Part shown: piece by piece, positions 1 through 64,000 of the stretch
How the letters are laid out: every line of letters starts with the position of its first letter
Numbering within the stretch: position 1 is the stretch's first letter
DNA from: an uncultured Maribacter sp.
GTDB lineage: Bacteria; Bacteroidota; Bacteroidia; Flavobacteriales; Flavobacteriaceae
DNA: 64,000 nucleotides
Direction of reading: 5' to 3'
NCBI RefSeq assembly: GCF_947496775.1
Contig: NZ_CANMDU010000001.1
Span: 930,001 to 994,000 of the forward strand
The notes under the pieces: model-generated
What the model was told of the DNA's origin: nothing
The model's database searches: none
Seen by the model: only the letters and a program-made list of their open reading frames with translations
Translations under genes and position numbers: made by a program

Positions 1-1179
1 CATCATCATCATTCCTCCTCCTCTATTTATTTCTTGAATTCCTCCATAAGTGACTGTATAGTTTGTATCATTTTTATATACTGATATTGCCAAATTACCC
101 CCATTTATTTTTCTAATAAATTTTTTTGTTCCTTTAGGACCCTTTAATTCTCTATAATTACTATACATACCTCCTGTTTGGACTATCTCTGAGTTTTTAA
201 AATAAATAGAATCTGTAACTAGTGCCCAATGGTTTTTATATTCTTCACCTGAAGAATAATTTTTCGCATGCAAAGCTACCAGCCTACTTGTTGCGGAAAT
301 AGTATAAATATTTTTGCCATATACAAATGTATTATTTCTTTTCTTTTTTTCTAAAGTTCTCTTAAGAGGCTTTTCAATAGTTCTTCGAGTACTTTCATAG
401 GTATCTAAGTTAACACTAACAATTTGGGTATACTCTTTATTTTCATCAAAAGTGAAAACTACCTTATTATCCCGTATGTACATTTTAGAAAAATTTGAAG
501 TTACTTCTAAAGAATTGGGATTATCTTCCTGTATTTTAACCAAATTTATCTTATCATTTAATGTAAACTGCCCCTGACCACCAATTAGTAGATCATAAAG
601 AAAAACCTGTTTCCCTTTTACATTCTTAAATGCTTTCTTTGATAGATTAATTACTTTTTTTTCAGGGATAAGATTATTTTCATATTTATATAAATATAAA
701 GTAGAAGAATTATTCCCTATTGTAATAATATACAGTGCATTTTTATAATGTGCCGTTTGTAAAAATTTTTGATTAGTTAAATCTAATTTCAATTCATTAA
801 ACTCTGAATCTCCAGTTTCAAAAGAAAAACTAACGGTAGCAAATTTGTTCCTTAATTTATTAGTCAAAAAAAGAGTATAATCTTTATTAAAAAAGACACT
901 TTTCCCAATAATTTCTTTGTATTTCCTAGCCTTATCTTCAATATCAAGAGAATCTTTAATTTTTAAATTCTCATCCATTAAATATCCATAAACTCTTTTT
1001 CCATCTATTAAAAACAGAGACAAATCATTCTTTTCAGGATGAATAATAGAAACTGTTTTATCCACATACCCATTCTTACTTTTTAAAAAATCAGAGAGGT
1101 AAGCAACTCTTTTTTGAGCATGAATATTACTAGTCATCAAAAATAAAAACGACAAAAACAAAACCTTCTTTAAATACAT
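1..1179 (-). CDS. Secreted hypothetical protein, 3' end cut off by the window
   Basis: The reading frame is open from an ATG at 1177-1179 down to position 1, giving 393 residues with no stop, so the gene continues beyond the window. The first 20 or so residues (MYLKKVLFLSFLFLMTSNIHA) form a Sec signal peptide ending in an AQ-type cleavage site, which places the product in the periplasm or envelope. The rest is rich in short beta-strand-like stretches and asparagine/lysine, with no motif I recognise; a propeller-like secreted protein is possible but unproven. The last visible residues are low complexity, Gly-Gly-Gly followed by four Met. It lies 33 bp downstream of metG on the same strand and may be read through from it. 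Function unknown. Confidence 0.75.
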   Translation of the reverse strand, partial: MYLKKVLFLSFLFLMTSNIHAQKRVAYLSDFLKSKNGYVDKTVSIIHPEKNDLSLFLIDGKRVYGYLMDENLKIKDSLDIEDKARKYKEIIGKSVFFNKDYTLFLTNKLRNKFATVSFSFETGDSEFNELKLDLTNQKFLQTAHYKNALYIITIGNNSSTLYLYKYENNLIPEKKVINLSKKAFKNVKGKQVFLYDLLIGGQGQFTLNDKINLVKIQEDNPNSLEVTSNFSKMYIRDNKVVFTFDENKEYTQIVSVNLDTYESTRRTIEKPLKRTLEKKKRNNTFVYGKNIYTISATSRLVALHAKNYSSGEEYKNHWALVTDSIYFKNSEIVQTGGMYSNYRELKGPKGTKKFIRKINGGNLAISVYKNDTNYTVTYGGIQEINRGGGMMMM

Positions 1180-1212
1180 TACAACATTTCTTTTAGGGTA
1201 AATAATTACATA

Positions 1213-3279
1213 CTAATTAATAGTCTCTCCATTATTTACGCCCTCTTCATCTGGGTTAACAAAAACTAATTTTCCTTCGGCATTCTCTGTCATTAAAATC
1301 ATTCCTTCACTTTCCACTCCTCGTAAAGCCCTTGGAGCAAGGTTAACCAAAACGGTAACTTTTTTACCTACTATTTCTTCTGGTTTAAAGCTTTCCGAAA
1401 TACCAGAAACAATTGTTCTAGTATCTAAGCCCGTATCCACCTTTAGTACCAATAATTTTTTGGCCTTTGGCATTTTCTCTGCTTCTATAATAGTACCTAC
1501 ACGCATATCTAGTTTAGAAAAATCATCAAAAGTAATGGTATCTTTTTGAGCCACTACTTCTTTATTAGCGTTTTCATTTGCTTTTTTTGTGGCTTCTAAT
1601 TTATCTAATTGCTTTTGCACTTCTTTATCTTCTATTTTTCTAAAGAGTAATTCTGCCTTATTTATTTCATGACCAGAAGCTATGAGCGCTTCTTTCTCTG
1701 CTACATCACCCCAAGTTATACTATCTAACTGTAAAATTCCTTTTAATTTGGCAGATGTAAATGGTAAAAACGGTTCGCTTAGAACTGCCAATGCAGATGC
1801 TATTTGCAACGCTACATACATGACTGTTTTAACTCGTTCTTCGTCCGTTTTTATTAATTTCCAAGGTTCTTCATCTGCCAAGTATTTATTCCCCAAACGT
1901 GCCAAGTTCATAAGCTCTTGCCCCGCTTCTCTAAAACGATACCTTTCTATAGAGCTAGAGATTATTTCTGGGTACTCTTTCAATTTCGCAAGAGTTTCTT
2001 TATCTACACTGGAAAAATTTGTCCCTGAAGGTACCTGTCCGTCATAATATTTATGCGTTAATACTACTACACGGTTCACAAAATTCCCAAAAATGGCAAC
2101 CAGTTCATTATTATTACGAGCTTGGAAATCTTTCCAAGTAAAATCATTATCCTTAGTTTCTGGCGCATTTGCGGTTAATGTATAACGCAAAACATCTTGC
2201 ATATCTGGAAACTCTTCTAAATATTCATGTAACCAAACTGCCCAGTTTTTAGAAGTAGAAAGCTTATTGCCTTCTAAATTTAAAAACTCATTCGCTGGCA
2301 CATTTTCTGGTAAAATATAATCGCCATGTGCCTTTAAAATTGCTGGAAAAATAATACAATGAAAAACGATATTATCCTTACCAATAAAATGAACCATTTT
2401 AGTATCATTAGATTTCCAATAAGGCTCCCAATCTTTACCTTCCCTAGCCGCCCATTCTTTGGTAGATGAGATATACCCAATAGGAGCATCGAACCAAACA
2501 TAAAGTACTTTTCCTTCTCCTCCTTCCACGGGTACAGGAATACCCCAATCTAAATCTCTTGTAACTGCTCTCGGTTTTAAACCATCATCTATCCAAGATT
2601 TACATTGCCCATATACATTAGACTTCCAATCTTTTTTATGCCCTTCTAAAATCCACTCTTTTAAAAAAGCTTCATGCCTATCTAAAGGTAAAAACCAGTG
2701 TTTTGTTTCTTTTAAAGTAGGAACTGCTCCTGTTATAGTAGATTTCGGATGTATTAAATCCGTAGCATTTAACGAAGAACCACAATTTTCGCATTGATCG
2801 CCGTAAGCTTCTTCGTTTCCACATTTTGGACATGTACCCACTACAAAACGATCTGCTAAAAACTGTTTTGCTTCTTCATCATACAGCTGTGCTGTTGTCT
2901 CTTCTATAAATTCTCCTTTTTCGTTTAAAATTGTAAAAAACTCTGATGCTGTTTTATGGTGAATTTCTGCGGAAGTTCTAGAATAATTATCGAAAGTAAT
3001 CCCGAAATCATGGAACGACTTTTTTATTATACCATTATACTTGTCTATTACATCTTTTGGAGTTATGCCTTCTTTCTTTGCTTTCATAGAAATGGCTACA
3101 CCATGTTCATCGCTACCACAAACAAAAGCTACATCATTATTTGTTAAACGCAAATAGCGAGCATAAATATCTGCAGGCACATAAACCCCTGCTAAATGAC
3201 CAATATGTATAGGTCCATTTGTATATGGCAATGCTGCTGTAATAGTATATCTGGCTGGTTTCTTTTGTTCTGTAGACAT
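1213..3279 (-). CDS. metG: Methionine--tRNA ligase
   Basis: Cytoplasmic class I aminoacyl-tRNA synthetase that charges tRNA-Met with methionine using ATP. At 688 residues it is the long form. Visible are the HIGH signature at residues 25-28 (PIHIGHLAG), the zinc-knuckle cysteines in CPKC and CENC around residues 150-170, and the KMSKS-equivalent loop KLSTSK at 339-344. A C-terminal OB-fold tRNA-binding domain (EMAP-II/Trbp111 type, beginning [12 protein letters not shown]) runs from about residue 580 to the end, as in E. coli MetG. The start is the only sensible ATG before the HIGH block. A possible -7 box, TATTTTTG on the minus strand at 3300-3307, lies just upstream but lacks a good TTG partner. 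Confidence 0.98.
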
Positions 3280-3456
3280 GTATAAAATTAATTAAGAAAC
3301 AAAAATACAGATTTTGCACCTAGTTAATAGCATTCGGTATTAAATGAATTGAAATTTGCCGTAACATAAGGTGCATGCCTGCAACTCATCGAATATTTAT
3401 ACGAAATTTAAAAGGAAGGAGTTATTTTATAAGATATATCCTACAAAAATATTATT

Positions 3457-3630
3457 ATGAGTATTGGAAACCCAAAAAAGTTTACACTTGCAAAAGATGT
3501 CGCAAAAGCAAAAAAAGAAGAAAATAAAAAGCTAGAAGCTTCGGTTACTCGAGTATATAAAAAAAATGACCAAAGGGTAAAAAAAGAACTCAATTTCGCT
3601 ACTAAAAAAAGTAAATCTAAACTGGTTTAA
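3457..3630 (+). CDS. Small lysine-rich hypothetical protein (57 aa)
   Basis: An ATG at 3457 opens a 57-codon frame ending in TAA at 3628-3630. The protein begins MSIGNPKKFTLAKDVAKAKK, has about one third lysine plus arginine, and has no cysteine, signal peptide or membrane segment. It is strongly basic and probably helical, like small flavobacterial nucleic-acid- or ribosome-associated proteins, but I do not recognise a family. It sits alone on the plus strand between divergent metG and the convergent DUF1501 gene, whose terminator begins immediately after its stop codon. The evidence that it is real is the clean start-to-stop frame in an otherwise empty gap and a biased but plausible amino-acid composition. 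It could also be a chance ORF. Confidence 0.55.
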   Translation: MSIGNPKKFTLAKDVAKAKKEENKKLEASVTRVYKKNDQRVKKELNFATKKSKSKLV

Positions 3631-3672
3631 ATTTAAAAAAGCCTTCCGGGTACCAGAGTACGCAAGAAGGCT
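3631..3672 (-). terminator. Intrinsic terminator of the DUF1800-DUF1501 operon
   Basis: A hairpin with outer arms AGCCTTC (3640-3646) and GAAGGCT (3666-3672) encloses an inner GTAC-caga-GTAC stem. On the minus strand it is followed by a T-rich run (3631-3640). It lies 21 bp past the stop of the DUF1501 gene and abuts the stop of the small plus-strand ORF; on the plus strand no T run follows, so it should work for the minus strand only. Confidence 0.8.
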
Positions 3673-3693
3673 AAGTACATAGTGGGGGTATTT

Positions 3694-5433
3694 TTAAGCT
3701 ACCATTACGGATTTACTCATTTTCTTATTTTGCACATTTATCCTATAAATATATTTACCAGTTGCCAAATAGTTTGGCAAACGTTCTCTTATATTTATTT
3801 CGGTAGATCCTTCTGACATTCTTTCGCTATATATGGTACCAACATTCTGACCCATTATATTATACAATCGAATTTCTACCACAGCAGAAAATGGCATTTC
3901 TATATAGATATGTGGTGTTTCATCCGTTGGATAAAACGGTTTATGCACTATCGCATTTAAAAGTTCTGGACTAAACGGAGTTTCGCCATCTGCTCCGGGT
4001 TGTGTTGGCATAGTAGGATCTTCATTATCCATAGCAATATCTGGGAATACAGTTTCGGAATGACACTGAAAACCTAAATCTACAGGAGTATAATTATACC
4101 CAGCAATATTTAAAGGATTTAAATGTTGGTTTACAGTAGTTGGATCTACACATAACCATTCTGCGAGGACAGTTCCATACAAATCTCTAAAATCCATTGT
4201 ATACTCTAAATTTCCTCTCCCATCTGGATCATCTAAAGTTGGGTGTTCCCCAACAAAAGCACTACCATTTAAGCCATTTCCAAAAAACAATGTTGGCGCC
4301 GCTTTACCATGATCTGTACCATTGGAACCATTTTCAAAAATTCGTCTTCCAAATTCTGAAAAAGTCATCCCTAATACTTTTTCATCCTGCCCTGTACAGG
4401 CTAAATCTTCATAAAAATTATTAATTGCAACAGAAAGATTTGTCATTAACCGTTCGTGCGCCAAAGGCTGATTACCATGAGTATCAAAACCACCCATAGA
4501 AATCATATATACTTTAGTACCTAGATTTCCTTTTATCAGCTTCGCTAAAAGTTCTAATTGCCTTGCAAAAGAATTGTCTTGATATTCTACACACTGCAAT
4601 GCTTCACCACGAAGATAAGCCTCATGGATAGTTCCCGAATATTCATTAGTAACGTTAGAAACTCCTCTTAAAAAACGTAATTGATCACCATACATACAAT
4701 CATCAAAAAGATTCTCATCTATAGGGTATTGCACACCAGTTTCTGCAATTTGCTGCAATTGATCTACATTATTAGTTACAAAAGCATAATTGGTTTCTTC
4801 TCCTTCGAACACTAAATTACCATAACTTCCAATTTGTATTGCCGCAGGGCCTTCTGGCCTACTCCCAGGGAAATCGGATAAATAATCTGGGTATAGATTT
4901 TCAAAATGTCTTCCCATCCATCCAGTATCTGTACCACTAAAGCCTGTTGTACTTAAATCTGTGTTTGCAAAAATATCGGAGCCTGTAAAATGAGATAAAC
5001 TTTGTCCTTCATAACCAACACCATGTACTGCTTTAAATTGTCCTTCTCCCCACATAGACTCCAGAGAACTCATATAAGAAGGTACCCCAAAATCATCTGT
5101 AAGTTTTAATATTTTACTTTCAGGAATATATATATTAGGCCTAGCATTAGCGTAACTATCGTATTGATTTATTGGAATAACGGTACTAAGACCATCATTA
5201 CCACCCGAAAGACGAATTAGAACTAATATATTATCGGTTTCAATATCTGCTAAAGCATTTGTTAACTTTGATGGCGCAGATGCGGTTAAAAGGTTAGAAC
5301 CTAACATCATACTTCCAGAACCTGCAAGTCCTAATGTTTGCAAAAAGGAACGGCGGCTCCATGTTGTATGTTCTTCATTATGACCTTCATGTTCTTTGCC
5401 TTTGTGAGGAGAATTATGGTGAGTATCGCACAT
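3694..5433 (-). CDS. DUF1501 family protein with Tat-type leader and type IX C-terminal domain
   Basis: A 579-residue exported protein of the DUF1501 (sulfatase-fold-like) family, whose biochemical role is not established. The N-terminus is histidine-rich (six His in the first 22 residues). A twin-arginine motif follows, SRRSFLQ with R27 and R28, and then a hydrophobic stretch, as in Tat substrates. The central part has typical family blocks such as LIRLSGGNDGLSTVIP, GGFDTHGNQ and FSEFGRR. The last roughly 80 residues resemble a type A type IX secretion sorting domain (VVEIRLYNIMGQNVGTI ... GKYIYRINVQNKKMSKSVMV). The gene starts 12 bp after the DUF1800 gene, and such pairs are common across Bacteroidota and Proteobacteria. 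The combination of a Tat-like leader with a type IX tail is unusual. Confidence 0.88.
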   Translation of the reverse strand: MCDTHHNSPHKGKEHEGHNEEHTTWSRRSFLQTLGLAGSGSMMLGSNLLTASAPSKLTNALADIETDNILVLIRLSGGNDGLSTVIPINQYDSYANARPNIYIPESKILKLTDDFGVPSYMSSLESMWGEGQFKAVHGVGYEGQSLSHFTGSDIFANTDLSTTGFSGTDTGWMGRHFENLYPDYLSDFPGSRPEGPAAIQIGSYGNLVFEGEETNYAFVTNNVDQLQQIAETGVQYPIDENLFDDCMYGDQLRFLRGVSNVTNEYSGTIHEAYLRGEALQCVEYQDNSFARQLELLAKLIKGNLGTKVYMISMGGFDTHGNQPLAHERLMTNLSVAINNFYEDLACTGQDEKVLGMTFSEFGRRIFENGSNGTDHGKAAPTLFFGNGLNGSAFVGEHPTLDDPDGRGNLEYTMDFRDLYGTVLAEWLCVDPTTVNQHLNPLNIAGYNYTPVDLGFQCHSETVFPDIAMDNEDPTMPTQPGADGETPFSPELLNAIVHKPFYPTDETPHIYIEMPFSAVVEIRLYNIMGQNVGTIYSERMSEGSTEINIRERLPNYLATGKYIYRINVQNKKMSKSVMVA

Positions 5434-5445
5434 AGTAGTAGGTTT

Positions 5446-6948
5446 TTATTTTAATTGAAATTCAGGTTGTCTTCCAAGATGTTGTAATAGAAGATAAACT
5501 TGGGTCGAGGCATTTGGCAGCGTCATATTCCATGAAAAATTATTAGGATCAGGGCTATCTTCATAAACGCCATTATCCTCATAAGGGCCTCTAAAAATCC
5601 CAATTGCAGTATCATAATCTGCTTGTGTTAACAGACCTTTGGGTAGTATCTTATCTATAATAGATGTAGCTACCTCTGCTGGATCATTGTTTGTAATACC
5701 ATTAGGATTTGCAGCTTGAACACCAAAATCTCTAAATTGTTCCGGGTTACTATCATAAAATCCCTGTAGAATTGTTTCTATTGTTAACCAACGACCAATC
5801 ATAAAATTGGTATTAATCCAAGATCTATCTCTTTGCCAACCAGCAACATCAAAAGGCTCAAATAAGGTTTGCCCTAATAAAGATGTATAATTAATAACCT
5901 CACTAATATTGGTATTGGTAATTGTAAAATTTGTTTCTTTAAAAAGGTTAAAATAAAGATCAAAAGGGCTTTTAATAATTACCCCTACTGCCTCATCATC
6001 GAAAAAATGTTGACTCTTAAATAATTGACGTAAAACGGGTGCAATTTCAAAATTATTAGCAACAAATGTAGTTGCAAGACCGTCAATTATAGTTTGTGCA
6101 TTATTAGCTGCATCTCTAGAATCAGGGTGTACAAAAAACTCATATAGTTTTCTACAAATAAATTCAGCTATTTCATTAGGACGTTGTGCAAAAAGAATAT
6201 CATGCACATCTTGGTAATTCCAGTTTCCTGTTTGTCCGAATATTGTTTTACTACCTGCATCATGTTTAGTAGCATCAAACTGAACGGGCTCACAACCTAT
6301 TTCTCCTCTTTCTACATATCCTGTAAGTGCTCTTGCAGTTTCAATAATATCTTCTTCAGTATAGCCATTACCTTCTCCTAGAGTAAAAAGCTCATAAAGC
6401 TCTCTACCATAATTTTCATTAGGATTGTTTCCATTATTAAATACACCGTCCAAATAATACAACATAGCATTAGTCAAACCAATTTCTACGACAAAATCTC
6501 TAAAATTGCCTAATGCATTCCTTTGTAAACAATTTATATAATGATATAAAAAAGAATTACAATCATAAACATCTATTTCCGTAACAAAATGGTTACTCCA
6601 AAAGAAACTCATTCTGTCTCTTAAGTTATTATTTAGCAAATCATTACCATATGCTAATCCCCATTCTTGTCTTTGGGAATTTTCCAATTGTCGCCTCTGG
6701 TCGTTGTCGGCCGGGTAATTATTATTATTCCAATCTGCCCAAGCTGGAGCAGGAGTTGGCGCTAAATTAAGAGCTTGGTCTACAAGCGAATCTATCAAAG
6801 TATTAGCTGTTTGACCAATTGCAGCGTTGATTGTATCTACAGAAGCACTGAATCCAAGTCTTCTGTATAGATGTGCTGCCTTTTGCTGATCCAAAGGAAC
6901 AGTATAGACAGCTAGTGAAGAAGTATTACAATTAATGAAATATTCCAT
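5446..6948 (-). CDS. DUF1800 family protein
   Basis: A 500-residue protein of the DUF1800 family, recognised from the N-terminal block AAHLYRRLGFSASVDTI, the WSNHFVTE segment and the NENYGRELYELFTLGEGNGY / TARALTGY motifs. The molecular function of the family is unknown; members are almost always encoded next to a DUF1501 protein, as here, and are thought to act in the envelope. No obvious signal peptide is visible at this start, and no better upstream start exists in frame, so export could rely on its partner or the protein may be cytoplasmic. It is the first gene of a two-gene minus-strand operon, divergent from the yraN-like gene across about 180 bp that contain a nested inverted repeat. 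Confidence 0.88.
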   Translation of the reverse strand: MEYFINCNTSSLAVYTVPLDQQKAAHLYRRLGFSASVDTINAAIGQTANTLIDSLVDQALNLAPTPAPAWADWNNNNYPADNDQRRQLENSQRQEWGLAYGNDLLNNNLRDRMSFFWSNHFVTEIDVYDCNSFLYHYINCLQRNALGNFRDFVVEIGLTNAMLYYLDGVFNNGNNPNENYGRELYELFTLGEGNGYTEEDIIETARALTGYVERGEIGCEPVQFDATKHDAGSKTIFGQTGNWNYQDVHDILFAQRPNEIAEFICRKLYEFFVHPDSRDAANNAQTIIDGLATTFVANNFEIAPVLRQLFKSQHFFDDEAVGVIIKSPFDLYFNLFKETNFTITNTNISEVINYTSLLGQTLFEPFDVAGWQRDRSWINTNFMIGRWLTIETILQGFYDSNPEQFRDFGVQAANPNGITNNDPAEVATSIIDKILPKGLLTQADYDTAIGIFRGPYEDNGVYEDSPDPNNFSWNMTLPNASTQVYLLLQHLGRQPEFQLK

Positions 6949-6994
6949 AGCGATTTAGGCATTAGTATTTTAGTTCTTAGAGTTGGGGCTCTAT

Positions 6995-7046
6995 CTTAAC
7001 GTAATGAAATTTGGTATAGTATGATTATACCATTATTTTCGTTAAG
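6995..7046. promoter_or_regulatory. Nested inverted repeat in a divergent promoter region (operator candidate)
   Basis: Outer arms CTTAACG (6995-7001) and CGTTAAG (7040-7046) are perfect complements. Inside them TGGTATA (7012-7018) and TATACCA (7026-7032) form a second perfect inverted repeat with a 7-base spacer. The element lies between the divergently transcribed DUF1800 and yraN-like genes and has no T run, so a protein-binding site is more likely than a terminator. No regulator can be assigned. Confidence 0.45.
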
Positions 7047-7127
7047 AATTCGAATTTACAATGTTTTCACTATAAAAACGCTGAACGGCCTGTATTTTCG
7101 ATGAACTGCATAAAACCATCTAATTTT

Positions 7128-7487
7128 ATGGGATTACATAACGAATTTGGAAAAAAAGGAGAGCAAATTGCGGTAGATTATCTACTCAAGAATGGATATC
7201 TTATTAAGTACAAAAATTACAGATACCTAAAAGCAGAGATTGATATTATTGCTCAAAAAGGACCCATATTGGCTATTGTAGAAGTTCGTTCTAGAAGTAC
7301 AGATTTTATAGAAAACATTGCAGATACTATCACTAAAAAGAAAATTCAGTTACAAGTCTTAGCCGCAGATCATTATGTTACAGATTTGGATTTAGATGTT
7401 GAAGTTAGGTTCGATGTGATTACAATTCTTAAGAATAAATCCACTTTTGATTTAAATCATATAGAAAATGCATATTATCATTTCTGA
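7128..7487 (+). CDS. YraN/UPF0102 family endonuclease-fold protein
   Basis: Small cytoplasmic protein of the UPF0102 (YraN) family, which has the restriction-endonuclease-like fold; its cellular role is unsettled, with DNA processing suspected. From the ATG at 7128 the protein is 119 residues and starts MGLHNEFGKKGEQIAVDYL, matching the family's normal N-terminus. An in-frame ATG at 7101 would add nine unconserved residues, so I prefer 7128. The nuclease-like core is visible: the conserved Glu in GKKGEQIA, then AEIDIIAQKG and IVEVRSRS, which correspond to the E-x(n)-D-x(n)-ExK-like arrangement, although the final catalytic Lys is replaced by Arg. Another plus-strand gene follows 55 bp later but has its own promoter. 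Confidence 0.85.
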   Translation: MGLHNEFGKKGEQIAVDYLLKNGYLIKYKNYRYLKAEIDIIAQKGPILAIVEVRSRSTDFIENIADTITKKKIQLQVLAADHYVTDLDLDVEVRFDVITILKNKSTFDLNHIENAYYHF

Positions 7488-7490
7488 CAA

Positions 7491-7522
7491 TTTGTTTTAT
7501 TTGTAACAGTTTGTTATATTTG
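7491..7522 (+). promoter_or_regulatory. Bacteroidota sigma-A type promoter for the ACT-like gene
   Basis: TTG at 7492-7494 and TATATTTG at 7515-7522 are separated by 20 bases and match the flavobacterial -33 TTG / -7 TAnnTTTG consensus. The start codon of the next gene at 7543 lies about 20 bases after the -7 box, so the leader would be very short. Confidence 0.7.
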
Positions 7523-7542
7523 CACTACCAACAACTAAAGCA

Positions 7543-8202
7543 ATGAAAACAATATCATCCGTAGTAGAACAGTACATTAAGAAAAAACCTTTTCTCCAAA
7601 GTGCTTTAGCACAGGGAATTATTAACTTAACTTCTCTTTCTAGAATAGTAAAACCAGAGATCGAAGAAGAACTTGGAAAAGACATCCGAAATGGTGCAAT
7701 TGTAATGGCTCTTAAACGTTTGTCCGATGATTTGGAGTTTCGTGCTACGCATAAGATAATTAAAGTACTAAAGAATATTGGCGAAATAACGGTTCGCTCT
7801 TCCTTAACAGATTACACTTTCTTGGCTTCGGATACTATATTAAGACAACAAGCCAAATTATTAGAAGAGATAAATGCAAACCAAGATGTTTTCTATACTT
7901 CTTCTAGAGGGGTAAATGAAATTAATATTGTTATAAGCAACTTAATGGATAGTGTTGTTGAAAATCTGTTTGTTGCTGAAAAATGTACTCAAAAGGCCCA
8001 AGATTTATCTTCTATAACCGTAAAACTGCCTTCTGAAAATGTTTCTGTTCCAGGTATATACTATTTTATATTTCAACGATTAGCTTGGGAAGGCATCGTA
8101 TTGTACGAAGTAATTTCAACTACCAATGAATTTACAATTTTAGTAGATGACGCGCAAGTTGATATAGCGTTCAAAACAATTAAAGACTTAAAAACTCTAT
8201 AG
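7543..8202 (+). CDS. ACT-like domain protein related to aspartokinase regulatory regions
   Basis: A 219-residue cytoplasmic protein of a type widespread in Flavobacteriia, and as far as I recall sometimes annotated as aspartate kinase although the kinase core is absent. The N-terminal 100 residues are helical (QYIKKKPFLQSALAQGIINL ... NGAIVMALKRLSDD) and look like a DNA- or protein-binding helical bundle. The C-terminal half contains repeated beta-alpha-beta patterns such as NIGEITVRSSLTDYTF and VPGIYYFIFQRLAWEGIVLY followed by FTILVDD, which resemble ACT ligand-binding modules. The role is probably sensing an amino acid, but no target is known. It has its own strong promoter and converges on the thioredoxin-fold gene with an 11 bp gap. 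Confidence 0.7.
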   Translation: MKTISSVVEQYIKKKPFLQSALAQGIINLTSLSRIVKPEIEEELGKDIRNGAIVMALKRLSDDLEFRATHKIIKVLKNIGEITVRSSLTDYTFLASDTILRQQAKLLEEINANQDVFYTSSRGVNEINIVISNLMDSVVENLFVAEKCTQKAQDLSSITVKLPSENVSVPGIYYFIFQRLAWEGIVLYEVISTTNEFTILVDDAQVDIAFKTIKDLKTL

Positions 8203-8213
8203 ATTAATTACCA

Positions 8214-9539
8214 TTACTGAGTAAGAAATTCTATTACTGCTTTATCGTCCTCTGGTTTTGCAATAAAACGTTTATCCTTATCTAAAATAAAATAGGAAGG
8301 CGTTTGGTTAATGGCATATAATTTTGCGTATTTACCTTGCCACTTTCCTAAAGCAAGTGCATGCTCAAAATTTGGTAATTTGGCAATTTCTATTTTCCAA
8401 TTAACCGCATCATCTTCTATACCTATTGCAACCACTTTAGTATTAGGGTACTTCTTTAACTCCTTATGTAACGCTGGCAATTCTTTTAAACAATGGGAAC
8501 AAGTACTACTCCAAAATACCAATACATAGTTTTCTCCCCCACTTAAAGAACTAAGAGATTTTTCTTCCCCTTTTCCTCCCCAAATTACATCTGGAGCAAT
8601 AGCCCCTATGCGTAATCTATTATGTAATTCTATAGCGTCTATTATATCTTGTTTATCTTCTTCTTCAGCAAGAACTTTTAAATAATCATCATAAATAAAG
8701 TCCGACAATTTATTAAATTCACTCGCTGCCGCCTGGGACCATAAATTATAGTATAGATGAAGTCTATATCCTTTAGAAACTGCCTGAGTATAATAATCCA
8801 CTTTACGAACATTATTTTGCATTTCTTTTTCCGTGGCTTCTTTGGAAATGGTTTCTAATGGAAGCGCGGTAAAAACATAATTTACCACCTTATCTGTTAA
8901 AAAACCAGATGCTTGTAAAGTAGCGTTTGTAAAATCTAGTCCGTTAAAATAATTCTTTTTTTTATTCGCTATAAAATCCTGAATAGTTTCGTACTCTGTA
9001 GGCATATAAGGTTTGTTACCTTTAATAAACTCCCCAGCAATTAAGTTTTTTGTCTTTAATTCATAATTAGCTTGGGTTGCTTTTACGTTCTTAAAAAGTG
9101 CATTGTATTCTTCTAGATTGGTATTTCCAGAGGTATAATAGTTAATAATTCTGCGTTCTAAATCATGTAACTCCTTAAAATAGGAAGTAAAAAGAATATT
9201 CTCTTTAGAGCTAATAAAAGCTACACCACTTTCTGTAGTAAAAGACAATTCTATGTTTTCTTTACCGTTATACAACACGTCAAAATAAAATTCTTCTTGT
9301 GGCACTGCATATACCAATCTGTACGTTCCCGCAGGTGAATTAGCTGGCATATTTAAAACAAACTTTCCATTCTTTATCGCTGTATCGGCAACGTACACTT
9401 GTGTCCCCGGTTTTAACCTATAAGCTATTAACCAACTATAATCTTTAGCTGGCGCAAAAGTCCCTGAAATGGTATTTTGTGCAAAGGCTACCCAACTAAA
9501 CAATAATACTAAACCAAGAATAACTTTTTTCATATCCAT
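8214..9539 (-). CDS. Periplasmic thioredoxin-fold protein (TlpA/ResA-like with N-terminal DUF4369-like domain)
   Basis: A 441-residue exported protein. Residues 1-20 form a signal peptide ending in AFAQ. The next roughly 110 residues are a beta-rich region like the DUF4369 domain often fused to Bacteroidota thioredoxins, followed by a helical linker. The C-terminal 140 residues are an AhpC/TSA-TlpA-type thioredoxin domain with the active-site pair C347-S-H-C350 in FWSSTCSHCLKELP and the cis-proline segment NQTPSYFILDKD. It is expected to act as a periplasmic thiol-disulfide reductase, perhaps in cytochrome maturation or protein quality control. It lies 70 bp downstream of mfd on the same strand and may be co-transcribed with it. 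Confidence 0.88.
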   Translation of the reverse strand: MDMKKVILGLVLLFSWVAFAQNTISGTFAPAKDYSWLIAYRLKPGTQVYVADTAIKNGKFVLNMPANSPAGTYRLVYAVPQEEFYFDVLYNGKENIELSFTTESGVAFISSKENILFTSYFKELHDLERRIINYYTSGNTNLEEYNALFKNVKATQANYELKTKNLIAGEFIKGNKPYMPTEYETIQDFIANKKKNYFNGLDFTNATLQASGFLTDKVVNYVFTALPLETISKEATEKEMQNNVRKVDYYTQAVSKGYRLHLYYNLWSQAAASEFNKLSDFIYDDYLKVLAEEEDKQDIIDAIELHNRLRIGAIAPDVIWGGKGEEKSLSSLSGGENYVLVFWSSTCSHCLKELPALHKELKKYPNTKVVAIGIEDDAVNWKIEIAKLPNFEHALALGKWQGKYAKLYAINQTPSYFILDKDKRFIAKPEDDKAVIEFLTQ

Positions 9540-9609
9540 TATATTTTTCTTCTTCCAAATGTAATTAGCATTTAAAGGTTTTTCAAAAACAATACCAAAA
9601 CGAAACTTT

Positions 9610-12600
9610 TTAAAACTTTAAAGGTTGCATTACTTTTAACGCCTTTTCTACAGTGTTTATATTTTCAAAAACCAGTAGTAATCGAAGTCCGTTTCTTGTC
9701 TGCTTTTCTTTCATTTTACAAACTTTAGTATGCGCTTGCACAAATTGAAGTACCTTAGTAAAAACAGGGCTTTGATAAAAATTAGACTGTTGATCTGCAA
9801 TAAAATAACCAATAAGCTTCTTTTGTTTCATTACCACTTTCTCTAATCCTATCTGATTTGCAATCCATTTTATACGGACCGAATGTAACAAATCTACAGC
9901 TGGCGTTGGTAATTCGCCAAAACGATCTACTAGTTCTTTCTCATATTTAACAAGGGCTTCTTCGTCCTTAAGCGAGTTTAGGCTGGTATATAAGGTTAAA
10001 CGTTCTGTAATATTATTTATATAATCGTCTGGGAAGAGTAATTCAAAATCCGAATCAATTTGAGTCTCTTTTACGTATACTTTTTCAGCTGCTCCTTCTA
10101 CCTCTTCATACAAATCTTTAAACTCATTTTCTTTAAGCTCACTAATAGCTTCAGATAGTATTTTTTGATAGGCATCAAAACCAATCTCATTTATAAACCC
10201 ACTTTGCTCTCCTCCTAAAATATCTCCAGCGCCACGAATTTCTAAATCTTTCATGGCAATATTAAACCCACTTCCCAATTCTGTAAACTGCTCTAAAGCT
10301 AGTATTCTCTTACGTGCATCATTCGTCATAACCTCATATGGTGGGGTTATGAAATAACAAAATGCTTTTTTATTACTTCTTCCTACACGACCACGCATTT
10401 GATGCAAATCGCTCAAACCAAAATTATTGGCATTGTTGATAAAAATTGTATTAGCATTAGTTACATCTAAACCGCTCTCAATAATAGTAGTTGACACTAG
10501 AACATCAAACTCCCCATTCATAAAAGAGATCATTAAGGCTTCTAGTTTTTTACCTTCCATTTGTCCATGACCAATCCCAATCTTAGCATCTGGTACCAAC
10601 CGCTGGATCATCCCAGCAACTTCTTTAATATTCTCAATTCTATTATGAATAAAAAAAGATTGCCCTCCTCTTTGTATTTCATATGAAATGGCATCACGAA
10701 TAGTCTCTTCAGAAAAACGAATAACTTCACTTTCTATAGGATACCTATTCGGTGGAGCTGTATTTATTTGAGATAAATCTCTTGCTGCCATTAAACTAAA
10801 TTGCAAGGTTCTCGGAATCGGAGTAGCCGTTAAGGTTAAAACATCTACATTTTCTTTGATAGATTTTAACTTGTCTTTTACCGCAACACCAAACTTTTGT
10901 TCTTCATCTACAATTAGTAATCCTAAATCTTTAAACTTAACATTTTTATTTACTAATTGATGTGTACCAATAATAATATCAACTCTACCAGACTCCAAGC
11001 CCTCTAAGGTTAATTTTCTTTGTTTAGCTGTTTTAAATCTATTAAGGTAATCTACGGTAACTGGCATTTCTTTTAATCGCTCCGCAAAAGAACGCGCATG
11101 CTGAAAAGCCAAAATTGTTGTCGGCACTAATACCGCTACCTGCTTGCCATTATCTACAGCTTTAAAAGCTGCCCGTATTGCTACTTCTGTTTTACCAAAT
11201 CCTACATCACCACAGACCAAACGATCCATAGGACGTTCACTCTCCATATCTTGTTTAATATCTGCCGTAGCCTTACTTTGGTCTGGCGTATCTTCATAAA
11301 TAAAAGAAGCTTCTAGCTCATGCTGCAAATAACTATCTGGTGCATACTGAAACCCTTTTTCTAAACGCCTTTTGGCATATACTTTAATTAAATCGAAAGC
11401 TATTTTCTTAACCCTAGATTTTGTCTTTTGCTTTAATTTTTTCCATGCTGCAGATCCTAATTTAAAAATCTTGGGAGGATTTCCATCTTTACCTGTAAAC
11501 TTAGATATTTTGTGCAGGGAATGAATACTTACGTAAAGAATGTCTCTTTCCCCATACATTAATTTTATGGCCTCTTGCTTTTTACCCTCTACATCTATCT
11601 TTTGTAAGCCTCCAAATTTTCCTATTCCATGATCTATATGCGTTACATAATCTCCTACCTCTAATTTTGTGAGCTCTTTTAAGGTAATAGCTTGCTTTTT
11701 GGCATAGCCGTTTTTTAATTGGAATTTATGGTAGCGTTCAAAAATCTGATGATCTGTATAACATGCTATTTTAAGATTGTCATTAATAAAACCTTGGTAT
11801 AATGAAAAGACAATTGTTTTATAATGTACTTCTTGTTCTACCTCATCAAAAATATCATGAAAACGTTGCGCTTGTTGATCGGTTGCGCAAAAAATGTAAT
11901 TGGTATATCCGTTGGAGTTATTTGTATTTAAATCTTCTATAAGTAAATCGAATTTCTTATTAAAAGAAGGCTGTGGTTTGGTTTTATAAATAACTTCTTC
12001 AGCAGATCTATCGGAGATAGTTATTAATGCTGATGCGTTTTTGCCAAGGGTTAATAATCTAAAATTAGATAGCTCCACTTTAAGTAATTTAGCATTTACA
12101 AAAAGCTCAATGGGTTCTGCATGTTTTATCTCTTCGGATAATTTTGCAAAAGCAGAAATAGCTTTTGCAAAGAAAGTATCTAAACGATCAAACAAAAAAT
12201 CTAAATTCTTGACAAAAACTACTGTGTCCTTGGCTACATATTTTAGAAAGCTCTCCCGCGTTTCTTCGGAAAATTTATTCTCTACATTAGGAATAATCGT
12301 TATTTTATTAATCTTCTCAGTAGACAATTGTGTTTCCACATCGAAAGTTCTAATACTATCTATCTCTTCTCCAAAAAACTCAATTCTATATGGTTGATCA
12401 TGAGAAAAAGAGAACACATCTACAATACCCCCACGAACAGAAAACTCGCCAGGTTCGGTTACAAAATCTACTCTTTTAAACTTATACTCAAATAGCACTT
12501 CATTTAAAAAGTCTAAACTTAAAGTGTCTTCGACTTTTATTTTTAAGGTGTTCTTTTCTAAATCTTTCCTAGTTACAACTTTTTCAAAAATAGCATCTGG

Positions 12601-12990
12601 ATAGGTAACAATAATCGCAGGTTTTTTTCTAGAATTAATTCTATTTAAAACCTCAGCTCTTAAAAGAACATTAGCGTTATCTGTTTCTTCGATTTGATAA
12701 GGTCTACGATAGCTTCCGGGATAGAACAGTACATCTTTATCTCCAACAAATTGCTCTAAATCGTTTAGATAATATGCTGCCTCTTCCTTATCATTAAAAA
12801 TCAATAAATAAGGAACCTCGGTTTGTTTAAATGTATCTGCTAGAACAAAAGATAGAGCAGAGCCTGTTACCCCTGTTAAAGCAATATTTTTTTCGGATTG
12901 GACAATAGTATTTTTCAGTTTCTGCGATTGCGGAGACTGTGCAAAACCTTGTTGAATAGTAGAATAGGTCAACGGTATAAATTTGTGCAA
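9610..12990 (-). CDS. mfd: Transcription-repair coupling factor
   Basis: The 1126-residue Mfd removes RNA polymerase stalled at DNA lesions and recruits UvrA. The N-terminal part (to about residue 330) is the UvrB-like damage-recognition module, with RGGIVDVFSF characteristic. A CarD-like RNA-polymerase-interaction domain starts near residue 440 (VGDYVTHIDHGIGKFGGL). The RecG-like motor follows, with Walker A GDVGFGKTE near residue 594, the DEEQ box in LLIVDEEQKFGV near 693, TATPIPRTL, and motif VI QMRGRVGRS near 866. The TRCF C-terminal domain closes the protein. The length is normal for the family. The gene is the first of a minus-strand pair with the thioredoxin-fold gene and divergent from the TerB-like gene. 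Confidence 0.98.
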   Translation of the reverse strand: MHKFIPLTYSTIQQGFAQSPQSQKLKNTIVQSEKNIALTGVTGSALSFVLADTFKQTEVPYLLIFNDKEEAAYYLNDLEQFVGDKDVLFYPGSYRRPYQIEETDNANVLLRAEVLNRINSRKKPAIIVTYPDAIFEKVVTRKDLEKNTLKIKVEDTLSLDFLNEVLFEYKFKRVDFVTEPGEFSVRGGIVDVFSFSHDQPYRIEFFGEEIDSIRTFDVETQLSTEKINKITIIPNVENKFSEETRESFLKYVAKDTVVFVKNLDFLFDRLDTFFAKAISAFAKLSEEIKHAEPIELFVNAKLLKVELSNFRLLTLGKNASALITISDRSAEEVIYKTKPQPSFNKKFDLLIEDLNTNNSNGYTNYIFCATDQQAQRFHDIFDEVEQEVHYKTIVFSLYQGFINDNLKIACYTDHQIFERYHKFQLKNGYAKKQAITLKELTKLEVGDYVTHIDHGIGKFGGLQKIDVEGKKQEAIKLMYGERDILYVSIHSLHKISKFTGKDGNPPKIFKLGSAAWKKLKQKTKSRVKKIAFDLIKVYAKRRLEKGFQYAPDSYLQHELEASFIYEDTPDQSKATADIKQDMESERPMDRLVCGDVGFGKTEVAIRAAFKAVDNGKQVAVLVPTTILAFQHARSFAERLKEMPVTVDYLNRFKTAKQRKLTLEGLESGRVDIIIGTHQLVNKNVKFKDLGLLIVDEEQKFGVAVKDKLKSIKENVDVLTLTATPIPRTLQFSLMAARDLSQINTAPPNRYPIESEVIRFSEETIRDAISYEIQRGGQSFFIHNRIENIKEVAGMIQRLVPDAKIGIGHGQMEGKKLEALMISFMNGEFDVLVSTTIIESGLDVTNANTIFINNANNFGLSDLHQMRGRVGRSNKKAFCYFITPPYEVMTNDARKRILALEQFTELGSGFNIAMKDLEIRGAGDILGGEQSGFINEIGFDAYQKILSEAISELKENEFKDLYEEVEGAAEKVYVKETQIDSDFELLFPDDYINNITERLTLYTSLNSLKDEEALVKYEKELVDRFGELPTPAVDLLHSVRIKWIANQIGLEKVVMKQKKLIGYFIADQQSNFYQSPVFTKVLQFVQAHTKVCKMKEKQTRNGLRLLLVFENINTVEKALKVMQPLKF

Positions 12991-13143
12991 ATATAACTTC
13001 TCCTAGTAATGCTAACAAAAAGCAGCTCTCTTTTTTATCGTAACTCATTACCGACATAATTAAACATCTAATCAAAAAAAAATATTAGAATCTAAATAAT
13101 AATTTTAAAAATTTATATTTGTGATCTTAAACAACAAGAATTT

Positions 13144-13575
13144 ATGTCAATTTCAAATTTATTTGATAGCGGATTTCGAAAAAGAAACCAAGATCATTTT
13201 GCAGCAATTGTAAAAGTTGCAATGAGTGATGGAGTAATTACTGAAGATGAAAAGGCTTTTTTAGACAGATTGGCTAAAAGATTAGACATCTCAGAACATC
13301 ATTTTGCTGAGATTTTAGAAGATTACCATACTAGGCCTATTAATCCTCCAACTAGTTATGACAAACGTTTGGAAAGATTATATGATTTATCTCGCATGGT
13401 ATATGCGGATAATGAATTAGGTGAAAAACAAACTGTAATATTGCAACGCTTAGGCGTTGGCTTAGGGTTTTCGCCTGCAAACATATCTTATGTTGTAGAT
13501 AAAGCTCTAAAATTAGTAGATGCTGGAGTTGATTTAGATAACTTTATAGAAGAAATAAAGAACATGAATCGTTAG
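13144..13575 (+). CDS. TerB-like (tellurite-resistance/DjlA N-terminal fold) protein
   Basis: A 143-residue cytoplasmic, all-helical protein. The segment FAAIVKVAMSDGVITEDEKA followed by LDRLAKRLDIS matches the first helices of the TerB/DjlA-N family, where acidic residues bind metal; the second helical hairpin includes MVYADNELGEKQTVILQR, which carries the paired acidic D-x-E motif. The function is unknown for stand-alone members, and stress or membrane association has been proposed for the family. TATATTTG at 13114-13121 is a plausible -7 box giving a leader of about 20 bases, but no TTG is seen at the right distance. The gene is followed by a strong bidirectional terminator. Confidence 0.82.
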   Translation: MSISNLFDSGFRKRNQDHFAAIVKVAMSDGVITEDEKAFLDRLAKRLDISEHHFAEILEDYHTRPINPPTSYDKRLERLYDLSRMVYADNELGEKQTVILQRLGVGLGFSPANISYVVDKALKLVDAGVDLDNFIEEIKNMNR

Positions 13576-13590
13576 TTCAAGTCTAGAAAT

Positions 13591-13634
13591 AAAATAAAAA
13601 AGGCGTTCTTTATAAAGAACGCCTTTTTTATTTT
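13591..13634. terminator. Bidirectional terminator between the TerB-like gene and fbp
   Basis: A perfect 44-base palindrome: the arm at 13591-13612 (AAAATAAAAAAGGCGTTCTT plus TA) is the exact complement of 13613-13634. The GC-containing core GGCGTTC/GAACGCC is flanked by A and T runs on both sides, so it can end transcription from either direction. Its right arm overlaps the stop codon of fbp at 13633-13635. Confidence 0.92.
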
Positions 13635-14640
13635 ATGCATGTTTCGCAATACATTCATGTAATTTTTCTACCATATTTTTGCTTCCACAAAAGAACGGTA
13701 CTCTCTGGTGTAATTCAGTCGGTTCTATATCTAAGATACGCCTAAACCCATCACTAGCAATACCATTGGCTTGTTCTGCTAAATACGCCATAGGGTTACA
13801 TTCGTATAATAAACGAAGTTTTCCGTTTTCTGCTATATTACTTTTAGGATACATATAAATTCCGCCTTTTATCATATTTCTATGAAAATCAGAAACTAAA
13901 GAACCTATATATCTAGAAGTATATGGCCTATCTTCATCTTCCTCTTGACAATATTTTATATAATCTTTTACTCCTTGTAAAAAATGCACATAATTACCTT
14001 CATTTATGGAATATATTTTACCAGACTCTGGAAATTTCATATCCGGATGAGAAAGGTAAAACGTACCTAATGCAGGGTTCAAAGTAAACCCATTAACACC
14101 TGCTCCGGTACTATATACTAACATAGTAGATGTTCCGTAAACAATATACCCCGCAGCAACTTGTTCATCCCCTTTTTGTAAAAAATCTCTTAACTCCACA
14201 GGAGTTCCTACGGGAGTTACTCTTCTATAAATAGAAAAAATTGTACCTACAGAAACATTTACATCTATATTAGAAGAACCGTCTAAGGGATCTATTAACA
14301 CAACATATTTATTCTGATGATTATCATCACTACTATTAATAGTAATAAAATCATCTTCTTCTTCCGAAGCAATACCACATACAATTTCGCGATTCTTTAG
14401 TGTCTGGATAAATATATCATTAGCCATCACATCTAATTTTTGCTGGTTCTCCCCTTGTATATTCATATCCCCAGCCGCGCCTAAGATATCTACAAGTCCG
14501 GCTTTATTAACCTCATGGTTTACAACTTTAGCAGCCAATCTTATAGCATTAATAAGTTTAGAAAGTTCTCCCGAAGTATATTGAAATGCGGATTGATTTT
14601 CAATAATAAACTCTCCTAATGTTTTGTGTTTTTTAAGCAT
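13633..14640 (-). CDS. fbp: Fructose-1,6-bisphosphatase class I
   Basis: Cytoplasmic gluconeogenic enzyme that hydrolyses fructose 1,6-bisphosphate to fructose 6-phosphate and phosphate with Mg2+. The 335-residue length is standard. The metal-binding signature [20 protein letters not shown] is near residues 112-130, preceded by the acidic ligand cluster ASEEEDDF. The substrate-binding block [14 protein letters not shown] and the C-terminal [11 protein letters not shown] are also present. Gluconeogenesis would be needed when the cell grows on glycerol, which this window also suggests is used. The gene is divergent from the GNAT gene and its stop codon is embedded in the bidirectional terminator. 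Confidence 0.97.
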
Positions 14641-14709
14641 TATACTGATTGTGTTTATTTGGTTACAAATATCGTCTATTTTGTGAAACTATAACGTTTT
14701 CGATATTTT

Positions 14710-14744
14710 TTGATTTTTAAATTTATAACTATGTGTTATATTTG
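14710..14744 (+). promoter_or_regulatory. Candidate promoter for the GNAT-aspartate kinase genes
   Basis: TATATTTG at 14737-14744 matches the flavobacterial -7 box exactly; the nearest upstream TTG is at 14710-14712, giving a spacing of 24 bases, slightly longer than ideal. It lies about 90 bases before the GNAT start codon. Confidence 0.5.
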
Positions 14745-14834
14745 TAACATGTATTAAAGTATAGATTGGAATGGTCAATAGCAGAACGCCATTTTTATAT
14801 TAGAATTGCATTTTATATCTAAAATATTCAAAGC

Positions 14835-15308
14835 ATGAACTTTACCATTAGAGATAGTCAAATAGCCGATATGCCACAGGTATTGTGCTTAATTAAAGAA
14901 TTGGCTCTTTTTGAAAAAGAAGAACATGCTGTAGAGGTTACTGAAGAAAACCTTGTAGCAGACGGATTTGGAGAAAATCCGTTGTTTCATTGTTTTGTTG
15001 CAGAAAGTGACTCTAAAATCGTTGGTATGGCCTTGGTTTACCCTAGATATTCTACTTGGAAAGGACCTGTTCTACATTTAGAAGACCTCATTGTTTCTGA
15101 AAAATACAGAGGTACAGGACTAGGCAGTGCTTTACTAACTTCGGTCGTTACGTATGGTAATACTTTGGGTGTAAAAAGAATCTCATGGGAAGTAATAGAT
15201 TGGAACGATCCCGCTATAGCTTTTTATGAATCTAAAGGGGCCAAAGTTATGAGAGATTGGGACGTTGTACAATTAGACGAAGAAGGAATTAAAAAATTTT
15301 TAAAATAA
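14835..15308 (+). CDS. GNAT family N-acetyltransferase
   Basis: A 157-residue cytoplasmic acetyltransferase. The acetyl-CoA pyrophosphate loop is visible as EKYRGTGLGSALL (R/Q-x-x-G-x-G/A), preceded by the beta-4 strand LHLEDLIVS. The pattern ALFEKEEHAVEVTEENL and the C-terminal WNDPAIAFYESKGAKVMRDW resemble the diamine (spermidine/spermine-type) and thialysine acetyltransferase branch, so a small polyamine or amine is a reasonable substrate, although substrate calls within GNAT are unreliable. The aspartate kinase gene follows 43 bp later on the same strand and is probably co-transcribed. Confidence 0.88.
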   Translation: MNFTIRDSQIADMPQVLCLIKELALFEKEEHAVEVTEENLVADGFGENPLFHCFVAESDSKIVGMALVYPRYSTWKGPVLHLEDLIVSEKYRGTGLGSALLTSVVTYGNTLGVKRISWEVIDWNDPAIAFYESKGAKVMRDWDVVQLDEEGIKKFLK

Positions 15309-15351
15309 AAATACATTTTCCCCATAAAGGAAAACAAATAATATAAGAGTA

Positions 15352-16602
15352 ATGAGAGTTTTTAAATTTGGTGGTGCGTCTGTAAAGGATGCTAATGGAG
15401 TAAAAAATGTTGTAAAAGTATTACAAGAAGTAGGTTACGAAAATACATTGGTAGTTGTTTCCGCAATGGGCAAAACAACCAATAGTATGGAAGCCATAGT
15501 AGATGCGTATTTTAACGAAAAAGCTAACTTACCTTCTAAAATACAAGAAGTTACTGAATACCATGCCAGTATTTTAAAAGATTTGTTTCCCAATAAGGAA
15601 CATCTTATTTACCAAAGGGTAAAAGAATTGTTCGATGAAGTTAAGGGGTTTTTAGCATGGAATAAATCCCCGAATTATAACTTTGTATATGACCAAGTAG
15701 TAGGTTATGGGGAATTAACATCTACTAGTATTATAAGCGCGTACTTAAACGAAATAGGAATGCAGAATACGTGGTTAGATGTTAGAACTTTAATTAAAAC
15801 AAATAATATTTATAGAGACACAACAGTAAACTGGGAAAAAACGCAGGAGCAAATCTCTGAAAAAGTAAATAAAAAAGTACTCAATATTACGCAAGGCTTT
15901 TTAGGCAGTGATGATAATAATTTTACTACCACTTTAGGAAGAGAAGGGTCGGATTATACTGCCGCAATTCTGGCATATTGCTTAAGTGCAAATTCTGTAA
16001 CTATCTGGAAAGATGTACCAGGAGTTTTAAATGCAGATCCAAGATATTTTAAAGAAACACAACTCTTAAACAAGATATCTTATAAAGAAGCCATTGAACT
16101 TGCCTTTTATGGAGCCTCTGTAATTCATCCTAAAACCTTACAACCATTACAACGTAAGGAAATACCGTTACATGTAAAGTCTTTTTTAAATCCTAAAAAT
16201 GACGGTACAACCGTTGGAAAAGGTAATGGCATTGAACCTAAAGTACCTTGTTTTATAGTTAAAAAAGATCAAGTGCTAATGAAACTATCTTCCTTAGACT
16301 TTTCCTTTATTGTTGAGAATAACATCAGTGATTTATTTAAACTTTTTCACGATTATAAAATGAAGGTAGATCTAATTCAAAATTCTGCAATTAGTTTTTC
16401 TGTTTGCGTAGATAATAGATTTGGTCGTTTGCAGGAGTTGCTAGACACTTTAAAAAGTAGATTTAAAGTAGTACACCAAGAAGGAGTTTCTTTATATACT
16501 ATTCGCCACTTTAATACGGAAGCGATTTCTTCTTTACAAAATGGATATGAGGTTTTATTGGAACAGCGAGCAAAGGAAACAGTACAATTGGTTGTAAAAT
16601 AA
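15352..16602 (+). CDS. Aspartate kinase
   Basis: Cytoplasmic amino-acid kinase that phosphorylates L-aspartate to aspartyl-4-phosphate, the first step towards lysine, threonine, methionine and diaminopimelate. It is a 416-residue monofunctional form. The N-terminal MRVFKFGGASVKDANGV carries the phosphate-binding K-F-G-G; TLGREGSDYTAAILA near residue 197 is the substrate/nucleotide loop; WKDVPGVLNADPR is the family signature. The C-terminal 120 residues form ACT-like regulatory modules, shorter than in E. coli LysC. No homoserine dehydrogenase domain is fused. A hairpin terminator lies shortly after the stop. I leave the symbol blank because paralogue assignment (lysC, thrA-type or other) cannot be made here. 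Confidence 0.93.
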   Translation: MRVFKFGGASVKDANGVKNVVKVLQEVGYENTLVVVSAMGKTTNSMEAIVDAYFNEKANLPSKIQEVTEYHASILKDLFPNKEHLIYQRVKELFDEVKGFLAWNKSPNYNFVYDQVVGYGELTSTSIISAYLNEIGMQNTWLDVRTLIKTNNIYRDTTVNWEKTQEQISEKVNKKVLNITQGFLGSDDNNFTTTLGREGSDYTAAILAYCLSANSVTIWKDVPGVLNADPRYFKETQLLNKISYKEAIELAFYGASVIHPKTLQPLQRKEIPLHVKSFLNPKNDGTTVGKGNGIEPKVPCFIVKKDQVLMKLSSLDFSFIVENNISDLFKLFHDYKMKVDLIQNSAISFSVCVDNRFGRLQELLDTLKSRFKVVHQEGVSLYTIRHFNTEAISSLQNGYEVLLEQRAKETVQLVVK

Positions 16603-16623
16603 ATAAGTCCAGTTACTATATAT

Positions 16624-16651
16624 TAAAAAACAGTTCTTAGAGCTGTTTTTT
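16624..16651 (+). terminator. Terminator after the aspartate kinase gene
   Basis: A run of A (16625-16630) followed by CAG-ttcttagag-CTG and a T run (16646-16651) forms an A/T-extended hairpin 22 bases after the kinase stop. A TTG codon at 16650 in frame with the next gene falls inside the T run and is therefore unlikely to be its start. Confidence 0.7.
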
Positions 16652-16685
16652 GCTATATTTACAATTCCGAAATTTTTTTAAATCT

Positions 16686-18497
16686 ATGGGTTTAGTAACC
16701 GCAAAGGAAGTAGCAAAAGCTATCAACCTAAGTAAATATGGCTTTTTAGGTACTTTTATTGGATGGGTTCTGATGAAAGTAACCAGAATATCCAGTATCA
16801 ATAGATTTTATGACGAGCATAAACATTTAGAAGGGATTGCCTTTTTAGATGCTATTTTGGAATACTACGAAATAGATTTTGAAATTCCAGAAGAAGATTT
16901 TAGGCGTTTACCAAAAGATGGTTCTTACATCACCATATCTAATCACCCATTAGGAGGTATTGATGGTGTATTACTTATGAAGTTATTGGTTTCTCACCGA
17001 TCAGACTTTAAGATTATTGCCAACTTTTTACTAAACAGGATTGCTCCTATGGAGCCCTACATTTTACCTGTAAATCCGTTTGAAAATAATAAAGATGCAA
17101 AAAGTAGTATAGCAGGCTTTAAAAGTGCCATGAGCCACTTACGTGCTGGCCACCCATTGGGAATTTTCCCTGCTGGGGAGGTGTCTACGTATAAGGATGA
17201 AAAATTAATTGTAGACAAGCCCTGGGAAGAACCCGCCTTAAAACTAATTAGAAAGGCAGAAGTACCTGTAGTTCCTATTTATTTTCATGCCAAAAACAGT
17301 TCTCTATTTTATCGTTTGTCCAAAATAAGTGATGTCTTTAGGACAGCAAAATTACCATCCGAAATATACTCTCAAAAAAACCGTCCTATAAAAGTGCGCA
17401 TAGGGCAACCAATTAGTGTTAAAACCCAAAAAGAACAAAGCACTTTAGAAGAGTTTACAGAACTGTTAAGAAAAAAAACATATATACTATCTAATGCGTA
17501 TGAAAAAGAGCGCTTAATAGATCAATTACCAAGTACTTTAAAAATTCCTAAAGCTCCTAAAAAAATTGCTTCTGCGGTACCATCGGAAGTAATGGAAGGA
17601 GAAATTGAAAAATTAAGAGATAAAGACTGTCGTTTACTACAAAGTAAAAACTATGAGGTTTTTTTAGCTCAAGAAAAGAATATGCCTTTTATTCTAAAAG
17701 AAATTGGTAGACAACGAGAAGTTACCTTTAGAGCCATTGGAGAGGGAACAAATAATGCAATAGATTTAGATGTTTTTGATTCCTATTATTATCATTTATT
17801 CCTTTGGGACAACACGGCAAAATGCATTGTAGGCGCGTATAGAATGGGAATGGGTTCCGAAATATTTCCTGAACATGGCATAGATGGTTTTTATTTACAA
17901 GATTTATTCCGAGTAGAACCAGAATTATATGGAATGATGCAAAACTCCATAGAAATGGGCAGAGCCTATATTGTAAAGGAGTACCAACAGAAACCAATGC
18001 CACTATTTCTGCTTTGGAAAGGTATTGTACATACTACTTTAAGGCACCCAGAACATAAGTACTTAATAGGGGGAGTTAGTATCAGTAATCAGTTCTCCAA
18101 CTTTTCCAAATCGCTTATGATAGAGTTTATGAAATCTAATTATTGGGACCCCTATGTAGCCCAATATATACGTCCTAAGAAAGAGTTTAAAGTAAAACTA
18201 AAAGATGCGGATAAAGAGTTTGTTTTTGATGAAACTCAGGCAGATTTAAACAAGTTTGATAGAATTATTGATGAAGTAGAGCCTGGTAGTCTTCGTCTAC
18301 CTGTTCTTATTAAAAAATATATAAAACAGAATGCTAAAGTAATTGCATTTAATGTAGACCCGCTTTTTAATAACTCTGTAGATGGTTTAATGTATATTAA
18401 AATAGCAGATTTACCAGAGAGTACTGTTAAACCTGTTATGGAAGAATTTCAGGCAGAATTAGAGCGTAAAATGGCTGACGCTAATACTACCAAATAA
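16686..18497 (+). CDS. olsF: Two-domain acyltransferase, OlsF-like ornithine/amino-lipid synthase
   Basis: A 603-residue protein with two acyltransferase domains. Residues 1-270 are PlsC-like: H87-P-L-G-G-I-D93 in ISNHPLGGIDG (an HX5D spacing rather than the usual HX4D) and FPAGEVST, the FPEGTxS-like block. Residues from about 320 to 500 resemble the GNAT-fold N-acyltransferase of OlsB/hemolysin-family enzymes (FRAIGEGTNNAIDLDVFD, IVGAYRMGMG, MGRAYIVKEYQ). This is the domain order of OlsF, reported in Serratia and Flavobacterium to make ornithine lipid by N- then O-acylation, acting at the inner membrane. I take the ATG at 16686 as start, because the upstream in-frame TTG at 16650 lies in a terminator. 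The amino-acid head group (ornithine, glycine, lysine) is inferred only. Confidence 0.82.
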   Translation: MGLVTAKEVAKAINLSKYGFLGTFIGWVLMKVTRISSINRFYDEHKHLEGIAFLDAILEYYEIDFEIPEEDFRRLPKDGSYITISNHPLGGIDGVLLMKLLVSHRSDFKIIANFLLNRIAPMEPYILPVNPFENNKDAKSSIAGFKSAMSHLRAGHPLGIFPAGEVSTYKDEKLIVDKPWEEPALKLIRKAEVPVVPIYFHAKNSSLFYRLSKISDVFRTAKLPSEIYSQKNRPIKVRIGQPISVKTQKEQSTLEEFTELLRKKTYILSNAYEKERLIDQLPSTLKIPKAPKKIASAVPSEVMEGEIEKLRDKDCRLLQSKNYEVFLAQEKNMPFILKEIGRQREVTFRAIGEGTNNAIDLDVFDSYYYHLFLWDNTAKCIVGAYRMGMGSEIFPEHGIDGFYLQDLFRVEPELYGMMQNSIEMGRAYIVKEYQQKPMPLFLLWKGIVHTTLRHPEHKYLIGGVSISNQFSNFSKSLMIEFMKSNYWDPYVAQYIRPKKEFKVKLKDADKEFVFDETQADLNKFDRIIDEVEPGSLRLPVLIKKYIKQNAKVIAFNVDPLFNNSVDGLMYIKIADLPESTVKPVMEEFQAELERKMADANTTK

Positions 18498-18637
18498 AGT
18501 ATCCTATTCACTTAAGACTAATACAAACCCCTCCATTTTCACATCCAAATTAGTCCTGAAAAGCACAACTAAAAATTTCATTTTTCATTTACTATTAAAA
18601 AATAATTTTTAGGGATAAAAAAACCTAAAATATAGTA

Positions 18638-18672
18638 CTAATTGGTATATTATAAATTTATATACCAATTAG
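18638..18672. repeat. Perfect 13-bp inverted repeat in a convergent intergenic region
   Basis: CTAATTGGTATAT (18638-18650) and ATATACCAATTAG (18660-18672) are exact complements with a 9-base AT spacer. It sits in the 294-base gap between the convergent olsF-like and GH99-like genes. There is no following T run, so it is not a textbook terminator; the arms look like a regulator half-site, but no start codon lies nearby. The rest of this gap shows nothing recognisable. Confidence 0.6.
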
Positions 18673-18791
18673 ACCATAATTAATTGCCTGACAATTAAAC
18701 CTATAAATAAAAAGTAGTCGTGAATTAAGGTTTATAAAATATTCTTAAAAATTATATTAAAAACACATACCATTAAGTATATTATTAAGAA

Positions 18792-20159
18792 TTACTTAGA
18801 ACCATATAACCTATTTACAGCTCTTAATATTAAACGGGCCCTACCTAATTCTGATTGTTTAATTTTTTTGTACGTTCTATTTAAATAGTATTCTACTGCA
18901 GCATTACCTTTAAATTCTTTCCTTGCTTTATATAAATCTAATGCAACTTGTAAATCTTGGGGCACATAAGAAACTCCTGTATATTCTTGAAGTAATTGTA
19001 AATTAAGAAAACCATATTCTTCCGTTGGCTCTAACACAGTACCCTCTCCATAATCATTCCATGTAACCAATTGTATAAAATCAGCAGCTTCATGATGCGT
19101 ATAATTAAGGGTTTCTACAAAAACATTCCCATTATCATGTGTTATACTCCAATCATGTTGCAGACCCCAACCTCCTTCTTCATAAAAACTGTTAAAGCCC
19201 GGATAACTACTTCCTACGGTTATTAAATTATTGCCTATATACTCATCATAGTAATATTCATGAGCAGTTAAATGATCTTCGGCCACCCACAAAAATTCTC
19301 CAGAAGCACTATTCCCCACCATGTTTTGGCTTGCCCATAAAGTTAAAAAATGAGGTTTTTCATTTATAGGAAAAACAGAAAAAATACTATCCCAATCTGC
19401 AGTACTAGTTATGCTGCTGGGGCCAAATAAAAACATAAGTTCTTCATTATTATGCTCTAGAAAATTAAGCTTATTAAAATACGTATCTTTAATATATTGA
19501 AAATCCATCGTTGCTGCCTCGACAATACTAGTTGCTAACCCCTCATTATATACCTCCTCCGCTGCTCTATCTTCATACATAATGGAAAATTCCATACCAA
19601 GATCATCTAAACGTTCCATAAAAGACTCCGTCGATTGCTTAATTAAATCGTAATCATGAACATCTTTACTACCGTACCAATCGAAAATAACTCCATCAAT
19701 TCCAGATAATTTCATCATTAAAAAATGATACTCCTGTAAATCTGGATCATTAGAAGAATACGGACCTATTATAGGATAGTAATAAGAAGCTATTTCTCTT
19801 TTCCCATCTGCATCAAGAATATCCGGATTCTTATTGGCCATAGTCCAGTGTTGCCCCCAATAGCCATCATATTCCACACTTTGAAACCAGGGCATATAGT
19901 GCGCATAAACTTTCTTAGGATTTTCTTTAACCACATCCATCCCAGAGATATCAACCACCCTACCTTCTTTAGTCATTTTTCTAAAAGCATCTTCCTCCTC
20001 TAAAACAGAAAGCAAAAGAGAGTCCGATACAATAGAGTCCACCGCAACACTAAACACCCCGTCATCCGAACTTTCGTTGTTAATCTTGTCCTTTTCGCAA
20101 GATTGAAAAAAAACAAAAAATACTAATAACCCAAAAACTAACTTTTTACAATACCTCAT
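18792..20159 (-). CDS. GH99/GH71-like glycoside hydrolase-domain lipoprotein
   Basis: A 455-residue exported lipoprotein; the lipobox FFQSC puts the lipidated cysteine at C21. From about residue 80 the sequence KVYAHYMPWFQSVEYDGYWG, then GIDGVIFDWYG and WNDYGEGTVLEP, matches the GH71/GH99-like (beta/alpha)8 barrel group. GH99 enzymes are endo-acting on alpha-mannosides with retention, and GH71 enzymes are endo-alpha-1,3-glucanases; many bacterial members are uncharacterised and substrate cannot be predicted from sequence. The C-terminal 70 residues are helical. The gene is single, convergent with the olsF-like gene, with no SusC/SusD partner nearby. The lipid anchor suggests it faces the periplasm or cell surface. 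Confidence 0.82.
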   Translation of the reverse strand: MRYCKKLVFGLLVFFVFFQSCEKDKINNESSDDGVFSVAVDSIVSDSLLLSVLEEEDAFRKMTKEGRVVDISGMDVVKENPKKVYAHYMPWFQSVEYDGYWGQHWTMANKNPDILDADGKREIASYYYPIIGPYSSNDPDLQEYHFLMMKLSGIDGVIFDWYGSKDVHDYDLIKQSTESFMERLDDLGMEFSIMYEDRAAEEVYNEGLATSIVEAATMDFQYIKDTYFNKLNFLEHNNEELMFLFGPSSITSTADWDSIFSVFPINEKPHFLTLWASQNMVGNSASGEFLWVAEDHLTAHEYYYDEYIGNNLITVGSSYPGFNSFYEEGGWGLQHDWSITHDNGNVFVETLNYTHHEAADFIQLVTWNDYGEGTVLEPTEEYGFLNLQLLQEYTGVSYVPQDLQVALDLYKARKEFKGNAAVEYYLNRTYKKIKQSELGRARLILRAVNRLYGSK

Positions 20160-20338
20160 ACAATTAAATTAAAAATTAATAAATTGGGGGTTATTGCAAA
20201 ATATAACATGCTACGGTTTATTCTTACAAATAATAAAAAATTAACAAAATTTTAATAATATATTTTTGTGCAAATTAAAAACTCATATACTAACCGTTAA
20301 TAGAGTCTCAAGTATTTTATAATTTTAAAGAAAAACTT

Positions 20339-20911
20339 ATGTCAAAACCCTTTATTCTGGATTCCACTTTTTCTAATGAAAACTACACTCAAAATCGTCT
20401 TCCCCGAGGAGAATATGAAAACTGCATTTTTGAGCGCTGTAATTTTGAAAACAGCTTACTAGATAATCAAAACTTCATGGAATGTACATTTATAGAGTGT
20501 AATTTAAGTTCATCGAATATTACAAATACCATTTTTAAAGAAGTCTCCTTTGTTCAATGCAAAATGTTAGGGATACCTTTTGAAAGTTGTAATACTTTTT
20601 TAATTGATTTTACATTTGATACTTGTGTCTTAAACTTATCTTCTTTTTATGGATTAACTTTAAAAAATCAATTCTTTAAAGGATGTACTTTAAAACAAGT
20701 CGATTTTACAAAGACGCAACTATCCGAGGTAATTTTTAGTGATTGCGACTTAGAGCAATCCATTTTTGACAGAACCTTACTCCAAAAGGCAGATTTAAGT
20801 ACGGCATATAATTATACCATTGATCCAGCAATAAACAATATCACAAAAGCAATATTTTCGAAAGAAGGGATTTCAGGCTTACTTACAAAACACAATATTG
20901 TAATAAAATAA
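20339..20911 (+). CDS. Pentapeptide repeat protein
   Basis: A 190-residue protein with no signal peptide, built from repeats of the A(D/N)LxX type, for example NCIFERCNFENSLLDNQNF, ECTFIECNLSSSNI and QVDFTKTQLSEVIFSDCDLEQ. These form a right-handed quadrilateral beta-helix. Some family members (Qnr, MfpA) protect DNA gyrase by mimicking DNA. This one has more cysteines at the repeat centres than Qnr proteins and lacks their loops, so fluoroquinolone protection should not be assumed. TATTTTTG at 20261-20268 could serve as a -7 box but lacks a TTG partner. The gene is divergent from the GH99-like gene. Confidence 0.88.
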   Translation: MSKPFILDSTFSNENYTQNRLPRGEYENCIFERCNFENSLLDNQNFMECTFIECNLSSSNITNTIFKEVSFVQCKMLGIPFESCNTFLIDFTFDTCVLNLSSFYGLTLKNQFFKGCTLKQVDFTKTQLSEVIFSDCDLEQSIFDRTLLQKADLSTAYNYTIDPAINNITKAIFSKEGISGLLTKHNIVIK

Positions 20912-20991
20912 AGCCTAATTATTCACTCTTCCATAGTATTTCTTCCTAAAAGGATAATTTGTAACTTGTAACGAGCATAAATACTTTTCTT

Positions 20992-21483
20992 ATGAAATTT
21001 ATTACATTATTATTACTACTATCTACTCTAACGACTTATAGTCAAAACACGATAAAATTAATAGAAGGGGGAAAATCTCCAAAGGCAAAACTATCAGATG
21101 TTAAATGGATATCTGGCCATTGGAAAGGTCATGCATTTGGAGGAACTACTGAGGAAATATGGAGCCCGCCATTGGGAGACTCTATGATGTTTGTATTTAA
21201 ACTTGTAGTAAATGACAAAGTTTTATTTTATGAAATTGGGCATATTCAAGAAAAAGAAGGAACACTTATACTACAATTAAAACATTTTGCTTCCGATTTA
21301 AAAGGTTGGGAAGCGAAAGAAGAAACAGTAGATTTTAAACTCGTAAAACTAGAAGAAAATAAAGTTTTTTTTGAAGATTTTACAGTAGAAAAGATTGGGG
21401 AAAATGAAATTAATATATACGTAGTAATTAAAGATGAGCATGGTACTAATAAGGAAGAAAGGTTTAATTACAAAAGGCAGTAG
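20992..21483 (+). CDS. Exported DUF6265-like protein
   Basis: A 163-residue protein with a signal peptide (MKFITLLLLLSTLTTYSQ). The mature part starts with the pattern LSDVKWISGHWKG followed by EIWSPPLGDSMMFVFKL, characteristic of DUF6265-type lipocalin-like beta-barrels found in many Bacteroidota; the function is unknown, with small hydrophobic ligand binding suggested by the fold. The next gene begins 3 bases after its stop codon, so the two are very probably one transcript. Confidence 0.78.
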   Translation: MKFITLLLLLSTLTTYSQNTIKLIEGGKSPKAKLSDVKWISGHWKGHAFGGTTEEIWSPPLGDSMMFVFKLVVNDKVLFYEIGHIQEKEGTLILQLKHFASDLKGWEAKEETVDFKLVKLEENKVFFEDFTVEKIGENEINIYVVIKDEHGTNKEERFNYKRQ

Positions 21484-21486
21484 TAT

Positions 21487-21837
21487 ATGAAAAAACAATG
21501 CCTAGAATGTAGTACCGAAATAATAGGAAGAGTAGACAAAAAATTCTGTTCCGATTACTGTAGAAATGCATACAACAACAAAATAAACAAAGACAGTAAA
21601 AATTTAATTAGAAATATTAACAATCGACTCCGAAAGAACTATCGAATTCTGGATAGCTTTGCTCTTAAAGATGGTAAAACCAAAACCACAAGAACTAGGC
21701 TTTTAGACCGAGGTTTTGATTTTGATTTTATCACCAACTTATATACTACAAAAAAAGGAACTACTTACTTTTTTGTTTACGATTTAGGATACTTACCCTT
21801 AGATAACGATTATTACATGATAGTTAAAAGAGAGTAA
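21487..21837 (+). CDS. Small zinc-ribbon hypothetical protein
   Basis: A 116-residue cytoplasmic protein. The N-terminus has C5-x-x-C8 and C21-x3-C25 (CLEC ... FCSDYC), a treble-clef or zinc-ribbon knuckle like the FCSDxCR segment of DUF2116/FYVE-like small proteins. The remainder is basic in the middle (RNINNRLRKNYRIL) and then beta-rich (TYFFVYDLGYLPL). Nucleic-acid binding is plausible but unproven. It follows the DUF6265-like gene by 3 bases and converges on the CBS-domain gene with an 11-base gap, too short to hold a separate terminator. Confidence 0.75.
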   Translation: MKKQCLECSTEIIGRVDKKFCSDYCRNAYNNKINKDSKNLIRNINNRLRKNYRILDSFALKDGKTKTTRTRLLDRGFDFDFITNLYTTKKGTTYFFVYDLGYLPLDNDYYMIVKRE

Positions 21838-21848
21838 CTGTCCTAAAA

Positions 21849-22313
21849 CTACTTATAATTTTGTCCGCTTAATTTTAAAGCAGCAATTACAATATCTTTA
21901 CGGCTTATTTGTCCGACTAAAATTCCATTTTTCATTACAGGAAGTCTACGTCTATTTCCTTTATGAAAAACTCCTGCAGCATCAAAAATACTAATATTAT
22001 GTCCTATTGTTTCCACGTTTTTTGTCATAAAACGCTCCACGCTTTTATCTAAAATTGGTTGATTAAAATAACGACTTTCGGAGATTTGTTTCATACAATC
22101 TGCTTCGGAAATAATCCCAACCAAAAAACCATTATTATCAATAACTGGTCCTCCAGAAATGTGGTTTTTTGCAAAAAGTTCCATTACCTCCAATATAGAC
22201 TGCTCTGGACTAAATGTAAGCAACTTTTTAGTCATATAATCTTCAACCAATAATGGAGCATCAAATTCCTTCTTCGTAGTCTTTCTAATCCCTTGAAAAC
22301 TCTTAATTCCCAT
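21849..22313 (-). CDS. Tandem CBS-domain protein
   Basis: A 154-residue cytoplasmic protein made of two CBS motifs (a Bateman module): the first from about residue 22 (VEDYMTKKLLTFSPEQSILE ... GGPVIDNNGFLVGIISEADC), the second from about 90 (VERFMTKNVETIGHNISI ... RRLPVMKNGILVGQISRKDI). Such modules bind adenosine nucleotides and regulate partner enzymes or transporters; as a free-standing pair the partner is unknown. It is a single gene on the minus strand. Confidence 0.9.
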   Translation of the reverse strand: MGIKSFQGIRKTTKKEFDAPLLVEDYMTKKLLTFSPEQSILEVMELFAKNHISGGPVIDNNGFLVGIISEADCMKQISESRYFNQPILDKSVERFMTKNVETIGHNISIFDAAGVFHKGNRRRLPVMKNGILVGQISRKDIVIAALKLSGQNYK

Positions 22314-22498
22314 ATGCTTTTATTTTTAGGTTGATTACTAAAGATAGAAAAAAATTACGAAATTCCTAATAATATTCACTTTATTATGTCATTATATTAT
22401 CATTTATCACTTTTTAGCATTAATTTTACATTAAATAAAAAGCAAAAAAAATTGCCTCTCAGTATTTTTAAAATAAGCATCTTTTAATAATTTCTTAA

Positions 22499-24778
22499 AT
22501 GAAAAAAAGTACAGTCCTAAGTACCTTAATTCTTATTGCAATTGCCATTTATTGGTCTTTTAAATCTTCTATGCCCACATATACGGAAGATACTACAACA
22601 CTTAAAACTGAATTTTCTACAGATCGTGCATTAGAACACGTAGAACAAATATCTCAAAAACCGCATGGAGTAGGTTTTCCTGAACATACTGTTGTAAAAG
22701 GCTATATAGCTAATGAATTAAAAAAATTAGGTCTTGAAGTCACTTTTCAAGAAGGCTATACAGCCGGAGACTGGGGGAACTTAAGTAAAGTAAACAACAT
22801 TTTAGCTCGCATAAAAGGAACTGACTCTAAAAAAGCGTTACTTCTCCTTAGTCATTATGATAGCCACCCACATTCTTCCTTAGGAGCAAGTGATGCCGCT
22901 AGCGGTGTAGCAACTATTTTAGAAGGAGTTCGCCAATTCGTAGTAAAAGAAAAGAAACCTAAAAATGATATTATTATCCTAATATCAGATTCCGAAGAGT
23001 TAGGCCTTAACGGTGCAGATTTGTTCGTGAACAAACACCCTTGGATAAGAGATGTTGGCCTAGTTCTTAATTTTGAAGCGCGTGGTAGTAGCGGCCCCAG
23101 CTATATGTTAATAGAAACCAATAAAGGAAATAAAAAACTTATTGAAGAATTCACTAAAGCAAATCCAGAGTATCCCGTTGCTAACTCTTTAGTGTATAGT
23201 ATTTATAAAATGCTCCCCAACGACACGGATTTAACCATTTTTCGAGAAGATGGAGACGTAGAAGGTTTTAATTTTGCATTTATCGATGATCATTACGATT
23301 ATCATACCGCCAAAGACAACTATGAGCGTCTGGATAAAAACACTTTAGCTCATCAAGGAAGTTATTTGGTTCCTTTACTAGATTATTTTTCAAATTCTGA
23401 TTTAAGTAATTTAAAAAGTCTTAGTGACTTTATCTACTTTAATATTCCATTTTTTAAATTAGTTTCCTATCCTTTTGATTGGATTTTTCCCATGTTAACA
23501 TTAGGCATTATAGTATTTATACTCCTACTTTTTCAAGGATTTAAAAAGAAAACATTACAAAGAAAAGCCATCCTAAAAGGTTTTTTTCCTATGCTTATAT
23601 CTGTAGGAATAAATGGCATTGTAGGATATTTTAGTTGGACTCTCTTAAAAACATTATATCCGCAATACAATGATATTTTGCATGGATTTACTTATAATGG
23701 CCATACCTATATTGCCGCTTTTGTGCTATTCTCTATTGGTGTTTGTTTTTTAGCTTACTATAAATACAACAAAATAACAACGCCAAATCTTTTAGTAGCC
23801 CCTATATTTTTATGGTTATTACTATGTACTGGAGTTTCTGTTTATCTTAAAGGCGCAAGCTTTTTTATTATCCCTGTTTATGGCTTACTAGCGAGCTTAT
23901 TTGTTACACAAAATCAAAAAAAACCAAATGGCATGCTACTCGTTTTTTTAGCATTGCCTGCATTGTGGATTTTTGCTCCTTTCATTAAAATGTTTCCCAT
24001 AGGATTAGGTTTAAAAATGATGGTTGCTTCCACCTTACTTACTAGTCTAACATTTATTTTATTATTGCCCGTATTTGGATTCTACAAAAACAAACGTTTT
24101 TTAGCCATATTATCTTTTATTCTGTTTATAGGGTTTCTCTTCTCTGCTCATTTAAATTCTAATTTCAATGAAGAAAACGCTAAACCAACAAGTCTAATGT
24201 ATCTTTTAAATACCAATACTAATTCTGCCAAATGGGTAACTTATGAACAACAATTGTCTCCTTGGACATCTCAATATATTGGGGATACAAAAAAGGCTCC
24301 AGAAACGAGCTCCAAGACCTTGAGCAGTAAATACGGTACACATTTTACTTTCGAAGCAAATGCCCCTTTAAAAAAAATTAAATCGCCTTTAATCCAAAAA
24401 ACAAGAGATACTATTATTGGTAATCAAAGATTTTTAGATCTATGTATAACTCCACAACGAAATGTAAATAGGCTAGAATTAATAACGAATGACATAGAAA
24501 TACAAAGCGCAGAGGTAAATGGAGTAACTTTATCTGAATATTTTTTAAAAAATAGAAAACGAAATAAGTTAATAACACATTATATAACGGATAATGCATA
24601 TACAGATATTAGATTAAGCTTTCCTAAAAACGAAAAATTAGAACTTACATTTTTTGAAGCCTCTAATGATTTATTAAGCAATCCTCTTTTCAGTATTCCC
24701 GAGAGACCAAAAAACAATATCCCCATGCCTTTTATATTAAATGATGCTATAGTAACTACAAAAACTTTACAATTTTAA
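22499..24778 (+). CDS. Membrane-bound M28 family metallopeptidase
   Basis: A 759-residue protein. An N-terminal membrane anchor (residues 5-20) precedes an M28 aminopeptidase-type catalytic domain outside the cytoplasm: LLSHYDSH with H119, GASDAASG with bridging D132, the catalytic/ligand pair E166-E167 in SDSEELGLNG, and the last ligand in DDHYDYHTAKDN. From about residue 310 there are roughly eight hydrophobic helices (for example FPMLTLGIIVFILLLF), then a soluble beta-rich C-terminal domain of about 190 residues. The layout resembles eukaryotic ERMP1 and the yeast vacuolar membrane protease. The role is probably peptide turnover at the envelope. The stop overlaps the next start (TAATG), suggesting translational coupling. 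Confidence 0.9.
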   Translation: MKKSTVLSTLILIAIAIYWSFKSSMPTYTEDTTTLKTEFSTDRALEHVEQISQKPHGVGFPEHTVVKGYIANELKKLGLEVTFQEGYTAGDWGNLSKVNNILARIKGTDSKKALLLLSHYDSHPHSSLGASDAASGVATILEGVRQFVVKEKKPKNDIIILISDSEELGLNGADLFVNKHPWIRDVGLVLNFEARGSSGPSYMLIETNKGNKKLIEEFTKANPEYPVANSLVYSIYKMLPNDTDLTIFREDGDVEGFNFAFIDDHYDYHTAKDNYERLDKNTLAHQGSYLVPLLDYFSNSDLSNLKSLSDFIYFNIPFFKLVSYPFDWIFPMLTLGIIVFILLLFQGFKKKTLQRKAILKGFFPMLISVGINGIVGYFSWTLLKTLYPQYNDILHGFTYNGHTYIAAFVLFSIGVCFLAYYKYNKITTPNLLVAPIFLWLLLCTGVSVYLKGASFFIIPVYGLLASLFVTQNQKKPNGMLLVFLALPALWIFAPFIKMFPIGLGLKMMVASTLLTSLTFILLLPVFGFYKNKRFLAILSFILFIGFLFSAHLNSNFNEENAKPTSLMYLLNTNTNSAKWVTYEQQLSPWTSQYIGDTKKAPETSSKTLSSKYGTHFTFEANAPLKKIKSPLIQKTRDTIIGNQRFLDLCITPQRNVNRLELITNDIEIQSAEVNGVTLSEYFLKNRKRNKLITHYITDNAYTDIRLSFPKNEKLELTFFEASNDLLSNPLFSIPERPKNNIPMPFILNDAIVTTKTLQF

Positions 24779-25584
24779 TGCAAAATATAGGAATTATAGG
24801 TTGCGGTTGGCTAGGGCTTCCTTTAGCTACATTTTTGTTACAAGATGGCTATTCCGTTTACGGGACTACCACTTCGGCGACTAAAATAAATACACTAGAA
24901 AGTAACGGAATTGAGGCTTTTCCTATTTCTCTGTTCGAAGATAGAATAGAAGGACCCATTTCTAAATTTCTTGAATCCTTAGATGTACTAATTATAAATG
25001 TTCCACCACGATTAAGAGGGAAAAACAAGGAGAATTATGTTCAAAAAATGACTCTTTTAAAAACTCAAATAAAAAAGAGCCGGTGCAATAAAATTATCTT
25101 TGCTAGCAGTACGGCTGTATACGGAAATACTCCTGGAGTAGTAACTGAAAAAACTATTGTTTGTCCTAACACTGAATCTGGGAAACAATTAGTAGTTTCC
25201 GAAAACATATTTTTAGAGGATTCTACTTTACAAGCTACCGTAATTCGGTTTGGAGGATTAATAGGACCCAACAGACACCCAGTTACTATGCTTTCTGGTA
25301 GAAGTAATTTAAAAAATGGAAACGCCCCCGTAAACTTAATTCATCTTAATGATTGTATTTCCATTCTAAAAGAAAGTATAACCAATAATTGGACCAACAC
25401 CATTCTTAACGCCGTTCATCCAAGTCACCCAACAAAAAAAGAATATTATACTCAAGAAGCGCAAAAAAGAGCTATAGAACCTCCTAAATACGAAGATTTT
25501 TCGGGTATAAACTCTAAAAAAGTAGACTCTACTTTCCTTCTAAATGTTAAAAACTACCGTTTTCACACCTCAATCTTCACTTAA
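24778..25584 (+). CDS. NAD(P)-binding SDR-like epimerase/dehydratase family protein (YeeZ-like)
   Basis: A 268-residue cytoplasmic protein with an extended-SDR Rossmann fold. The nucleotide-binding motif is GIIGCGWLGLPLATFL (G-x-G-x-x-G) at residues 5-20, and KIIFASSTAVYGNT gives the SDR Ser/Thr strand followed by the Y of the usual YGNT block. The canonical YxxxK is poorly formed, as in the YeeZ group, so catalysis of a normal epimerase reaction is uncertain. It overlaps the M28 peptidase gene by one base in a TAATG arrangement, which strongly suggests co-expression. No obvious pathway link to a peptidase. Confidence 0.82.
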   Translation: MQNIGIIGCGWLGLPLATFLLQDGYSVYGTTTSATKINTLESNGIEAFPISLFEDRIEGPISKFLESLDVLIINVPPRLRGKNKENYVQKMTLLKTQIKKSRCNKIIFASSTAVYGNTPGVVTEKTIVCPNTESGKQLVVSENIFLEDSTLQATVIRFGGLIGPNRHPVTMLSGRSNLKNGNAPVNLIHLNDCISILKESITNNWTNTILNAVHPSHPTKKEYYTQEAQKRAIEPPKYEDFSGINSKKVDSTFLLNVKNYRFHTSIFT

Positions 25585-25706
25585 AACACCACAAACAAAA
25601 GGGATTTTACAACAAAAACGTCTTTTCTACGTTAATTATATAGCTGATTTTAAGATAGTTATCTACGAAATACATAACTTTACTTAAATGATTAAATATA
25701 AAAGCC

Positions 25707-26081
25707 ATGGAAAATTCAAATCTAAAAGGGAGAATTTTAATGGATGTAGAAAATCTAATTTCCCGTAGTTGTAACAAACCAACCCGAACTTTAAATTTTG
25801 AAAACCTACATATTGCATTACTTAAAAAATATTATAATGCAGCGGATGTTTCTATAGATTACCATAGACATCGCATAAAAATGAGTATTATAATCGATGA
25901 TAAACAATATGATCCAAAAACCGCAAATATTAACTTAGCGGTAGTACATGCAAATCTGTTTTTTAAAAATTTAAAAAAATTTTTAAAGTCCTGCATTGAC
26001 AAGGACTCTAAGAGTTTAGGCTTTTATGCGGCATTATTACGTTCTTTTGCTCAACAAGATATTAAACTGAGCATTGTATAG
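25707..26081 (+). CDS. Hypothetical protein (124 aa)
   Basis: A 124-residue, basic, probably cytoplasmic protein with no signal peptide or membrane segment. It begins MENSNLKGRILMDVENLISR, contains a beta-rich middle (VSIDYHRHRIKMSIIIDDKQ) and ends with helices. I do not recognise a family. It is monocistronic: its upstream neighbour ends 122 bases before and a strong terminator lies 23 bases after it. Confidence 0.7.
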   Translation: MENSNLKGRILMDVENLISRSCNKPTRTLNFENLHIALLKKYYNAADVSIDYHRHRIKMSIIIDDKQYDPKTANINLAVVHANLFFKNLKKFLKSCIDKDSKSLGFYAALLRSFAQQDIKLSIV

Positions 26082-26103
26082 TTCTTTACTATTTAAATTT
26101 ATT

Positions 26104-26134
26104 AGAAAAGAGGTGCTTAATGCACCTCTTTTCT
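26104..26134. terminator. Strong hairpin terminator
   Basis: Perfect 13-base arms AGAAAAGAGGTGC (26104-26116) and GCACCTCTTTTCT (26122-26134) around a TTAAT loop, ending in a T-rich tail. It ends the hypothetical gene at 25707-26081. Confidence 0.9.
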
Positions 26135-26216
26135 CTTTTATTCCCTTTATTTAAAGGTTTTATTAACAGAATACTAGAAATAATTTCAATAGATTAGCAA
26201 ACCAAAATTTAACAAA

Positions 26217-26912
26217 ATGAAAAAAGTACTTTTTGCTTTTGCATGTCTTATAGGATTCTCTGCAATAGCGCAAACTAAAACAGAATTACAAAAACATTAT
26301 GAAGCTTTTTATAACGAAATGCGGCAGCAGGGAGATATTACTGGTGTTATAAATGCCCTTACTCATCTAAATGTAATATCCCCTTCTAAACAAAGAAAAG
26401 ACACCTTAGCATATATTTATGCTAATGACAACCAACATTTACAAGCACTAAATACTATAGGCATTGAAAAATTAGATACAGATTCTGATTTAGCGGTACA
26501 AGTAAAAGCGATTTCATTAAAAGCTCTAAACCAACCTAAGAGAGCACTAGAACAATTTGAGTTATTAAACAAAAGAACACCAAATGTTTATTTAGCCTAT
26601 GAATTAGCCGATTTAAAAATACAAACCGGAGATAAGGTTGGCGCAGCTGCGCATGTAGATTATGGCCTTACCAATGCTAAACCAGAAATGAAATATGCAT
26701 TTTACGAGCGTCAACAACCATATGAAGTTCCATTAAAAGCTGCTTTTCTTCATTTAAAAGCCCTTATTACATATAACAACGATAAAACTAATATAGATGC
26801 TTCTATCGCATTACTAGATGAGGCCTTAACCTTAGACCCAAATTTTAATTTAGCAAGTTTAAGCAAACAAGCCTTAGTTTCAAGAAAAGAAACTCCAGAG
26901 GAAAAAAAATAA
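26217..26912 (+). CDS. Exported TPR-like hypothetical protein
   Basis: A 231-residue protein with a signal peptide (MKKVLFAFACLIGFSAIAQ) and an all-helical mature part with degenerate tetratricopeptide-like repeats (LAVQVKAISLKALNQPKRALEQF, VYLAYELADLKIQTGD, ASIALLDEALTLDPNFNLA). It probably acts as a periplasmic protein-protein scaffold; the partner is unknown. Terminators on both sides make it a single-gene unit, and the downstream one is shared with the convergent lipoprotein gene. Confidence 0.75.
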   Translation: MKKVLFAFACLIGFSAIAQTKTELQKHYEAFYNEMRQQGDITGVINALTHLNVISPSKQRKDTLAYIYANDNQHLQALNTIGIEKLDTDSDLAVQVKAISLKALNQPKRALEQFELLNKRTPNVYLAYELADLKIQTGDKVGAAAHVDYGLTNAKPEMKYAFYERQQPYEVPLKAAFLHLKALITYNNDKTNIDASIALLDEALTLDPNFNLASLSKQALVSRKETPEEKK

Positions 26913-26927
26913 ACTTTATTACAAACA

Positions 26928-26958
26928 AAAAAGGGTGAAGTTATACTTCTCCCTTTTT
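26928..26958. terminator. Bidirectional terminator between convergent genes
   Basis: AAAAAGGG (26928-26935) pairs with CCCTTTTT (26951-26958), with an inner GAAG/CTTC stem and a TTATA loop. A and T tracts lie on both sides, so it serves the TPR-like gene on the plus strand and the lipoprotein gene on the minus strand. Confidence 0.85.
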
Positions 26959-26981
26959 GTTCATTAATCTTAATAGTATTC

Positions 26982-27485
26982 TTAATTTTCTTCCTCTTCG
27001 ATTATTAAAGAATTATCCAAAGGGTTATTAACCTCTACATTAAACTGAGTTCTCATCGCATTATTTGCCCTTAACATCTCCAAAACAGCCTCTTCTACTG
27101 GCAATCTGTATTCCAAATCTGCCTTTAATTTTAGCATAAAAGTAAGCACCACCTTTTGTCTACTTTTTATCTGTGGAACATCGTATTCCTCAGGATAATC
27201 AGACTTTAAAAGAAGCTTTTGTTTTTCTATTAAATCTTCTAAGCCTATAGCTAAATCTTCCAAATTTTCTGACTCATAAAGCACATCTAAGCTTGTGTCA
27301 AAAGCACTATACTCCGACCATGAACTTATAATGCTGCTTGCTTTTGCATTAACTACTGCTTTTTTAATCCATTTACTTGTATCAAAAACCAATATATCGT
27401 TCTTGGTAATAGTAGTCTCCATGTTTTTGTTCTTACAAGAAAGAACACCAAGAAACATAAAACTAAAAAGAAAAATTTTTCTCAT
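26982..27485 (-). CDS. Hypothetical lipoprotein (167 aa)
   Basis: A short hydrophobic leader ends in the lipobox GVLSC, giving a lipidated C17. The mature 150 residues are mostly helical and acidic at the end (IIEEEEN) with no family that I recognise; blocks such as SSWSEYSAFDTSLDVLYE and KSRQKVVLTFMLKLKADLEY suggest a helical bundle. It is monocistronic on the minus strand and shares its terminator with the TPR-like gene. It lies downstream of the glp operon's terminator and is probably unrelated to it. Confidence 0.75.
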   Translation of the reverse strand: MRKIFLFSFMFLGVLSCKNKNMETTITKNDILVFDTSKWIKKAVVNAKASSIISSWSEYSAFDTSLDVLYESENLEDLAIGLEDLIEKQKLLLKSDYPEEYDVPQIKSRQKVVLTFMLKLKADLEYRLPVEEAVLEMLRANNAMRTQFNVEVNNPLDNSLIIEEEEN

Positions 27486-27602
27486 AAAGCGAATTTACAA
27501 ATTAATCTTAGAGCTCTTGGTAATAGTATATAACCTTAACAAAACTATATAAAAACTATAGGTTACTTCAATAACCAATTATAATCCGCTTTACATCTCA
27601 TT

Positions 27603-27630
27603 AAAAAAAGCTGCACAAAATGCAGCTTTT
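27603..27630 (-). terminator. Terminator of the susCD-GH36-SSS-glpK-glpD operon
   Basis: Read on the minus strand, AAAAGCTGCA (27630-27621) and TGCAGCTTTT (27615-27606) form a 10-base stem with a 5-base loop, followed by T residues to 27603. It lies 23 bases after the glpD stop and marks the end of the putative galactosylglycerol operon. Confidence 0.88.
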
Positions 27631-27652
27631 AGCCCAAATTTAACACGGGGGA

Positions 27653-29302
27653 TTAAAATTCAGAATGTTTAATTACTTCTCTTTCTATGGTATTCCTAAA
27701 ATCATTTATCTGTTCTGTAGAATAGTTAAAAGAAGATTCGAAAGCCGTCAAAACTTTCTCAAGGTATTTGGTTACACTTTCTATATCAAAATACAACCTC
27801 CCCGTTCTTCTAATAAAGAAGTCCATTGGTGTTACAATCATTTCATTTTCCATACAAAAATCGAGTTCCGAGAGTATTAAATTCTCATTTATATCTACTC
27901 CGCTTTTTGTTTTAAAAATATCTATAATTTGCTCCGATTGTTTCCCATATGTAGTTGTTAAATACCAAGCGGTATACGAATCAAAGCCAAATTTATCTAA
28001 ATCTAGAGTTAAAGTTTTAATGTACTTTTTAACCTCTTTATATTTCTTCCAAGGGCCACCAATTAAAGGAATTTTATCGGTATGCACCTTTTTATAATAC
28101 TGATTGGTATCTTCTTCAAGTCTCTTTTGAACTTTATTTACCACCCTTTCTGCCATTTTTCTATAACCGGTAAGTTTACCCCCAGCCATACTAATTAAAC
28201 CTGAGTCCGAAACAAAGATTTCATCCTTTCTAGAAAGCTCTGAAGGTGATTTACCTTCTTCATGTATTAAAGGTCGTAAACCAGCCCAAGAAGAGGCTAT
28301 ATCTTTACGTTCCAAATTTACAGCAGGAAACATATTATTTATAGCATCTAATAAATAATCTGCATCTTCTACGGTTGTTCGTACATCGTTTTTATCCAAG
28401 GTATAGTTAGTGTCCGTTGTACCTGCATATGTAATTTTTCCCCTTGGAATAGCAAACATCATTCGGCCATCCGGAATATCAAAGTAAACAGATTGTTTTA
28501 ATGGTAATTTTTCTTTTGGAAAAACCAAATGCACTCCTTTTGTAAGATGTAATTGCTTACCATTCTTAGACTTATTAACTTCTCTAAGTTCATCTACCCA
28601 AGGACCAGCAGCATTAATCACAAATTTAGATGTGATACTATATGCATCTCCACTGATAGCATCAGTAACTTTTACTCCCGCTATCTGCTCCCCATCATAA
28701 ACAAAATCATTTACTTGCGTATAATTTAAAGGCGTACCGCCATAACTAATAGCCGTTTTTATGTTTTCTAAAGTAAGTCTTGCATCATCTGTTCTATACT
28801 CGGCATAGTACCCCGAACCTTTTAAAATCTGTTCTGGCAAAAGAGGTTCTAATTCTAACGTTTCTTCTTTATCCATCATCTTACGTTTATCATCCCCTTC
28901 AACATTGGCTAAAATATCATACACTTTAAGCCCTATAGAAGTCATCCATTCGCCATAAGAACCATTTTCTATTAATGGTAAGAGCATTTTTTCTGGTATA
29001 ACTAAATGCGGTGCCAGTTTATGTACAATAGCTCTTTCGGTTCCTACTTCTTTTACCAAAGACAATTCAAATTGCTTTAAGTATCGTAATCCTCCATGAA
29101 TAAGTTTCGAAGATTTACTACTAGTTCCTGAGGCAAAATCTCCTTTTTCAACTAAAGCAACTTTCATTCCTCTAGAAGATGCATCTAAAAGTATTCCTGC
29201 TCCTGTAATTCCTCCTCCAATAACCACTAAATCGTATTCTGTTTCTTTTAATTCCGAAACGATTTTACTTCTATTATGGTTTGTAAATTTTTTATTTTTC
29301 AT
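27653..29302 (-). CDS. glpD: FAD-dependent glycerol-3-phosphate dehydrogenase
   Basis: A 549-residue membrane-associated flavoenzyme that oxidises glycerol 3-phosphate to dihydroxyacetone phosphate and passes electrons to the quinone pool. The FAD-binding dinucleotide fold is DLVVIGGGITGAGILLDAS (about residues 25-43), followed by the family signature GTSSKSSKLIHGGLRYL. The substrate-domain motifs FVINAAGPWVDE and SMAGGKLTGYRKMAE are present, and the C-terminal helical cap domain is complete. It is the last gene of a minus-strand operon, 48 bases after glpK. In this operon its job would be to complete the route from released glycerol to glycolysis. Confidence 0.96.
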   Translation of the reverse strand: MKNKKFTNHNRSKIVSELKETEYDLVVIGGGITGAGILLDASSRGMKVALVEKGDFASGTSSKSSKLIHGGLRYLKQFELSLVKEVGTERAIVHKLAPHLVIPEKMLLPLIENGSYGEWMTSIGLKVYDILANVEGDDKRKMMDKEETLELEPLLPEQILKGSGYYAEYRTDDARLTLENIKTAISYGGTPLNYTQVNDFVYDGEQIAGVKVTDAISGDAYSITSKFVINAAGPWVDELREVNKSKNGKQLHLTKGVHLVFPKEKLPLKQSVYFDIPDGRMMFAIPRGKITYAGTTDTNYTLDKNDVRTTVEDADYLLDAINNMFPAVNLERKDIASSWAGLRPLIHEEGKSPSELSRKDEIFVSDSGLISMAGGKLTGYRKMAERVVNKVQKRLEEDTNQYYKKVHTDKIPLIGGPWKKYKEVKKYIKTLTLDLDKFGFDSYTAWYLTTTYGKQSEQIIDIFKTKSGVDINENLILSELDFCMENEMIVTPMDFFIRRTGRLYFDIESVTKYLEKVLTAFESSFNYSTEQINDFRNTIEREVIKHSEF

Positions 29303-29350
29303 AATCTATAAGCCTATTACCTAGCATTACAATGCAATAAGCTGAATTTT

Positions 29351-30838
29351 TTAATTAATTTCCCAGTTCATTGTACGTTTTACAGCTTTTTTCCAACCTT
29401 TATACAACTTCTTTCTTTGTTTTTTTGAGATTTCAGAGTTAAAAACTCTATCTACCGTTTTACTTTCTATAACATCCTTCTCTGTCCAAAGTCCTACAGT
29501 AATTCCTGCCATATATGCTGCTCCCATAGCTGTAGATTCTACGACCTTAGGTCTTACAACAGATTTGTTTAATATGTTGGACTGAAACTGCATTAGATAA
29601 TTATTTGCAGATGCCCCTCCGTCTACTTTTAATTTCTTTAGTTCTATTCCTGAATCGGCCTGCATTGCATCTAAAATATCTCTAGTCTGATAAGCCAAAC
29701 TATCTAAAGTAGCTTTAGTAACATGTTTAGCGCCTGTATCCCTAGTTAATCCAAAAATGGCTCCTCTGGCGTACATGTCCCAGTATGGCGCTCCCAAACC
29801 CGCAAAAGCTGGCACCACATATACAGGGTTTTCTACTTCTAAATCTAGAGCTAGCTTTTCTGAATGTCGGGCAGATTCTATCACTTTCATTTGATCCCGT
29901 AACCATTGCACAGCAGCACCTGCTATAAAAATACTTCCTTCTATGGCGTACTTAACCTCTCCATTTAATCCCCATGCAATTGTGGTAAGTAATCCATTTT
30001 TAGAATATTGCGGTTTTTTGCCAGTATTCATTAATAAAAAACAACCTGTACCGTAAGTATTTTTAGCATCTCCTTTTTTAAGACATGCCTGGCCAAATAA
30101 AGCAGCTTGTTGATCCCCCAAAATACTTGCAATTGGGATTTTAGTTCCATTATACTCAAACTCTCCAAAAATACTAGAGGAAGGTTTTACTTTGGGCAAC
30201 ATACTTATAGGAACCTCTAACTCTTTTAAAAGTTTTTTATCCCACGAAAGTGTATTTATATTATACATTAATGTTCTAGACGCGTTTGTATAATCTGTTA
30301 CATGATGCTCTCCTTTGGTTAAATTCCAAATTAACCAAGAATCTATCGTTCCAAAACGCAATTCTCCTTTTTCTGCCTTTTCTTTAGTTCCAGCAATATT
30401 TTCTAGAATCCAATTTATTTTAGTTCCCGAAAAATAAGAATCTATAACCAATCCCGTATTTTTTCTTATGTACTTGGTTAGCTTTCTTTTCTTTAACGTT
30501 TCGCAATAATCACTTGTTCTTTTATCCTGCCAAACAATAGCGTTATATACTGGTTTACCTGTAATACAATCCCAAACAATCGTTGTTTCTCTTTGATTAG
30601 TAATGCCTATTGCTTTTACCTTATTTAAAGGAAATGTAATATGCTCTAATATTTTATGAAGCACGCGTAATTGAGAATTTAATATATCCTGAGGATCGTG
30701 CTCCACCCAACCAGACTTTGGATATATCTGTTGAAATTCTTCCTGTTCTATTTGTATAATTTCTCCTTTTTCATCTATCAGTAAAGCTCTAGAGCTTGTA
30801 GTCCCTTGGTCCAAAGAAATTATATAGGATTTTTCCAT
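29351..30838 (-). CDS. glpK: Glycerol kinase
   Basis: A 495-residue cytoplasmic FGGY-family kinase forming sn-glycerol 3-phosphate from glycerol and ATP. The ATP/phosphate loop [13 protein letters not shown] is at residues 10-22, WVEHDPQDI and [10 protein letters not shown] are substrate-site blocks, and [11 protein letters not shown] and [13 protein letters not shown] are the C-terminal FGGY motifs. GLGAPYWD, typical of GlpK rather than xylulokinase, is present. It lies 19 bases downstream of the sodium symporter and 48 bases upstream of glpD. No glpF facilitator gene is in the cluster, which fits glycerol arising in the cytoplasm. Confidence 0.96.
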
Positions 30839-30857
30839 AACGAAACTATTTTAAATT

Positions 30858-32516
30858 TTAAAAAATGAAATACGTACTCAAAACTAATATGGTAATTAAA
30901 CCTCCTACTAAAATAGCGTACTTCCATGGTTGAATATTTACCTTCCCCGAATCTTGTAAAACAAAATCTGTGTCTCTCGGATATAGCTTTCCTATCGCTA
31001 ATAATACTATAATATTAACTACAAATAGAATACCCATTACATGTAAAAAATGAGGATAAGCTTCTGCTTTAATTATACTTAATACTTTACCATCTGTTAT
31101 ACCATCTATTCCTGCTTGAACCAATGCCTCATTTACAAAATAAGGACTTAACACAAACTGACTAATTAAATACGTAACAACTCCAAAGACCAATACAATT
31201 TTTGCTCCCAAAGCAGGTACTCTTTTGGTATATAACCCAATAATTACTACTGCAAAAATTGGGACACTTAAACTACCTAACATTACTTGAATGTAGCTAA
31301 ACAATCCATCGGGCGCATTACTAATAAATGGAGCTATTGTCATGGATACTAAAGCTAAAATAGTTCCAAATATTTTTCCTGCCTTTACTGTTTGTATCTC
31401 CGAAGCATCCTTTTTAAAGAATTGCTTATACAAATCAAAACCAAATAAAGTTACACTACTATTTAACAAGCTATTGAAAGAACTTAATACTGCACCGAAA
31501 AGAACTGCCGCAAAAAAGCCCATAAATGCCGGTGGTAAAACTGTTCTTACTAAAGTCGGGTATGCTAAGTCTGCATTGGTTAATTCTCCTTTAAAAAGAT
31601 GCCAAGCAATAACCCCTGGTAATACTACCACTATAGGGATAAGAAATTTTACAAGAGCAGCTAGAATAACCCCTTTTTGACCCTCCGCTAAATTTTTAGC
31701 TCCAAAAACACGCTGCATGATAGCTTGGTTAGTTCCCCAATAATATATCTGAGCCAACATCATCCCGGTAAAGATAGTGCCAACGGGAATTGAGGAATCT
31801 ACTCCTCCTGTTAGATTAAATTTTTCCGGATTACTCTCCCAAAGTGTATTAACTCCTGACAAAATAGTACCATCTTCTGCTATCGCCATTAATCCAAAAA
31901 TGGGTATCGCTATACCCCCAATTAATAATCCTATAGCATTTATTAAATCGGAAACAGCTACTGCCTTTAAACCTCCAAAAATGGCATAAACAGAACCAAT
32001 TAAACCAATACTCCAAACACATACCCATATAGTTGCACCCTCTGACAGGCCTAATAAGGTAGGTAAATTGAACATTGTACTAAAGGCCAAAGAACCAGAA
32101 TATAGTACTGTTGGTAATAAAACAAGGCCATAGGCTACTAAAAACAAAACAGACATTATCGTTTTTGTTTTTTTATCAAATCTATTTTGAATAAACTCAG
32201 GTATGGTAGTTATACCTCCTCTCATATACTTTGGAAGAAAGAAAATTGCTGTTGCAATCATTGCAATCGCCGCCAATGTTTCCCAAGCCATTACCAATAT
32301 TCCTTCTGTAAATGCTTGCCCATTTAATCCTACAATTTGCTCTGCAGATAAATTAGTTAATAACAATGACCCCGCAATTGTTATAGCCCCTAAACTTCTT
32401 CCTCCTAGGTAATAACCATCCGCTGTTTTTTCATTGGTTTTTCTTGATGCATACCAAGCAATGACTGCTACTAAAACCGTAAATCCAACAAAAGAAATAA
32501 TGGATAACATTCCCAT
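30858..32516 (-). CDS. SGLT-type sodium:solute symporter
   Basis: A 552-residue inner-membrane transporter of the SSS family with about 14 hydrophobic helices. It is close to the sugar branch (vSGLT/YidK): NLSAEQIVG at 55-63, IPEFIQNRFDKK, YYWGTNQAIMQR and the K in AALVKFLIP. Compared with vSGLT from memory, the galactose contacts N64, Q69, E88, Y263, K294 and Q428 have counterparts here, while S91 is Ala (A82) and N260 is Gln. This would suit galactose or a galactose-containing glycoside. It lies 19 bases from both the GH36 gene upstream and glpK downstream. The likely role is sodium-driven uptake of an intact galactoside; galactose or glycerol itself cannot be excluded. Confidence 0.9.
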   Translation of the reverse strand: MGMLSIISFVGFTVLVAVIAWYASRKTNEKTADGYYLGGRSLGAITIAGSLLLTNLSAEQIVGLNGQAFTEGILVMAWETLAAIAMIATAIFFLPKYMRGGITTIPEFIQNRFDKKTKTIMSVLFLVAYGLVLLPTVLYSGSLAFSTMFNLPTLLGLSEGATIWVCVWSIGLIGSVYAIFGGLKAVAVSDLINAIGLLIGGIAIPIFGLMAIAEDGTILSGVNTLWESNPEKFNLTGGVDSSIPVGTIFTGMMLAQIYYWGTNQAIMQRVFGAKNLAEGQKGVILAALVKFLIPIVVVLPGVIAWHLFKGELTNADLAYPTLVRTVLPPAFMGFFAAVLFGAVLSSFNSLLNSSVTLFGFDLYKQFFKKDASEIQTVKAGKIFGTILALVSMTIAPFISNAPDGLFSYIQVMLGSLSVPIFAVVIIGLYTKRVPALGAKIVLVFGVVTYLISQFVLSPYFVNEALVQAGIDGITDGKVLSIIKAEAYPHFLHVMGILFVVNIIVLLAIGKLYPRDTDFVLQDSGKVNIQPWKYAILVGGLITILVLSTYFIF

Positions 32517-32535
32517 ATATTATAAGTTTAAGAGG

Positions 32536-34296
32536 TTATTTTTTTAAAATTACTATTCCGCATGAAGGAACTTCCAACGACAAAACACCTTTAATTAAAT
32601 GTACTTTTTCAGTACGTACTATAACTCCCTGGCAGTTAAAAATAGTACAATGATACATGCCAAAATCATCTTTATTATTTATAATTAATTCATTTTCTAT
32701 TTTTCCATTTAAAAAATGAATTGTTTTACTACCATTATCTAAGTTAGCTATTACATTGTCATAAACACCGATGATAGTAGTATTTCCTTTAATAGTCCTT
32801 TTTATTGGATAGTTAGCTAATGGCTTAGAGGGAATAAAAATTCCTTCCATAAAAGTATCTGCATTATCATTCCAATATTGGGTATAAAATGCAATCATTT
32901 TTTTCTCTTCTTCCGAAGCCTTAGTTAAGAAAATAGATAACTGCGGCACTCCAAATAGTGTATTTATTAATTGCAATGCTGCTATTTCTACAGGTTCATC
33001 CTTATGCCACGTAACCATATCGGAATGCGGTGCGGTATTACCACACAACATTTTAATATCGGCAATTCTTATTCTGTTCATAGTAGCATCACCAGGACAA
33101 TCAAAAGCTCTAAACATATTACCATATTTACGCATTGCGGGTCCTGTATATTTCTGACGAAACTCAATAAAAACCTCTGGGTTTATTTCTTGTAATGCCC
33201 TTGCAACATCTGTTAAAAGGCAATCTACAGCTGCATTTATAGATGCATAATCTCTTCCATCTCCTTTATGAGTAGGTGTATCTACATACAATCTAAAATC
33301 GTCAATAAAATCTAATTTAAACCCATCTAAATTCCACTCTTTTAATGCTTTTGAATAAATATTTATAAGATATTCTCTTACTTCAGGATAACGTGGATCA
33401 AATACCGGAGCCCACCGGTGGTTTTCTGTTAAGAATTTCCCTTTAAATTTTTTATAAGCTTTTGATTTTTTTCCACAAAAAGGAACTGAATACCATAATG
33501 CAATCTTCATTCCTGTTGCATGAACTTGGGCTACATATTCTTTCATATTAGGAATACGATCTGGTTCCCAGTCACCCGTATAATCATACCCCCTATTATT
33601 ATCATTAGTTTGCCAACCATCATCTATGATAACAGCTTTATACCCTAACTCATAAGCCATTTTACATTCTTCTAACAATACATCGCAGTCTAAATCTTGA
33701 TGAAATTGATACCATGTAGAATATAAAGGCATTTTAGCAATATCGGGTACATGTGTAGGTTTTAAAGCTTCAAACTCTTCCCACCATCTAGAAACATCTT
33801 TTAAACTCTCTGAAAAATGAATTTTTCTATAGTCTAAGCGAATTTTAGTATTAAAATATTTTATAGGATAGTTTTGTTCTATAAAAAAAGTAATGTGACA
33901 ATAAAAGTTATTATCCTCTTCTCTTATTCTTGCATTTAACTCTAATTTATTAATGGCATTTGAACATGCAAAAGTTAAAACATTAGAATCATCATGACCA
34001 AATAAATTAATAACTGGGGCATCTATAGAAATTCTGGATTCCATATGATCTAACTCCCAATCTGCCTGAATTCTTTTATTATAATCTGTTGTTGGCTTCC
34101 AAACTCCTTTAACATTAATTGCTGGAACTTTCCACTCTAAAGTTATAGGTTTAGGGTTTACTTCTATTTCTGAACGTATTTGTAAATTGTATTCTAAAAT
34201 TCCATCAACATCTTTTACTTTCACCAATGACACCTCTATGGGTTGCTCTAATCCTTTAACATTTATATCTTCTATTAGGCTAGCATTTGTAATCAT
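32536..34296 (-). CDS. GH36-like alpha-galactosidase, cytoplasmic
   Basis: A 586-residue retaining glycoside hydrolase of the GH36/clan GH-D type. N-terminal beta-sandwich (about 1-175), then a TIM barrel with the recognisable blocks MPLYSTWYQFHQDL, KAVIIDDGWQT, MKIALWYSVPF and DGFKLDFIDDF, in which D329 is the predicted nucleophile; RAFDCPGDATMNR supplies the candidate acid/base (D399 or D403). A C-terminal beta domain ends the protein. It is shorter than classical GH36 enzymes of about 700 residues. There is no signal peptide, so the substrate must be imported intact. Its place between an SGLT-type symporter and glpK/glpD suggests an alpha-galactosyl-glycerol substrate, although raffinose-type sugars are possible on family grounds. 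Confidence 0.88.
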   Translation of the reverse strand: MITNASLIEDINVKGLEQPIEVSLVKVKDVDGILEYNLQIRSEIEVNPKPITLEWKVPAINVKGVWKPTTDYNKRIQADWELDHMESRISIDAPVINLFGHDDSNVLTFACSNAINKLELNARIREEDNNFYCHITFFIEQNYPIKYFNTKIRLDYRKIHFSESLKDVSRWWEEFEALKPTHVPDIAKMPLYSTWYQFHQDLDCDVLLEECKMAYELGYKAVIIDDGWQTNDNNRGYDYTGDWEPDRIPNMKEYVAQVHATGMKIALWYSVPFCGKKSKAYKKFKGKFLTENHRWAPVFDPRYPEVREYLINIYSKALKEWNLDGFKLDFIDDFRLYVDTPTHKGDGRDYASINAAVDCLLTDVARALQEINPEVFIEFRQKYTGPAMRKYGNMFRAFDCPGDATMNRIRIADIKMLCGNTAPHSDMVTWHKDEPVEIAALQLINTLFGVPQLSIFLTKASEEEKKMIAFYTQYWNDNADTFMEGIFIPSKPLANYPIKRTIKGNTTIIGVYDNVIANLDNGSKTIHFLNGKIENELIINNKDDFGMYHCTIFNCQGVIVRTEKVHLIKGVLSLEVPSCGIVILKK

Positions 34297-34330
34297 TCTC
34301 TCTCTTATTTAGATTTTTAAAGGGTATAAA

Positions 34331-34358
34331 GCCAAGCAGTTTTTATATACCGCTTGGC
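34331..34358 (-). promoter_or_regulatory. Intra-operon hairpin between susD and the GH36 gene
   Basis: GCCAAGC (34331-34337) and GCTTGGC (34352-34358) form a perfect 7-base stem around a 14-base AT-rich loop, in the 91-base gap between susD and the GH36 gene, the longest gap in the operon. The T run after it on the minus strand is weak, so partial termination or 3' protection of the susCD mRNA is more likely than full termination. Confidence 0.55.
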
Positions 34359-34387
34359 CATACCAACTCAACAACTCAAACTAAAAA

Positions 34388-35977
34388 TTAATATCCTGGG
34401 TTTTGCTTTAAATTAGGGTTAGCATCCAATTCAGAACTTGGTATCCAAACTAATTCATGTTTATTTGCTTGGAATACACCACCACTTAAAGATTTTGGGT
34501 TGCTCCCGTGTAAAGAATTTGCACCTAGGTAATCATCTGCTAATCCCCAACGAACTAAGTCAAAGAAACGATGACCCTCTCCTGCTAATTCCATTGCACG
34601 TTCATCTATTATCGCAGTGCGCATATCATCTTGACTTAGGTTTAATGGAGTTACTGGTGTTAATTCTGCTCTTTCTCTTACCATGTCTACATATATTGCA
34701 GCCTCTGAAGTCATATTGTCCTCATTTAAAGCTTCTGCAAGCATTAGTAATACATCTGCATATCTAATTATTCTCCAGTTATTTCCAACATTAGTTCCTA
34801 AAAAATCTACCTGATCTCTTGTTCCTAAATCCATTCCTGAATATTTTTTTCCAAAAATGGGTTCTACTCCAGCGGCTGTAGCAATTGTAATATCTCCAGC
34901 AACAGTACCTCCATCTTCATCTGTAGTATCTCCTAAATCCTCTATAAATGGCAAACCTCCATAACCCGTAGCTCCAGGATAATCGTAAACTAAAGTTTCA
35001 TTTCTTCTTACTACATCATTATTAGCTTCGAATAAATCTTTAAGCCATGGGTTAATTACATGTCCTTTATCCGGAGATTTAGATGGGGTAGCATAATCAA
35101 TATGATAATTACCCATAGTACCCGTACCAGGAATATCTGTTCCCCAAATAAAAGTGGTTTGTCCTAAAAATTGTAATTCAAAAACCGACTCTTGGTTATT
35201 TTCATTTACATCAGAAAAGTTATCTCCGTATGCTTCCGCAGGTAATAAGCTGTATTTACCTATTAAAGTTGCTAATGTAGTTCTTGCATTAGTCCAATCT
35301 TTCATATATAAATAACTCTTCCCTTTTAAAGCTGTTGCAGCTCCAGAAGTTGGTCTACCAGCATTATCTCCTTCCCAGGTTTCTGGTAACATAGCTTCTG
35401 CCATTTCTAAATCTGCTATTATTTGTGCCCAGATTACTGAAGGCTCTGCCTGATCCACTAAAAGATTATCTAAATCTGGTAATTCTGTAATTAATGGTAC
35501 GCTACCATAAAGCGTTGTTAAATACCAATAATCAAAAGCTCTTAAAAAATAAGCTTGCCCTATAAGACCATTACGAACCGTTTCATCTGCTATTTGCTCT
35601 TCGCCAATGTTAATTATAACATTGTTACAGCGTGCAATAGATTTGTATAGTTGTTGCCAAGGCTCTGTTGCCCAACGATCTCCGGGGTTACCTAAGTGAG
35701 TAGCCATTGCTGTGTTACTTCCAAAAGGAAAAACATTAAATTCATCAGACCTTTGCATTGCTCCGGTATGTATAATTCTACCCCAGAAAAACGTATCTGT
35801 TATTGGGTGGAATGCTCCATTAACTGCTGATTCCACCTCTGCAACTGAACTACCAAAATTAGCAGTAGAAGTTGCATTGTTGTTAGATTGATCTAGCAAC
35901 TCTTCTGAACACCCACCTAGCATTATTGCGACAGTAAGTGTTACTATCATCGGATTTAATTTGAATATCTTTTTCAT
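34388..35977 (-). CDS. SusD/RagB family substrate-binding lipoprotein
   Basis: A 529-residue outer-membrane lipoprotein. The lipobox GGC places the lipid on C23; it is followed by S-E-E, which fits the flavobacterial surface-export signal. The SusD architecture is clear: N-terminal AEVESAVNGAF and TPR-like helices (GLIGQAYFLRAFDYWYLTTLYG), then the C-terminal SusD domain (NNWRIIRYADVLLMLAEALNE, DERAMELAGEGHRFFDLVRWG, ending LKQNPGY). It lies 17 bases downstream of its SusC partner and should form the lid of that transporter. Within this operon its ligand may be a small glycoside rather than a polysaccharide, which would be unusual for the family. Confidence 0.95.
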   Translation of the reverse strand: MKKIFKLNPMIVTLTVAIMLGGCSEELLDQSNNNATSTANFGSSVAEVESAVNGAFHPITDTFFWGRIIHTGAMQRSDEFNVFPFGSNTAMATHLGNPGDRWATEPWQQLYKSIARCNNVIINIGEEQIADETVRNGLIGQAYFLRAFDYWYLTTLYGSVPLITELPDLDNLLVDQAEPSVIWAQIIADLEMAEAMLPETWEGDNAGRPTSGAATALKGKSYLYMKDWTNARTTLATLIGKYSLLPAEAYGDNFSDVNENNQESVFELQFLGQTTFIWGTDIPGTGTMGNYHIDYATPSKSPDKGHVINPWLKDLFEANNDVVRRNETLVYDYPGATGYGGLPFIEDLGDTTDEDGGTVAGDITIATAAGVEPIFGKKYSGMDLGTRDQVDFLGTNVGNNWRIIRYADVLLMLAEALNEDNMTSEAAIYVDMVRERAELTPVTPLNLSQDDMRTAIIDERAMELAGEGHRFFDLVRWGLADDYLGANSLHGSNPKSLSGGVFQANKHELVWIPSSELDANPNLKQNPGY

Positions 35978-35994
35978 CTTTATATTTATAAGAA

Positions 35995-38900
35995 TTAAAA
36001 TTTGGCTTGTACTCCAAACATGAATGTTCTAGCATTAGGATATGCTCTTGCATCTAAACCTCTACCCAATAATGGATTTACTTGATCTCTTAAACCAGGA
36101 ACCCCTGTATTTCTATTAGCACGACCACCATTCGTAGAAGATACATCTGGGTCATAACCGCTATAATCTGTTAATACAAATACATTCTGAATATTTAAAG
36201 ACAAACGAATGTTTTTAACCCACTCTAACCCAAAAGAACCTTCTTTAAAATTATAACCTATGTCTATATTTTTAAGCCTAAAATAGGACCCATCTTCTAC
36301 AAAGAAAGAGGATGGAGCTTTGTTACCAGCGGCATCTGAAATAGACGCTCTAGGAATATTAGTATCTGTATTAGAAGGTGTCCATGAATTTAAAACCTCT
36401 GACAGCTTACCACCATCTTGCCATAATATACTGTAGTATCTACTTAGGTTGTAAATTTCATTCCCTTGCACTCCATTAAAACTTAATCCAAAATCAAAGT
36501 TTTTATATTCTCCATTGAAATTTATCCCATAGGTAAAATCAGGAGTAGGATCTCCGATATTTGTAATATCATCTGCTGTAATTTGCCCATCTCCATTAAC
36601 ATCTATACGAACAAAATCTCCAGTAGCAGGATCCACTTTATTTTCTACCTTATAACCATAGAAGGCACCAATAGGTTGATTTGCTCTAGTTGCATTTACT
36701 ACACGTAAATCTTCATCAATTGCAGGGCCTAAAATTGTATTAGGTATATCTCCTGCTTCACTCTTTAAATTAAAAGAGAAGTTAGTTCCTGCCGTGAAAG
36801 TAAAATCTCCATCTGTTTTACGGTAAGTTAAATCCCATTCTAAACCTTTATTAATTAAAGTTCCTGCATTTCTAGTAACTGGTAAACTAACACCACTAGT
36901 AGAAGGAACATTAATTGCTACTAAAACGTCTTCTATATCCTTAGTATAATAGTCCATAGAGAAAGTCATTCTATTATCTAAGAACCCTAAATCTACACCA
37001 ACATCAAACGTTTTTGTTGTTTCCCATACTAAGCTTGGATCTGCCAAAGTAGTTTGTGCTAAACCATTTGCTAAACCACCACCAAAAGAAGTGTTAGATG
37101 CATTAGCTGCAAAAACCGCTTGTGTAGGGTAAAAAGTATCTGGATATGAACCTAACTCCCCGTAAGAAGCACGAAGTTTAAAATAATTTACGGTTTCAGA
37201 TTTCCAAAAATCTTCATCACTTATATTCCAACCAGCAGAGAAAGAAGGGAAATAACCTACTCTATTGTCTTCTGCAAAACGAGAAGAAGCATCTCTTCTT
37301 AAGGTTGCAGAAAATAAATATTTACTATCATACCCATAATTAAATCTTCCAAAGTAAGACTGTAACGCTGCATTATTATTTTGTCCTAATAACACCAATT
37401 GATCACTAGATGGTAATGCTCCTACATTTCTAATTACATTAGACGGTGTTCCTTGACCAAAAACACCATTACTTTTTTGAGTTTCTTTAAAATAAGTATA
37501 TCCTAATACAGCAGAAACCTTATGCGCATTGAACTCTTTTTCATAAGAAATAGTTGGCTCCACTTGTACATTTACATCTTCTTGTCTATGATCCGTAAGA
37601 TCATTTTCTGTATTTACATTTAGTACTGCATCTACAGTACTCATAAAGTATGTTGGCGTAAATTGATATGAGTTTCTACTAGTATAATCAATACCAAAGT
37701 TTACAGATGCTTTTAAACCTTCTAAAATTTCATAATCTAATTTTGCACTACCAAAAATAGTTCTTGTAGTAACTTGATTATCTTCTAGGGTTGCTAAAGC
37801 GTATTGATTAACACCACCTGGTCCATGTATTGCTGAGGAAGGTCCTTCAAAGCCACCATCATTAGCATCATTTCTAAATGCTAAAGTTGGCGCAGAAGCT
37901 CCATCCCAACCATACCAGTTGTTTTCTTGTAATTTACCCTCTGTTATACCTAAAGATTCGGTTAAAGTAAATTTCCCAAAATCAAATCTACTGTTTAATC
38001 TAAAGTTAATTCTTTTAAAACCAGAACCCACTAAAATACCATCTTGGTTAAAATAGTTTCCCGAAGCGAAATAGGAAGAATTTTCTCCTCCTCCAGATAC
38101 AGAAACCCCTATTTCCTCAACAATACCAGATTTTAAAGATTCGTCTTGCCAATCGGTATCTACACCATTCCAAGTTACAGAATTTGCCTCTCCATCATTT
38201 ACAAAACGTTGGTTTAAATAATCTGCATACTGTTCTCCGTTAATATAATCTAATTTTTTGCTTGGAGTGTCAAAACCAACTCTAGTATTTAAAGTAACTT
38301 CTGTAGCCCTATTTTTTTGACCATGAGTAGTTTTAATAAGAACCACACCATTGGCTGCTCTAGCACCATAAATAGCAGATGCAGCTGCATCTTTTAATAT
38401 TGAAATATCTTGAATATCGTTTGCATTAACATAATCCATATTATCTACAAAAAGACCATCTACAACAAATAAAGGCGATGCATTACTTAAAGAGTTTACC
38501 CCTCTAATAAATACGTTGGCCCTACCACCTGGCTGGCCACCAAAACTTTCTACCTGAATTCCCGATAGTTTTCCTTGTAATGCTGTAGTCGGATTACTAG
38601 CTACTACATTTACAATAGCATCTTTTTTAATTGTAGATACAGAACCAGTAAGCTCTCTTTTATTAGACGTACCATAACCAATAATAACCACCTCACTTAA
38701 TGCCTGCGCATCTGCTTGCATTGTAACATTTAAAGAAGATTTTCCGTTTAAAGCTATTTCCTGAGTAGCATACCCGATATAACTAAAAACAAGAATGCCA
38801 TCTTGAGCAACATCTGCAATAGCATAATTACCATCAAAATCGGTTGTTACACCGTTAGTAGTCCCCTTTACCACAATGTTAACCCCTGGTAAAGGGCCAT

Positions 38901-39006
38901 CAGCGTCCGAGACAGTACCCGAAACCTGTGTAGTTTGCGCAATAGAAATGTAACTGAATAACATCATTGCCAAACTCATAAACTGTTTGAGTGTTTTTCT
39001 GTTCAT
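35995..39006 (-). CDS. SusC/RagA family TonB-dependent transporter
   Basis: A 1003-residue outer-membrane beta-barrel. Signal peptide (MNRKTLKQFMSLAMMLFSYI...AQ), then a CarboxypepD-regulatory-like domain (GPLPGVNIVVKGTTNGV, DFDGNYAI), the plug with NVFIRGVNSLSNASPLFVVD and AASAIYGARAANGVVLIKT, and a barrel ending in MFGVQAKF with a terminal Phe. At 1003 residues it is on the short side for SusC. It is the first structural gene of the putative galactosylglycerol operon, 212 bases downstream of the GntR regulator gene, with a -7 box at 39101-39108. It needs TonB-ExbBD energy supplied from elsewhere in the genome. Confidence 0.96.
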   Translation of the reverse strand: MNRKTLKQFMSLAMMLFSYISIAQTTQVSGTVSDADGPLPGVNIVVKGTTNGVTTDFDGNYAIADVAQDGILVFSYIGYATQEIALNGKSSLNVTMQADAQALSEVVIIGYGTSNKRELTGSVSTIKKDAIVNVVASNPTTALQGKLSGIQVESFGGQPGGRANVFIRGVNSLSNASPLFVVDGLFVDNMDYVNANDIQDISILKDAAASAIYGARAANGVVLIKTTHGQKNRATEVTLNTRVGFDTPSKKLDYINGEQYADYLNQRFVNDGEANSVTWNGVDTDWQDESLKSGIVEEIGVSVSGGGENSSYFASGNYFNQDGILVGSGFKRINFRLNSRFDFGKFTLTESLGITEGKLQENNWYGWDGASAPTLAFRNDANDGGFEGPSSAIHGPGGVNQYALATLEDNQVTTRTIFGSAKLDYEILEGLKASVNFGIDYTSRNSYQFTPTYFMSTVDAVLNVNTENDLTDHRQEDVNVQVEPTISYEKEFNAHKVSAVLGYTYFKETQKSNGVFGQGTPSNVIRNVGALPSSDQLVLLGQNNNAALQSYFGRFNYGYDSKYLFSATLRRDASSRFAEDNRVGYFPSFSAGWNISDEDFWKSETVNYFKLRASYGELGSYPDTFYPTQAVFAANASNTSFGGGLANGLAQTTLADPSLVWETTKTFDVGVDLGFLDNRMTFSMDYYTKDIEDVLVAINVPSTSGVSLPVTRNAGTLINKGLEWDLTYRKTDGDFTFTAGTNFSFNLKSEAGDIPNTILGPAIDEDLRVVNATRANQPIGAFYGYKVENKVDPATGDFVRIDVNGDGQITADDITNIGDPTPDFTYGINFNGEYKNFDFGLSFNGVQGNEIYNLSRYYSILWQDGGKLSEVLNSWTPSNTDTNIPRASISDAAGNKAPSSFFVEDGSYFRLKNIDIGYNFKEGSFGLEWVKNIRLSLNIQNVFVLTDYSGYDPDVSSTNGGRANRNTGVPGLRDQVNPLLGRGLDARAYPNARTFMFGVQAKF

Positions 39007-39077
39007 AAGAATAAATTGTTAATAGATTAATTTATAATAAGTTAGTTTTTTGAGCAGTTGAAAATCAATTTATTGTG

Positions 39078-39108
39078 CTATGATAGTCTATGCTACTATG
39101 CAAATATA
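39078..39108 (-). promoter_or_regulatory. Candidate promoter/operator ahead of susC (putative galactosylglycerol operon)
   Basis: On the minus strand TATATTTG (39108-39101) matches the -7 box and leaves a leader of about 95 bases to the susC start. Immediately downstream, read on the plus strand, CTATG occurs three times, at 39078-39082, 39088-39092 and 39096-39100. The repeats would overlap the transcription start and could be an operator for the adjacent GntR regulator. A good TTG -33 element is not seen. Confidence 0.4.
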
Positions 39109-39218
39109 AATTAAAATTTTACATATTAAAATTTTACTGAACAAAAATTAAATATATGTTAAAATTATGGTATCAAAATTTAGATATCGTAAATCCGCCA
39201 ATTTCGCAAGTAGAAAAA

Positions 39219-40232
39219 CTATAATGAATTTCTTTTAATAAGGTTAGAGGGCACTATTATCTGCGTCTTATTTTGAAGTTTAATATGATTTGCTGCCTTT
39301 TTTGCCATTTCTTTAAAATCTGTAGAAATTGTTGTGATACCACCAAATACTATTTCTTTGACAACGTGATCATTATGAGAAAGCACCCCAATATGTTTTC
39401 CTATAATATATTCATTATTTTTTGCATCTCTTAAAACTTCCCATAGAAATGTATCACTTATAAAGAAATATAACGTCCCCTTTTTAATAGACCCAGATTT
39501 ATACTTCTCTTCAACCTTTCCTATTACATTATAGTCGGCACAAAACCTATTAAACGCATTTAAAACTCCCAAAGGATAATCCTTATCGTCTTTATAAAAT
39601 AATATAAACTTCTTATAATTTGATATTTCCGGCAATAGCTCCACAAGTTTGCTATAAGTAGAATCTTCGAACTCCTGAGAGATATAAGAATAGGTATTAT
39701 CTAACGTTAAATACCTATCTATTATTAAAATTTTATTTGGATTAATAGATTCTATTAAAGGTCGTATACTAGGGTTCGGTATAGGAGCAACTACATACAT
39801 ACCGTATTTTCCTCTAATAGTATTAAATATACTTTCAAAAACGGACTCATTATTATGATGAAAAAATAAGTCTATTTGATATCTTTTTCCTAATTCTTTC
39901 CTAAAAGCATTATAAAATTCCTCTTGAAACCGCTGCAGAGAAAATAAAAGTAAAGCAATCTTTAAAGTAACTTTAGTCTCTTTACTAACAATGAAATATC
40001 CTTTTAATTTTTTAGATTCTACTAAACCTCTCTCTTTTAATTCCTCATATGCCTTAACAATTGTTTTTCGAGCATATCCCAAATCTTGTACCATTGCATT
40101 TATAGATGGTAATTTATCGCCGACTTGTAAAATACCAGAATCTATAGCCTCTAATATTCCATTCACAAGCTGTTCATGTTTAGAAAGAGAATTAATTTTT
40201 TGAAGACTTTTTATTTTAGAAATAAGAGACAT
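39219..40232 (-). CDS. GntR-type transcriptional regulator with LacI-like effector domain
   Basis: A 337-residue cytoplasmic regulator. Residues 15-80 are a GntR winged helix (ILEAIDSGILQVGDKLPSIN, YARKTIVKAYEELKERGLVE). From about residue 90 the protein switches to a periplasmic-binding-protein/LacI-like sensor (KIALLLFSLQRFQEEFYNAF, KYGMYVVAPIPNPSIRPLIE, VLSHNDHVVKEIVFGG), a fusion used by Bacteroidota to sense sugars. It lies directly upstream of the susC-glpD operon on the same strand and divergent from a second susC operon, so it could control either. I think the alpha-galactoside operon is the target because of the shared direction and the CTATG repeats, but this is inference. Confidence 0.88.
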   Translation of the reverse strand: MSLISKIKSLQKINSLSKHEQLVNGILEAIDSGILQVGDKLPSINAMVQDLGYARKTIVKAYEELKERGLVESKKLKGYFIVSKETKVTLKIALLLFSLQRFQEEFYNAFRKELGKRYQIDLFFHHNNESVFESIFNTIRGKYGMYVVAPIPNPSIRPLIESINPNKILIIDRYLTLDNTYSYISQEFEDSTYSKLVELLPEISNYKKFILFYKDDKDYPLGVLNAFNRFCADYNVIGKVEEKYKSGSIKKGTLYFFISDTFLWEVLRDAKNNEYIIGKHIGVLSHNDHVVKEIVFGGITTISTDFKEMAKKAANHIKLQNKTQIIVPSNLIKRNSL

Positions 40233-40414
40233 GTAAGAAGAATTAATTCTGTAATGATAAGAAAATTATAGCATTTTTGAAATTTTTTAAAAACAATGAC
40301 CCTAAATCATTCTCTTGTTAAAAAAATTATACTAATAACATTACCTGCCAACCAAATTTCCTAAACGATAATTTTTTGTTCTCCATATAAGTGCAACTAC
40401 CTAAACAAGTGATT

Positions 40415-40430
40415 CGGAACATTTGTTCTG
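40415..40430. promoter_or_regulatory. Imperfect 16-base palindrome in the GntR-susC intergenic region
   Basis: CGGAAC-attt-GTTCTG is a palindrome with one G-T wobble. It lies in the 298-base divergent gap between the GntR regulator gene and the second susC gene, about 22 bases upstream of the susC -33 element, and is a reasonable site for the adjacent regulator. The rest of the gap is AT-rich without other clear signals except the promoter and repeats described next. Confidence 0.35.
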
Positions 40431-40451
40431 TCAATCGGTACATCTGAAACC

Positions 40452-40480
40452 TTGATATTATTGTAATGATTTCATATTTG
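40452..40480 (+). promoter_or_regulatory. Promoter of the second susC operon
   Basis: TTG at 40452-40454 and CATATTTG at 40473-40480 (one mismatch to TAnnTTTG) are 18 bases apart and lie about 50 bases before the susC start codon, in the correct orientation. Confidence 0.6.
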
Positions 40481-40508
40481 TTTAACAAAACTTTAATGTT
40501 TGTTTAAC
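40477..40508 (+). repeat. Two direct repeats in the leader of the second susC operon
   Basis: TTTGTTTAAC occurs at 40477-40486 and again at 40499-40508, exactly 22 bases apart, which is about two helical turns. The first copy overlaps the -7 box and the second lies in the 5' leader. The arrangement would suit a dimeric regulator binding one face of the helix. Confidence 0.45.
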
Positions 40509-40530
40509 TAACTTAAACTCAGTAAAAATT

Positions 40531-43500
40531 ATGAAATTTCAATTAGTATTTAGTTGGAAAACCAAGGCTTACCTAATGACACTTTTAGGGATTCTAAGCT
40601 TTGGCATTTCACACGCTCAATCAAAGACCATTTCGGGAACAATCTCCGCTGGTGGAACACCTTTACCAGGTGTTAGTATTGTGGTTAAAGGAACCAATAA
40701 TGGAGCCGTTGCAGATTTTGACGGAAATTATTCTATCGAAGCCAACTCTTCTGATGTACTAGTATTTAGCTACATAGGTTATGCCACTAAAGAATTAAAA
40801 GTAGGCAGTAATACCAACATAAATGTAAGTTTATTAGAAGATGTGGCAGCATTAGAGGAAGTTGTAGTATACGGTTACGGTTCCGTAAAAAGAAAAGATT
40901 TAACGGGCTCTGTTGTTTCCATAAAAGCGGAAGACATGCAAAAAGTTAAAACAGTTTCTTTTGAAGGAGCTCTATCAGCTAAGGCTGCGGGTGTGCAAGT
41001 AGTAACATCGCAAGGAGGTCCGGATGCAGGTTTTCGAGTACTTGTACGTGGAGGCACCTCTGTTAATGCTTCAACAGACCCTTTATATGTTGTAGATGGT
41101 TTTGCTCTTGAGGGCAACTCACGTTCCACTGCACTTGGTTTAGGTAACTCCAATACGAGCCCCTTATCTACAATAGATCCCGCAAACATAGAATCCATAG
41201 AAATATTAAAGGATGCCTCTGCAACAGCTTTATATGGGTCTAGAGGAGCAAATGGTGTAGTTATTATCACCACAAAAAAAGGTAGAAAAGGTAGAACAGA
41301 TATGGATTTTAACATGTACACTTCCGTTTCTACATTAGCTAATAAAATTGATTTAATGACAGCTCAAGAGTTCGTTGATTATAGACTGGAATATACGCCA
41401 TGGGACGAAAATAACCCCACAGATCAATTTGTCGGTGCATATAGAGATGGCTTTGGTAATCCTATTGATTTAAATGATTCCAGAGTTATTTTAACAGATT
41501 GGCAAGATGAAATTATGAGAACTGCCATCACTAAAAATTACAACTTTGGAATTAGAGGTGGTTCAGAAAACAATTCTTACTCTGCATCTATATCTTATTT
41601 AGACAAAGAAGGTATTGTTAAAAACACCGATTTTGAACGGTATAATATTAACTTAAATATTTTTCAAAATCTAGGAGAAAAAGTAAAAGCTGGTGTAACT
41701 TCAAATATAAGCATAAGTAATAGGTCCGGTATTGTTTCAGCGGCTGGATCAGATGCTAATGGACAAAGCGGTATTGTAACAAGTGCTTTATTATTTAGTC
41801 CTGTTCAAGGATTAACACGTTATGACGATGCGGAGTATGATGAAAACGGGTTATTACTTACTTTAAGGTCCGGTGATATTACTAACCCTGTAAGAAGGCT
41901 AGAAGGAGATACAAACACAGGGAACACACTTGGCTATACTGGTAGTGCATTTTTAAGTTATGAAATAACAAAAAACTTAACCTTTAGAACTTCTATTTCA
42001 GGAAATTACAACAAAACCAAGAGTAAATCTTACTTCAATGAAAACTTCGGTTGGGGTAAAAGTGCTAATGGTAGAGCTTTTGTAGGCCAATCAGAATTTG
42101 CGGGTCTTACAACAACTCAAAATTTCACTTATAACAATAACTGGAACAAACACTCTCTAAATGTTATTGCTGTATATGAACAACAAGAGGGTTATTTTGA
42201 GCAGTTAACATCGAGCGCCACAGGTTTTAACTTACCGGGTTTTAATGTTGATTTATTACAATCAGCCACAGAAACTCTAAACAACAGAACACTTAGATCA
42301 GAATCTTCTATAAGATCCGCTATTTCTAGAATTCAATATGACTTTGATGACAGATTTGTATTTAATGCAAGTGCACGTTGGGACGAATCTTCGAAGTTTG
42401 CTCCAGGAGAAAAATGGGGATTTTTCCCATCAGCAGGTTTTGCTTGGAAAGCTTCTAATGAGAGCTTTTTAAAGAACAATAAAACAATCTCCAATTTAAA
42501 ATTCAAAGTAAGCTACGGTGAAACGGGTAATGCCAATATTCCCTCTTACCAATCTTTCGGTTTTGGTGAATTAGAAAATTATTTTTATGATGGAAATTTA
42601 GCTACTGGTGTATCTGTTAATCGTATTCCCAACCCCGCTCTGACTTGGGAAACCACCACGCAACTAGATGCAGGTTTTAACTTAGGCTTATTTAAAAATA
42701 GAGTTAATTTAGAATTCGATTATTACAATAAACAAACCTCAGATTTACTATTAAGAACGCCCATACCCACAAGTACCGGATTCGGTATAATTTTCAAAAA
42801 TACTGGTTCATTAGAAAATAAAGGATATGAATTTGCTTTAAATACAGTTAACATCGATACTGAAAACTTTAGTTGGAACACTAGCTTTAATATTAGTTTC
42901 AACAAAAACAAAATCCTAGATTTAGGAGGCGCAGATCAATTCTTAATAAGAGCAATTGGTAACAACCAAGTTAATAATGACTATATCGTAAGAGTTGGCG
43001 AATCTTTAGGTACTTACTACGGAATAGAACAAGACGGTGTATATAACTATAGCGACTTTGAAGAATTTGACGGTTTAAGCAATGCAGAAGCTGCAGCTAA
43101 ACTAAGACAAGATTCTGCGGATAGTGGAGAGGCCTATTTCGATATTTTTTATACCCTTAAAGATGGCGTGGTTAAAACAGGTGGAGTAAATAATTACAGA
43201 CCAGGCTTACCTAAGTTTAAAGACCAATTAACTGTAGACACCAATGGCGATGGTATACCAGATGAAGCTGACGGAACCGCAAATGATGAGGATCAAGTTA
43301 TTCTAGGAAGATCAGCCCCAAAGCATTTTGGTGGTTTTACAAATAACTTTAGATACAAAAATTTTGACTTAGGAATAGTAACACAATGGGTATACGGTAA
43401 TGATATCTATAATAAAAATAGAGTAAGAGGTAATTCTTTAGCAGTACCATACAGCAATAAATATGCGGTAGCTGCTGATAGATGGACACCTGAAAACTAC

Positions 43501-43821
43501 ACTTCTAATATTCCCGGTATTTGGGGGTACGGTGATGGTGGTTTTGGTAGCGCCGCTAAATCTGTTTACGTAGAAGATGGTTCTTACTTTAGAATATCAA
43601 ATATAACTATTGGGTATACGCTACCCTCAGATGTTGTAGAGAAGATTGGTATTAAAAAGGTTCGCCTATATGGTTCTGTTGATAATGCCTTTTTGTTCAC
43701 TAATTATACTGGTTTTGATCCAGATGTAAATGTTGGAAGCAATCAATTAACTCCTGGTTTAGATTCTGATGCCTATCCAAGAGAAAGAACTTTTAACCTA
43801 GGTCTTAATGTTGGATTTTAA
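40531..43821 (+). CDS. SusC/RagA family TonB-dependent transporter (second pair)
   Basis: A 1096-residue outer-membrane transporter. Signal peptide (to HAQ near residue 30), CarboxypepD-regulatory-like domain (GGTPLPGVSIVVKGTNNGA, DFDGNYSIEA), TonB plug (VYGYGSVKRKDLTGSVVSIK, ATALYGSRGANGVVIITTKK) and a large barrel ending FNLGLNVGF. The plug-to-barrel region has the aromatic/Asn-rich loops usual for glycan-binding SusC proteins. It is followed 45 bases later by its SusD partner. The substrate is unknown. It is divergent from the GntR gene. Confidence 0.96.
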   Translation: MKFQLVFSWKTKAYLMTLLGILSFGISHAQSKTISGTISAGGTPLPGVSIVVKGTNNGAVADFDGNYSIEANSSDVLVFSYIGYATKELKVGSNTNINVSLLEDVAALEEVVVYGYGSVKRKDLTGSVVSIKAEDMQKVKTVSFEGALSAKAAGVQVVTSQGGPDAGFRVLVRGGTSVNASTDPLYVVDGFALEGNSRSTALGLGNSNTSPLSTIDPANIESIEILKDASATALYGSRGANGVVIITTKKGRKGRTDMDFNMYTSVSTLANKIDLMTAQEFVDYRLEYTPWDENNPTDQFVGAYRDGFGNPIDLNDSRVILTDWQDEIMRTAITKNYNFGIRGGSENNSYSASISYLDKEGIVKNTDFERYNINLNIFQNLGEKVKAGVTSNISISNRSGIVSAAGSDANGQSGIVTSALLFSPVQGLTRYDDAEYDENGLLLTLRSGDITNPVRRLEGDTNTGNTLGYTGSAFLSYEITKNLTFRTSISGNYNKTKSKSYFNENFGWGKSANGRAFVGQSEFAGLTTTQNFTYNNNWNKHSLNVIAVYEQQEGYFEQLTSSATGFNLPGFNVDLLQSATETLNNRTLRSESSIRSAISRIQYDFDDRFVFNASARWDESSKFAPGEKWGFFPSAGFAWKASNESFLKNNKTISNLKFKVSYGETGNANIPSYQSFGFGELENYFYDGNLATGVSVNRIPNPALTWETTTQLDAGFNLGLFKNRVNLEFDYYNKQTSDLLLRTPIPTSTGFGIIFKNTGSLENKGYEFALNTVNIDTENFSWNTSFNISFNKNKILDLGGADQFLIRAIGNNQVNNDYIVRVGESLGTYYGIEQDGVYNYSDFEEFDGLSNAEAAAKLRQDSADSGEAYFDIFYTLKDGVVKTGGVNNYRPGLPKFKDQLTVDTNGDGIPDEADGTANDEDQVILGRSAPKHFGGFTNNFRYKNFDLGIVTQWVYGNDIYNKNRVRGNSLAVPYSNKYAVAADRWTPENYTSNIPGIWGYGDGGFGSAAKSVYVEDGSYFRISNITIGYTLPSDVVEKIGIKKVRLYGSVDNAFLFTNYTGFDPDVNVGSNQLTPGLDSDAYPRERTFNLGLNVGF

Positions 43822-43866
43822 CAAAGAAGATAATTTGTTAAGTAAAAAACGCAAAAAATAAGAAAA

Positions 43867-45411
43867 ATGAAAAAAGTAAAAAATATAATATTATCGATAA
43901 CGGCCCTTATAGCCCTATCATCATGTTCAGATAGTTTTGTGGAAGAAAACCCACCATCTGAAATTACTCCCGATGGTTTATTAACTACTGAGGCTGGTGC
44001 ACAAGTTTATTTAAATGGAGCCTATGGGGCCATTCAGCACACTTTAGCATCTGGCGGCGGTGGCACGAATGCTGCATGGCAAATTCATTGGGGAACTATT
44101 GCTACAGATGAAGTAGTTGTTCCTGGTTGGGCTGGTGACAGAAAGCTTATGTTCTTACAACAAGTAACACCTTCTAACAATACTGTTCTTGATGTATGGC
44201 AAGAGTTATACGAAGCAGTAAATATAGCTAATAGTGTTATTGACAGAATTGGAGCTATGACAGAAGATCAAATAAATAATGAAGCTAAAGAAAAAATGAT
44301 TGCTGAAGCTAAATTCTGTAGAGCAGCAGCATATTTTGGATTAGTTGTGCCTTTTGAAAACATACCATTACACAAAAATGAAACTGTTACTGTAGAAGAT
44401 GCTATTTTACCTCAATCCTCAGCTGCAGAGGTTTATGAATTTATTATTTCGGATTTAAAAGTTGCCTCTGCTGTTTTGCCAGAAGAACAAGGCGGTGCAA
44501 AAGCTACTAAAGGAGCTGCGCAAGCTTTATTAGGTAAAGTATATTTACAAATGACTGGCTTTCCTTTAAACCAAACAGATAAGTTTGCTTTAGCAGAAAA
44601 AGAATTCGAAGATGTAATCAGGAGTGGTGTATATGATTTATTAGATAATTATGCAGATGTTTTTAAATTAGATTTTGAGCAAAGTGCAGAAATTGTTTAT
44701 GCTTTTCCAATGGATGGTCCAGGTCAAAGTGAAGGTGGGAACTTAAGTACTTTTTATGGTCCTAATGGTGCTGTATCTAATGGCGGTGGCTGGGGAACAT
44801 GCTATATAAACCAAGAATTTGAAACATCATACGATAGAGATGATTTAAGGTTAAGAAACAATGTAGCTGTTCATAATGCAAATGACATGACAAGAGAAGA
44901 AGCTGTAGAGGTTGACCCTAATGATTGGGGAACAAATAAAGTTTCTTGGAGAGGTTGGAAAACACATGCCGAAAAACCAAATGCATATGCCAATGACACC
45001 CCATTTGACAATCCTTATATTAGATATTCTGATGTTTTGTTAATGTACGCCGAGGCATTAAATGGGCAAGGAAAACTTACGCAAATAGACATTGACCAAA
45101 CCGTAAATAGATTAAGATCAAGGGTAAGAAATATTCCTTCCGCAGTACCAGATATGGTTCTTGGAACACAAGAGCAAAATGCTGAAGAAATTTTATCCGA
45201 ACGTAGAAAAGAACTATGTTTTGAAGGTTGGAGACGCAATGATCTTATTAGGTTTGGAAAATATAAGGAGACCATTTTAGCTATAGATCAAGGTGGTTGG
45301 AGTACAGCAGGTAATCCAGGCCCTAACTATGAGGATTTTGAAATTAGATGGCCCATACCTAGTTCTGAGCTAGAAATAAACCCCAACTTAATACAAAACG
45401 AGGGATATTAA
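43867..45411 (+). CDS. SusD/RagB family lipoprotein (second pair)
   Basis: A 514-residue surface lipoprotein with lipobox SSC (lipid on C20) followed by S-D-S. N-terminal SusD helices (TEAGAQVYLNGAYGAIQHTL), and a C-terminal SusD domain with NPYIRYSDVLLMYAEALNGQ, ERRKELCFEGWRRNDLIRFG and the terminal ELEINPNLIQNEGY. Gly-rich and Trp-rich loops (GWAGDRKLM, GGWGTCYINQEF) may line the ligand site. Arginine is almost always AGA/AGG here, in contrast with the third SusD. It is the middle gene of a three-gene operon. Confidence 0.95.
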   Translation: MKKVKNIILSITALIALSSCSDSFVEENPPSEITPDGLLTTEAGAQVYLNGAYGAIQHTLASGGGGTNAAWQIHWGTIATDEVVVPGWAGDRKLMFLQQVTPSNNTVLDVWQELYEAVNIANSVIDRIGAMTEDQINNEAKEKMIAEAKFCRAAAYFGLVVPFENIPLHKNETVTVEDAILPQSSAAEVYEFIISDLKVASAVLPEEQGGAKATKGAAQALLGKVYLQMTGFPLNQTDKFALAEKEFEDVIRSGVYDLLDNYADVFKLDFEQSAEIVYAFPMDGPGQSEGGNLSTFYGPNGAVSNGGGWGTCYINQEFETSYDRDDLRLRNNVAVHNANDMTREEAVEVDPNDWGTNKVSWRGWKTHAEKPNAYANDTPFDNPYIRYSDVLLMYAEALNGQGKLTQIDIDQTVNRLRSRVRNIPSAVPDMVLGTQEQNAEEILSERRKELCFEGWRRNDLIRFGKYKETILAIDQGGWSTAGNPGPNYEDFEIRWPIPSSELEINPNLIQNEGY

Positions 45412-45434
45412 TTCACCTACAAAAATCGCAAAAA

Positions 45435-46883
45435 ATGAAAAATTATATAAATAACAAATTTAGTAAGTACCTCTTTGCTATATCTATTCCATTAGGAATA
45501 GCATTAAGTTGTACTCCAGAATCTAATATTAGAGACGGTATTAAGGAAATAACCTTTAAACCAACTGCCAGCACTACGTTAATTACAGAAGGTGAAACTA
45601 TTAAATATCAAGATTCCTCGCTTAACGTAAGTAAAAGAATTTGGACGTTTGAAGGTGGTAGCACAGAAACTTCCGATGAAAAAATTATAGAAATTACTTA
45701 TGATGATGCATCGGAAATTAATGATGGTATCCCTGTTGGTTATCTTACCACATTAGAGGTAACACATGAAGATGGTTCCATTACTAAAAATTCATTTAAA
45801 GTAGATGTATATAACCATGTAAAACCAGAATTTAGTGCCGATAAAAATGCTGCATTAATGGGTTCCGAAATTTCATTCACTAACCTTTCTGAATACGCAG
45901 AATCTAAATGGGAAGATGCACAAGAAAAAGATGTATACTTTTGGTCATTTCCTGGTGGTATTCCAGAAACTAGTAATGAAGAAAACCCTAAAGTTACTTA
46001 TCCTAACACAGGAGATTATCCAGTTGCTCTGGCAATTTTTCGCTCTGCACCAGAGGACAAAGCCGTAATTGTAAAAGAAAATTTTATTAAAATTGTAGAT
46101 GTACAGGTTATAGGGGCAACGTCTAACAGAATGGCTGAGTTAGGTTCAAAAATAGCTTTAACTTATGAGACAGCCTTACAAGCTACAGATGCCAGTAAGT
46201 TTAGCGTTCTAGTAGATGGTACGGCAGTAAATATCTCTGCTGTAAACATTAAATCTGGAGATGATACAACATATGAAATTGTTCTAGAAACACCTATAGT
46301 TGATAATCAAGTTGTAAGCCTATCATATGAAGGAGGAGATTTCGCTTCTACAGGGGAACTTTTAGGACCAATAGTAGATTTAGGAATAGAAAACAACGTA
46401 ATAAATCTATTAAAAGATAAAAACCCAGGCTTTGAGTCCGATGGGCCAGGAGGTTTCCCTGGTGCTGGTTGGGGTAACTGGGATGGTACTGCTAATAATC
46501 CAGAAGTTTATGCTGTGATTGATTCTGATAAGCATAGTGGTAATAATAGTTTACAAATTACAATGGACGGAACAGGAACAGGCTGGATTCTCAATACTAC
46601 TGGTCACGAAGTAGTAGAAGAAGGAATATACAGATTAACCGTTTGGGCCAAAGCATCTGTTGATGGTATTCCATTAGACTTTAGATCCGTTACTCCAAAC
46701 TGGTCTAATGTACATACTGCCAATGAAACATTAACAACCGAATGGGCAGAATATACTTTAGAGTTCTCTACTGTTGGTGATGAAAATCTTAACAGAAACT
46801 ACTGGCATGTTCTTAGACCTAATGAAGCTTCTAATGGTGTACAAGTTTTTCTAGATGATATTTCATTATATAGAATAGACTAG
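45435..46883 (+). CDS. Surface glycan-binding lipoprotein with PKD and CBM-like domains (second operon)
   Basis: A 482-residue lipoprotein (lipobox ALSC, C26) with four modules visible. Two PKD-like domains come first (KRIWTFEGGSTETSDEKII; YFWSFPGGIPETSNEENPKV), then a SwmB/Ig-like domain of about 85 residues. The C-terminal 150 residues begin KNPGFESDGPGGFPGAGWGN and contain HSGNNSLQITM, AKASVDG and VFLDDISLYRID, typical of CBM4/9/CBM32-like jelly-roll glycan-binding modules. It takes the SusE/SusF position, holding glycan at the cell surface and passing it to SusCD. It is the last gene of the operon and is followed by a terminator. Confidence 0.85.
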   Translation: MKNYINNKFSKYLFAISIPLGIALSCTPESNIRDGIKEITFKPTASTTLITEGETIKYQDSSLNVSKRIWTFEGGSTETSDEKIIEITYDDASEINDGIPVGYLTTLEVTHEDGSITKNSFKVDVYNHVKPEFSADKNAALMGSEISFTNLSEYAESKWEDAQEKDVYFWSFPGGIPETSNEENPKVTYPNTGDYPVALAIFRSAPEDKAVIVKENFIKIVDVQVIGATSNRMAELGSKIALTYETALQATDASKFSVLVDGTAVNISAVNIKSGDDTTYEIVLETPIVDNQVVSLSYEGGDFASTGELLGPIVDLGIENNVINLLKDKNPGFESDGPGGFPGAGWGNWDGTANNPEVYAVIDSDKHSGNNSLQITMDGTGTGWILNTTGHEVVEEGIYRLTVWAKASVDGIPLDFRSVTPNWSNVHTANETLTTEWAEYTLEFSTVGDENLNRNYWHVLRPNEASNGVQVFLDDISLYRID

Positions 46884-46904
46884 TAAAACATCTTGCCAAA
46901 ATTT

Positions 46905-46940
46905 AAAGGTCTATTTGAAACATCAAATAGACCTTTTTTT
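46905..46940 (+). terminator. Terminator of the second susCD operon
   Basis: AAAGGTCTATTTGA (46905-46918) pairs with TCAAATAGACCTTT (46923-46936) around an AACA loop and continues into a T run. It separates the susCD operon from the FG-GAP lipoprotein gene that begins at 46972. Confidence 0.93.
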
Positions 46941-46971
46941 AGTAAATTAAGCTTTCATATATTTCTTCTCT

Positions 46972-49900
46972 ATGAAAAAAAAGTACACTCTTGTCAACCT
47001 CATAATATGCTGTTGTTTATTACTATGTATAAATTGTAATAAACAAGAAAAAATAACGAATAAAAACAATTCTCATCATAAAGAAAATCAGCTCTTCAGC
47101 CTCATTTCTCCGAAAAAAAGCAACATAAATTTCAATAATCATATTGATGAAAATTTTAAAAATTTCTTTGCCGTTTTTAATTACGTTTATAATGGTGCCG
47201 GTGTTGCTATAGGAGACATTAATAACGATGGCTTATCGGATATATATTTTGTGGGCAATGAAGTCCCCAATAAGTTATATTTAAACAAAGGTGATTTTGA
47301 ATTTGAAGATATATCTACAAGTGGAAATGTTAGCAACGAAAAAGGCTGGCACAATGGAGTTGTAATGGCAGATGTAAATGGAGATAATTTACAAGACATT
47401 TACGTTTGTCGAGGAGGGTATAATGATTTAGACAAGGATAGAGAGAATTTACTATATATTAACCAGGGAGATAATACATTTAAAGAAGAAGCAAAAAAAT
47501 ACGGCATTAATGATAAAGGATATTCCATTATGGCTTCTTTTTTTGATTTTGATAAGGATAACGATTTAGATCTATACGTTACCAATAGACCAAACACTTT
47601 CTTCTTGGGATACCAACAAGTTCTTCAAGGAAAACAAAAGCAAGATGATTTATTCCGGGATAAATTTTATGAAAATGTAAATGGCTCATTTGTAGAAATT
47701 GGCCTTAATGCTGGCATTAAAAATAATTTTGGTTATGGTTTGGGTATCGCTACCACCGATATAAATAGCGATGGAAATGCTGATATATATGTTGCTAACG
47801 ATTATTTAGAGAGAGATTATTTATATATAAACCAAGGGAACAAAAAATTTAAAGATGAACTTAAAACTCGCTTCAATCATATTCCTTTCTATGCAATGGG
47901 TGTAGATGTGGTAGATTTTAATAATGATGGTTTTGAAGACATAATGCAATTAGAGATGCGCCCTGAAGACTATGAACGTAGCAAAACTACTATGGCTTCT
48001 ATGAATACCAAACTTTTTAAAGACATGACCTCAAACGGCTTTCATTACCAATACATGCACAATAACTTACAACTAAACAGAGGCAATGGGGTTTTTAGTG
48101 ATATTGCCCAATTCGCAGGTGTTTCTAAAACCGATTGGAGTTGGTCTTGTTTAGGTAGCGATTTTGATAATGATGGCTATAGAGACTTATATATTACAAA
48201 CGGTTTTAAAAGAGATATTTGGGATAAGGACGCAAATGCTGCCTTTAGAAAATTCATGCAAAGTGCCCAAGCAAGAAAAAACTCTAATGCCCAAAATGCG
48301 CAACATATAATTAATTTATTTAAAGAAAATAAAATACCTAATTACATATATAAAAACAATGGAAATCTATCCTTTAGCAAAAAGATTAAAGCCTGGGGCG
48401 TAAATCATGATAGTTTTTCCAGTGGTGCTGCAGTAGCAGATTTGGATAATGACGGAGACTTAGATTTAATTGTAAATAACATAAATGACACCGCATTTAT
48501 TTACCAAAATAATGCCGAAAAATTAAATAATAACTTTATAAAATTAAAATTAAATGGACCTAAAAATAATACCACAGGTTTAGGTGCCAAAATAACAATA
48601 TATCATAATAAAAAAATTCAATTTCATGAATTTAAAACCGTTAGAGGATATTTATCTTCGGTAGAACCATTAATTCATTTTGGGTTAAAAAAAAATAAAG
48701 AAATAGATAGCCTAAGAATAGTTTGGACAGATGGTAAAGAACAAATGATTACAAAACTAAAAACAAACCAATTGGTAGCCATAAGCTATAACGAGGCCAA
48801 TATTCCAAGCACTTCAGAAACAAAAATCCCTACCCTACTATCCGAGAAAACAGACCACTTTTTAAAAACTCCCTTTATTCATAAAGAAAAAATATATAAC
48901 GACTTTAAAGACCAAATTTTACTGCCTCATAAATTATCGCAAGATGGCCCTTGCATAGCCGTTTCTGACATTAATAATGATGGGTTAGAAGATTTTTATA
49001 TTGGAGGCGCTTCTGGACAAGCTGGTGCCTTCTATAAGCAAACGAAAAATGGTGTTTTCAATAAACTAGATCAAAAAACCTTTTTAACTGATAAAGAAAA
49101 AGAAGATGTCGGAGCTATATTTTTTGATGCCGACGGAGATAATGACCAAGATTTATATGTAGCAAGCGGTGGTTATGAGTTTGCTATAAATGATTCTCTG
49201 TTACAAGATAGGTTGTACCTCAACAACGGTAAAGGCATTTTCACTAAATCTAAAAAATTGCCTAAAATTCATGAAAGTAGTTCTACTGTAATTCCGTTAG
49301 ACTTTGATACCGATGGCGATTTAGATTTGTTTATTGGGGGTAGATTAATTCCTAAGAATTATCCCTTCACCCCAAACAGCTATATCTTAAAAAATGAAAA
49401 TGGAAAATTTATAGATGTAACTTCTATCGTAGCTCCTGAACTTTCAAAAATTGGCATGGTTACTTCTGGCACTTGGAATGATATTGATGGGGATAATAAT
49501 CGGGAACTTATCTTGGTTGGAGAATGGATGCCTATTTCTATTTTTAAAATAGATAATGGGGTTTTTAAAAACATAACCAAATCTTATAACTTACAAGACT
49601 CAAATGGCTGGTGGAATAAAATAATAGCTACTGATTATGATAAAGACGGAGATACCGATTTTATTGTTGGTAATTTGGGTTTAAATTATAAGTTTAGAGC
49701 AAGTAAAAAAAGTCCTTTCTTAATCTATGCAAATGATTTTGACAAAAACGGAACGAACGATATTTTTCTCGCTAAAAAATACAAAGACCGAGAAGTTCCT
49801 ATTCGCGGACTTCAATGTACTTCAGAACAAATGCCCATTATTGCAAACAAATTTAAAAGCTATTCCGAATTTGCTCGAGCGGATATAAAAGAGATTGTGG

Positions 49901-50307
49901 GCGATAGTTTAAAATCTGGAAGTGTATACCACGCCAATGAATTTGCTAGTATTATTTTAGAAAATAATAATGGAAAGTTAGCCCCCAAAAAACTTCCAAG
50001 TGAGGCTCAATTTTCAGTAATAAATGGCATTATTGTAGACGATTTTAATGGCGATACCATTCTAGATATTTTGGTTGCTGGCAATAAATTTGAAACAGAA
50101 ATAGAAACCACCAGAGCAGATGCATCATTAGGTTCTTTATTGCTCGGAACTAAGAAGGGAATATTTAAACCTATTTCTTATTTGCAAAGTGGGTATTTTG
50201 CTCCTTATAATATAAAAGACATTCAAAAAATTACTATTGGCAAAAATAAGACTGGGATTATTACTGGCATTAATAATAGTACAATAAAGTTTCATATCTT
50301 AAATTAA
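46972..50307 (+). CDS. FG-GAP/VCBS-repeat lipoprotein with central ASPIC/UnbV domain
   Basis: A 1111-residue exported lipoprotein (lipid on C22 after a Cys-rich leader). It carries fourteen calcium-binding D-x-D/N-x-D-G motifs: seven (DINNDGLSD, DVNGDNLQD, DFDKDNDLD, DINSDGNAD, DFNNDGFED, DFDNDGYRD, DLDNDGDLD) before a central ASPIC/UnbV domain (VRGYLSSVEPLIHFGL), and seven after it (from DINNDGLED to DFNGDTILD). This suggests two seven-bladed integrin-like beta-propellers bridged by the ASPIC domain. Related proteins are common beside SusCD operons and may bind glycans or adhere to surfaces; no enzymatic residues are apparent. It has its own transcript, after a terminator, and converges on the hybrid regulator gene. 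Confidence 0.9.
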   Translation: MKKKYTLVNLIICCCLLLCINCNKQEKITNKNNSHHKENQLFSLISPKKSNINFNNHIDENFKNFFAVFNYVYNGAGVAIGDINNDGLSDIYFVGNEVPNKLYLNKGDFEFEDISTSGNVSNEKGWHNGVVMADVNGDNLQDIYVCRGGYNDLDKDRENLLYINQGDNTFKEEAKKYGINDKGYSIMASFFDFDKDNDLDLYVTNRPNTFFLGYQQVLQGKQKQDDLFRDKFYENVNGSFVEIGLNAGIKNNFGYGLGIATTDINSDGNADIYVANDYLERDYLYINQGNKKFKDELKTRFNHIPFYAMGVDVVDFNNDGFEDIMQLEMRPEDYERSKTTMASMNTKLFKDMTSNGFHYQYMHNNLQLNRGNGVFSDIAQFAGVSKTDWSWSCLGSDFDNDGYRDLYITNGFKRDIWDKDANAAFRKFMQSAQARKNSNAQNAQHIINLFKENKIPNYIYKNNGNLSFSKKIKAWGVNHDSFSSGAAVADLDNDGDLDLIVNNINDTAFIYQNNAEKLNNNFIKLKLNGPKNNTTGLGAKITIYHNKKIQFHEFKTVRGYLSSVEPLIHFGLKKNKEIDSLRIVWTDGKEQMITKLKTNQLVAISYNEANIPSTSETKIPTLLSEKTDHFLKTPFIHKEKIYNDFKDQILLPHKLSQDGPCIAVSDINNDGLEDFYIGGASGQAGAFYKQTKNGVFNKLDQKTFLTDKEKEDVGAIFFDADGDNDQDLYVASGGYEFAINDSLLQDRLYLNNGKGIFTKSKKLPKIHESSSTVIPLDFDTDGDLDLFIGGRLIPKNYPFTPNSYILKNENGKFIDVTSIVAPELSKIGMVTSGTWNDIDGDNNRELILVGEWMPISIFKIDNGVFKNITKSYNLQDSNGWWNKIIATDYDKDGDTDFIVGNLGLNYKFRASKKSPFLIYANDFDKNGTNDIFLAKKYKDREVPIRGLQCTSEQMPIIANKFKSYSEFARADIKEIVGDSLKSGSVYHANEFASIILENNNGKLAPKKLPSEAQFSVINGIIVDDFNGDTILDILVAGNKFETEIETTRADASLGSLLLGTKKGIFKPISYLQSGYFAPYNIKDIQKITIGKNKTGIITGINNSTIKFHILN

Positions 50308-50348
50308 CTTTAATCATAACCTATATATACTTTGCAAGTGCCAATCTT

Positions 50349-53300
50349 TTAATCTTCCAAATTACCTACAGGTTTTTTACGAACATATTGACTAGGTGTA
50401 ACGCCAAATTGTTTTCTGAAACATTTAGAAAAATAAGATGATGTGTTAAAACCTGTTTTATACATAATATCTTTTACCGGTAAATCGCTATTTTCTAGTA
50501 ATTGTACTGCTCTTTTAAGACGAATATTACGAATAAACTCTCCAGAAGATAAACCTGTAAGCTCTTTAAATTTCATATAAAGATTAGTACGGCTATGCCC
50601 CATTTCTTTTACTAACATCTCTACATTAAACTCGGTGTTCATCATATGTTTTTCTATAATGTCCATAGCTTGTTGTAAGAATTTTTCATCTAAAGAAGTT
50701 ACTGCCACATCTTTTGGTTGCAAAATTATTTCCTTATTAAAACGCTCTCTAAGTTTTTCTCTTCGTTTTATAATATTATTAATTTTCAATTGCAATAATT
50801 CTATATCAAAAGGCTTTCTTATATAATCATCTGCACCTATCTGAAGGCTCTCCAATTCATTTTCTTGCGAAGTCTTTGCTGTTAATATTATTACAGGAAT
50901 ATGACTTATTTCTTTATTGCTTTTAATTTTTTTACAAAATTCAATTCCATCCATTACTGGCATAAGCACATCACTAATAACAATATTGGGCAATATTTGA
51001 TTAACAATTTCTAATCCTTTTTCTCCATTTTCTGCTTCATAAATAGTATAGTAATCCTCAAGAACATCCTTAATAAAGCCTCTGATTTCTGAATTATCGT
51101 CTACAATAAGAAGTGAAGCTTGTTTAGGGGTGTTTTCTGTTAAAGTACTATCTGTTATTTCGTCGTTTAAATCAATTGCAAAAGATTCTGCTTCAGATGA
51201 ACGAACCAAAAAATCATTATCAGAGACTTCTTTACAGGTGATTTCTTTACTGTGCTTATATATTTCTTTATCTTTAGGTAGCCTAACTTCAAATTCCGAC
51301 CCTTTATTTATTTCAGAACTTACCTTAATAAATCCTCTATGTAATTGCACTAGCTTTTTAGTGAATGTTAAACCAATACCAATACCTTCTGGGTTTATTT
51401 TGCCATAATCTTTTTCTGTATGAAACCGTTCAAAGATTTCCTCGAGCCTAACTTTTTCTATACCAATACCAGAGTCTTTTACTTTTATAACTACGTAAGA
51501 AGTTGAGTTATATTTTTTTTCAGATATATTTATGGTAACAAACCCTCTATCTTCAGTAAATTTAAAAGCGTTAGAAAGAAGGTTGTTTATTATTTTTTCC
51601 ATGGCATCATGATCAAACCAAGATACTAATTCTTCATTTTCCGCATCTATACTAAAATCTATATCTCTCTTAAATGCCTGAAATTGAAAAGGCTCTGCCA
51701 ACTCTTTAATAAACTCCACAACATAAGAATTACGGACCACTAAAGGCATTTTACCTTGATTAATTTTTCTAAAGTCTAAAAGTTGATTAACCAATCTATG
51801 TAAATAATCGCTATTTTTTCTTATTACATGAAATTGCTTTTTAGCTTTTTCAGGCTCCAATTCCCTAAAATTTTTATCCAAATATTCTAAAGGTCCCTTT
51901 ATTAAAGATAAGGGTGTTCTAAACTCATGAGAAATATTAGTAAAAAAATCTAACTTAATTTTATGCAACTCGTCTGACTTTTGTTTTTCTAAAAACTCAT
52001 ACTCTAGCTGTAATTTTTTAGTGGTCTTTATAAAAGTATATCTCCAAAAAAGCCATAAAACACCCATTACCATAATACCATAAATTACATATGCTAAATT
52101 AGTTCTCCACCAAGGAGGGATTACCTTTATATGTATTTCCGAAGGAGTGGCATCCCATAAACCATCATTATTAGACGCTTTTACTTTCAAAACGTAATCC
52201 CCGGGCTCTAAATTTGTATACGTGGCAAAACGTTTATCGGAAGAGGTAACAATCCACTCAGAATCAAAATTTTCTAATTTATAGGCAAATTTGTTTTTAT
52301 CCGGAGCCGCAAAATGTAAGGCTGCGAATTCAAATGAAAAACTATTTTCTATATATTTCAATTCAATTTTCTTAGTTTCTGCAATACTTTTATTTATAAT
52401 AACTCGACCATTAACCTCTTCATTAATTTCTACTGGCTTATTAGAAATAAAAAATTTAGTTATTACAGTTTCTGCTTTTATCTTATTTTCTTCAATTTTC
52501 TTAGGGTAAAAAGCATTAAAACCATTAACTCCACCAAAAAGCAATTCTCCATCCTTTCTTTTTAAAGCAGCTAATTCCTGAAACTCATTGCTTTGTAGTC
52601 CATCATTAACATCATAATTCTTAAAAGTCCTTTCTTTAGGATTAAATTTAGATAATCCTTTATTGGTAGATAACCATAAGTTACCCTCATCATCCTCTAA
52701 AATTCCTTTTATTACGTTGTTCGGAAGTCCATCTTCCTGAGTATAGGAGATAAATTTTTCCGTTTTTCCATTCTCTGAATAAACTAATTTATTAAGTCCA
52801 CCTCCAAAAGTACCTATCCAAATATCTCCCAACGTACTTTCATAAATTGCCAAGATATAATTATGACTAATGGTATTTATGTTATCCGGTTTATTTTTAT
52901 AAACTGTAAATTTTGGCTTCTTTTTATTTTTTTCCTCTGCGGTTAATTTACTTAATCCATTACCTGTTCCGAACCAAACATTCCCCTTTCTATCTTCATA
53001 AATACTACGAACAATATCATTAGAAATTGATGTAGAGTCATACTTTTTACTTTTAAATAAATCTTTCTGATAATCTGTAGAGTCATTACTGTTAGACCAT
53101 CTATGTACTCCTGCTCCATAAGTACCAATCCAAATGTTTTGTTGTGAGTCTGTTAACAAAGAAAAAACACCTCTATTAATCCCTAATACCTGCACAACCA
53201 TCTCTTTTTTAACATTTTTAGGGTTTGTAATATCTAACTGATAAAGAGCAGGGTAACCTTCACTTCCAATAAAAAGGGTTTTCTTACCTCCCTTAATACT

Positions 53301-54566
53301 CTCTGTTAAAGCAAATGGTTTTTTAATATTATTAAATACTTTAAACTTACTGTACTGCCCATCATCATCATGTTTTTTAAGCATATTTAACCCACCACCT
53401 TCTGTGCCTATCCATAAAGTTCCATTACTATCTTCATAAATAGATCTAATTTTATCATAGCTTAAACTATTTGGGTTCTCGTTTTTTCTAAAATGCTGAA
53501 ATTGTTTTCTTTTTCTATCATATTTATTTACTCCTCCTCCATTAGTTCCAACCCAAAGAATTCCTGTTTCATCAATGAATAATGACTGTACAATATTCTT
53601 ACTAAGACTATATGTATTTTTAGAATCATATTTATAGTGTCCGTTTATTGTAGGTAAGGAACTTTCACTTTTATTCTCAAAACATAGTAGTCCATTATTA
53701 GTCCCCAACCAAATATCATTTGTGTTATCCACTAATACATCATTATAAAAACCGGGATATAATAGCTCTACTTTAGATTTAGTATCGTCAGTACTTATAT
53801 AAAGTCCATTATAAGAACCAATAAGTAATCTTCCATATTTATCCTCTCCTATACTGCCAATAGTGGTTCTAGGAAGTCCAAACCCATTACTTACTAAATT
53901 CATATAATACTCTCCATCTTTGTTTCTAGACATTGTATATAAACCTTGCAACGTACCTACCCATATTGTTCCCGCGCTATCTTCATAAATTGAATTAATG
54001 TTATTTGCTTTGGAGTATACCGTAACATTTTGCTCCACGGAAAAATGGTTAAACTTTAATGTTTCTTCACTATTTTCCAAATTGACCATATCTAATCCCT
54101 TAGGAGAACCAATCCATAGTCTGTTTTTACTATCTATAAACAATGTATGTATATAATCACTAACCAAACTCGAATTATCATCATCATTGTGCGTATAATG
54201 AGTAAAGGTTTCTTTTGATTGGTTAAAATATTCAAGCCCACTTCCTGTAGTTCCTATCCACAGATTATCCTCATTATCTCCAACAATACTATATATTAAG
54301 TTACTACTTATACTTTCAGGGTCATTGGTGTTTGGTTGGTATATCGTGAACTCGTAACCATCATATTTGTTTAACCCATCATGCGTAGCGAACCATAAAA
54401 AACCCTTGTTATCCTGGTAAATATCATTTATATCATTTTGAGAAAGTCCATTTTTGGTCGTTAAATGCTCAAATTTAACAGCTTCCTGCGCCCAAATACA
54501 TTGGCTATTCAAGGAAACAAAAGCCAATATAAGGGTTCTTATTATACAATAAATATTACTATTCAT
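50349..54566 (-). CDS. Hybrid two-component system regulator (HTCS)
   Basis: A 1405-residue one-protein signalling system. After a signal peptide come about fourteen periplasmic propeller blades (LWFATHDGLNKYDG, IWIGTFGGGLNKL and so on), the Y_Y_Y domain (about 740-815), one membrane helix (about 824-842), a HisKA domain with H880 in NISHEFRTPL, an HATPase domain with NLLSNAFKF and DSGIGI, a receiver domain with D1199 in ISDVLMPVMDG, and an AraC-type DNA-binding domain with IRLKRAVQLLENSDLPVKDI near the end. Such proteins bind an oligosaccharide in the periplasm and activate a neighbouring susCD operon, here most likely the divergent one at 55.3-61.8 kb. All catalytic residues appear intact. 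Confidence 0.97.
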   Translation of the reverse strand: MNSNIYCIIRTLILAFVSLNSQCIWAQEAVKFEHLTTKNGLSQNDINDIYQDNKGFLWFATHDGLNKYDGYEFTIYQPNTNDPESISSNLIYSIVGDNEDNLWIGTTGSGLEYFNQSKETFTHYTHNDDDNSSLVSDYIHTLFIDSKNRLWIGSPKGLDMVNLENSEETLKFNHFSVEQNVTVYSKANNINSIYEDSAGTIWVGTLQGLYTMSRNKDGEYYMNLVSNGFGLPRTTIGSIGEDKYGRLLIGSYNGLYISTDDTKSKVELLYPGFYNDVLVDNTNDIWLGTNNGLLCFENKSESSLPTINGHYKYDSKNTYSLSKNIVQSLFIDETGILWVGTNGGGVNKYDRKRKQFQHFRKNENPNSLSYDKIRSIYEDSNGTLWIGTEGGGLNMLKKHDDDGQYSKFKVFNNIKKPFALTESIKGGKKTLFIGSEGYPALYQLDITNPKNVKKEMVVQVLGINRGVFSLLTDSQQNIWIGTYGAGVHRWSNSNDSTDYQKDLFKSKKYDSTSISNDIVRSIYEDRKGNVWFGTGNGLSKLTAEEKNKKKPKFTVYKNKPDNINTISHNYILAIYESTLGDIWIGTFGGGLNKLVYSENGKTEKFISYTQEDGLPNNVIKGILEDDEGNLWLSTNKGLSKFNPKERTFKNYDVNDGLQSNEFQELAALKRKDGELLFGGVNGFNAFYPKKIEENKIKAETVITKFFISNKPVEINEEVNGRVIINKSIAETKKIELKYIENSFSFEFAALHFAAPDKNKFAYKLENFDSEWIVTSSDKRFATYTNLEPGDYVLKVKASNNDGLWDATPSEIHIKVIPPWWRTNLAYVIYGIMVMGVLWLFWRYTFIKTTKKLQLEYEFLEKQKSDELHKIKLDFFTNISHEFRTPLSLIKGPLEYLDKNFRELEPEKAKKQFHVIRKNSDYLHRLVNQLLDFRKINQGKMPLVVRNSYVVEFIKELAEPFQFQAFKRDIDFSIDAENEELVSWFDHDAMEKIINNLLSNAFKFTEDRGFVTINISEKKYNSTSYVVIKVKDSGIGIEKVRLEEIFERFHTEKDYGKINPEGIGIGLTFTKKLVQLHRGFIKVSSEINKGSEFEVRLPKDKEIYKHSKEITCKEVSDNDFLVRSSEAESFAIDLNDEITDSTLTENTPKQASLLIVDDNSEIRGFIKDVLEDYYTIYEAENGEKGLEIVNQILPNIVISDVLMPVMDGIEFCKKIKSNKEISHIPVIILTAKTSQENELESLQIGADDYIRKPFDIELLQLKINNIIKRREKLRERFNKEIILQPKDVAVTSLDEKFLQQAMDIIEKHMMNTEFNVEMLVKEMGHSRTNLYMKFKELTGLSSGEFIRNIRLKRAVQLLENSDLPVKDIMYKTGFNTSSYFSKCFRKQFGVTPSQYVRKKPVGNLED

Positions 54567-55337
54567 ACACTAAAAATATATTACTCAATATACCAAATTA
54601 TATGTGGAATATTAGAATCAGATATTCCAATTCAAGACAACCATAATCATATTTAAAAAAAGAAAAGTATACTACATAAACCTTACCCATAGTATATAAA
54701 ATTCAAAAAGGCTTTATAATTATAAAAACCTTATAGTTCTATGCTAAAAGATATTACATTAAGCCATTACTCATCAATACTTTTTTTACTTTTCAAAGGC
54801 AAATACAATACCCAAATCATCGAAATTTAACCAGCAGACTAACTGTTTTTGCCAATTTAGCGCCAACAACAATCATTTTTTTAACTAAAAAATTTAAACT
54901 CGAACTAAAGAGAACAATGTCTCTTTTTACTAAATAAATAACTCAACAAAACATGAACATATAATATAAAATAATAGACAATCATACCAAACGCATATTC
55001 AAAACATGTCCTAAAAGTCCTATTTTAATAACAAAACACCATTGTTACTACTAAATTTAAATTTAAAAATACTGAACATTAAGATTGACTCCCAACAAAA
55101 AACAATTCAGATCAAAATACACAAAGAAGCACCAACACTCTCACAAAATACTTCAAATAAATACAGCGCTAAAATACATGTCTAGTTTTACTTGAGAGAC
55201 TATTTTTTCTATGTAATTAACAATTTGATAGTTTTAAGCCTTAATTATTTTCAAAAATTTAATTTTTAATCTGTTTTGGTATCATATTATACTATTATAG
55301 TATTGATGTCAAAATTTTAACTACCTAACTCACTATT
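54567..55337. other. 771-base non-coding region between HTCS and third susC
   Basis: Very AT-rich and without any convincing gene. It contains a 14-base palindrome TTTATAATTATAAA (54713-54726) flanked by AAGG and CCTT, and the inverted repeat at 55281-55307. It must hold the promoters of both divergent genes, but I could not find a good TTG/TAnnTTTG pair for either, which suits a promoter that depends on an activator such as the HTCS. Confidence 0.6.
55281..55307 (+). promoter_or_regulatory. Inverted repeat just upstream of the third susC gene
   Basis: ATACTA (55289-55294) and TAGTAT (55298-55303) are perfect complements around TTA, bracketed by ATCA (55281-55284) and TGAT (55304-55307). It ends 30 bases before the susC start codon, so it may be in the 5' leader or be the binding site of the HTCS. 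Confidence 0.4.
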
Positions 55338-58300
55338 ATGAAAGAACAAAAATTAAAACTTATTAGAGCAAATGCTTTGCTGCTGTTTCTATTTCTAGGA
55401 ATAGGCTGGGTGCATGCCCAAGAAACAATTTCCGGTGTAATTACAGACGATCAAAAAATTCCTCTAGCTGGAGTTACCGTTATTGTTAAAGGCACCAATA
55501 ATGGGGCAGTCTCAGATTTTGACGGAAATTATTCTATTTCTGCTTCGGTTGGCGAAACTCTATTATTTTCGTATCTAGGTTTCAAGAACATAGAACGTGT
55601 TGTAACAGCAGATACAAAAACCTTAAATCTTGCAATGCAAGAGGACTCGCAAGCCTTAGAGGAGGTAATTGTTGTTGGGTACGGAACCCAAAAGAAAAAG
55701 GAAGTAACTGGTGCTGTTGCTAAAGTAGCTTCTGATGAATTAGTAAAAGTTGCTGTATCTGATATTGGTGCTGCCATACAAGGTAAAGTAGCTGGGGTAA
55801 ACATCCAAGCTGCAAGTGGGCGTCCGGGTGAAGCTTCTAACGTACAAATTCGTGGATTAGTTTCTTTAAACGGAGGAGAACCACTATATGTAGTAGATAA
55901 TATACCACAAGAGGGTAATCCTAACCTAGCACCTGAACAAATTGAATCTATTGATGTATTGAAAGATGGTGCTTCAGCTTCTATTTATGGAGTGCGTGGT
56001 GCAGGTGGTGTAATTTTGATTACAACAAAACGTGGTAAAAAAGGTAAAATGAAAGTAGACGTAAACATGTTTACAGGTATCCAAAACATTACTTCAGGAA
56101 CGCCATTATCAAGTACTACCGATTTTCTTTATGTTAGAGAGACTACTGAGCAAGCATCAGGTACTGAACCACAAACATTTAGAATAAATGCTAACGCCTT
56201 GGATTGGAACACCAACTTTGTTGAAGAAGTACAAAACGACAATGCTATAGTGCGAAATTTCAATGTAAACCTGTCTGGAGGTTCAGAAAACCTAACCTAC
56301 AACTATAATACTACGTATTACAAGCAAGAAGGTACTATAATCAATTCAGATTTTGATCGTTTAACAAACCGTATTACTGGGCAATTTACTAAAGGAAAAT
56401 TTAAAGCTTTTGCATCTGCTAGTTTAACAACAGAAAATCGTAAACAAGAACCTTGGAATATCTTTGGATTTGCCATAGGTAACCCTCCCCACACCGCTCC
56501 TTTTAGTGCATTTGAAACTGATGGTCAAAATTCAGTACAATTAGAGGATGTGGATAACGCAATATTTTATGGCTTTTTAGCGCGTCAGTTAGATAATACT
56601 GATGATAGAGAAAATAGAAGCAATAGTATTTCTTTAAATGCGGAATACGAAATTTTAGATGGATTGAGTTACAAATTAAATATTGGTCGTAATGAAGGTC
56701 AAAATTTTAGAAAATTCTTTCAGCCTCAGTATTTAGCTTTCGACCGTAATGGAGATCCTGTTGTATCCGGTTCCACACCACAGGCCACTTTGCAATACAA
56801 TCAATGGTTTTCTAAAAGAGAGACTATAGAACACATTTTAAATTATAAAAAATCTTTTGGAAAGCATAATTTAGATTTCTTAGCAGTTGCCTCTTATGAA
56901 AAATACCAATTCAGAACCTTGAATACAGGTACGGTTTTTGCCGAGGATGCTTCAAATGACGTTCAAGTATTGAATGCTGGAGCTGATCCAATAACGCCAA
57001 GTGAAAATAGAATAGCCAATACATTGGCAGGTAAATTAGGTAGAATTCAGTACAATTACGATGGTAAGTATCTTTTTAGTGCCAGTTTTAGACGTGATGG
57101 CTCTTCTAAATTTCCTAAAAAGAATAGATACGAAAACTTCTATGGTTTTTCAGCAGGATGGAATGTAAGCGATGAAGAATGGTTTAATGTGGATGCTATT
57201 AGCAATTTAAAAATTCGCGGTAGTTGGGCACAAGTAGGATTTAACGGTATTCCAGATTACACCTATATACCCGTAATAGAATCAGGGGTAAACTATCCGT
57301 TCGGAGCTGATGAAAATTTACAGAACGGTTTAGTTCAACGTAGATTTCCAAACCTTGAAGTACAATGGGAAACTCAAGTTTCTTCAAATATTGGTTTTGA
57401 GTTAGGCTTGCTTAACAACAAATTAAACATTACAGCAGATGTTTATAAAAATGACAAGAAAGATATGTTGCTTAATGAGTTAACGCCTCCTTCTGCTGGT
57501 TTATGGCAGCCACGAGTACAAAGTGTTTATGGGTCAATACCTGTCAATACTGGAAATATGGTAAATAAAGGCGTTGAGGTTGCTATGAACTATAAAGGTA
57601 CAATAGGCGAAGATTTTAAATTTGGAATTTCTGGAACTTGGACCCTAAATGATAACAAAATTACCAGTTTAAATGGTAAGACTCTTGGTGCTTCTGGAGG
57701 TAGAATTAGGAATTTTGATGGTAGTGAGAGTAATCTTGCAACAACTTTTTTAAGCTTAGGAGATCCAGCAGGATCATTCTATTTATTGCAACATGATGGC
57801 GTAATCAAAACGGAAGAAGAATTGGCTGATTATCAACTATTAGATACAGAAGCTTTTGGTAGTCCTAGATTGGGAGATGCAAAGTTTAAAGATGCTAATG
57901 GTGATGGTATCATTAATGATGCCGATCGTGTATTCTCTGGCTCAGGTATTCCACAATGGGAAGCTGGTTTAAATCTCGATTTGGGTTATAAGAATTGGGA
58001 TTTTTCCGTTCAAGGTTATTTGTCATATGGTGCAGAAATATTTAATGGTAATAGGGCTCTGTCTTATCAAGGTGGACGTCATGAAGACCAAGTATTTCAA
58101 TGGACCCCTCAAAATTCAAATTCTGACATTCCTACCTACAGAGGTAACCAGCACTATAATGTATTACCCTTTTCAGATTTTTGGTTAGAAGATGGTACCT
58201 ATTTACGAATTAGAGCTATGTCTTTAGGCTACACGATTCCAGATACGCAAGATTACGGAGTTGAGAAAATTAGAATTTATTTAAACTCCGTAAACCCTTT

Positions 58301-58427
58301 TACTTTTACCAATTATACAGGTTATGATCCTGAGGTAGGTGGTGATAGTCTGTTTAACAGAGGGGTAGATAATGGCAATTATCCAATTGCTCGTCAATTT
58401 ATGATGGGAGTTCAATTAAGTTTTTAA
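55338..58427 (+). CDS. SusC/RagA family TonB-dependent transporter (third pair)
   Basis: A 1029-residue outer-membrane transporter. Signal peptide (to HAQ near residue 28), CarboxypepD-like domain (KIPLAGVTVIVKGTNNGAVS, DFDGNYSISA), plug (VVGYGTQKKKEVTGAVAKV, NVQIRGLVSLNGGEPLYVVD, ASIYGVRGAGGVILITTKRG) and a barrel ending FMMGVQLSF. Arginine is often CGT here. It is preceded by the divergent HTCS gene and followed 12 bases later by its SusD. The substrate is unknown and no hydrolase is nearby. Confidence 0.96.
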   Translation: MKEQKLKLIRANALLLFLFLGIGWVHAQETISGVITDDQKIPLAGVTVIVKGTNNGAVSDFDGNYSISASVGETLLFSYLGFKNIERVVTADTKTLNLAMQEDSQALEEVIVVGYGTQKKKEVTGAVAKVASDELVKVAVSDIGAAIQGKVAGVNIQAASGRPGEASNVQIRGLVSLNGGEPLYVVDNIPQEGNPNLAPEQIESIDVLKDGASASIYGVRGAGGVILITTKRGKKGKMKVDVNMFTGIQNITSGTPLSSTTDFLYVRETTEQASGTEPQTFRINANALDWNTNFVEEVQNDNAIVRNFNVNLSGGSENLTYNYNTTYYKQEGTIINSDFDRLTNRITGQFTKGKFKAFASASLTTENRKQEPWNIFGFAIGNPPHTAPFSAFETDGQNSVQLEDVDNAIFYGFLARQLDNTDDRENRSNSISLNAEYEILDGLSYKLNIGRNEGQNFRKFFQPQYLAFDRNGDPVVSGSTPQATLQYNQWFSKRETIEHILNYKKSFGKHNLDFLAVASYEKYQFRTLNTGTVFAEDASNDVQVLNAGADPITPSENRIANTLAGKLGRIQYNYDGKYLFSASFRRDGSSKFPKKNRYENFYGFSAGWNVSDEEWFNVDAISNLKIRGSWAQVGFNGIPDYTYIPVIESGVNYPFGADENLQNGLVQRRFPNLEVQWETQVSSNIGFELGLLNNKLNITADVYKNDKKDMLLNELTPPSAGLWQPRVQSVYGSIPVNTGNMVNKGVEVAMNYKGTIGEDFKFGISGTWTLNDNKITSLNGKTLGASGGRIRNFDGSESNLATTFLSLGDPAGSFYLLQHDGVIKTEEELADYQLLDTEAFGSPRLGDAKFKDANGDGIINDADRVFSGSGIPQWEAGLNLDLGYKNWDFSVQGYLSYGAEIFNGNRALSYQGGRHEDQVFQWTPQNSNSDIPTYRGNQHYNVLPFSDFWLEDGTYLRIRAMSLGYTIPDTQDYGVEKIRIYLNSVNPFTFTNYTGYDPEVGGDSLFNRGVDNGNYPIARQFMMGVQLSF

Positions 58428-58439
58428 AAAAAAATAACT

Positions 58440-60176
58440 ATGAAAGCAATGAATAAAATAATAATTAAAAGTCTTGCTCTTCTTGCGCTAGTTATTACTA
58501 GCTGTAATGAAAGCACATTTTTAGACGAGTCAAATCCAAATGCGCTTACAGTAGATAGGTTTTGGAAAACAGAGGCACATTTTAATTCCGCACTTACAAC
58601 TGCGTATGGTGCTTTACAATACCGCTCGGTGAGTGGTGCTGAATTGGTACAGGAATTTGTACTAGGCGATATAGCGGGTACTCAACCTTGGTATCGTCCT
58701 GCTGACTTTAGAAATTTAACTTATAATAACGCTTCAATTCACTTAGTAAATAAGTGGGAAGAGTTGTATGTGGGTGTTTTTAGAGCAAATACCGTACTAG
58801 ATCAGCTATCACTAGTTGAGGAAGGTGTTTTAAGAGATGATTTTAAAGCAGAAATAGAAGCTCAAGCTAGATTTTTAAGAGCCTTCTTTTACTTTCAAAT
58901 CATTCATACCTATGGGGGTGCCATGATTCATGATGGTGTGGCGCAGTCTATAGCTGAATTGAACCAACCCATTTCAAGTATTGAAGAGGTGAATACGCAA
59001 ATGATTATTCCTGATCTTGAATTTGCAATGAACAACTTGCCAGAATCATGGCCTGCCAACGAAACAGGAAGAGCAACTTGGGGCGCTGCAACATCAATGT
59101 TAGGTAAAGTGTATTTATATGACGAGCAATGGGGTCAAGCAGCAACTTTGTTCAAAGAAGTAATAGATTCTGGTATCTACGATTTAACACGTAATATTGA
59201 AGATAATTTTACGCACTTTAACGAGTTTAATGAAGAATCTATTTTTGAAGTAAATTACTCCTTCGATTTAAACTCAGGTAATAGTGGTTTTCAAGAAGAT
59301 AGCGATACACAAGGCGGCTCAGGAGCTGAGTCAACCACGCTTAGCACAGAAATAGGCTCCCTCGCACATGGTGCTTTTAATACGGTTTTGACATCGTATA
59401 GCTTGCATGAGTTGTTAGTGCATGACGAGGTAGATCCAAACAACCCTATTAACGACGGTAATTTAGAATCTCGTAGAATGAATTATACCATTGCTCCTAG
59501 AAATGGAGAAGGTGATTATTATTTAGAACCGTTTGCAGAATCTCCAGCTGCATGGGGTGGTGGAATAACTGCATTCGTAAAAAAACATTCTAACTGGTAT
59601 CATATGACGCAAGAACCTCTACGTGGACGTAGTGGCATAAACTTTAGACATATTCGTTATGCAGATGTTCTGTTAATGTATGCTGAGGCAACAATCAATG
59701 CTAATGGTGATTTTATGACAGCTATTCAATATATTGATATGGTAAGAAGTCGTGCAGGTGTATACACTTTGCAGCAATATATGGATATGAATGGTGGAAT
59801 GTTTCCAGCGTTTCATGTGAGCCCACAAGTTAATGGTGGGAACCTAACTTTTGTTGCTCCTAATGCGCAAACAGTAATGGAACATATTCAAAAAGTAGAA
59901 CGAAAAATAGAGCTTTGTTTTGAAGGACATCGTTACAAAGATTTAGTTCGTTGGGGTATTGTTAAAGAGGTTTTTGATGAATTACGTGCTGATGAAGTTT
60001 GGCGTCAGGACGAATCGAATCTAGACCTTTCGGGTATAGGTGAAGCCCCATTATTTATATCGGGATTTGTTCGACCAGATTTTGTGTTGTCCTCTGTGAA
60101 CTACAGATCAGATCAACACGACTATTTCCCAATTCCTACAGCAGAGGTGTTAAACAATCAAAATTTTAATAATTAA
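58440..60176 (+). CDS. SusD/RagB family lipoprotein (third pair)
   Basis: A 578-residue surface lipoprotein with lipobox ITSC (lipid on C22). An alternative in-frame ATG three codons later (58449) is possible. The N-terminal SusD region (EAHFNSALTTAYGALQYRSV, AQARFLRAFFYFQIIHTYGG) is followed by a C-terminal domain (INFRHIRYADVLLMYAEATI, RKIELCFEGHRYKDLVRWG, YFPIPTAEVLNNQNFNN). It is somewhat longer than the second SusD, with Trp-rich insertions. By hand count about half of its arginines are CGN, against roughly one in ten in the second SusD. Confidence 0.95.
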   Translation: MKAMNKIIIKSLALLALVITSCNESTFLDESNPNALTVDRFWKTEAHFNSALTTAYGALQYRSVSGAELVQEFVLGDIAGTQPWYRPADFRNLTYNNASIHLVNKWEELYVGVFRANTVLDQLSLVEEGVLRDDFKAEIEAQARFLRAFFYFQIIHTYGGAMIHDGVAQSIAELNQPISSIEEVNTQMIIPDLEFAMNNLPESWPANETGRATWGAATSMLGKVYLYDEQWGQAATLFKEVIDSGIYDLTRNIEDNFTHFNEFNEESIFEVNYSFDLNSGNSGFQEDSDTQGGSGAESTTLSTEIGSLAHGAFNTVLTSYSLHELLVHDEVDPNNPINDGNLESRRMNYTIAPRNGEGDYYLEPFAESPAAWGGGITAFVKKHSNWYHMTQEPLRGRSGINFRHIRYADVLLMYAEATINANGDFMTAIQYIDMVRSRAGVYTLQQYMDMNGGMFPAFHVSPQVNGGNLTFVAPNAQTVMEHIQKVERKIELCFEGHRYKDLVRWGIVKEVFDELRADEVWRQDESNLDLSGIGEAPLFISGFVRPDFVLSSVNYRSDQHDYFPIPTAEVLNNQNFNN

Positions 60177-60187
60177 AATTGCTAGAT

Positions 60188-61801
60188 ATGAAACAAAATA
60201 AATTTTTAAGCATGCTCTTTGTCATGAGTCTACTATTTGTAGCTTGTGAAGAGCAAGAAGAGTTGAACCTAACGGATGTAAATCATCGAGTTATTGTAAC
60301 ATCAGAACAAGATTTTGCTAATACAATAAACGTTGGTGGTGATATTGATTTAGGTGATATTTCAAGAGGTGTTGAATCAAGAACATGGACACTTCCAATC
60401 AATGGGAGTATAATTTCTGGTGGAACTGGTCAAACATCTTCTGAAAATGTTATTAAGGCAGTTTTTAATAAAGCAGGTGTTTATGATGTTGTACTTAATC
60501 AAAAATTCAAGGGAAATGTTTTTCGTAATGAGGATAGTACAACACCAAGCGATACTAGAGAGTTAGATACAACCATTGTAGTAACCGTAATAGATTCAAT
60601 TACTTCAGTATTAAAAGCACATCGTATTAATCCAGATGGTAGTATTGGCGCAGAAATAAATTTAGCAGATGATGCAGAACATGAACTAGAAGCAAGTAAC
60701 TCCATTCGTTTGAGTTATACTGCAATTGGGGAACCTCAGAATATAAATTGGTCTTCTGAAGGCGGTAAGCCTAAATTAATTAATCAAAAGGATACAGAAG
60801 ATTTTGTGGATATGAGATTTAATAAACTAGGTTCTTGGGATTTACAGTACATAGCTGATAGATTTCGCCCTACAGACGCTGATACACTTTTCTTTGAAAA
60901 TGTAATAAAAGTTATACCATCCCCTGCTCCTGTAACTTTAGATAGAGTTGCTGAAAGAGAAGGCAAAATTAATTTAGAATTTAGTAGAGAAATTGACGAT
61001 GCCACAGTTAATGCTGCTAATTTTACGGTTAGGATAGAAAATAATACAGATGAAATGAATCCTATTGTACTTAACCCTACAGTTTCATTAGCTTCTGTAG
61101 ATAATGATGAAGCCACAATTGTAATTCTGGAGATAGATGGTGCACAAATTTATAATGATGATCAAGTTTATATTAGTTATACTCCTGGAGTTTTATCAAC
61201 GGTTGACGGAAAGGAATCTGAAGCTATTACAGATGCACTATTAACAGATTTTACCCCTCTTACCAATATATATCCTGAAACAGAGTATGACTATGGTTTC
61301 GAAGTTAGAAATGTAGAAGATTTTCCATTCTTAGGTTGGCAAGGTCCCTGGGGCGATTTTGATTTAGCCATTGAATTTGATAAAGTTCGTTCAGGAGCTA
61401 AAAGTCTTAAAGTTTCCCTTAGACCAAATGGAGGAATGATTGTACAACAAAACTCTGGTGGAAGCGCAGTTACATTTACGCTTAAAGCAGGTACAACTTA
61501 CGAATTTGGATATTGGATGTATATTGAAAGTGATTTAACTGCACTTCCAACAGATACTCAATCAGCAGATATTCAAGTTTATCCATCGGATTGGGGTGGA
61601 CCAAATTTAGCTCCAACCACATTTACTTCGGATATGGCTACAGGAGAATGGGTTTATCATAAACAAGTGTTTACTAATGGCGGTCCAGATCGTGAAGTAA
61701 CATGGCTTTTAAGGGGATTCAATGAATTCCATGATAATGCACTTGTATTCTATTGGGATGACTTCTTCTTAGCAGAGGTACCAGTTAGACCAACACCATA
61801 A
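60188..61801 (+). CDS. Surface glycan-binding lipoprotein with PKD and CBM-like domains (third operon)
   Basis: A 537-residue lipoprotein. I use the ATG at 60188, which gives a normal leader with lipobox FVAC (C20); a TTG at 60179 would only add three residues. After E-E-Q-E-E come PKD-like segments (RGVESRTWTLPINGSIISGG, SEGGKPKLINQKDTEDFVDM), a SwmB/Ig-like domain starting near LDRVAEREGKINLEFSREID, and a C-terminal CBM-like jelly roll (YDYGFEVRNVEDFPFLGW, SGAKSLKVSLRP, VFYWDDFFLAEV). The architecture parallels the glycan-binding protein of the second operon although sequence similarity looks low. It lies 11 bases after the SusD gene, ends the operon, and is followed by a terminator. Confidence 0.85.
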   Translation: MKQNKFLSMLFVMSLLFVACEEQEELNLTDVNHRVIVTSEQDFANTINVGGDIDLGDISRGVESRTWTLPINGSIISGGTGQTSSENVIKAVFNKAGVYDVVLNQKFKGNVFRNEDSTTPSDTRELDTTIVVTVIDSITSVLKAHRINPDGSIGAEINLADDAEHELEASNSIRLSYTAIGEPQNINWSSEGGKPKLINQKDTEDFVDMRFNKLGSWDLQYIADRFRPTDADTLFFENVIKVIPSPAPVTLDRVAEREGKINLEFSREIDDATVNAANFTVRIENNTDEMNPIVLNPTVSLASVDNDEATIVILEIDGAQIYNDDQVYISYTPGVLSTVDGKESEAITDALLTDFTPLTNIYPETEYDYGFEVRNVEDFPFLGWQGPWGDFDLAIEFDKVRSGAKSLKVSLRPNGGMIVQQNSGGSAVTFTLKAGTTYEFGYWMYIESDLTALPTDTQSADIQVYPSDWGGPNLAPTTFTSDMATGEWVYHKQVFTNGGPDREVTWLLRGFNEFHDNALVFYWDDFFLAEVPVRPTP

Positions 61802-61823
61802 AGATTGAGTTAGTTAAGTTAGA

Positions 61824-61856
61824 AAAAGGGTTGGCCAATTTATGGTCAACCCTTTT
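61824..61856 (+). terminator. Terminator of the third susCD operon
   Basis: AAAAGGGTTG (61824-61833) pairs with CAACCCTTTT (61847-61856), with an inner CCA/TGG stem and an AT loop. It begins 22 bases after the stop of the glycan-binding protein gene. Confidence 0.88.
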
Positions 61857-62358
61857 ACATTTAAAAGAAAATTCAAAATTAGCTGTCACAATTCTGCATT
61901 GGTTGTATACAATTCTTAGTTATTCTTATCAAAGCCAATGTTGTGCTTTTTATAGAGTGTAAAGTAACTTGGATGTTAAACACATTAGGTATTTAGGATA
62001 TTTTCCAATCTTTCCCTTTAATACGTTAGTTATGAGAGCAGCGCAGTATACATCTTCATATTTACAAAGCAAAATATAGAACTATTTCTTGGTAATTTAA
62101 GGGTAATTCACATCCTAGCCCATTTCTCCTCGCAGTGTTACTTTCTAAGTTCCACTATATAAATCTATAAACAAACTACTTAAATCTGTTTATAACTATT
62201 TAGACATTTAATTTACCGTTTATTTAAAATTGATTCTTTTAAACTATCCTAAACAAATTGTCTACTTAAAAAAGCCAACCAAAATAGAGTAGACTACACC
62301 CCCCCATTTTCTCTTTAGAGCGTGTTTTAGAAACTATCTTTCCTTTTTGCAACCACAC
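61857..62358. other. About 500 bases without a gene
   Basis: AT-rich intergenic DNA between the third susCD terminator and the convergent end of the TPR-LuxR gene. I see only a C7 run at 62299-62305 and no ORF of coding character, RNA gene, repeat or clear terminator for the minus-strand gene. Confidence 0.6.
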
Positions 62359-63945
62359 CTATATATTTGCAATAAACTCGACTAGGTTAGCTCCCTTTTC
62401 TAAATTCAACTTTTTTCTTAATCTATATCTCGATGTATGCGCACTTTCTATTGTGATACCCAACAGGGAAGACATTTCCTTACTTGAAAAGCCCAATTTT
62501 ATCAAAGCACAAAGTTTTAAATCTGTAGGGCTTAGATCAGGGTATTTGCTTCGAATTTTATCATAAAATCCCTCATTCACAGAAGTAAATCTAACTTCAA
62601 ACTCTTCCCAATTTCCTCCTGGAGAATTTTGAAAACCATTAATCATTCTATGAATTTTCTTAAAATCTATATTGTCACTTTTAGAAATACTTTCTTTTAA
62701 TTTAATAATAAACTCCTCTTTTTCAATTAATTGTAAAGTAGAAGCCGTAAGTTCTCTATTTTTCAACTGCATAAACTCGTTAGTTTTTTCTTTTTCTAAC
62801 TTATGCTTTCTTCTTAAGTTTCTAAAAAATAGAATACCGTACATTACTAAAAAAACTACTACTACTCCCATCAAGATATTTTGCAAAAAGCCTATTCTTT
62901 TTTGATTTTCTAGTTTTTCAATTTCCGCCTCATTAAGTAACGCTTTTTCTTTTTCCTTTTGCAGTCTATACTTATCCTTTATCTCAATTAAATGTTTGTT
63001 GTTCTTACTTTTTCTTCCAAATATCTTCTCGTTTAACTCTTGCGCTTTACTTTTAAAATGAAATGCTTCTTTGTAATTGCCTTCTTTATAATATAACTGA
63101 GACAAGGCTTCATAATTAAATTGTTTATAAGCTAAATGCCTATTATACTTTTCAGAATACTTGAGAGACTCCTTGTAATACATTACGCTTTCGCCAAAAT
63201 TTCCCATCATTCTATATATATCACCGATTAAAAAATAAATTACGGTTTGATAAGACGGATTTTCTTTCTGAAAAAAAACATTAGCCTCATATAAAGCACT
63301 AAGAGAATGTTCGTAATTTTTATCTACAATGGCATTATAATATGCCTTTTCTGACTCTAAATAATAGGATTTATTATTAGCCTTCATTTTATTCAAAGCC
63401 AACTGACAACTATCTATATAAACCTTAGTCATTTCTAGATCATTGTTAATTCGATAACAATTAACTATTGCGTAATAGTTACTAACCAAATAATCTCTTC
63501 CTATTTTTTCTTCTGAAAGTAACTTTTTCTTGAGTTTAAGTGACATGTTGAAATAATACAGCGATTCTTCTTGCCTTCTATAAGAATTATACAGCCACCC
63601 CAATTCTTGATAAATTCTACTTTTAGAGATATCATCATTAGACAAGTCGGCAAGAATTAAAGCTTCCCAATAACCATCATACGATTTTCCATAATCCAAT
63701 ACATTATCGTACAATGCAGAAAGCTGACATAAAGTATTAATAAGGTTTATAGTATCCCTTTTAGAAGAATACGTGTCGATTCCTTTCTTTAAATAATAGA
63801 CAGCGCTATCTATATCCTTAGAAGTCAACTCATTAGCCCTATCCAGAAACTCATTCGTTACATAAGGTTTTTGCGCACTAACAGAAATACAAACCACAAA
63901 AACAATAGTTCCAATAACCTTTTGCAAATTTACAATCTTCTTCAT
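62359..63945 (-). CDS. TPR-repeat membrane regulator with LuxR-type helix-turn-helix
   Basis: A 528-residue protein with a signal peptide (to SAQ near residue 25), a periplasmic array of tetratricopeptide repeats (about 30-310; for example EALSQLYYKEGNYKEAFHF), a charged coiled-coil stretch, one membrane helix (about 354-371, ILMGVVVVFLVMYGILFF), a cytoplasmic coiled coil, and a C-terminal LuxR/GerE-type DNA-binding domain (about 470-528; SPTDLKLCALIKLGFSSKEM, SAHTSRYRLRKKLNL). Such membrane TPR-HTH proteins are frequent in Bacteroidota near carbohydrate loci, and some act as transcriptional regulators. It is convergent with the third susCD operon across about 500 bases and might regulate it, but no direct evidence is visible. 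Confidence 0.9.
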   Translation of the reverse strand: MKKIVNLQKVIGTIVFVVCISVSAQKPYVTNEFLDRANELTSKDIDSAVYYLKKGIDTYSSKRDTINLINTLCQLSALYDNVLDYGKSYDGYWEALILADLSNDDISKSRIYQELGWLYNSYRRQEESLYYFNMSLKLKKKLLSEEKIGRDYLVSNYYAIVNCYRINNDLEMTKVYIDSCQLALNKMKANNKSYYLESEKAYYNAIVDKNYEHSLSALYEANVFFQKENPSYQTVIYFLIGDIYRMMGNFGESVMYYKESLKYSEKYNRHLAYKQFNYEALSQLYYKEGNYKEAFHFKSKAQELNEKIFGRKSKNNKHLIEIKDKYRLQKEKEKALLNEAEIEKLENQKRIGFLQNILMGVVVVFLVMYGILFFRNLRRKHKLEKEKTNEFMQLKNRELTASTLQLIEKEEFIIKLKESISKSDNIDFKKIHRMINGFQNSPGGNWEEFEVRFTSVNEGFYDKIRSKYPDLSPTDLKLCALIKLGFSSKEMSSLLGITIESAHTSRYRLRKKLNLEKGANLVEFIANI

Positions 63946-64000
63946 TTTCTATTCTTTTATCCACATTTCATATTCAAACACTGAACATCTAAAAAGTTAC

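Follow-up and report, generated by a model that had tools for sequence, protein, structure and literature searches.

A putative operon for import and degradation of an alpha-galactosyl-glycerol in a marine Maribacter

Based on gene content, fold predictions and comparison with related loci, we suggest that a six-gene operon of an uncultured Maribacter sp. probably imports an alpha-galactosyl-glycerol and breaks it down, with floridoside and/or isofloridoside as the most likely substrate. The operon lies within a 64,000-nucleotide stretch of contig NZ_CANMDU010000001.1, hereafter the window. The features are as follows:

39219..40232, minus strand: GntR-type winged-helix regulator with LacI-like sugar-sensing domain, probable dedicated repressor (Pfam GntR 41.6 bits)
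39076..39095, minus strand: candidate operator TAGCATAGACTATCATAGCA, a TAKCATAG direct repeat with 10-bp period, directly downstream of the TATATTTG promoter box
35995..39006, minus strand: susC, TonB-dependent outer-membrane transporter (TIGR04056 806 bits, cut-off 368)
34388..35977, minus strand: susD, surface-binding lipoprotein (SusD_RagB 4.6e-40, above the Pfam cut-off)
32536..34296, minus strand: GH36-like alpha-galactosidase, predicted cytoplasmic (Pfam Melibiase 33.7 bits, cut-off 27; GH36 folds rank first)
30858..32516, minus strand: SGLT-type sodium/solute symporter, predicted to import the galactoside uncleaved (NF007790 719 bits, cut-off 401)
29351..30838, minus strand: glpK, glycerol kinase (TIGR01311, an equivalog model, 716.6 bits, cut-off 590)
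27653..29302, minus strand: glpD, FAD-dependent glycerol-3-phosphate dehydrogenase (DAO and DAO_C, both over the Pfam cut-offs)
27603..27631, minus strand: Rho-independent terminator (from sequence; fold -13.4 kcal/mol, z -3.12)

The order susC-susD-GH36-symporter-glpK-glpD given in the original prediction was confirmed, with all ORFs on the minus strand at the predicted coordinates, intergenic gaps of exactly 17, 91, 19, 19 and 48 bases, and a terminator after glpD as claimed. A pattern scanner for promoters and terminators missed this terminator and returned promoter-like sites only at chance level. The N-terminus of SusD reads as that of a lipoprotein. GlpD scores 334.6 bits, under its NCBIfam equivalog cut-off of 360.

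In the proposed pathway, SusCD would bind galactosyl-glycerol and pass it through the outer membrane, and the symporter would carry it intact over the inner membrane together with sodium. The GH36-like enzyme, judged by its fold, motifs and absent signal peptide, would then cleave it in the cytoplasm to galactose and glycerol. GlpK and GlpD would convert the glycerol to dihydroxyacetone phosphate, while galactose would enter the Leloir pathway via a galK encoded elsewhere in the genome.

The GH36-like enzyme and the symporter

The family call of the enzyme (586 aa) is weaker than those of the other operon genes. Its predicted structure (pLDDT 83) has a clan D TIM-barrel fold nearest GH36: the first 22 Foldseek matches are GH36-type alpha-galactosidases and galactosaminidases, the GH36 membership of some entries being our assumption, and MYORG follows at rank 23. 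Identity to the alpha-galactosidase structures among the matches listed is only 12-17%, a point against the galactosyl-glycerol reading. The motifs DDGW and KLDF and residue D399, the candidate acid/base Asp, are invariant in all 24 aligned rows, the window enzyme among them. DDGW aligns with the DDGW of solved alpha-galactosidases, a galactose-binding motif, and KLDF (KxD, with the nucleophile Asp) stands opposite KWDM or KLDF in three structure alignments out of the five shown, all of which end short of D399.

As predicted, the enzyme has no signal peptide, the N-terminus being free of any hydrophobic stretch. The best 11-residue hydrophobic mean within the first 45 residues is 0.86 (0.27-1.75 in 16 orthologues), and the same measure gives 2.42-3.28 in seven secreted paralogues. 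Fold, motifs and N-terminus together point to a putative cytoplasmic alpha-galactosidase. The enzyme shares its fold and the DDGW and KxD motifs with the GH36 alpha-galactosidases AgaA, SpAga and galV of Anoxybacillus, but is shorter, shows 13-16% identity to the best folds and falls in a separate marine group. According to PMC8509150, galV forms isofloridoside from galactose and glycerol by reverse hydrolysis; we count this for a galactosyl-glycerol substrate.

The best solved relative of the symporter is 2xq2 (1.7e-63), annotated as a sodium/glucose cotransporter, which we take to be vSGLT; this homology and the curated family model place the protein in the SGLT/SSS family. Among the positions taken to contact galactose in vSGLT, Q69, E88, Q428, N64 and Y263 are kept, and S91 and N260 are changed to Ala and Gln, respectively. 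Position 294 is Lys, and Ala in the aligned 2xq2 chain, presumably the K294A mutant. A symporter gene shares the run of the GH36 gene in 75 of the 80 best named loci, with at least 60% identity in 70 of them.

The retention of several of these presumed contact residues would also suit a symporter that moves free glycerol or free galactose, with the galactoside entering otherwise, as would the occurrence of the symporter with GlpKD but without this GH36 in four of 20 other glpK loci (L162, L163, L165 and L177), where the two genes may consequently serve another purpose. We regard transport of this kind as highly improbable. The symporter is kept in 38 of the 43 loci that were chosen by their GH36 gene and lack glp genes, no other inner-membrane transporter is recognised in the window operon to supply its cytoplasmic enzyme, and galactose genes stand beside symporter and GlpKD in L162 (galE) and L163 (galK, galT).

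No glycosidase in place of GH36 was found among the scanned neighbours of symporter and GlpKD in L162, L163 and L177. The neighbours in L165 encode a 3-keto-disaccharide hydrolase, a Gfo/Idh/MocA oxidoreductase, two xylose-isomerase-like proteins and a separate MFS transporter, and the stretch upstream (L195) adds a putative GMC-type oxidoreductase, recognised by its N-terminus only. In L165 with L195 a 3-keto-glycoside set, next to this same symporter and GlpKD, appears to take the place of the hydrolase.

Glycerol and galactose genes across related loci

The GH36-like enzyme forms the core of a conserved Flavobacteriaceae system. Comparison of gene order, proposed as a check in the original prediction, finds the operon to be widespread rather than singular, yet a glycerol gene is absent from the run in 43 of the 80 loci, 11 of the 80 being cut off by contig ends. 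In the other 37, glpK and/or glpD lie inside the GH36 gene run, in 21 of them as one fused GlpK-GlpD protein, verified with family models in L037. The fusion is also found in loci without GH36 and is therefore not specific. In the window genome both genes are sole close copies (the other match to glpK is only 24% identical, that to glpD spans 53 residues), and the predicted absence of glpF holds genome-wide: the one MIP gene, on another contig, has NPARS at its second NPA box, which we take to be the AqpZ and not the GlpF form.

In the genome sample, glpK occurs in all 17 carriers of the cytoplasmic enzyme, compared with 120 of 282 genomes without it and one of six that carry only the secreted paralogue (Fisher 1e-6 and 2e-4, respectively), although part of the 17/17 figure may be due to lifestyle, genome size and relatedness.

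A Leloir gene is present in the run in 21 of the 80 loci, namely galE in 16 (counted by sequence; three proteins were tested, all above the NCBIfam cut-off) and galK and/or galT in five further ones. Glycerol and galactose arms occur together in 12 of the 80, i.e. 11 galE loci and L144 (glpD and galK). The run of L144 also includes a GH13 alpha-amylase-family gene, which speaks against the galactosyl-glycerol reading. The galK of the window genome is located outside the operon; galK was found in 17/17 sampled genomes with the cytoplasmic enzyme versus 147/282 others. In L191, a more distant locus from another family, a GH36 relative and a symporter are paired with divergent galT-galE-galK, in favour of the galactosyl-glycerol reading. 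L121 probably has a glycerol-3-phosphate dehydrogenase gene, and not galE, upstream of its regulator, as read in L192 with the same arrangement.

The recurrence of glpK/glpD or Leloir genes beside the enzyme, together with the 17/17 figures for glpK and galK, means that the pathway originally claimed, i.e. intact import, cleavage in the cytoplasm and consumption of both galactose and glycerol, is well supported by locus and genome comparison. The operon might instead combine two chemically unlinked general modules, an alpha-galactosidase for ordinary alpha-galactosides (e.g. melibiose) and the sole glycerol genes of the cell. We consider this unlikely. In its favour, glpK and glpD, being single-copy, also act in glycerol use at large, GlpKD fusions and separate glpK are found outside GH36 loci, and so many GH36 loci lack both genes; against this, the co-location recurs over many genera and layouts in fused and split forms, the genome-level co-occurrence is complete, and Leloir genes occupy the same position. 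The single-copy glpK/glpD, the lack of a GlpF-like channel and the single operator are counted for the galactosyl-glycerol reading.

Trees made it seem likely that the operon had acquired glpKD repeatedly and independently, but the claim was dropped after tests. Stand-alone GlpKs gathered from both strands numbered 29 in all. One exact clade of all operon GlpKs, a grouping that omits non-operon rows nested within it, was rejected (p 4e-73). A single origin of operon-type GlpKs and their non-operon kin, the fairer test as the nested rows are kept, was not rejected (p 0.45), and for this reason independent recruitment is not claimed.

As to the molecule itself, chemistry and habitat make floridoside and isofloridoside the most likely candidates. 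The head group of the plant and algal galactolipid DGDG, alpha-galactosyl-beta-galactosyl-glycerol, likewise combines alpha-galactose with glycerol and is generally regarded as common to all algae. Release of its glycerol would need a beta-galactosidase, however, and neither this enzyme nor a lipase was found among the operon and neighbour genes scanned for families, and we judge this substrate to be slightly less likely still than the two-module arrangement. The substrate of the system may vary among relatives, as Zobellia-type loci have a different SusCD or none and contain an added O-acetyltransferase (18 of the 80 loci), whose best models, maltose and galactoside acetyltransferase, both score below cut-off.

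Regulator and operator

Two elements absent from the original prediction, the GntR-type regulator and the operator, lie upstream of susC. The regulator model (pLDDT 86.7) has LacI-family repressors and ribose-binding protein as its best PDB folds. In 55 of the 80 named loci this gene and GH36 lie on one strand within one run. These loci include L109, where the regulator is a mere 91-residue remnant and the operator is absent.

The direct repeat was spotted by eye and tested afterwards. It is exact in the window, where the chance expectation is a mean of 0.01, and the genome holds one exact site. With up to six mismatches it is present in 56 of 57 regulator-operon gaps, among them L099 (one mismatch), where the called susC start is too far 5'; as about 14% of shuffles match at this threshold, the weakest matches alone mean little. 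With up to three mismatches it is present in 44 of 57 gaps versus 0.04% of shuffles, which kept base composition but not dinucleotides. Perfect inverted repeats in the regulator-susC gaps had no element in common. We suggest that the regulator would bind at the operator and repress the susC promoter until a sugar ligand frees it.

Relation to known systems

The lac operon of Escherichia coli comprises a LacI-like sensor domain, a symporter, a cytoplasmic galactosidase and the lacA acetyltransferase. The window system has the first three, and the O-acetyltransferase of some relatives recalls lacA. It differs from lac in the alpha linkage, the GH36-like fold, SusCD uptake, the GntR-type DNA-binding domain and the built-in glycerol genes.

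Like Bacteroidota polysaccharide utilization loci, the operon has susC adjoining susD and a carbohydrate-active enzyme under one regulator. Unlike in those loci, there is no secreted or surface polysaccharide-cutting enzyme, the sole glycosidase of the window operon having no signal peptide. The imported molecule must therefore be small, and the target would be a small glycoside that enters the cell whole. In Bacteroides ovatus, the beta-mannan locus likewise has a GH36 alpha-galactosidase inside a carbohydrate utilization locus; this enzyme acts on galactomannan, and glycerol genes are not mentioned in the excerpt of that source (PMC5094572).

Floridoside and isofloridoside are, according to PMC8509150, the main photosynthetic product of red algae and also an osmolyte. 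In the literature searched (top-ranked matches among open-licence full texts), no bacterial floridoside operon, or uptake and catabolic pathway, was found. More tentatively, and with somewhat less than even confidence, we propose that marine Flavobacteriaceae possess a widespread lac-like floridoside operon, with its own SusCD for a glycoside of 254 Da, a repressor of GntR/LacI type that has a single operator, its own alpha-galactosidase group and a glycerol branch that is often a GlpK-GlpD fusion. It would be a main route of red-algal photosynthate back to the carbon cycle, with the hydrolase swapped for a 3-keto-glycoside set in at least one relative.

If the operon is such a pathway, the genes of bacterial floridoside/isofloridoside consumption would be named, a diagnostic marker for metagenomes would become available, and a sugar-responsive regulator and a bifunctional GlpK-GlpD enzyme would be gained. 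It would also mean that a SusCD pair can be devoted to a very small glycoside.

Organization of the operon and its enzyme

An ORF check of the window placed the six minus-strand genes (susC, susD, GH36, SGLT-type symporter, glpK and glpD; 27653-39006) exactly where the original prediction had them, with intergenic gaps of exactly 17, 91, 19, 19 and 48 bases. Family models returned SusC, SusD, a GH36-like protein, an SGLT-type symporter, glycerol kinase and glycerol-3-phosphate dehydrogenase, in line with the proposed identities, and the terminator expected after glpD proved to be a strong hairpin with T residues after it. Upstream of susC, at a distance of 212 bases, the minus strand carries a seventh gene. 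The flanking features are as follows:

27603-27631, minus strand: terminator-type hairpin and T residues, 3' of glpD
39076-39095: putative operator TAGCATAGACTATCATAGCA, in the gap between the regulator gene and susC
39219-40232, minus strand: regulator gene, with a GntR DNA-binding domain (family scan) and a LacI-type sugar-sensing domain (predicted structure)

The operon shows mosaic identity to two other Maribacter operons: against L083, susC and susD are 95 and 94% identical, GH36 78% and the symporter 74%, and against L082 the symporter is 91% and susC 71% identical. This unevenness suggests recombination inside the operon. Elsewhere in the window, a GH99-like domain protein (18792-20159, minus strand; Pfam 35.7 bits, barely over the cut-off of 33) has no link to the operon.

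The sequence of the enzyme only weakly resembles known alpha-galactosidases (Pfam Melibiase, 33.7 bits; best PDB hit, 2.9e-07). GH36-type structures, headed by a galactosaminidase and SpAga, rank first for its structure model (pLDDT 83), and its DDGW and KLDF motifs align with those of solved alpha-galactosidases and are invariant in all 24 aligned rows, the window included. The claim that the enzyme has no signal peptide is upheld by its relatives: a hydrophobic N-terminus is absent from the orthologues (57-69% identical) of 16 other genomes and present in 7/7 paralogues (42-46% identical). For an enzyme predicted in this way to be cytoplasmic, the substrate must enter the cytoplasm intact.

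Enzyme matches were obtained in 23 of 299 Flavobacteriaceae genomes (17 of the cytoplasmic type, including the window's genome, and 6 with the secreted paralogue only) and in 7 of 395 phylum-wide genomes, among them the window's genome and two others of the 299-genome set. Named genomes yielded 166 confirmed locations on scanning, the best 80 of which (79 Flavobacteriaceae and one Saprospiraceae MAG; 11 cut by contig ends, and some from genomes also in the sampled set) were retained for locus counts. Their genera include Maribacter, Zobellia, Aquimarina, Flavivirga, Algibacter, Tenacibaculum and Dokdonia. In 54 of these 80 loci an ASPIC/UnbV FG-GAP gene lies inside the GH36 run itself; in the window, a large protein of this kind (46972-50307, plus strand) belongs to a divergent susCD operon.

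Glycerol and galactose genes around the enzyme

The association with glycerol genes held in part of the relatives: glpK and/or glpD lie near GH36 in 37 of the best 80 of 166 loci, with identical totals when counted by gene run, and are absent from the rest. In 15 of these 37 the genes are separate, in 21 they are fused and encode a single protein of 1054-1091 residues, and one locus has only glpD. Glycerol genes occur in 22/23 loci whose SusC is more than 60% identical to that of the window, in 13/27 at 40-60%, and in 2/30 with lower identity or no match; the stretches fetched around the seven paralogues contain no neighbouring glpK or glpD. Every one of the 17 genomes encoding the cytoplasmic enzyme also carries glpK, vs 120 of the 282 others, including one of the six with only the secreted paralogue (Fisher tests, which ignore relatedness and genome size). 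G152, a sampled genome of the same genus, matched neither enzyme nor glpK at the thresholds used. The window's glpK and glpD are the sole close copies in their genome, and the predicted lack of glpF agrees with the genome's only MIP channel, which lies elsewhere and is water-channel-like.

The GlpK-GlpD fusion of about 1055 residues occurs in many Flavobacteriaceae (L037:4182-7349 and 21 cases among the 80 loci, L082-L161). In the one case checked with family models, L037, the glycerol kinase model covers residues 2-495 and dehydrogenase models begin at residue 504. In GlpK trees the window's protein groups with Maribacter and Cellulophaga operon copies, separate from the fused clade, within which split copies of Algibacter, Flavivirga and their kin are nested; this nesting suggests later fission of the fused protein. 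In a Flavobacterium locus without glpKD, an NAD-dependent glycerol-3-phosphate dehydrogenase gene (L192:868-1884) lies immediately upstream of the regulator, an arrangement repeated in L121.

On the galactose side, galK and/or galT occur in the run in 5 of the best 80 of 166 loci and galE in 16 others, and three of three galE proteins compared with NCBIfam exceeded the GalE cut-off. Both arms are present in 12/80 loci, 11 with galE and fused GlpKD, and L144 with glpD and galK. In the fetched loci L030, L031 and L040, galK, in some cases together with galT, comes after the enzyme or its symporter. A distant relative from another family (L191) combines the enzyme (48% identical) and symporter (34%) with divergent galT-galE-galK. 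The gene galK likewise accompanies the cytoplasmic enzyme in 17/17 genomes, vs 147/282 of the others; in the window's genome it lies outside the operon. The simplest common denominator of both arms would be a molecule yielding galactose and glycerol.

The regulator and its putative operator

Within the regulator-susC gap, TAGCATAGACTATCATAGCA directly follows a TATATTTG promoter box, which is of Bacteroidota type. In 57 gaps (the window and 56 loci), its 18-base core was found with up to 6 mismatches in 55 and up to 3 in 44; in shuffled gaps, which kept base composition only, the rates were about 14% for up to 6 and 0.04% for up to 3 mismatches. A further site, with 1 mismatch, was masked in L099 because the predicted susC start lies too far upstream, bringing the element to 56/57 gaps. 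Among six loci in which GH36 is the first gene after the gap, five (L084, L085, L102, L154 and L155) have the element; the sixth, L109, has a mere remnant of the regulator and no element. The whole genome contains one exact site and two others with 3 mismatches each, and a reversed-pattern control gave three sites in all. With the element conserved across gaps and exact at a single genomic site, the regulator looks dedicated to the operon, with glpK and glpD under its control.

Variant loci and the probable substrate

Among 20 glpK loci from elsewhere, four (L162, L163, L165 and L177) pair GlpKD with a symporter 70-72% identical to that of the window; GH36 is absent from them, and their genomes gave no enzyme match in the 299-genome search. 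L162 retains galE (80% identical) and L163 adjoins galK and galT, so even in these loci the transporter goes together with genes for galactose and glycerol use. In L165 (3-9995, with upstream L195), genes for a 3-keto-disaccharide hydrolase, a Gfo/Idh/MocA oxidoreductase and isomerase-like proteins precede the symporter and fused GlpKD, and the locus has its own MFS transporter. This single case possibly represents non-GH cleavage of a glycoside, perhaps a glycerol glycoside. Fused GlpKD also occurs without symporter or GH36, next to an aldose epimerase gene (L166 and L167, the latter with a galE-like gene too) or malate:quinone oxidoreductase (L164).

An O-acetyltransferase akin to maltose/galactoside acetyltransferases lies by GH36 in Zobellia-type loci (L028:11023-11583 and 18 of the 80), mostly between GH36 and the symporter, and parallels lacA of the lac operon. 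Of the 18, L100 alone carries glpKD as well.

The operon is best read as a lac-like system for alpha-galactosyl-glycerol, floridoside and isofloridoside being inseparable by sequence. Against this reading we count the four loci without GH36, the stand-alone fused GlpKD, the GH13 alpha-amylase-family gene within the L144 run, and the origin test, in which a single origin of both GlpK groups and nested non-operon kin was not rejected (p 0.45). PMC8509150 describes a characterised GH36 enzyme forming isofloridoside from galactose and glycerol, which puts such chemistry within the family's reach. Full-text searches of open-licence PMC papers gave, among the top papers listed, no description of an operon of this kind; by term search, the main text of a Zobellia study on fresh macroalgae mentions neither GH36, glycerol or galactosidase nor Palmaria or red algae (PMC9296495).

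In the proposed mechanism, SusCD, symporter and hydrolase would act in series, and both hydrolysis products, galactose and glycerol, would be used. The operon would be a new form of the Bacteroidota SusCD glycoside-uptake locus, one working like the lac operon.
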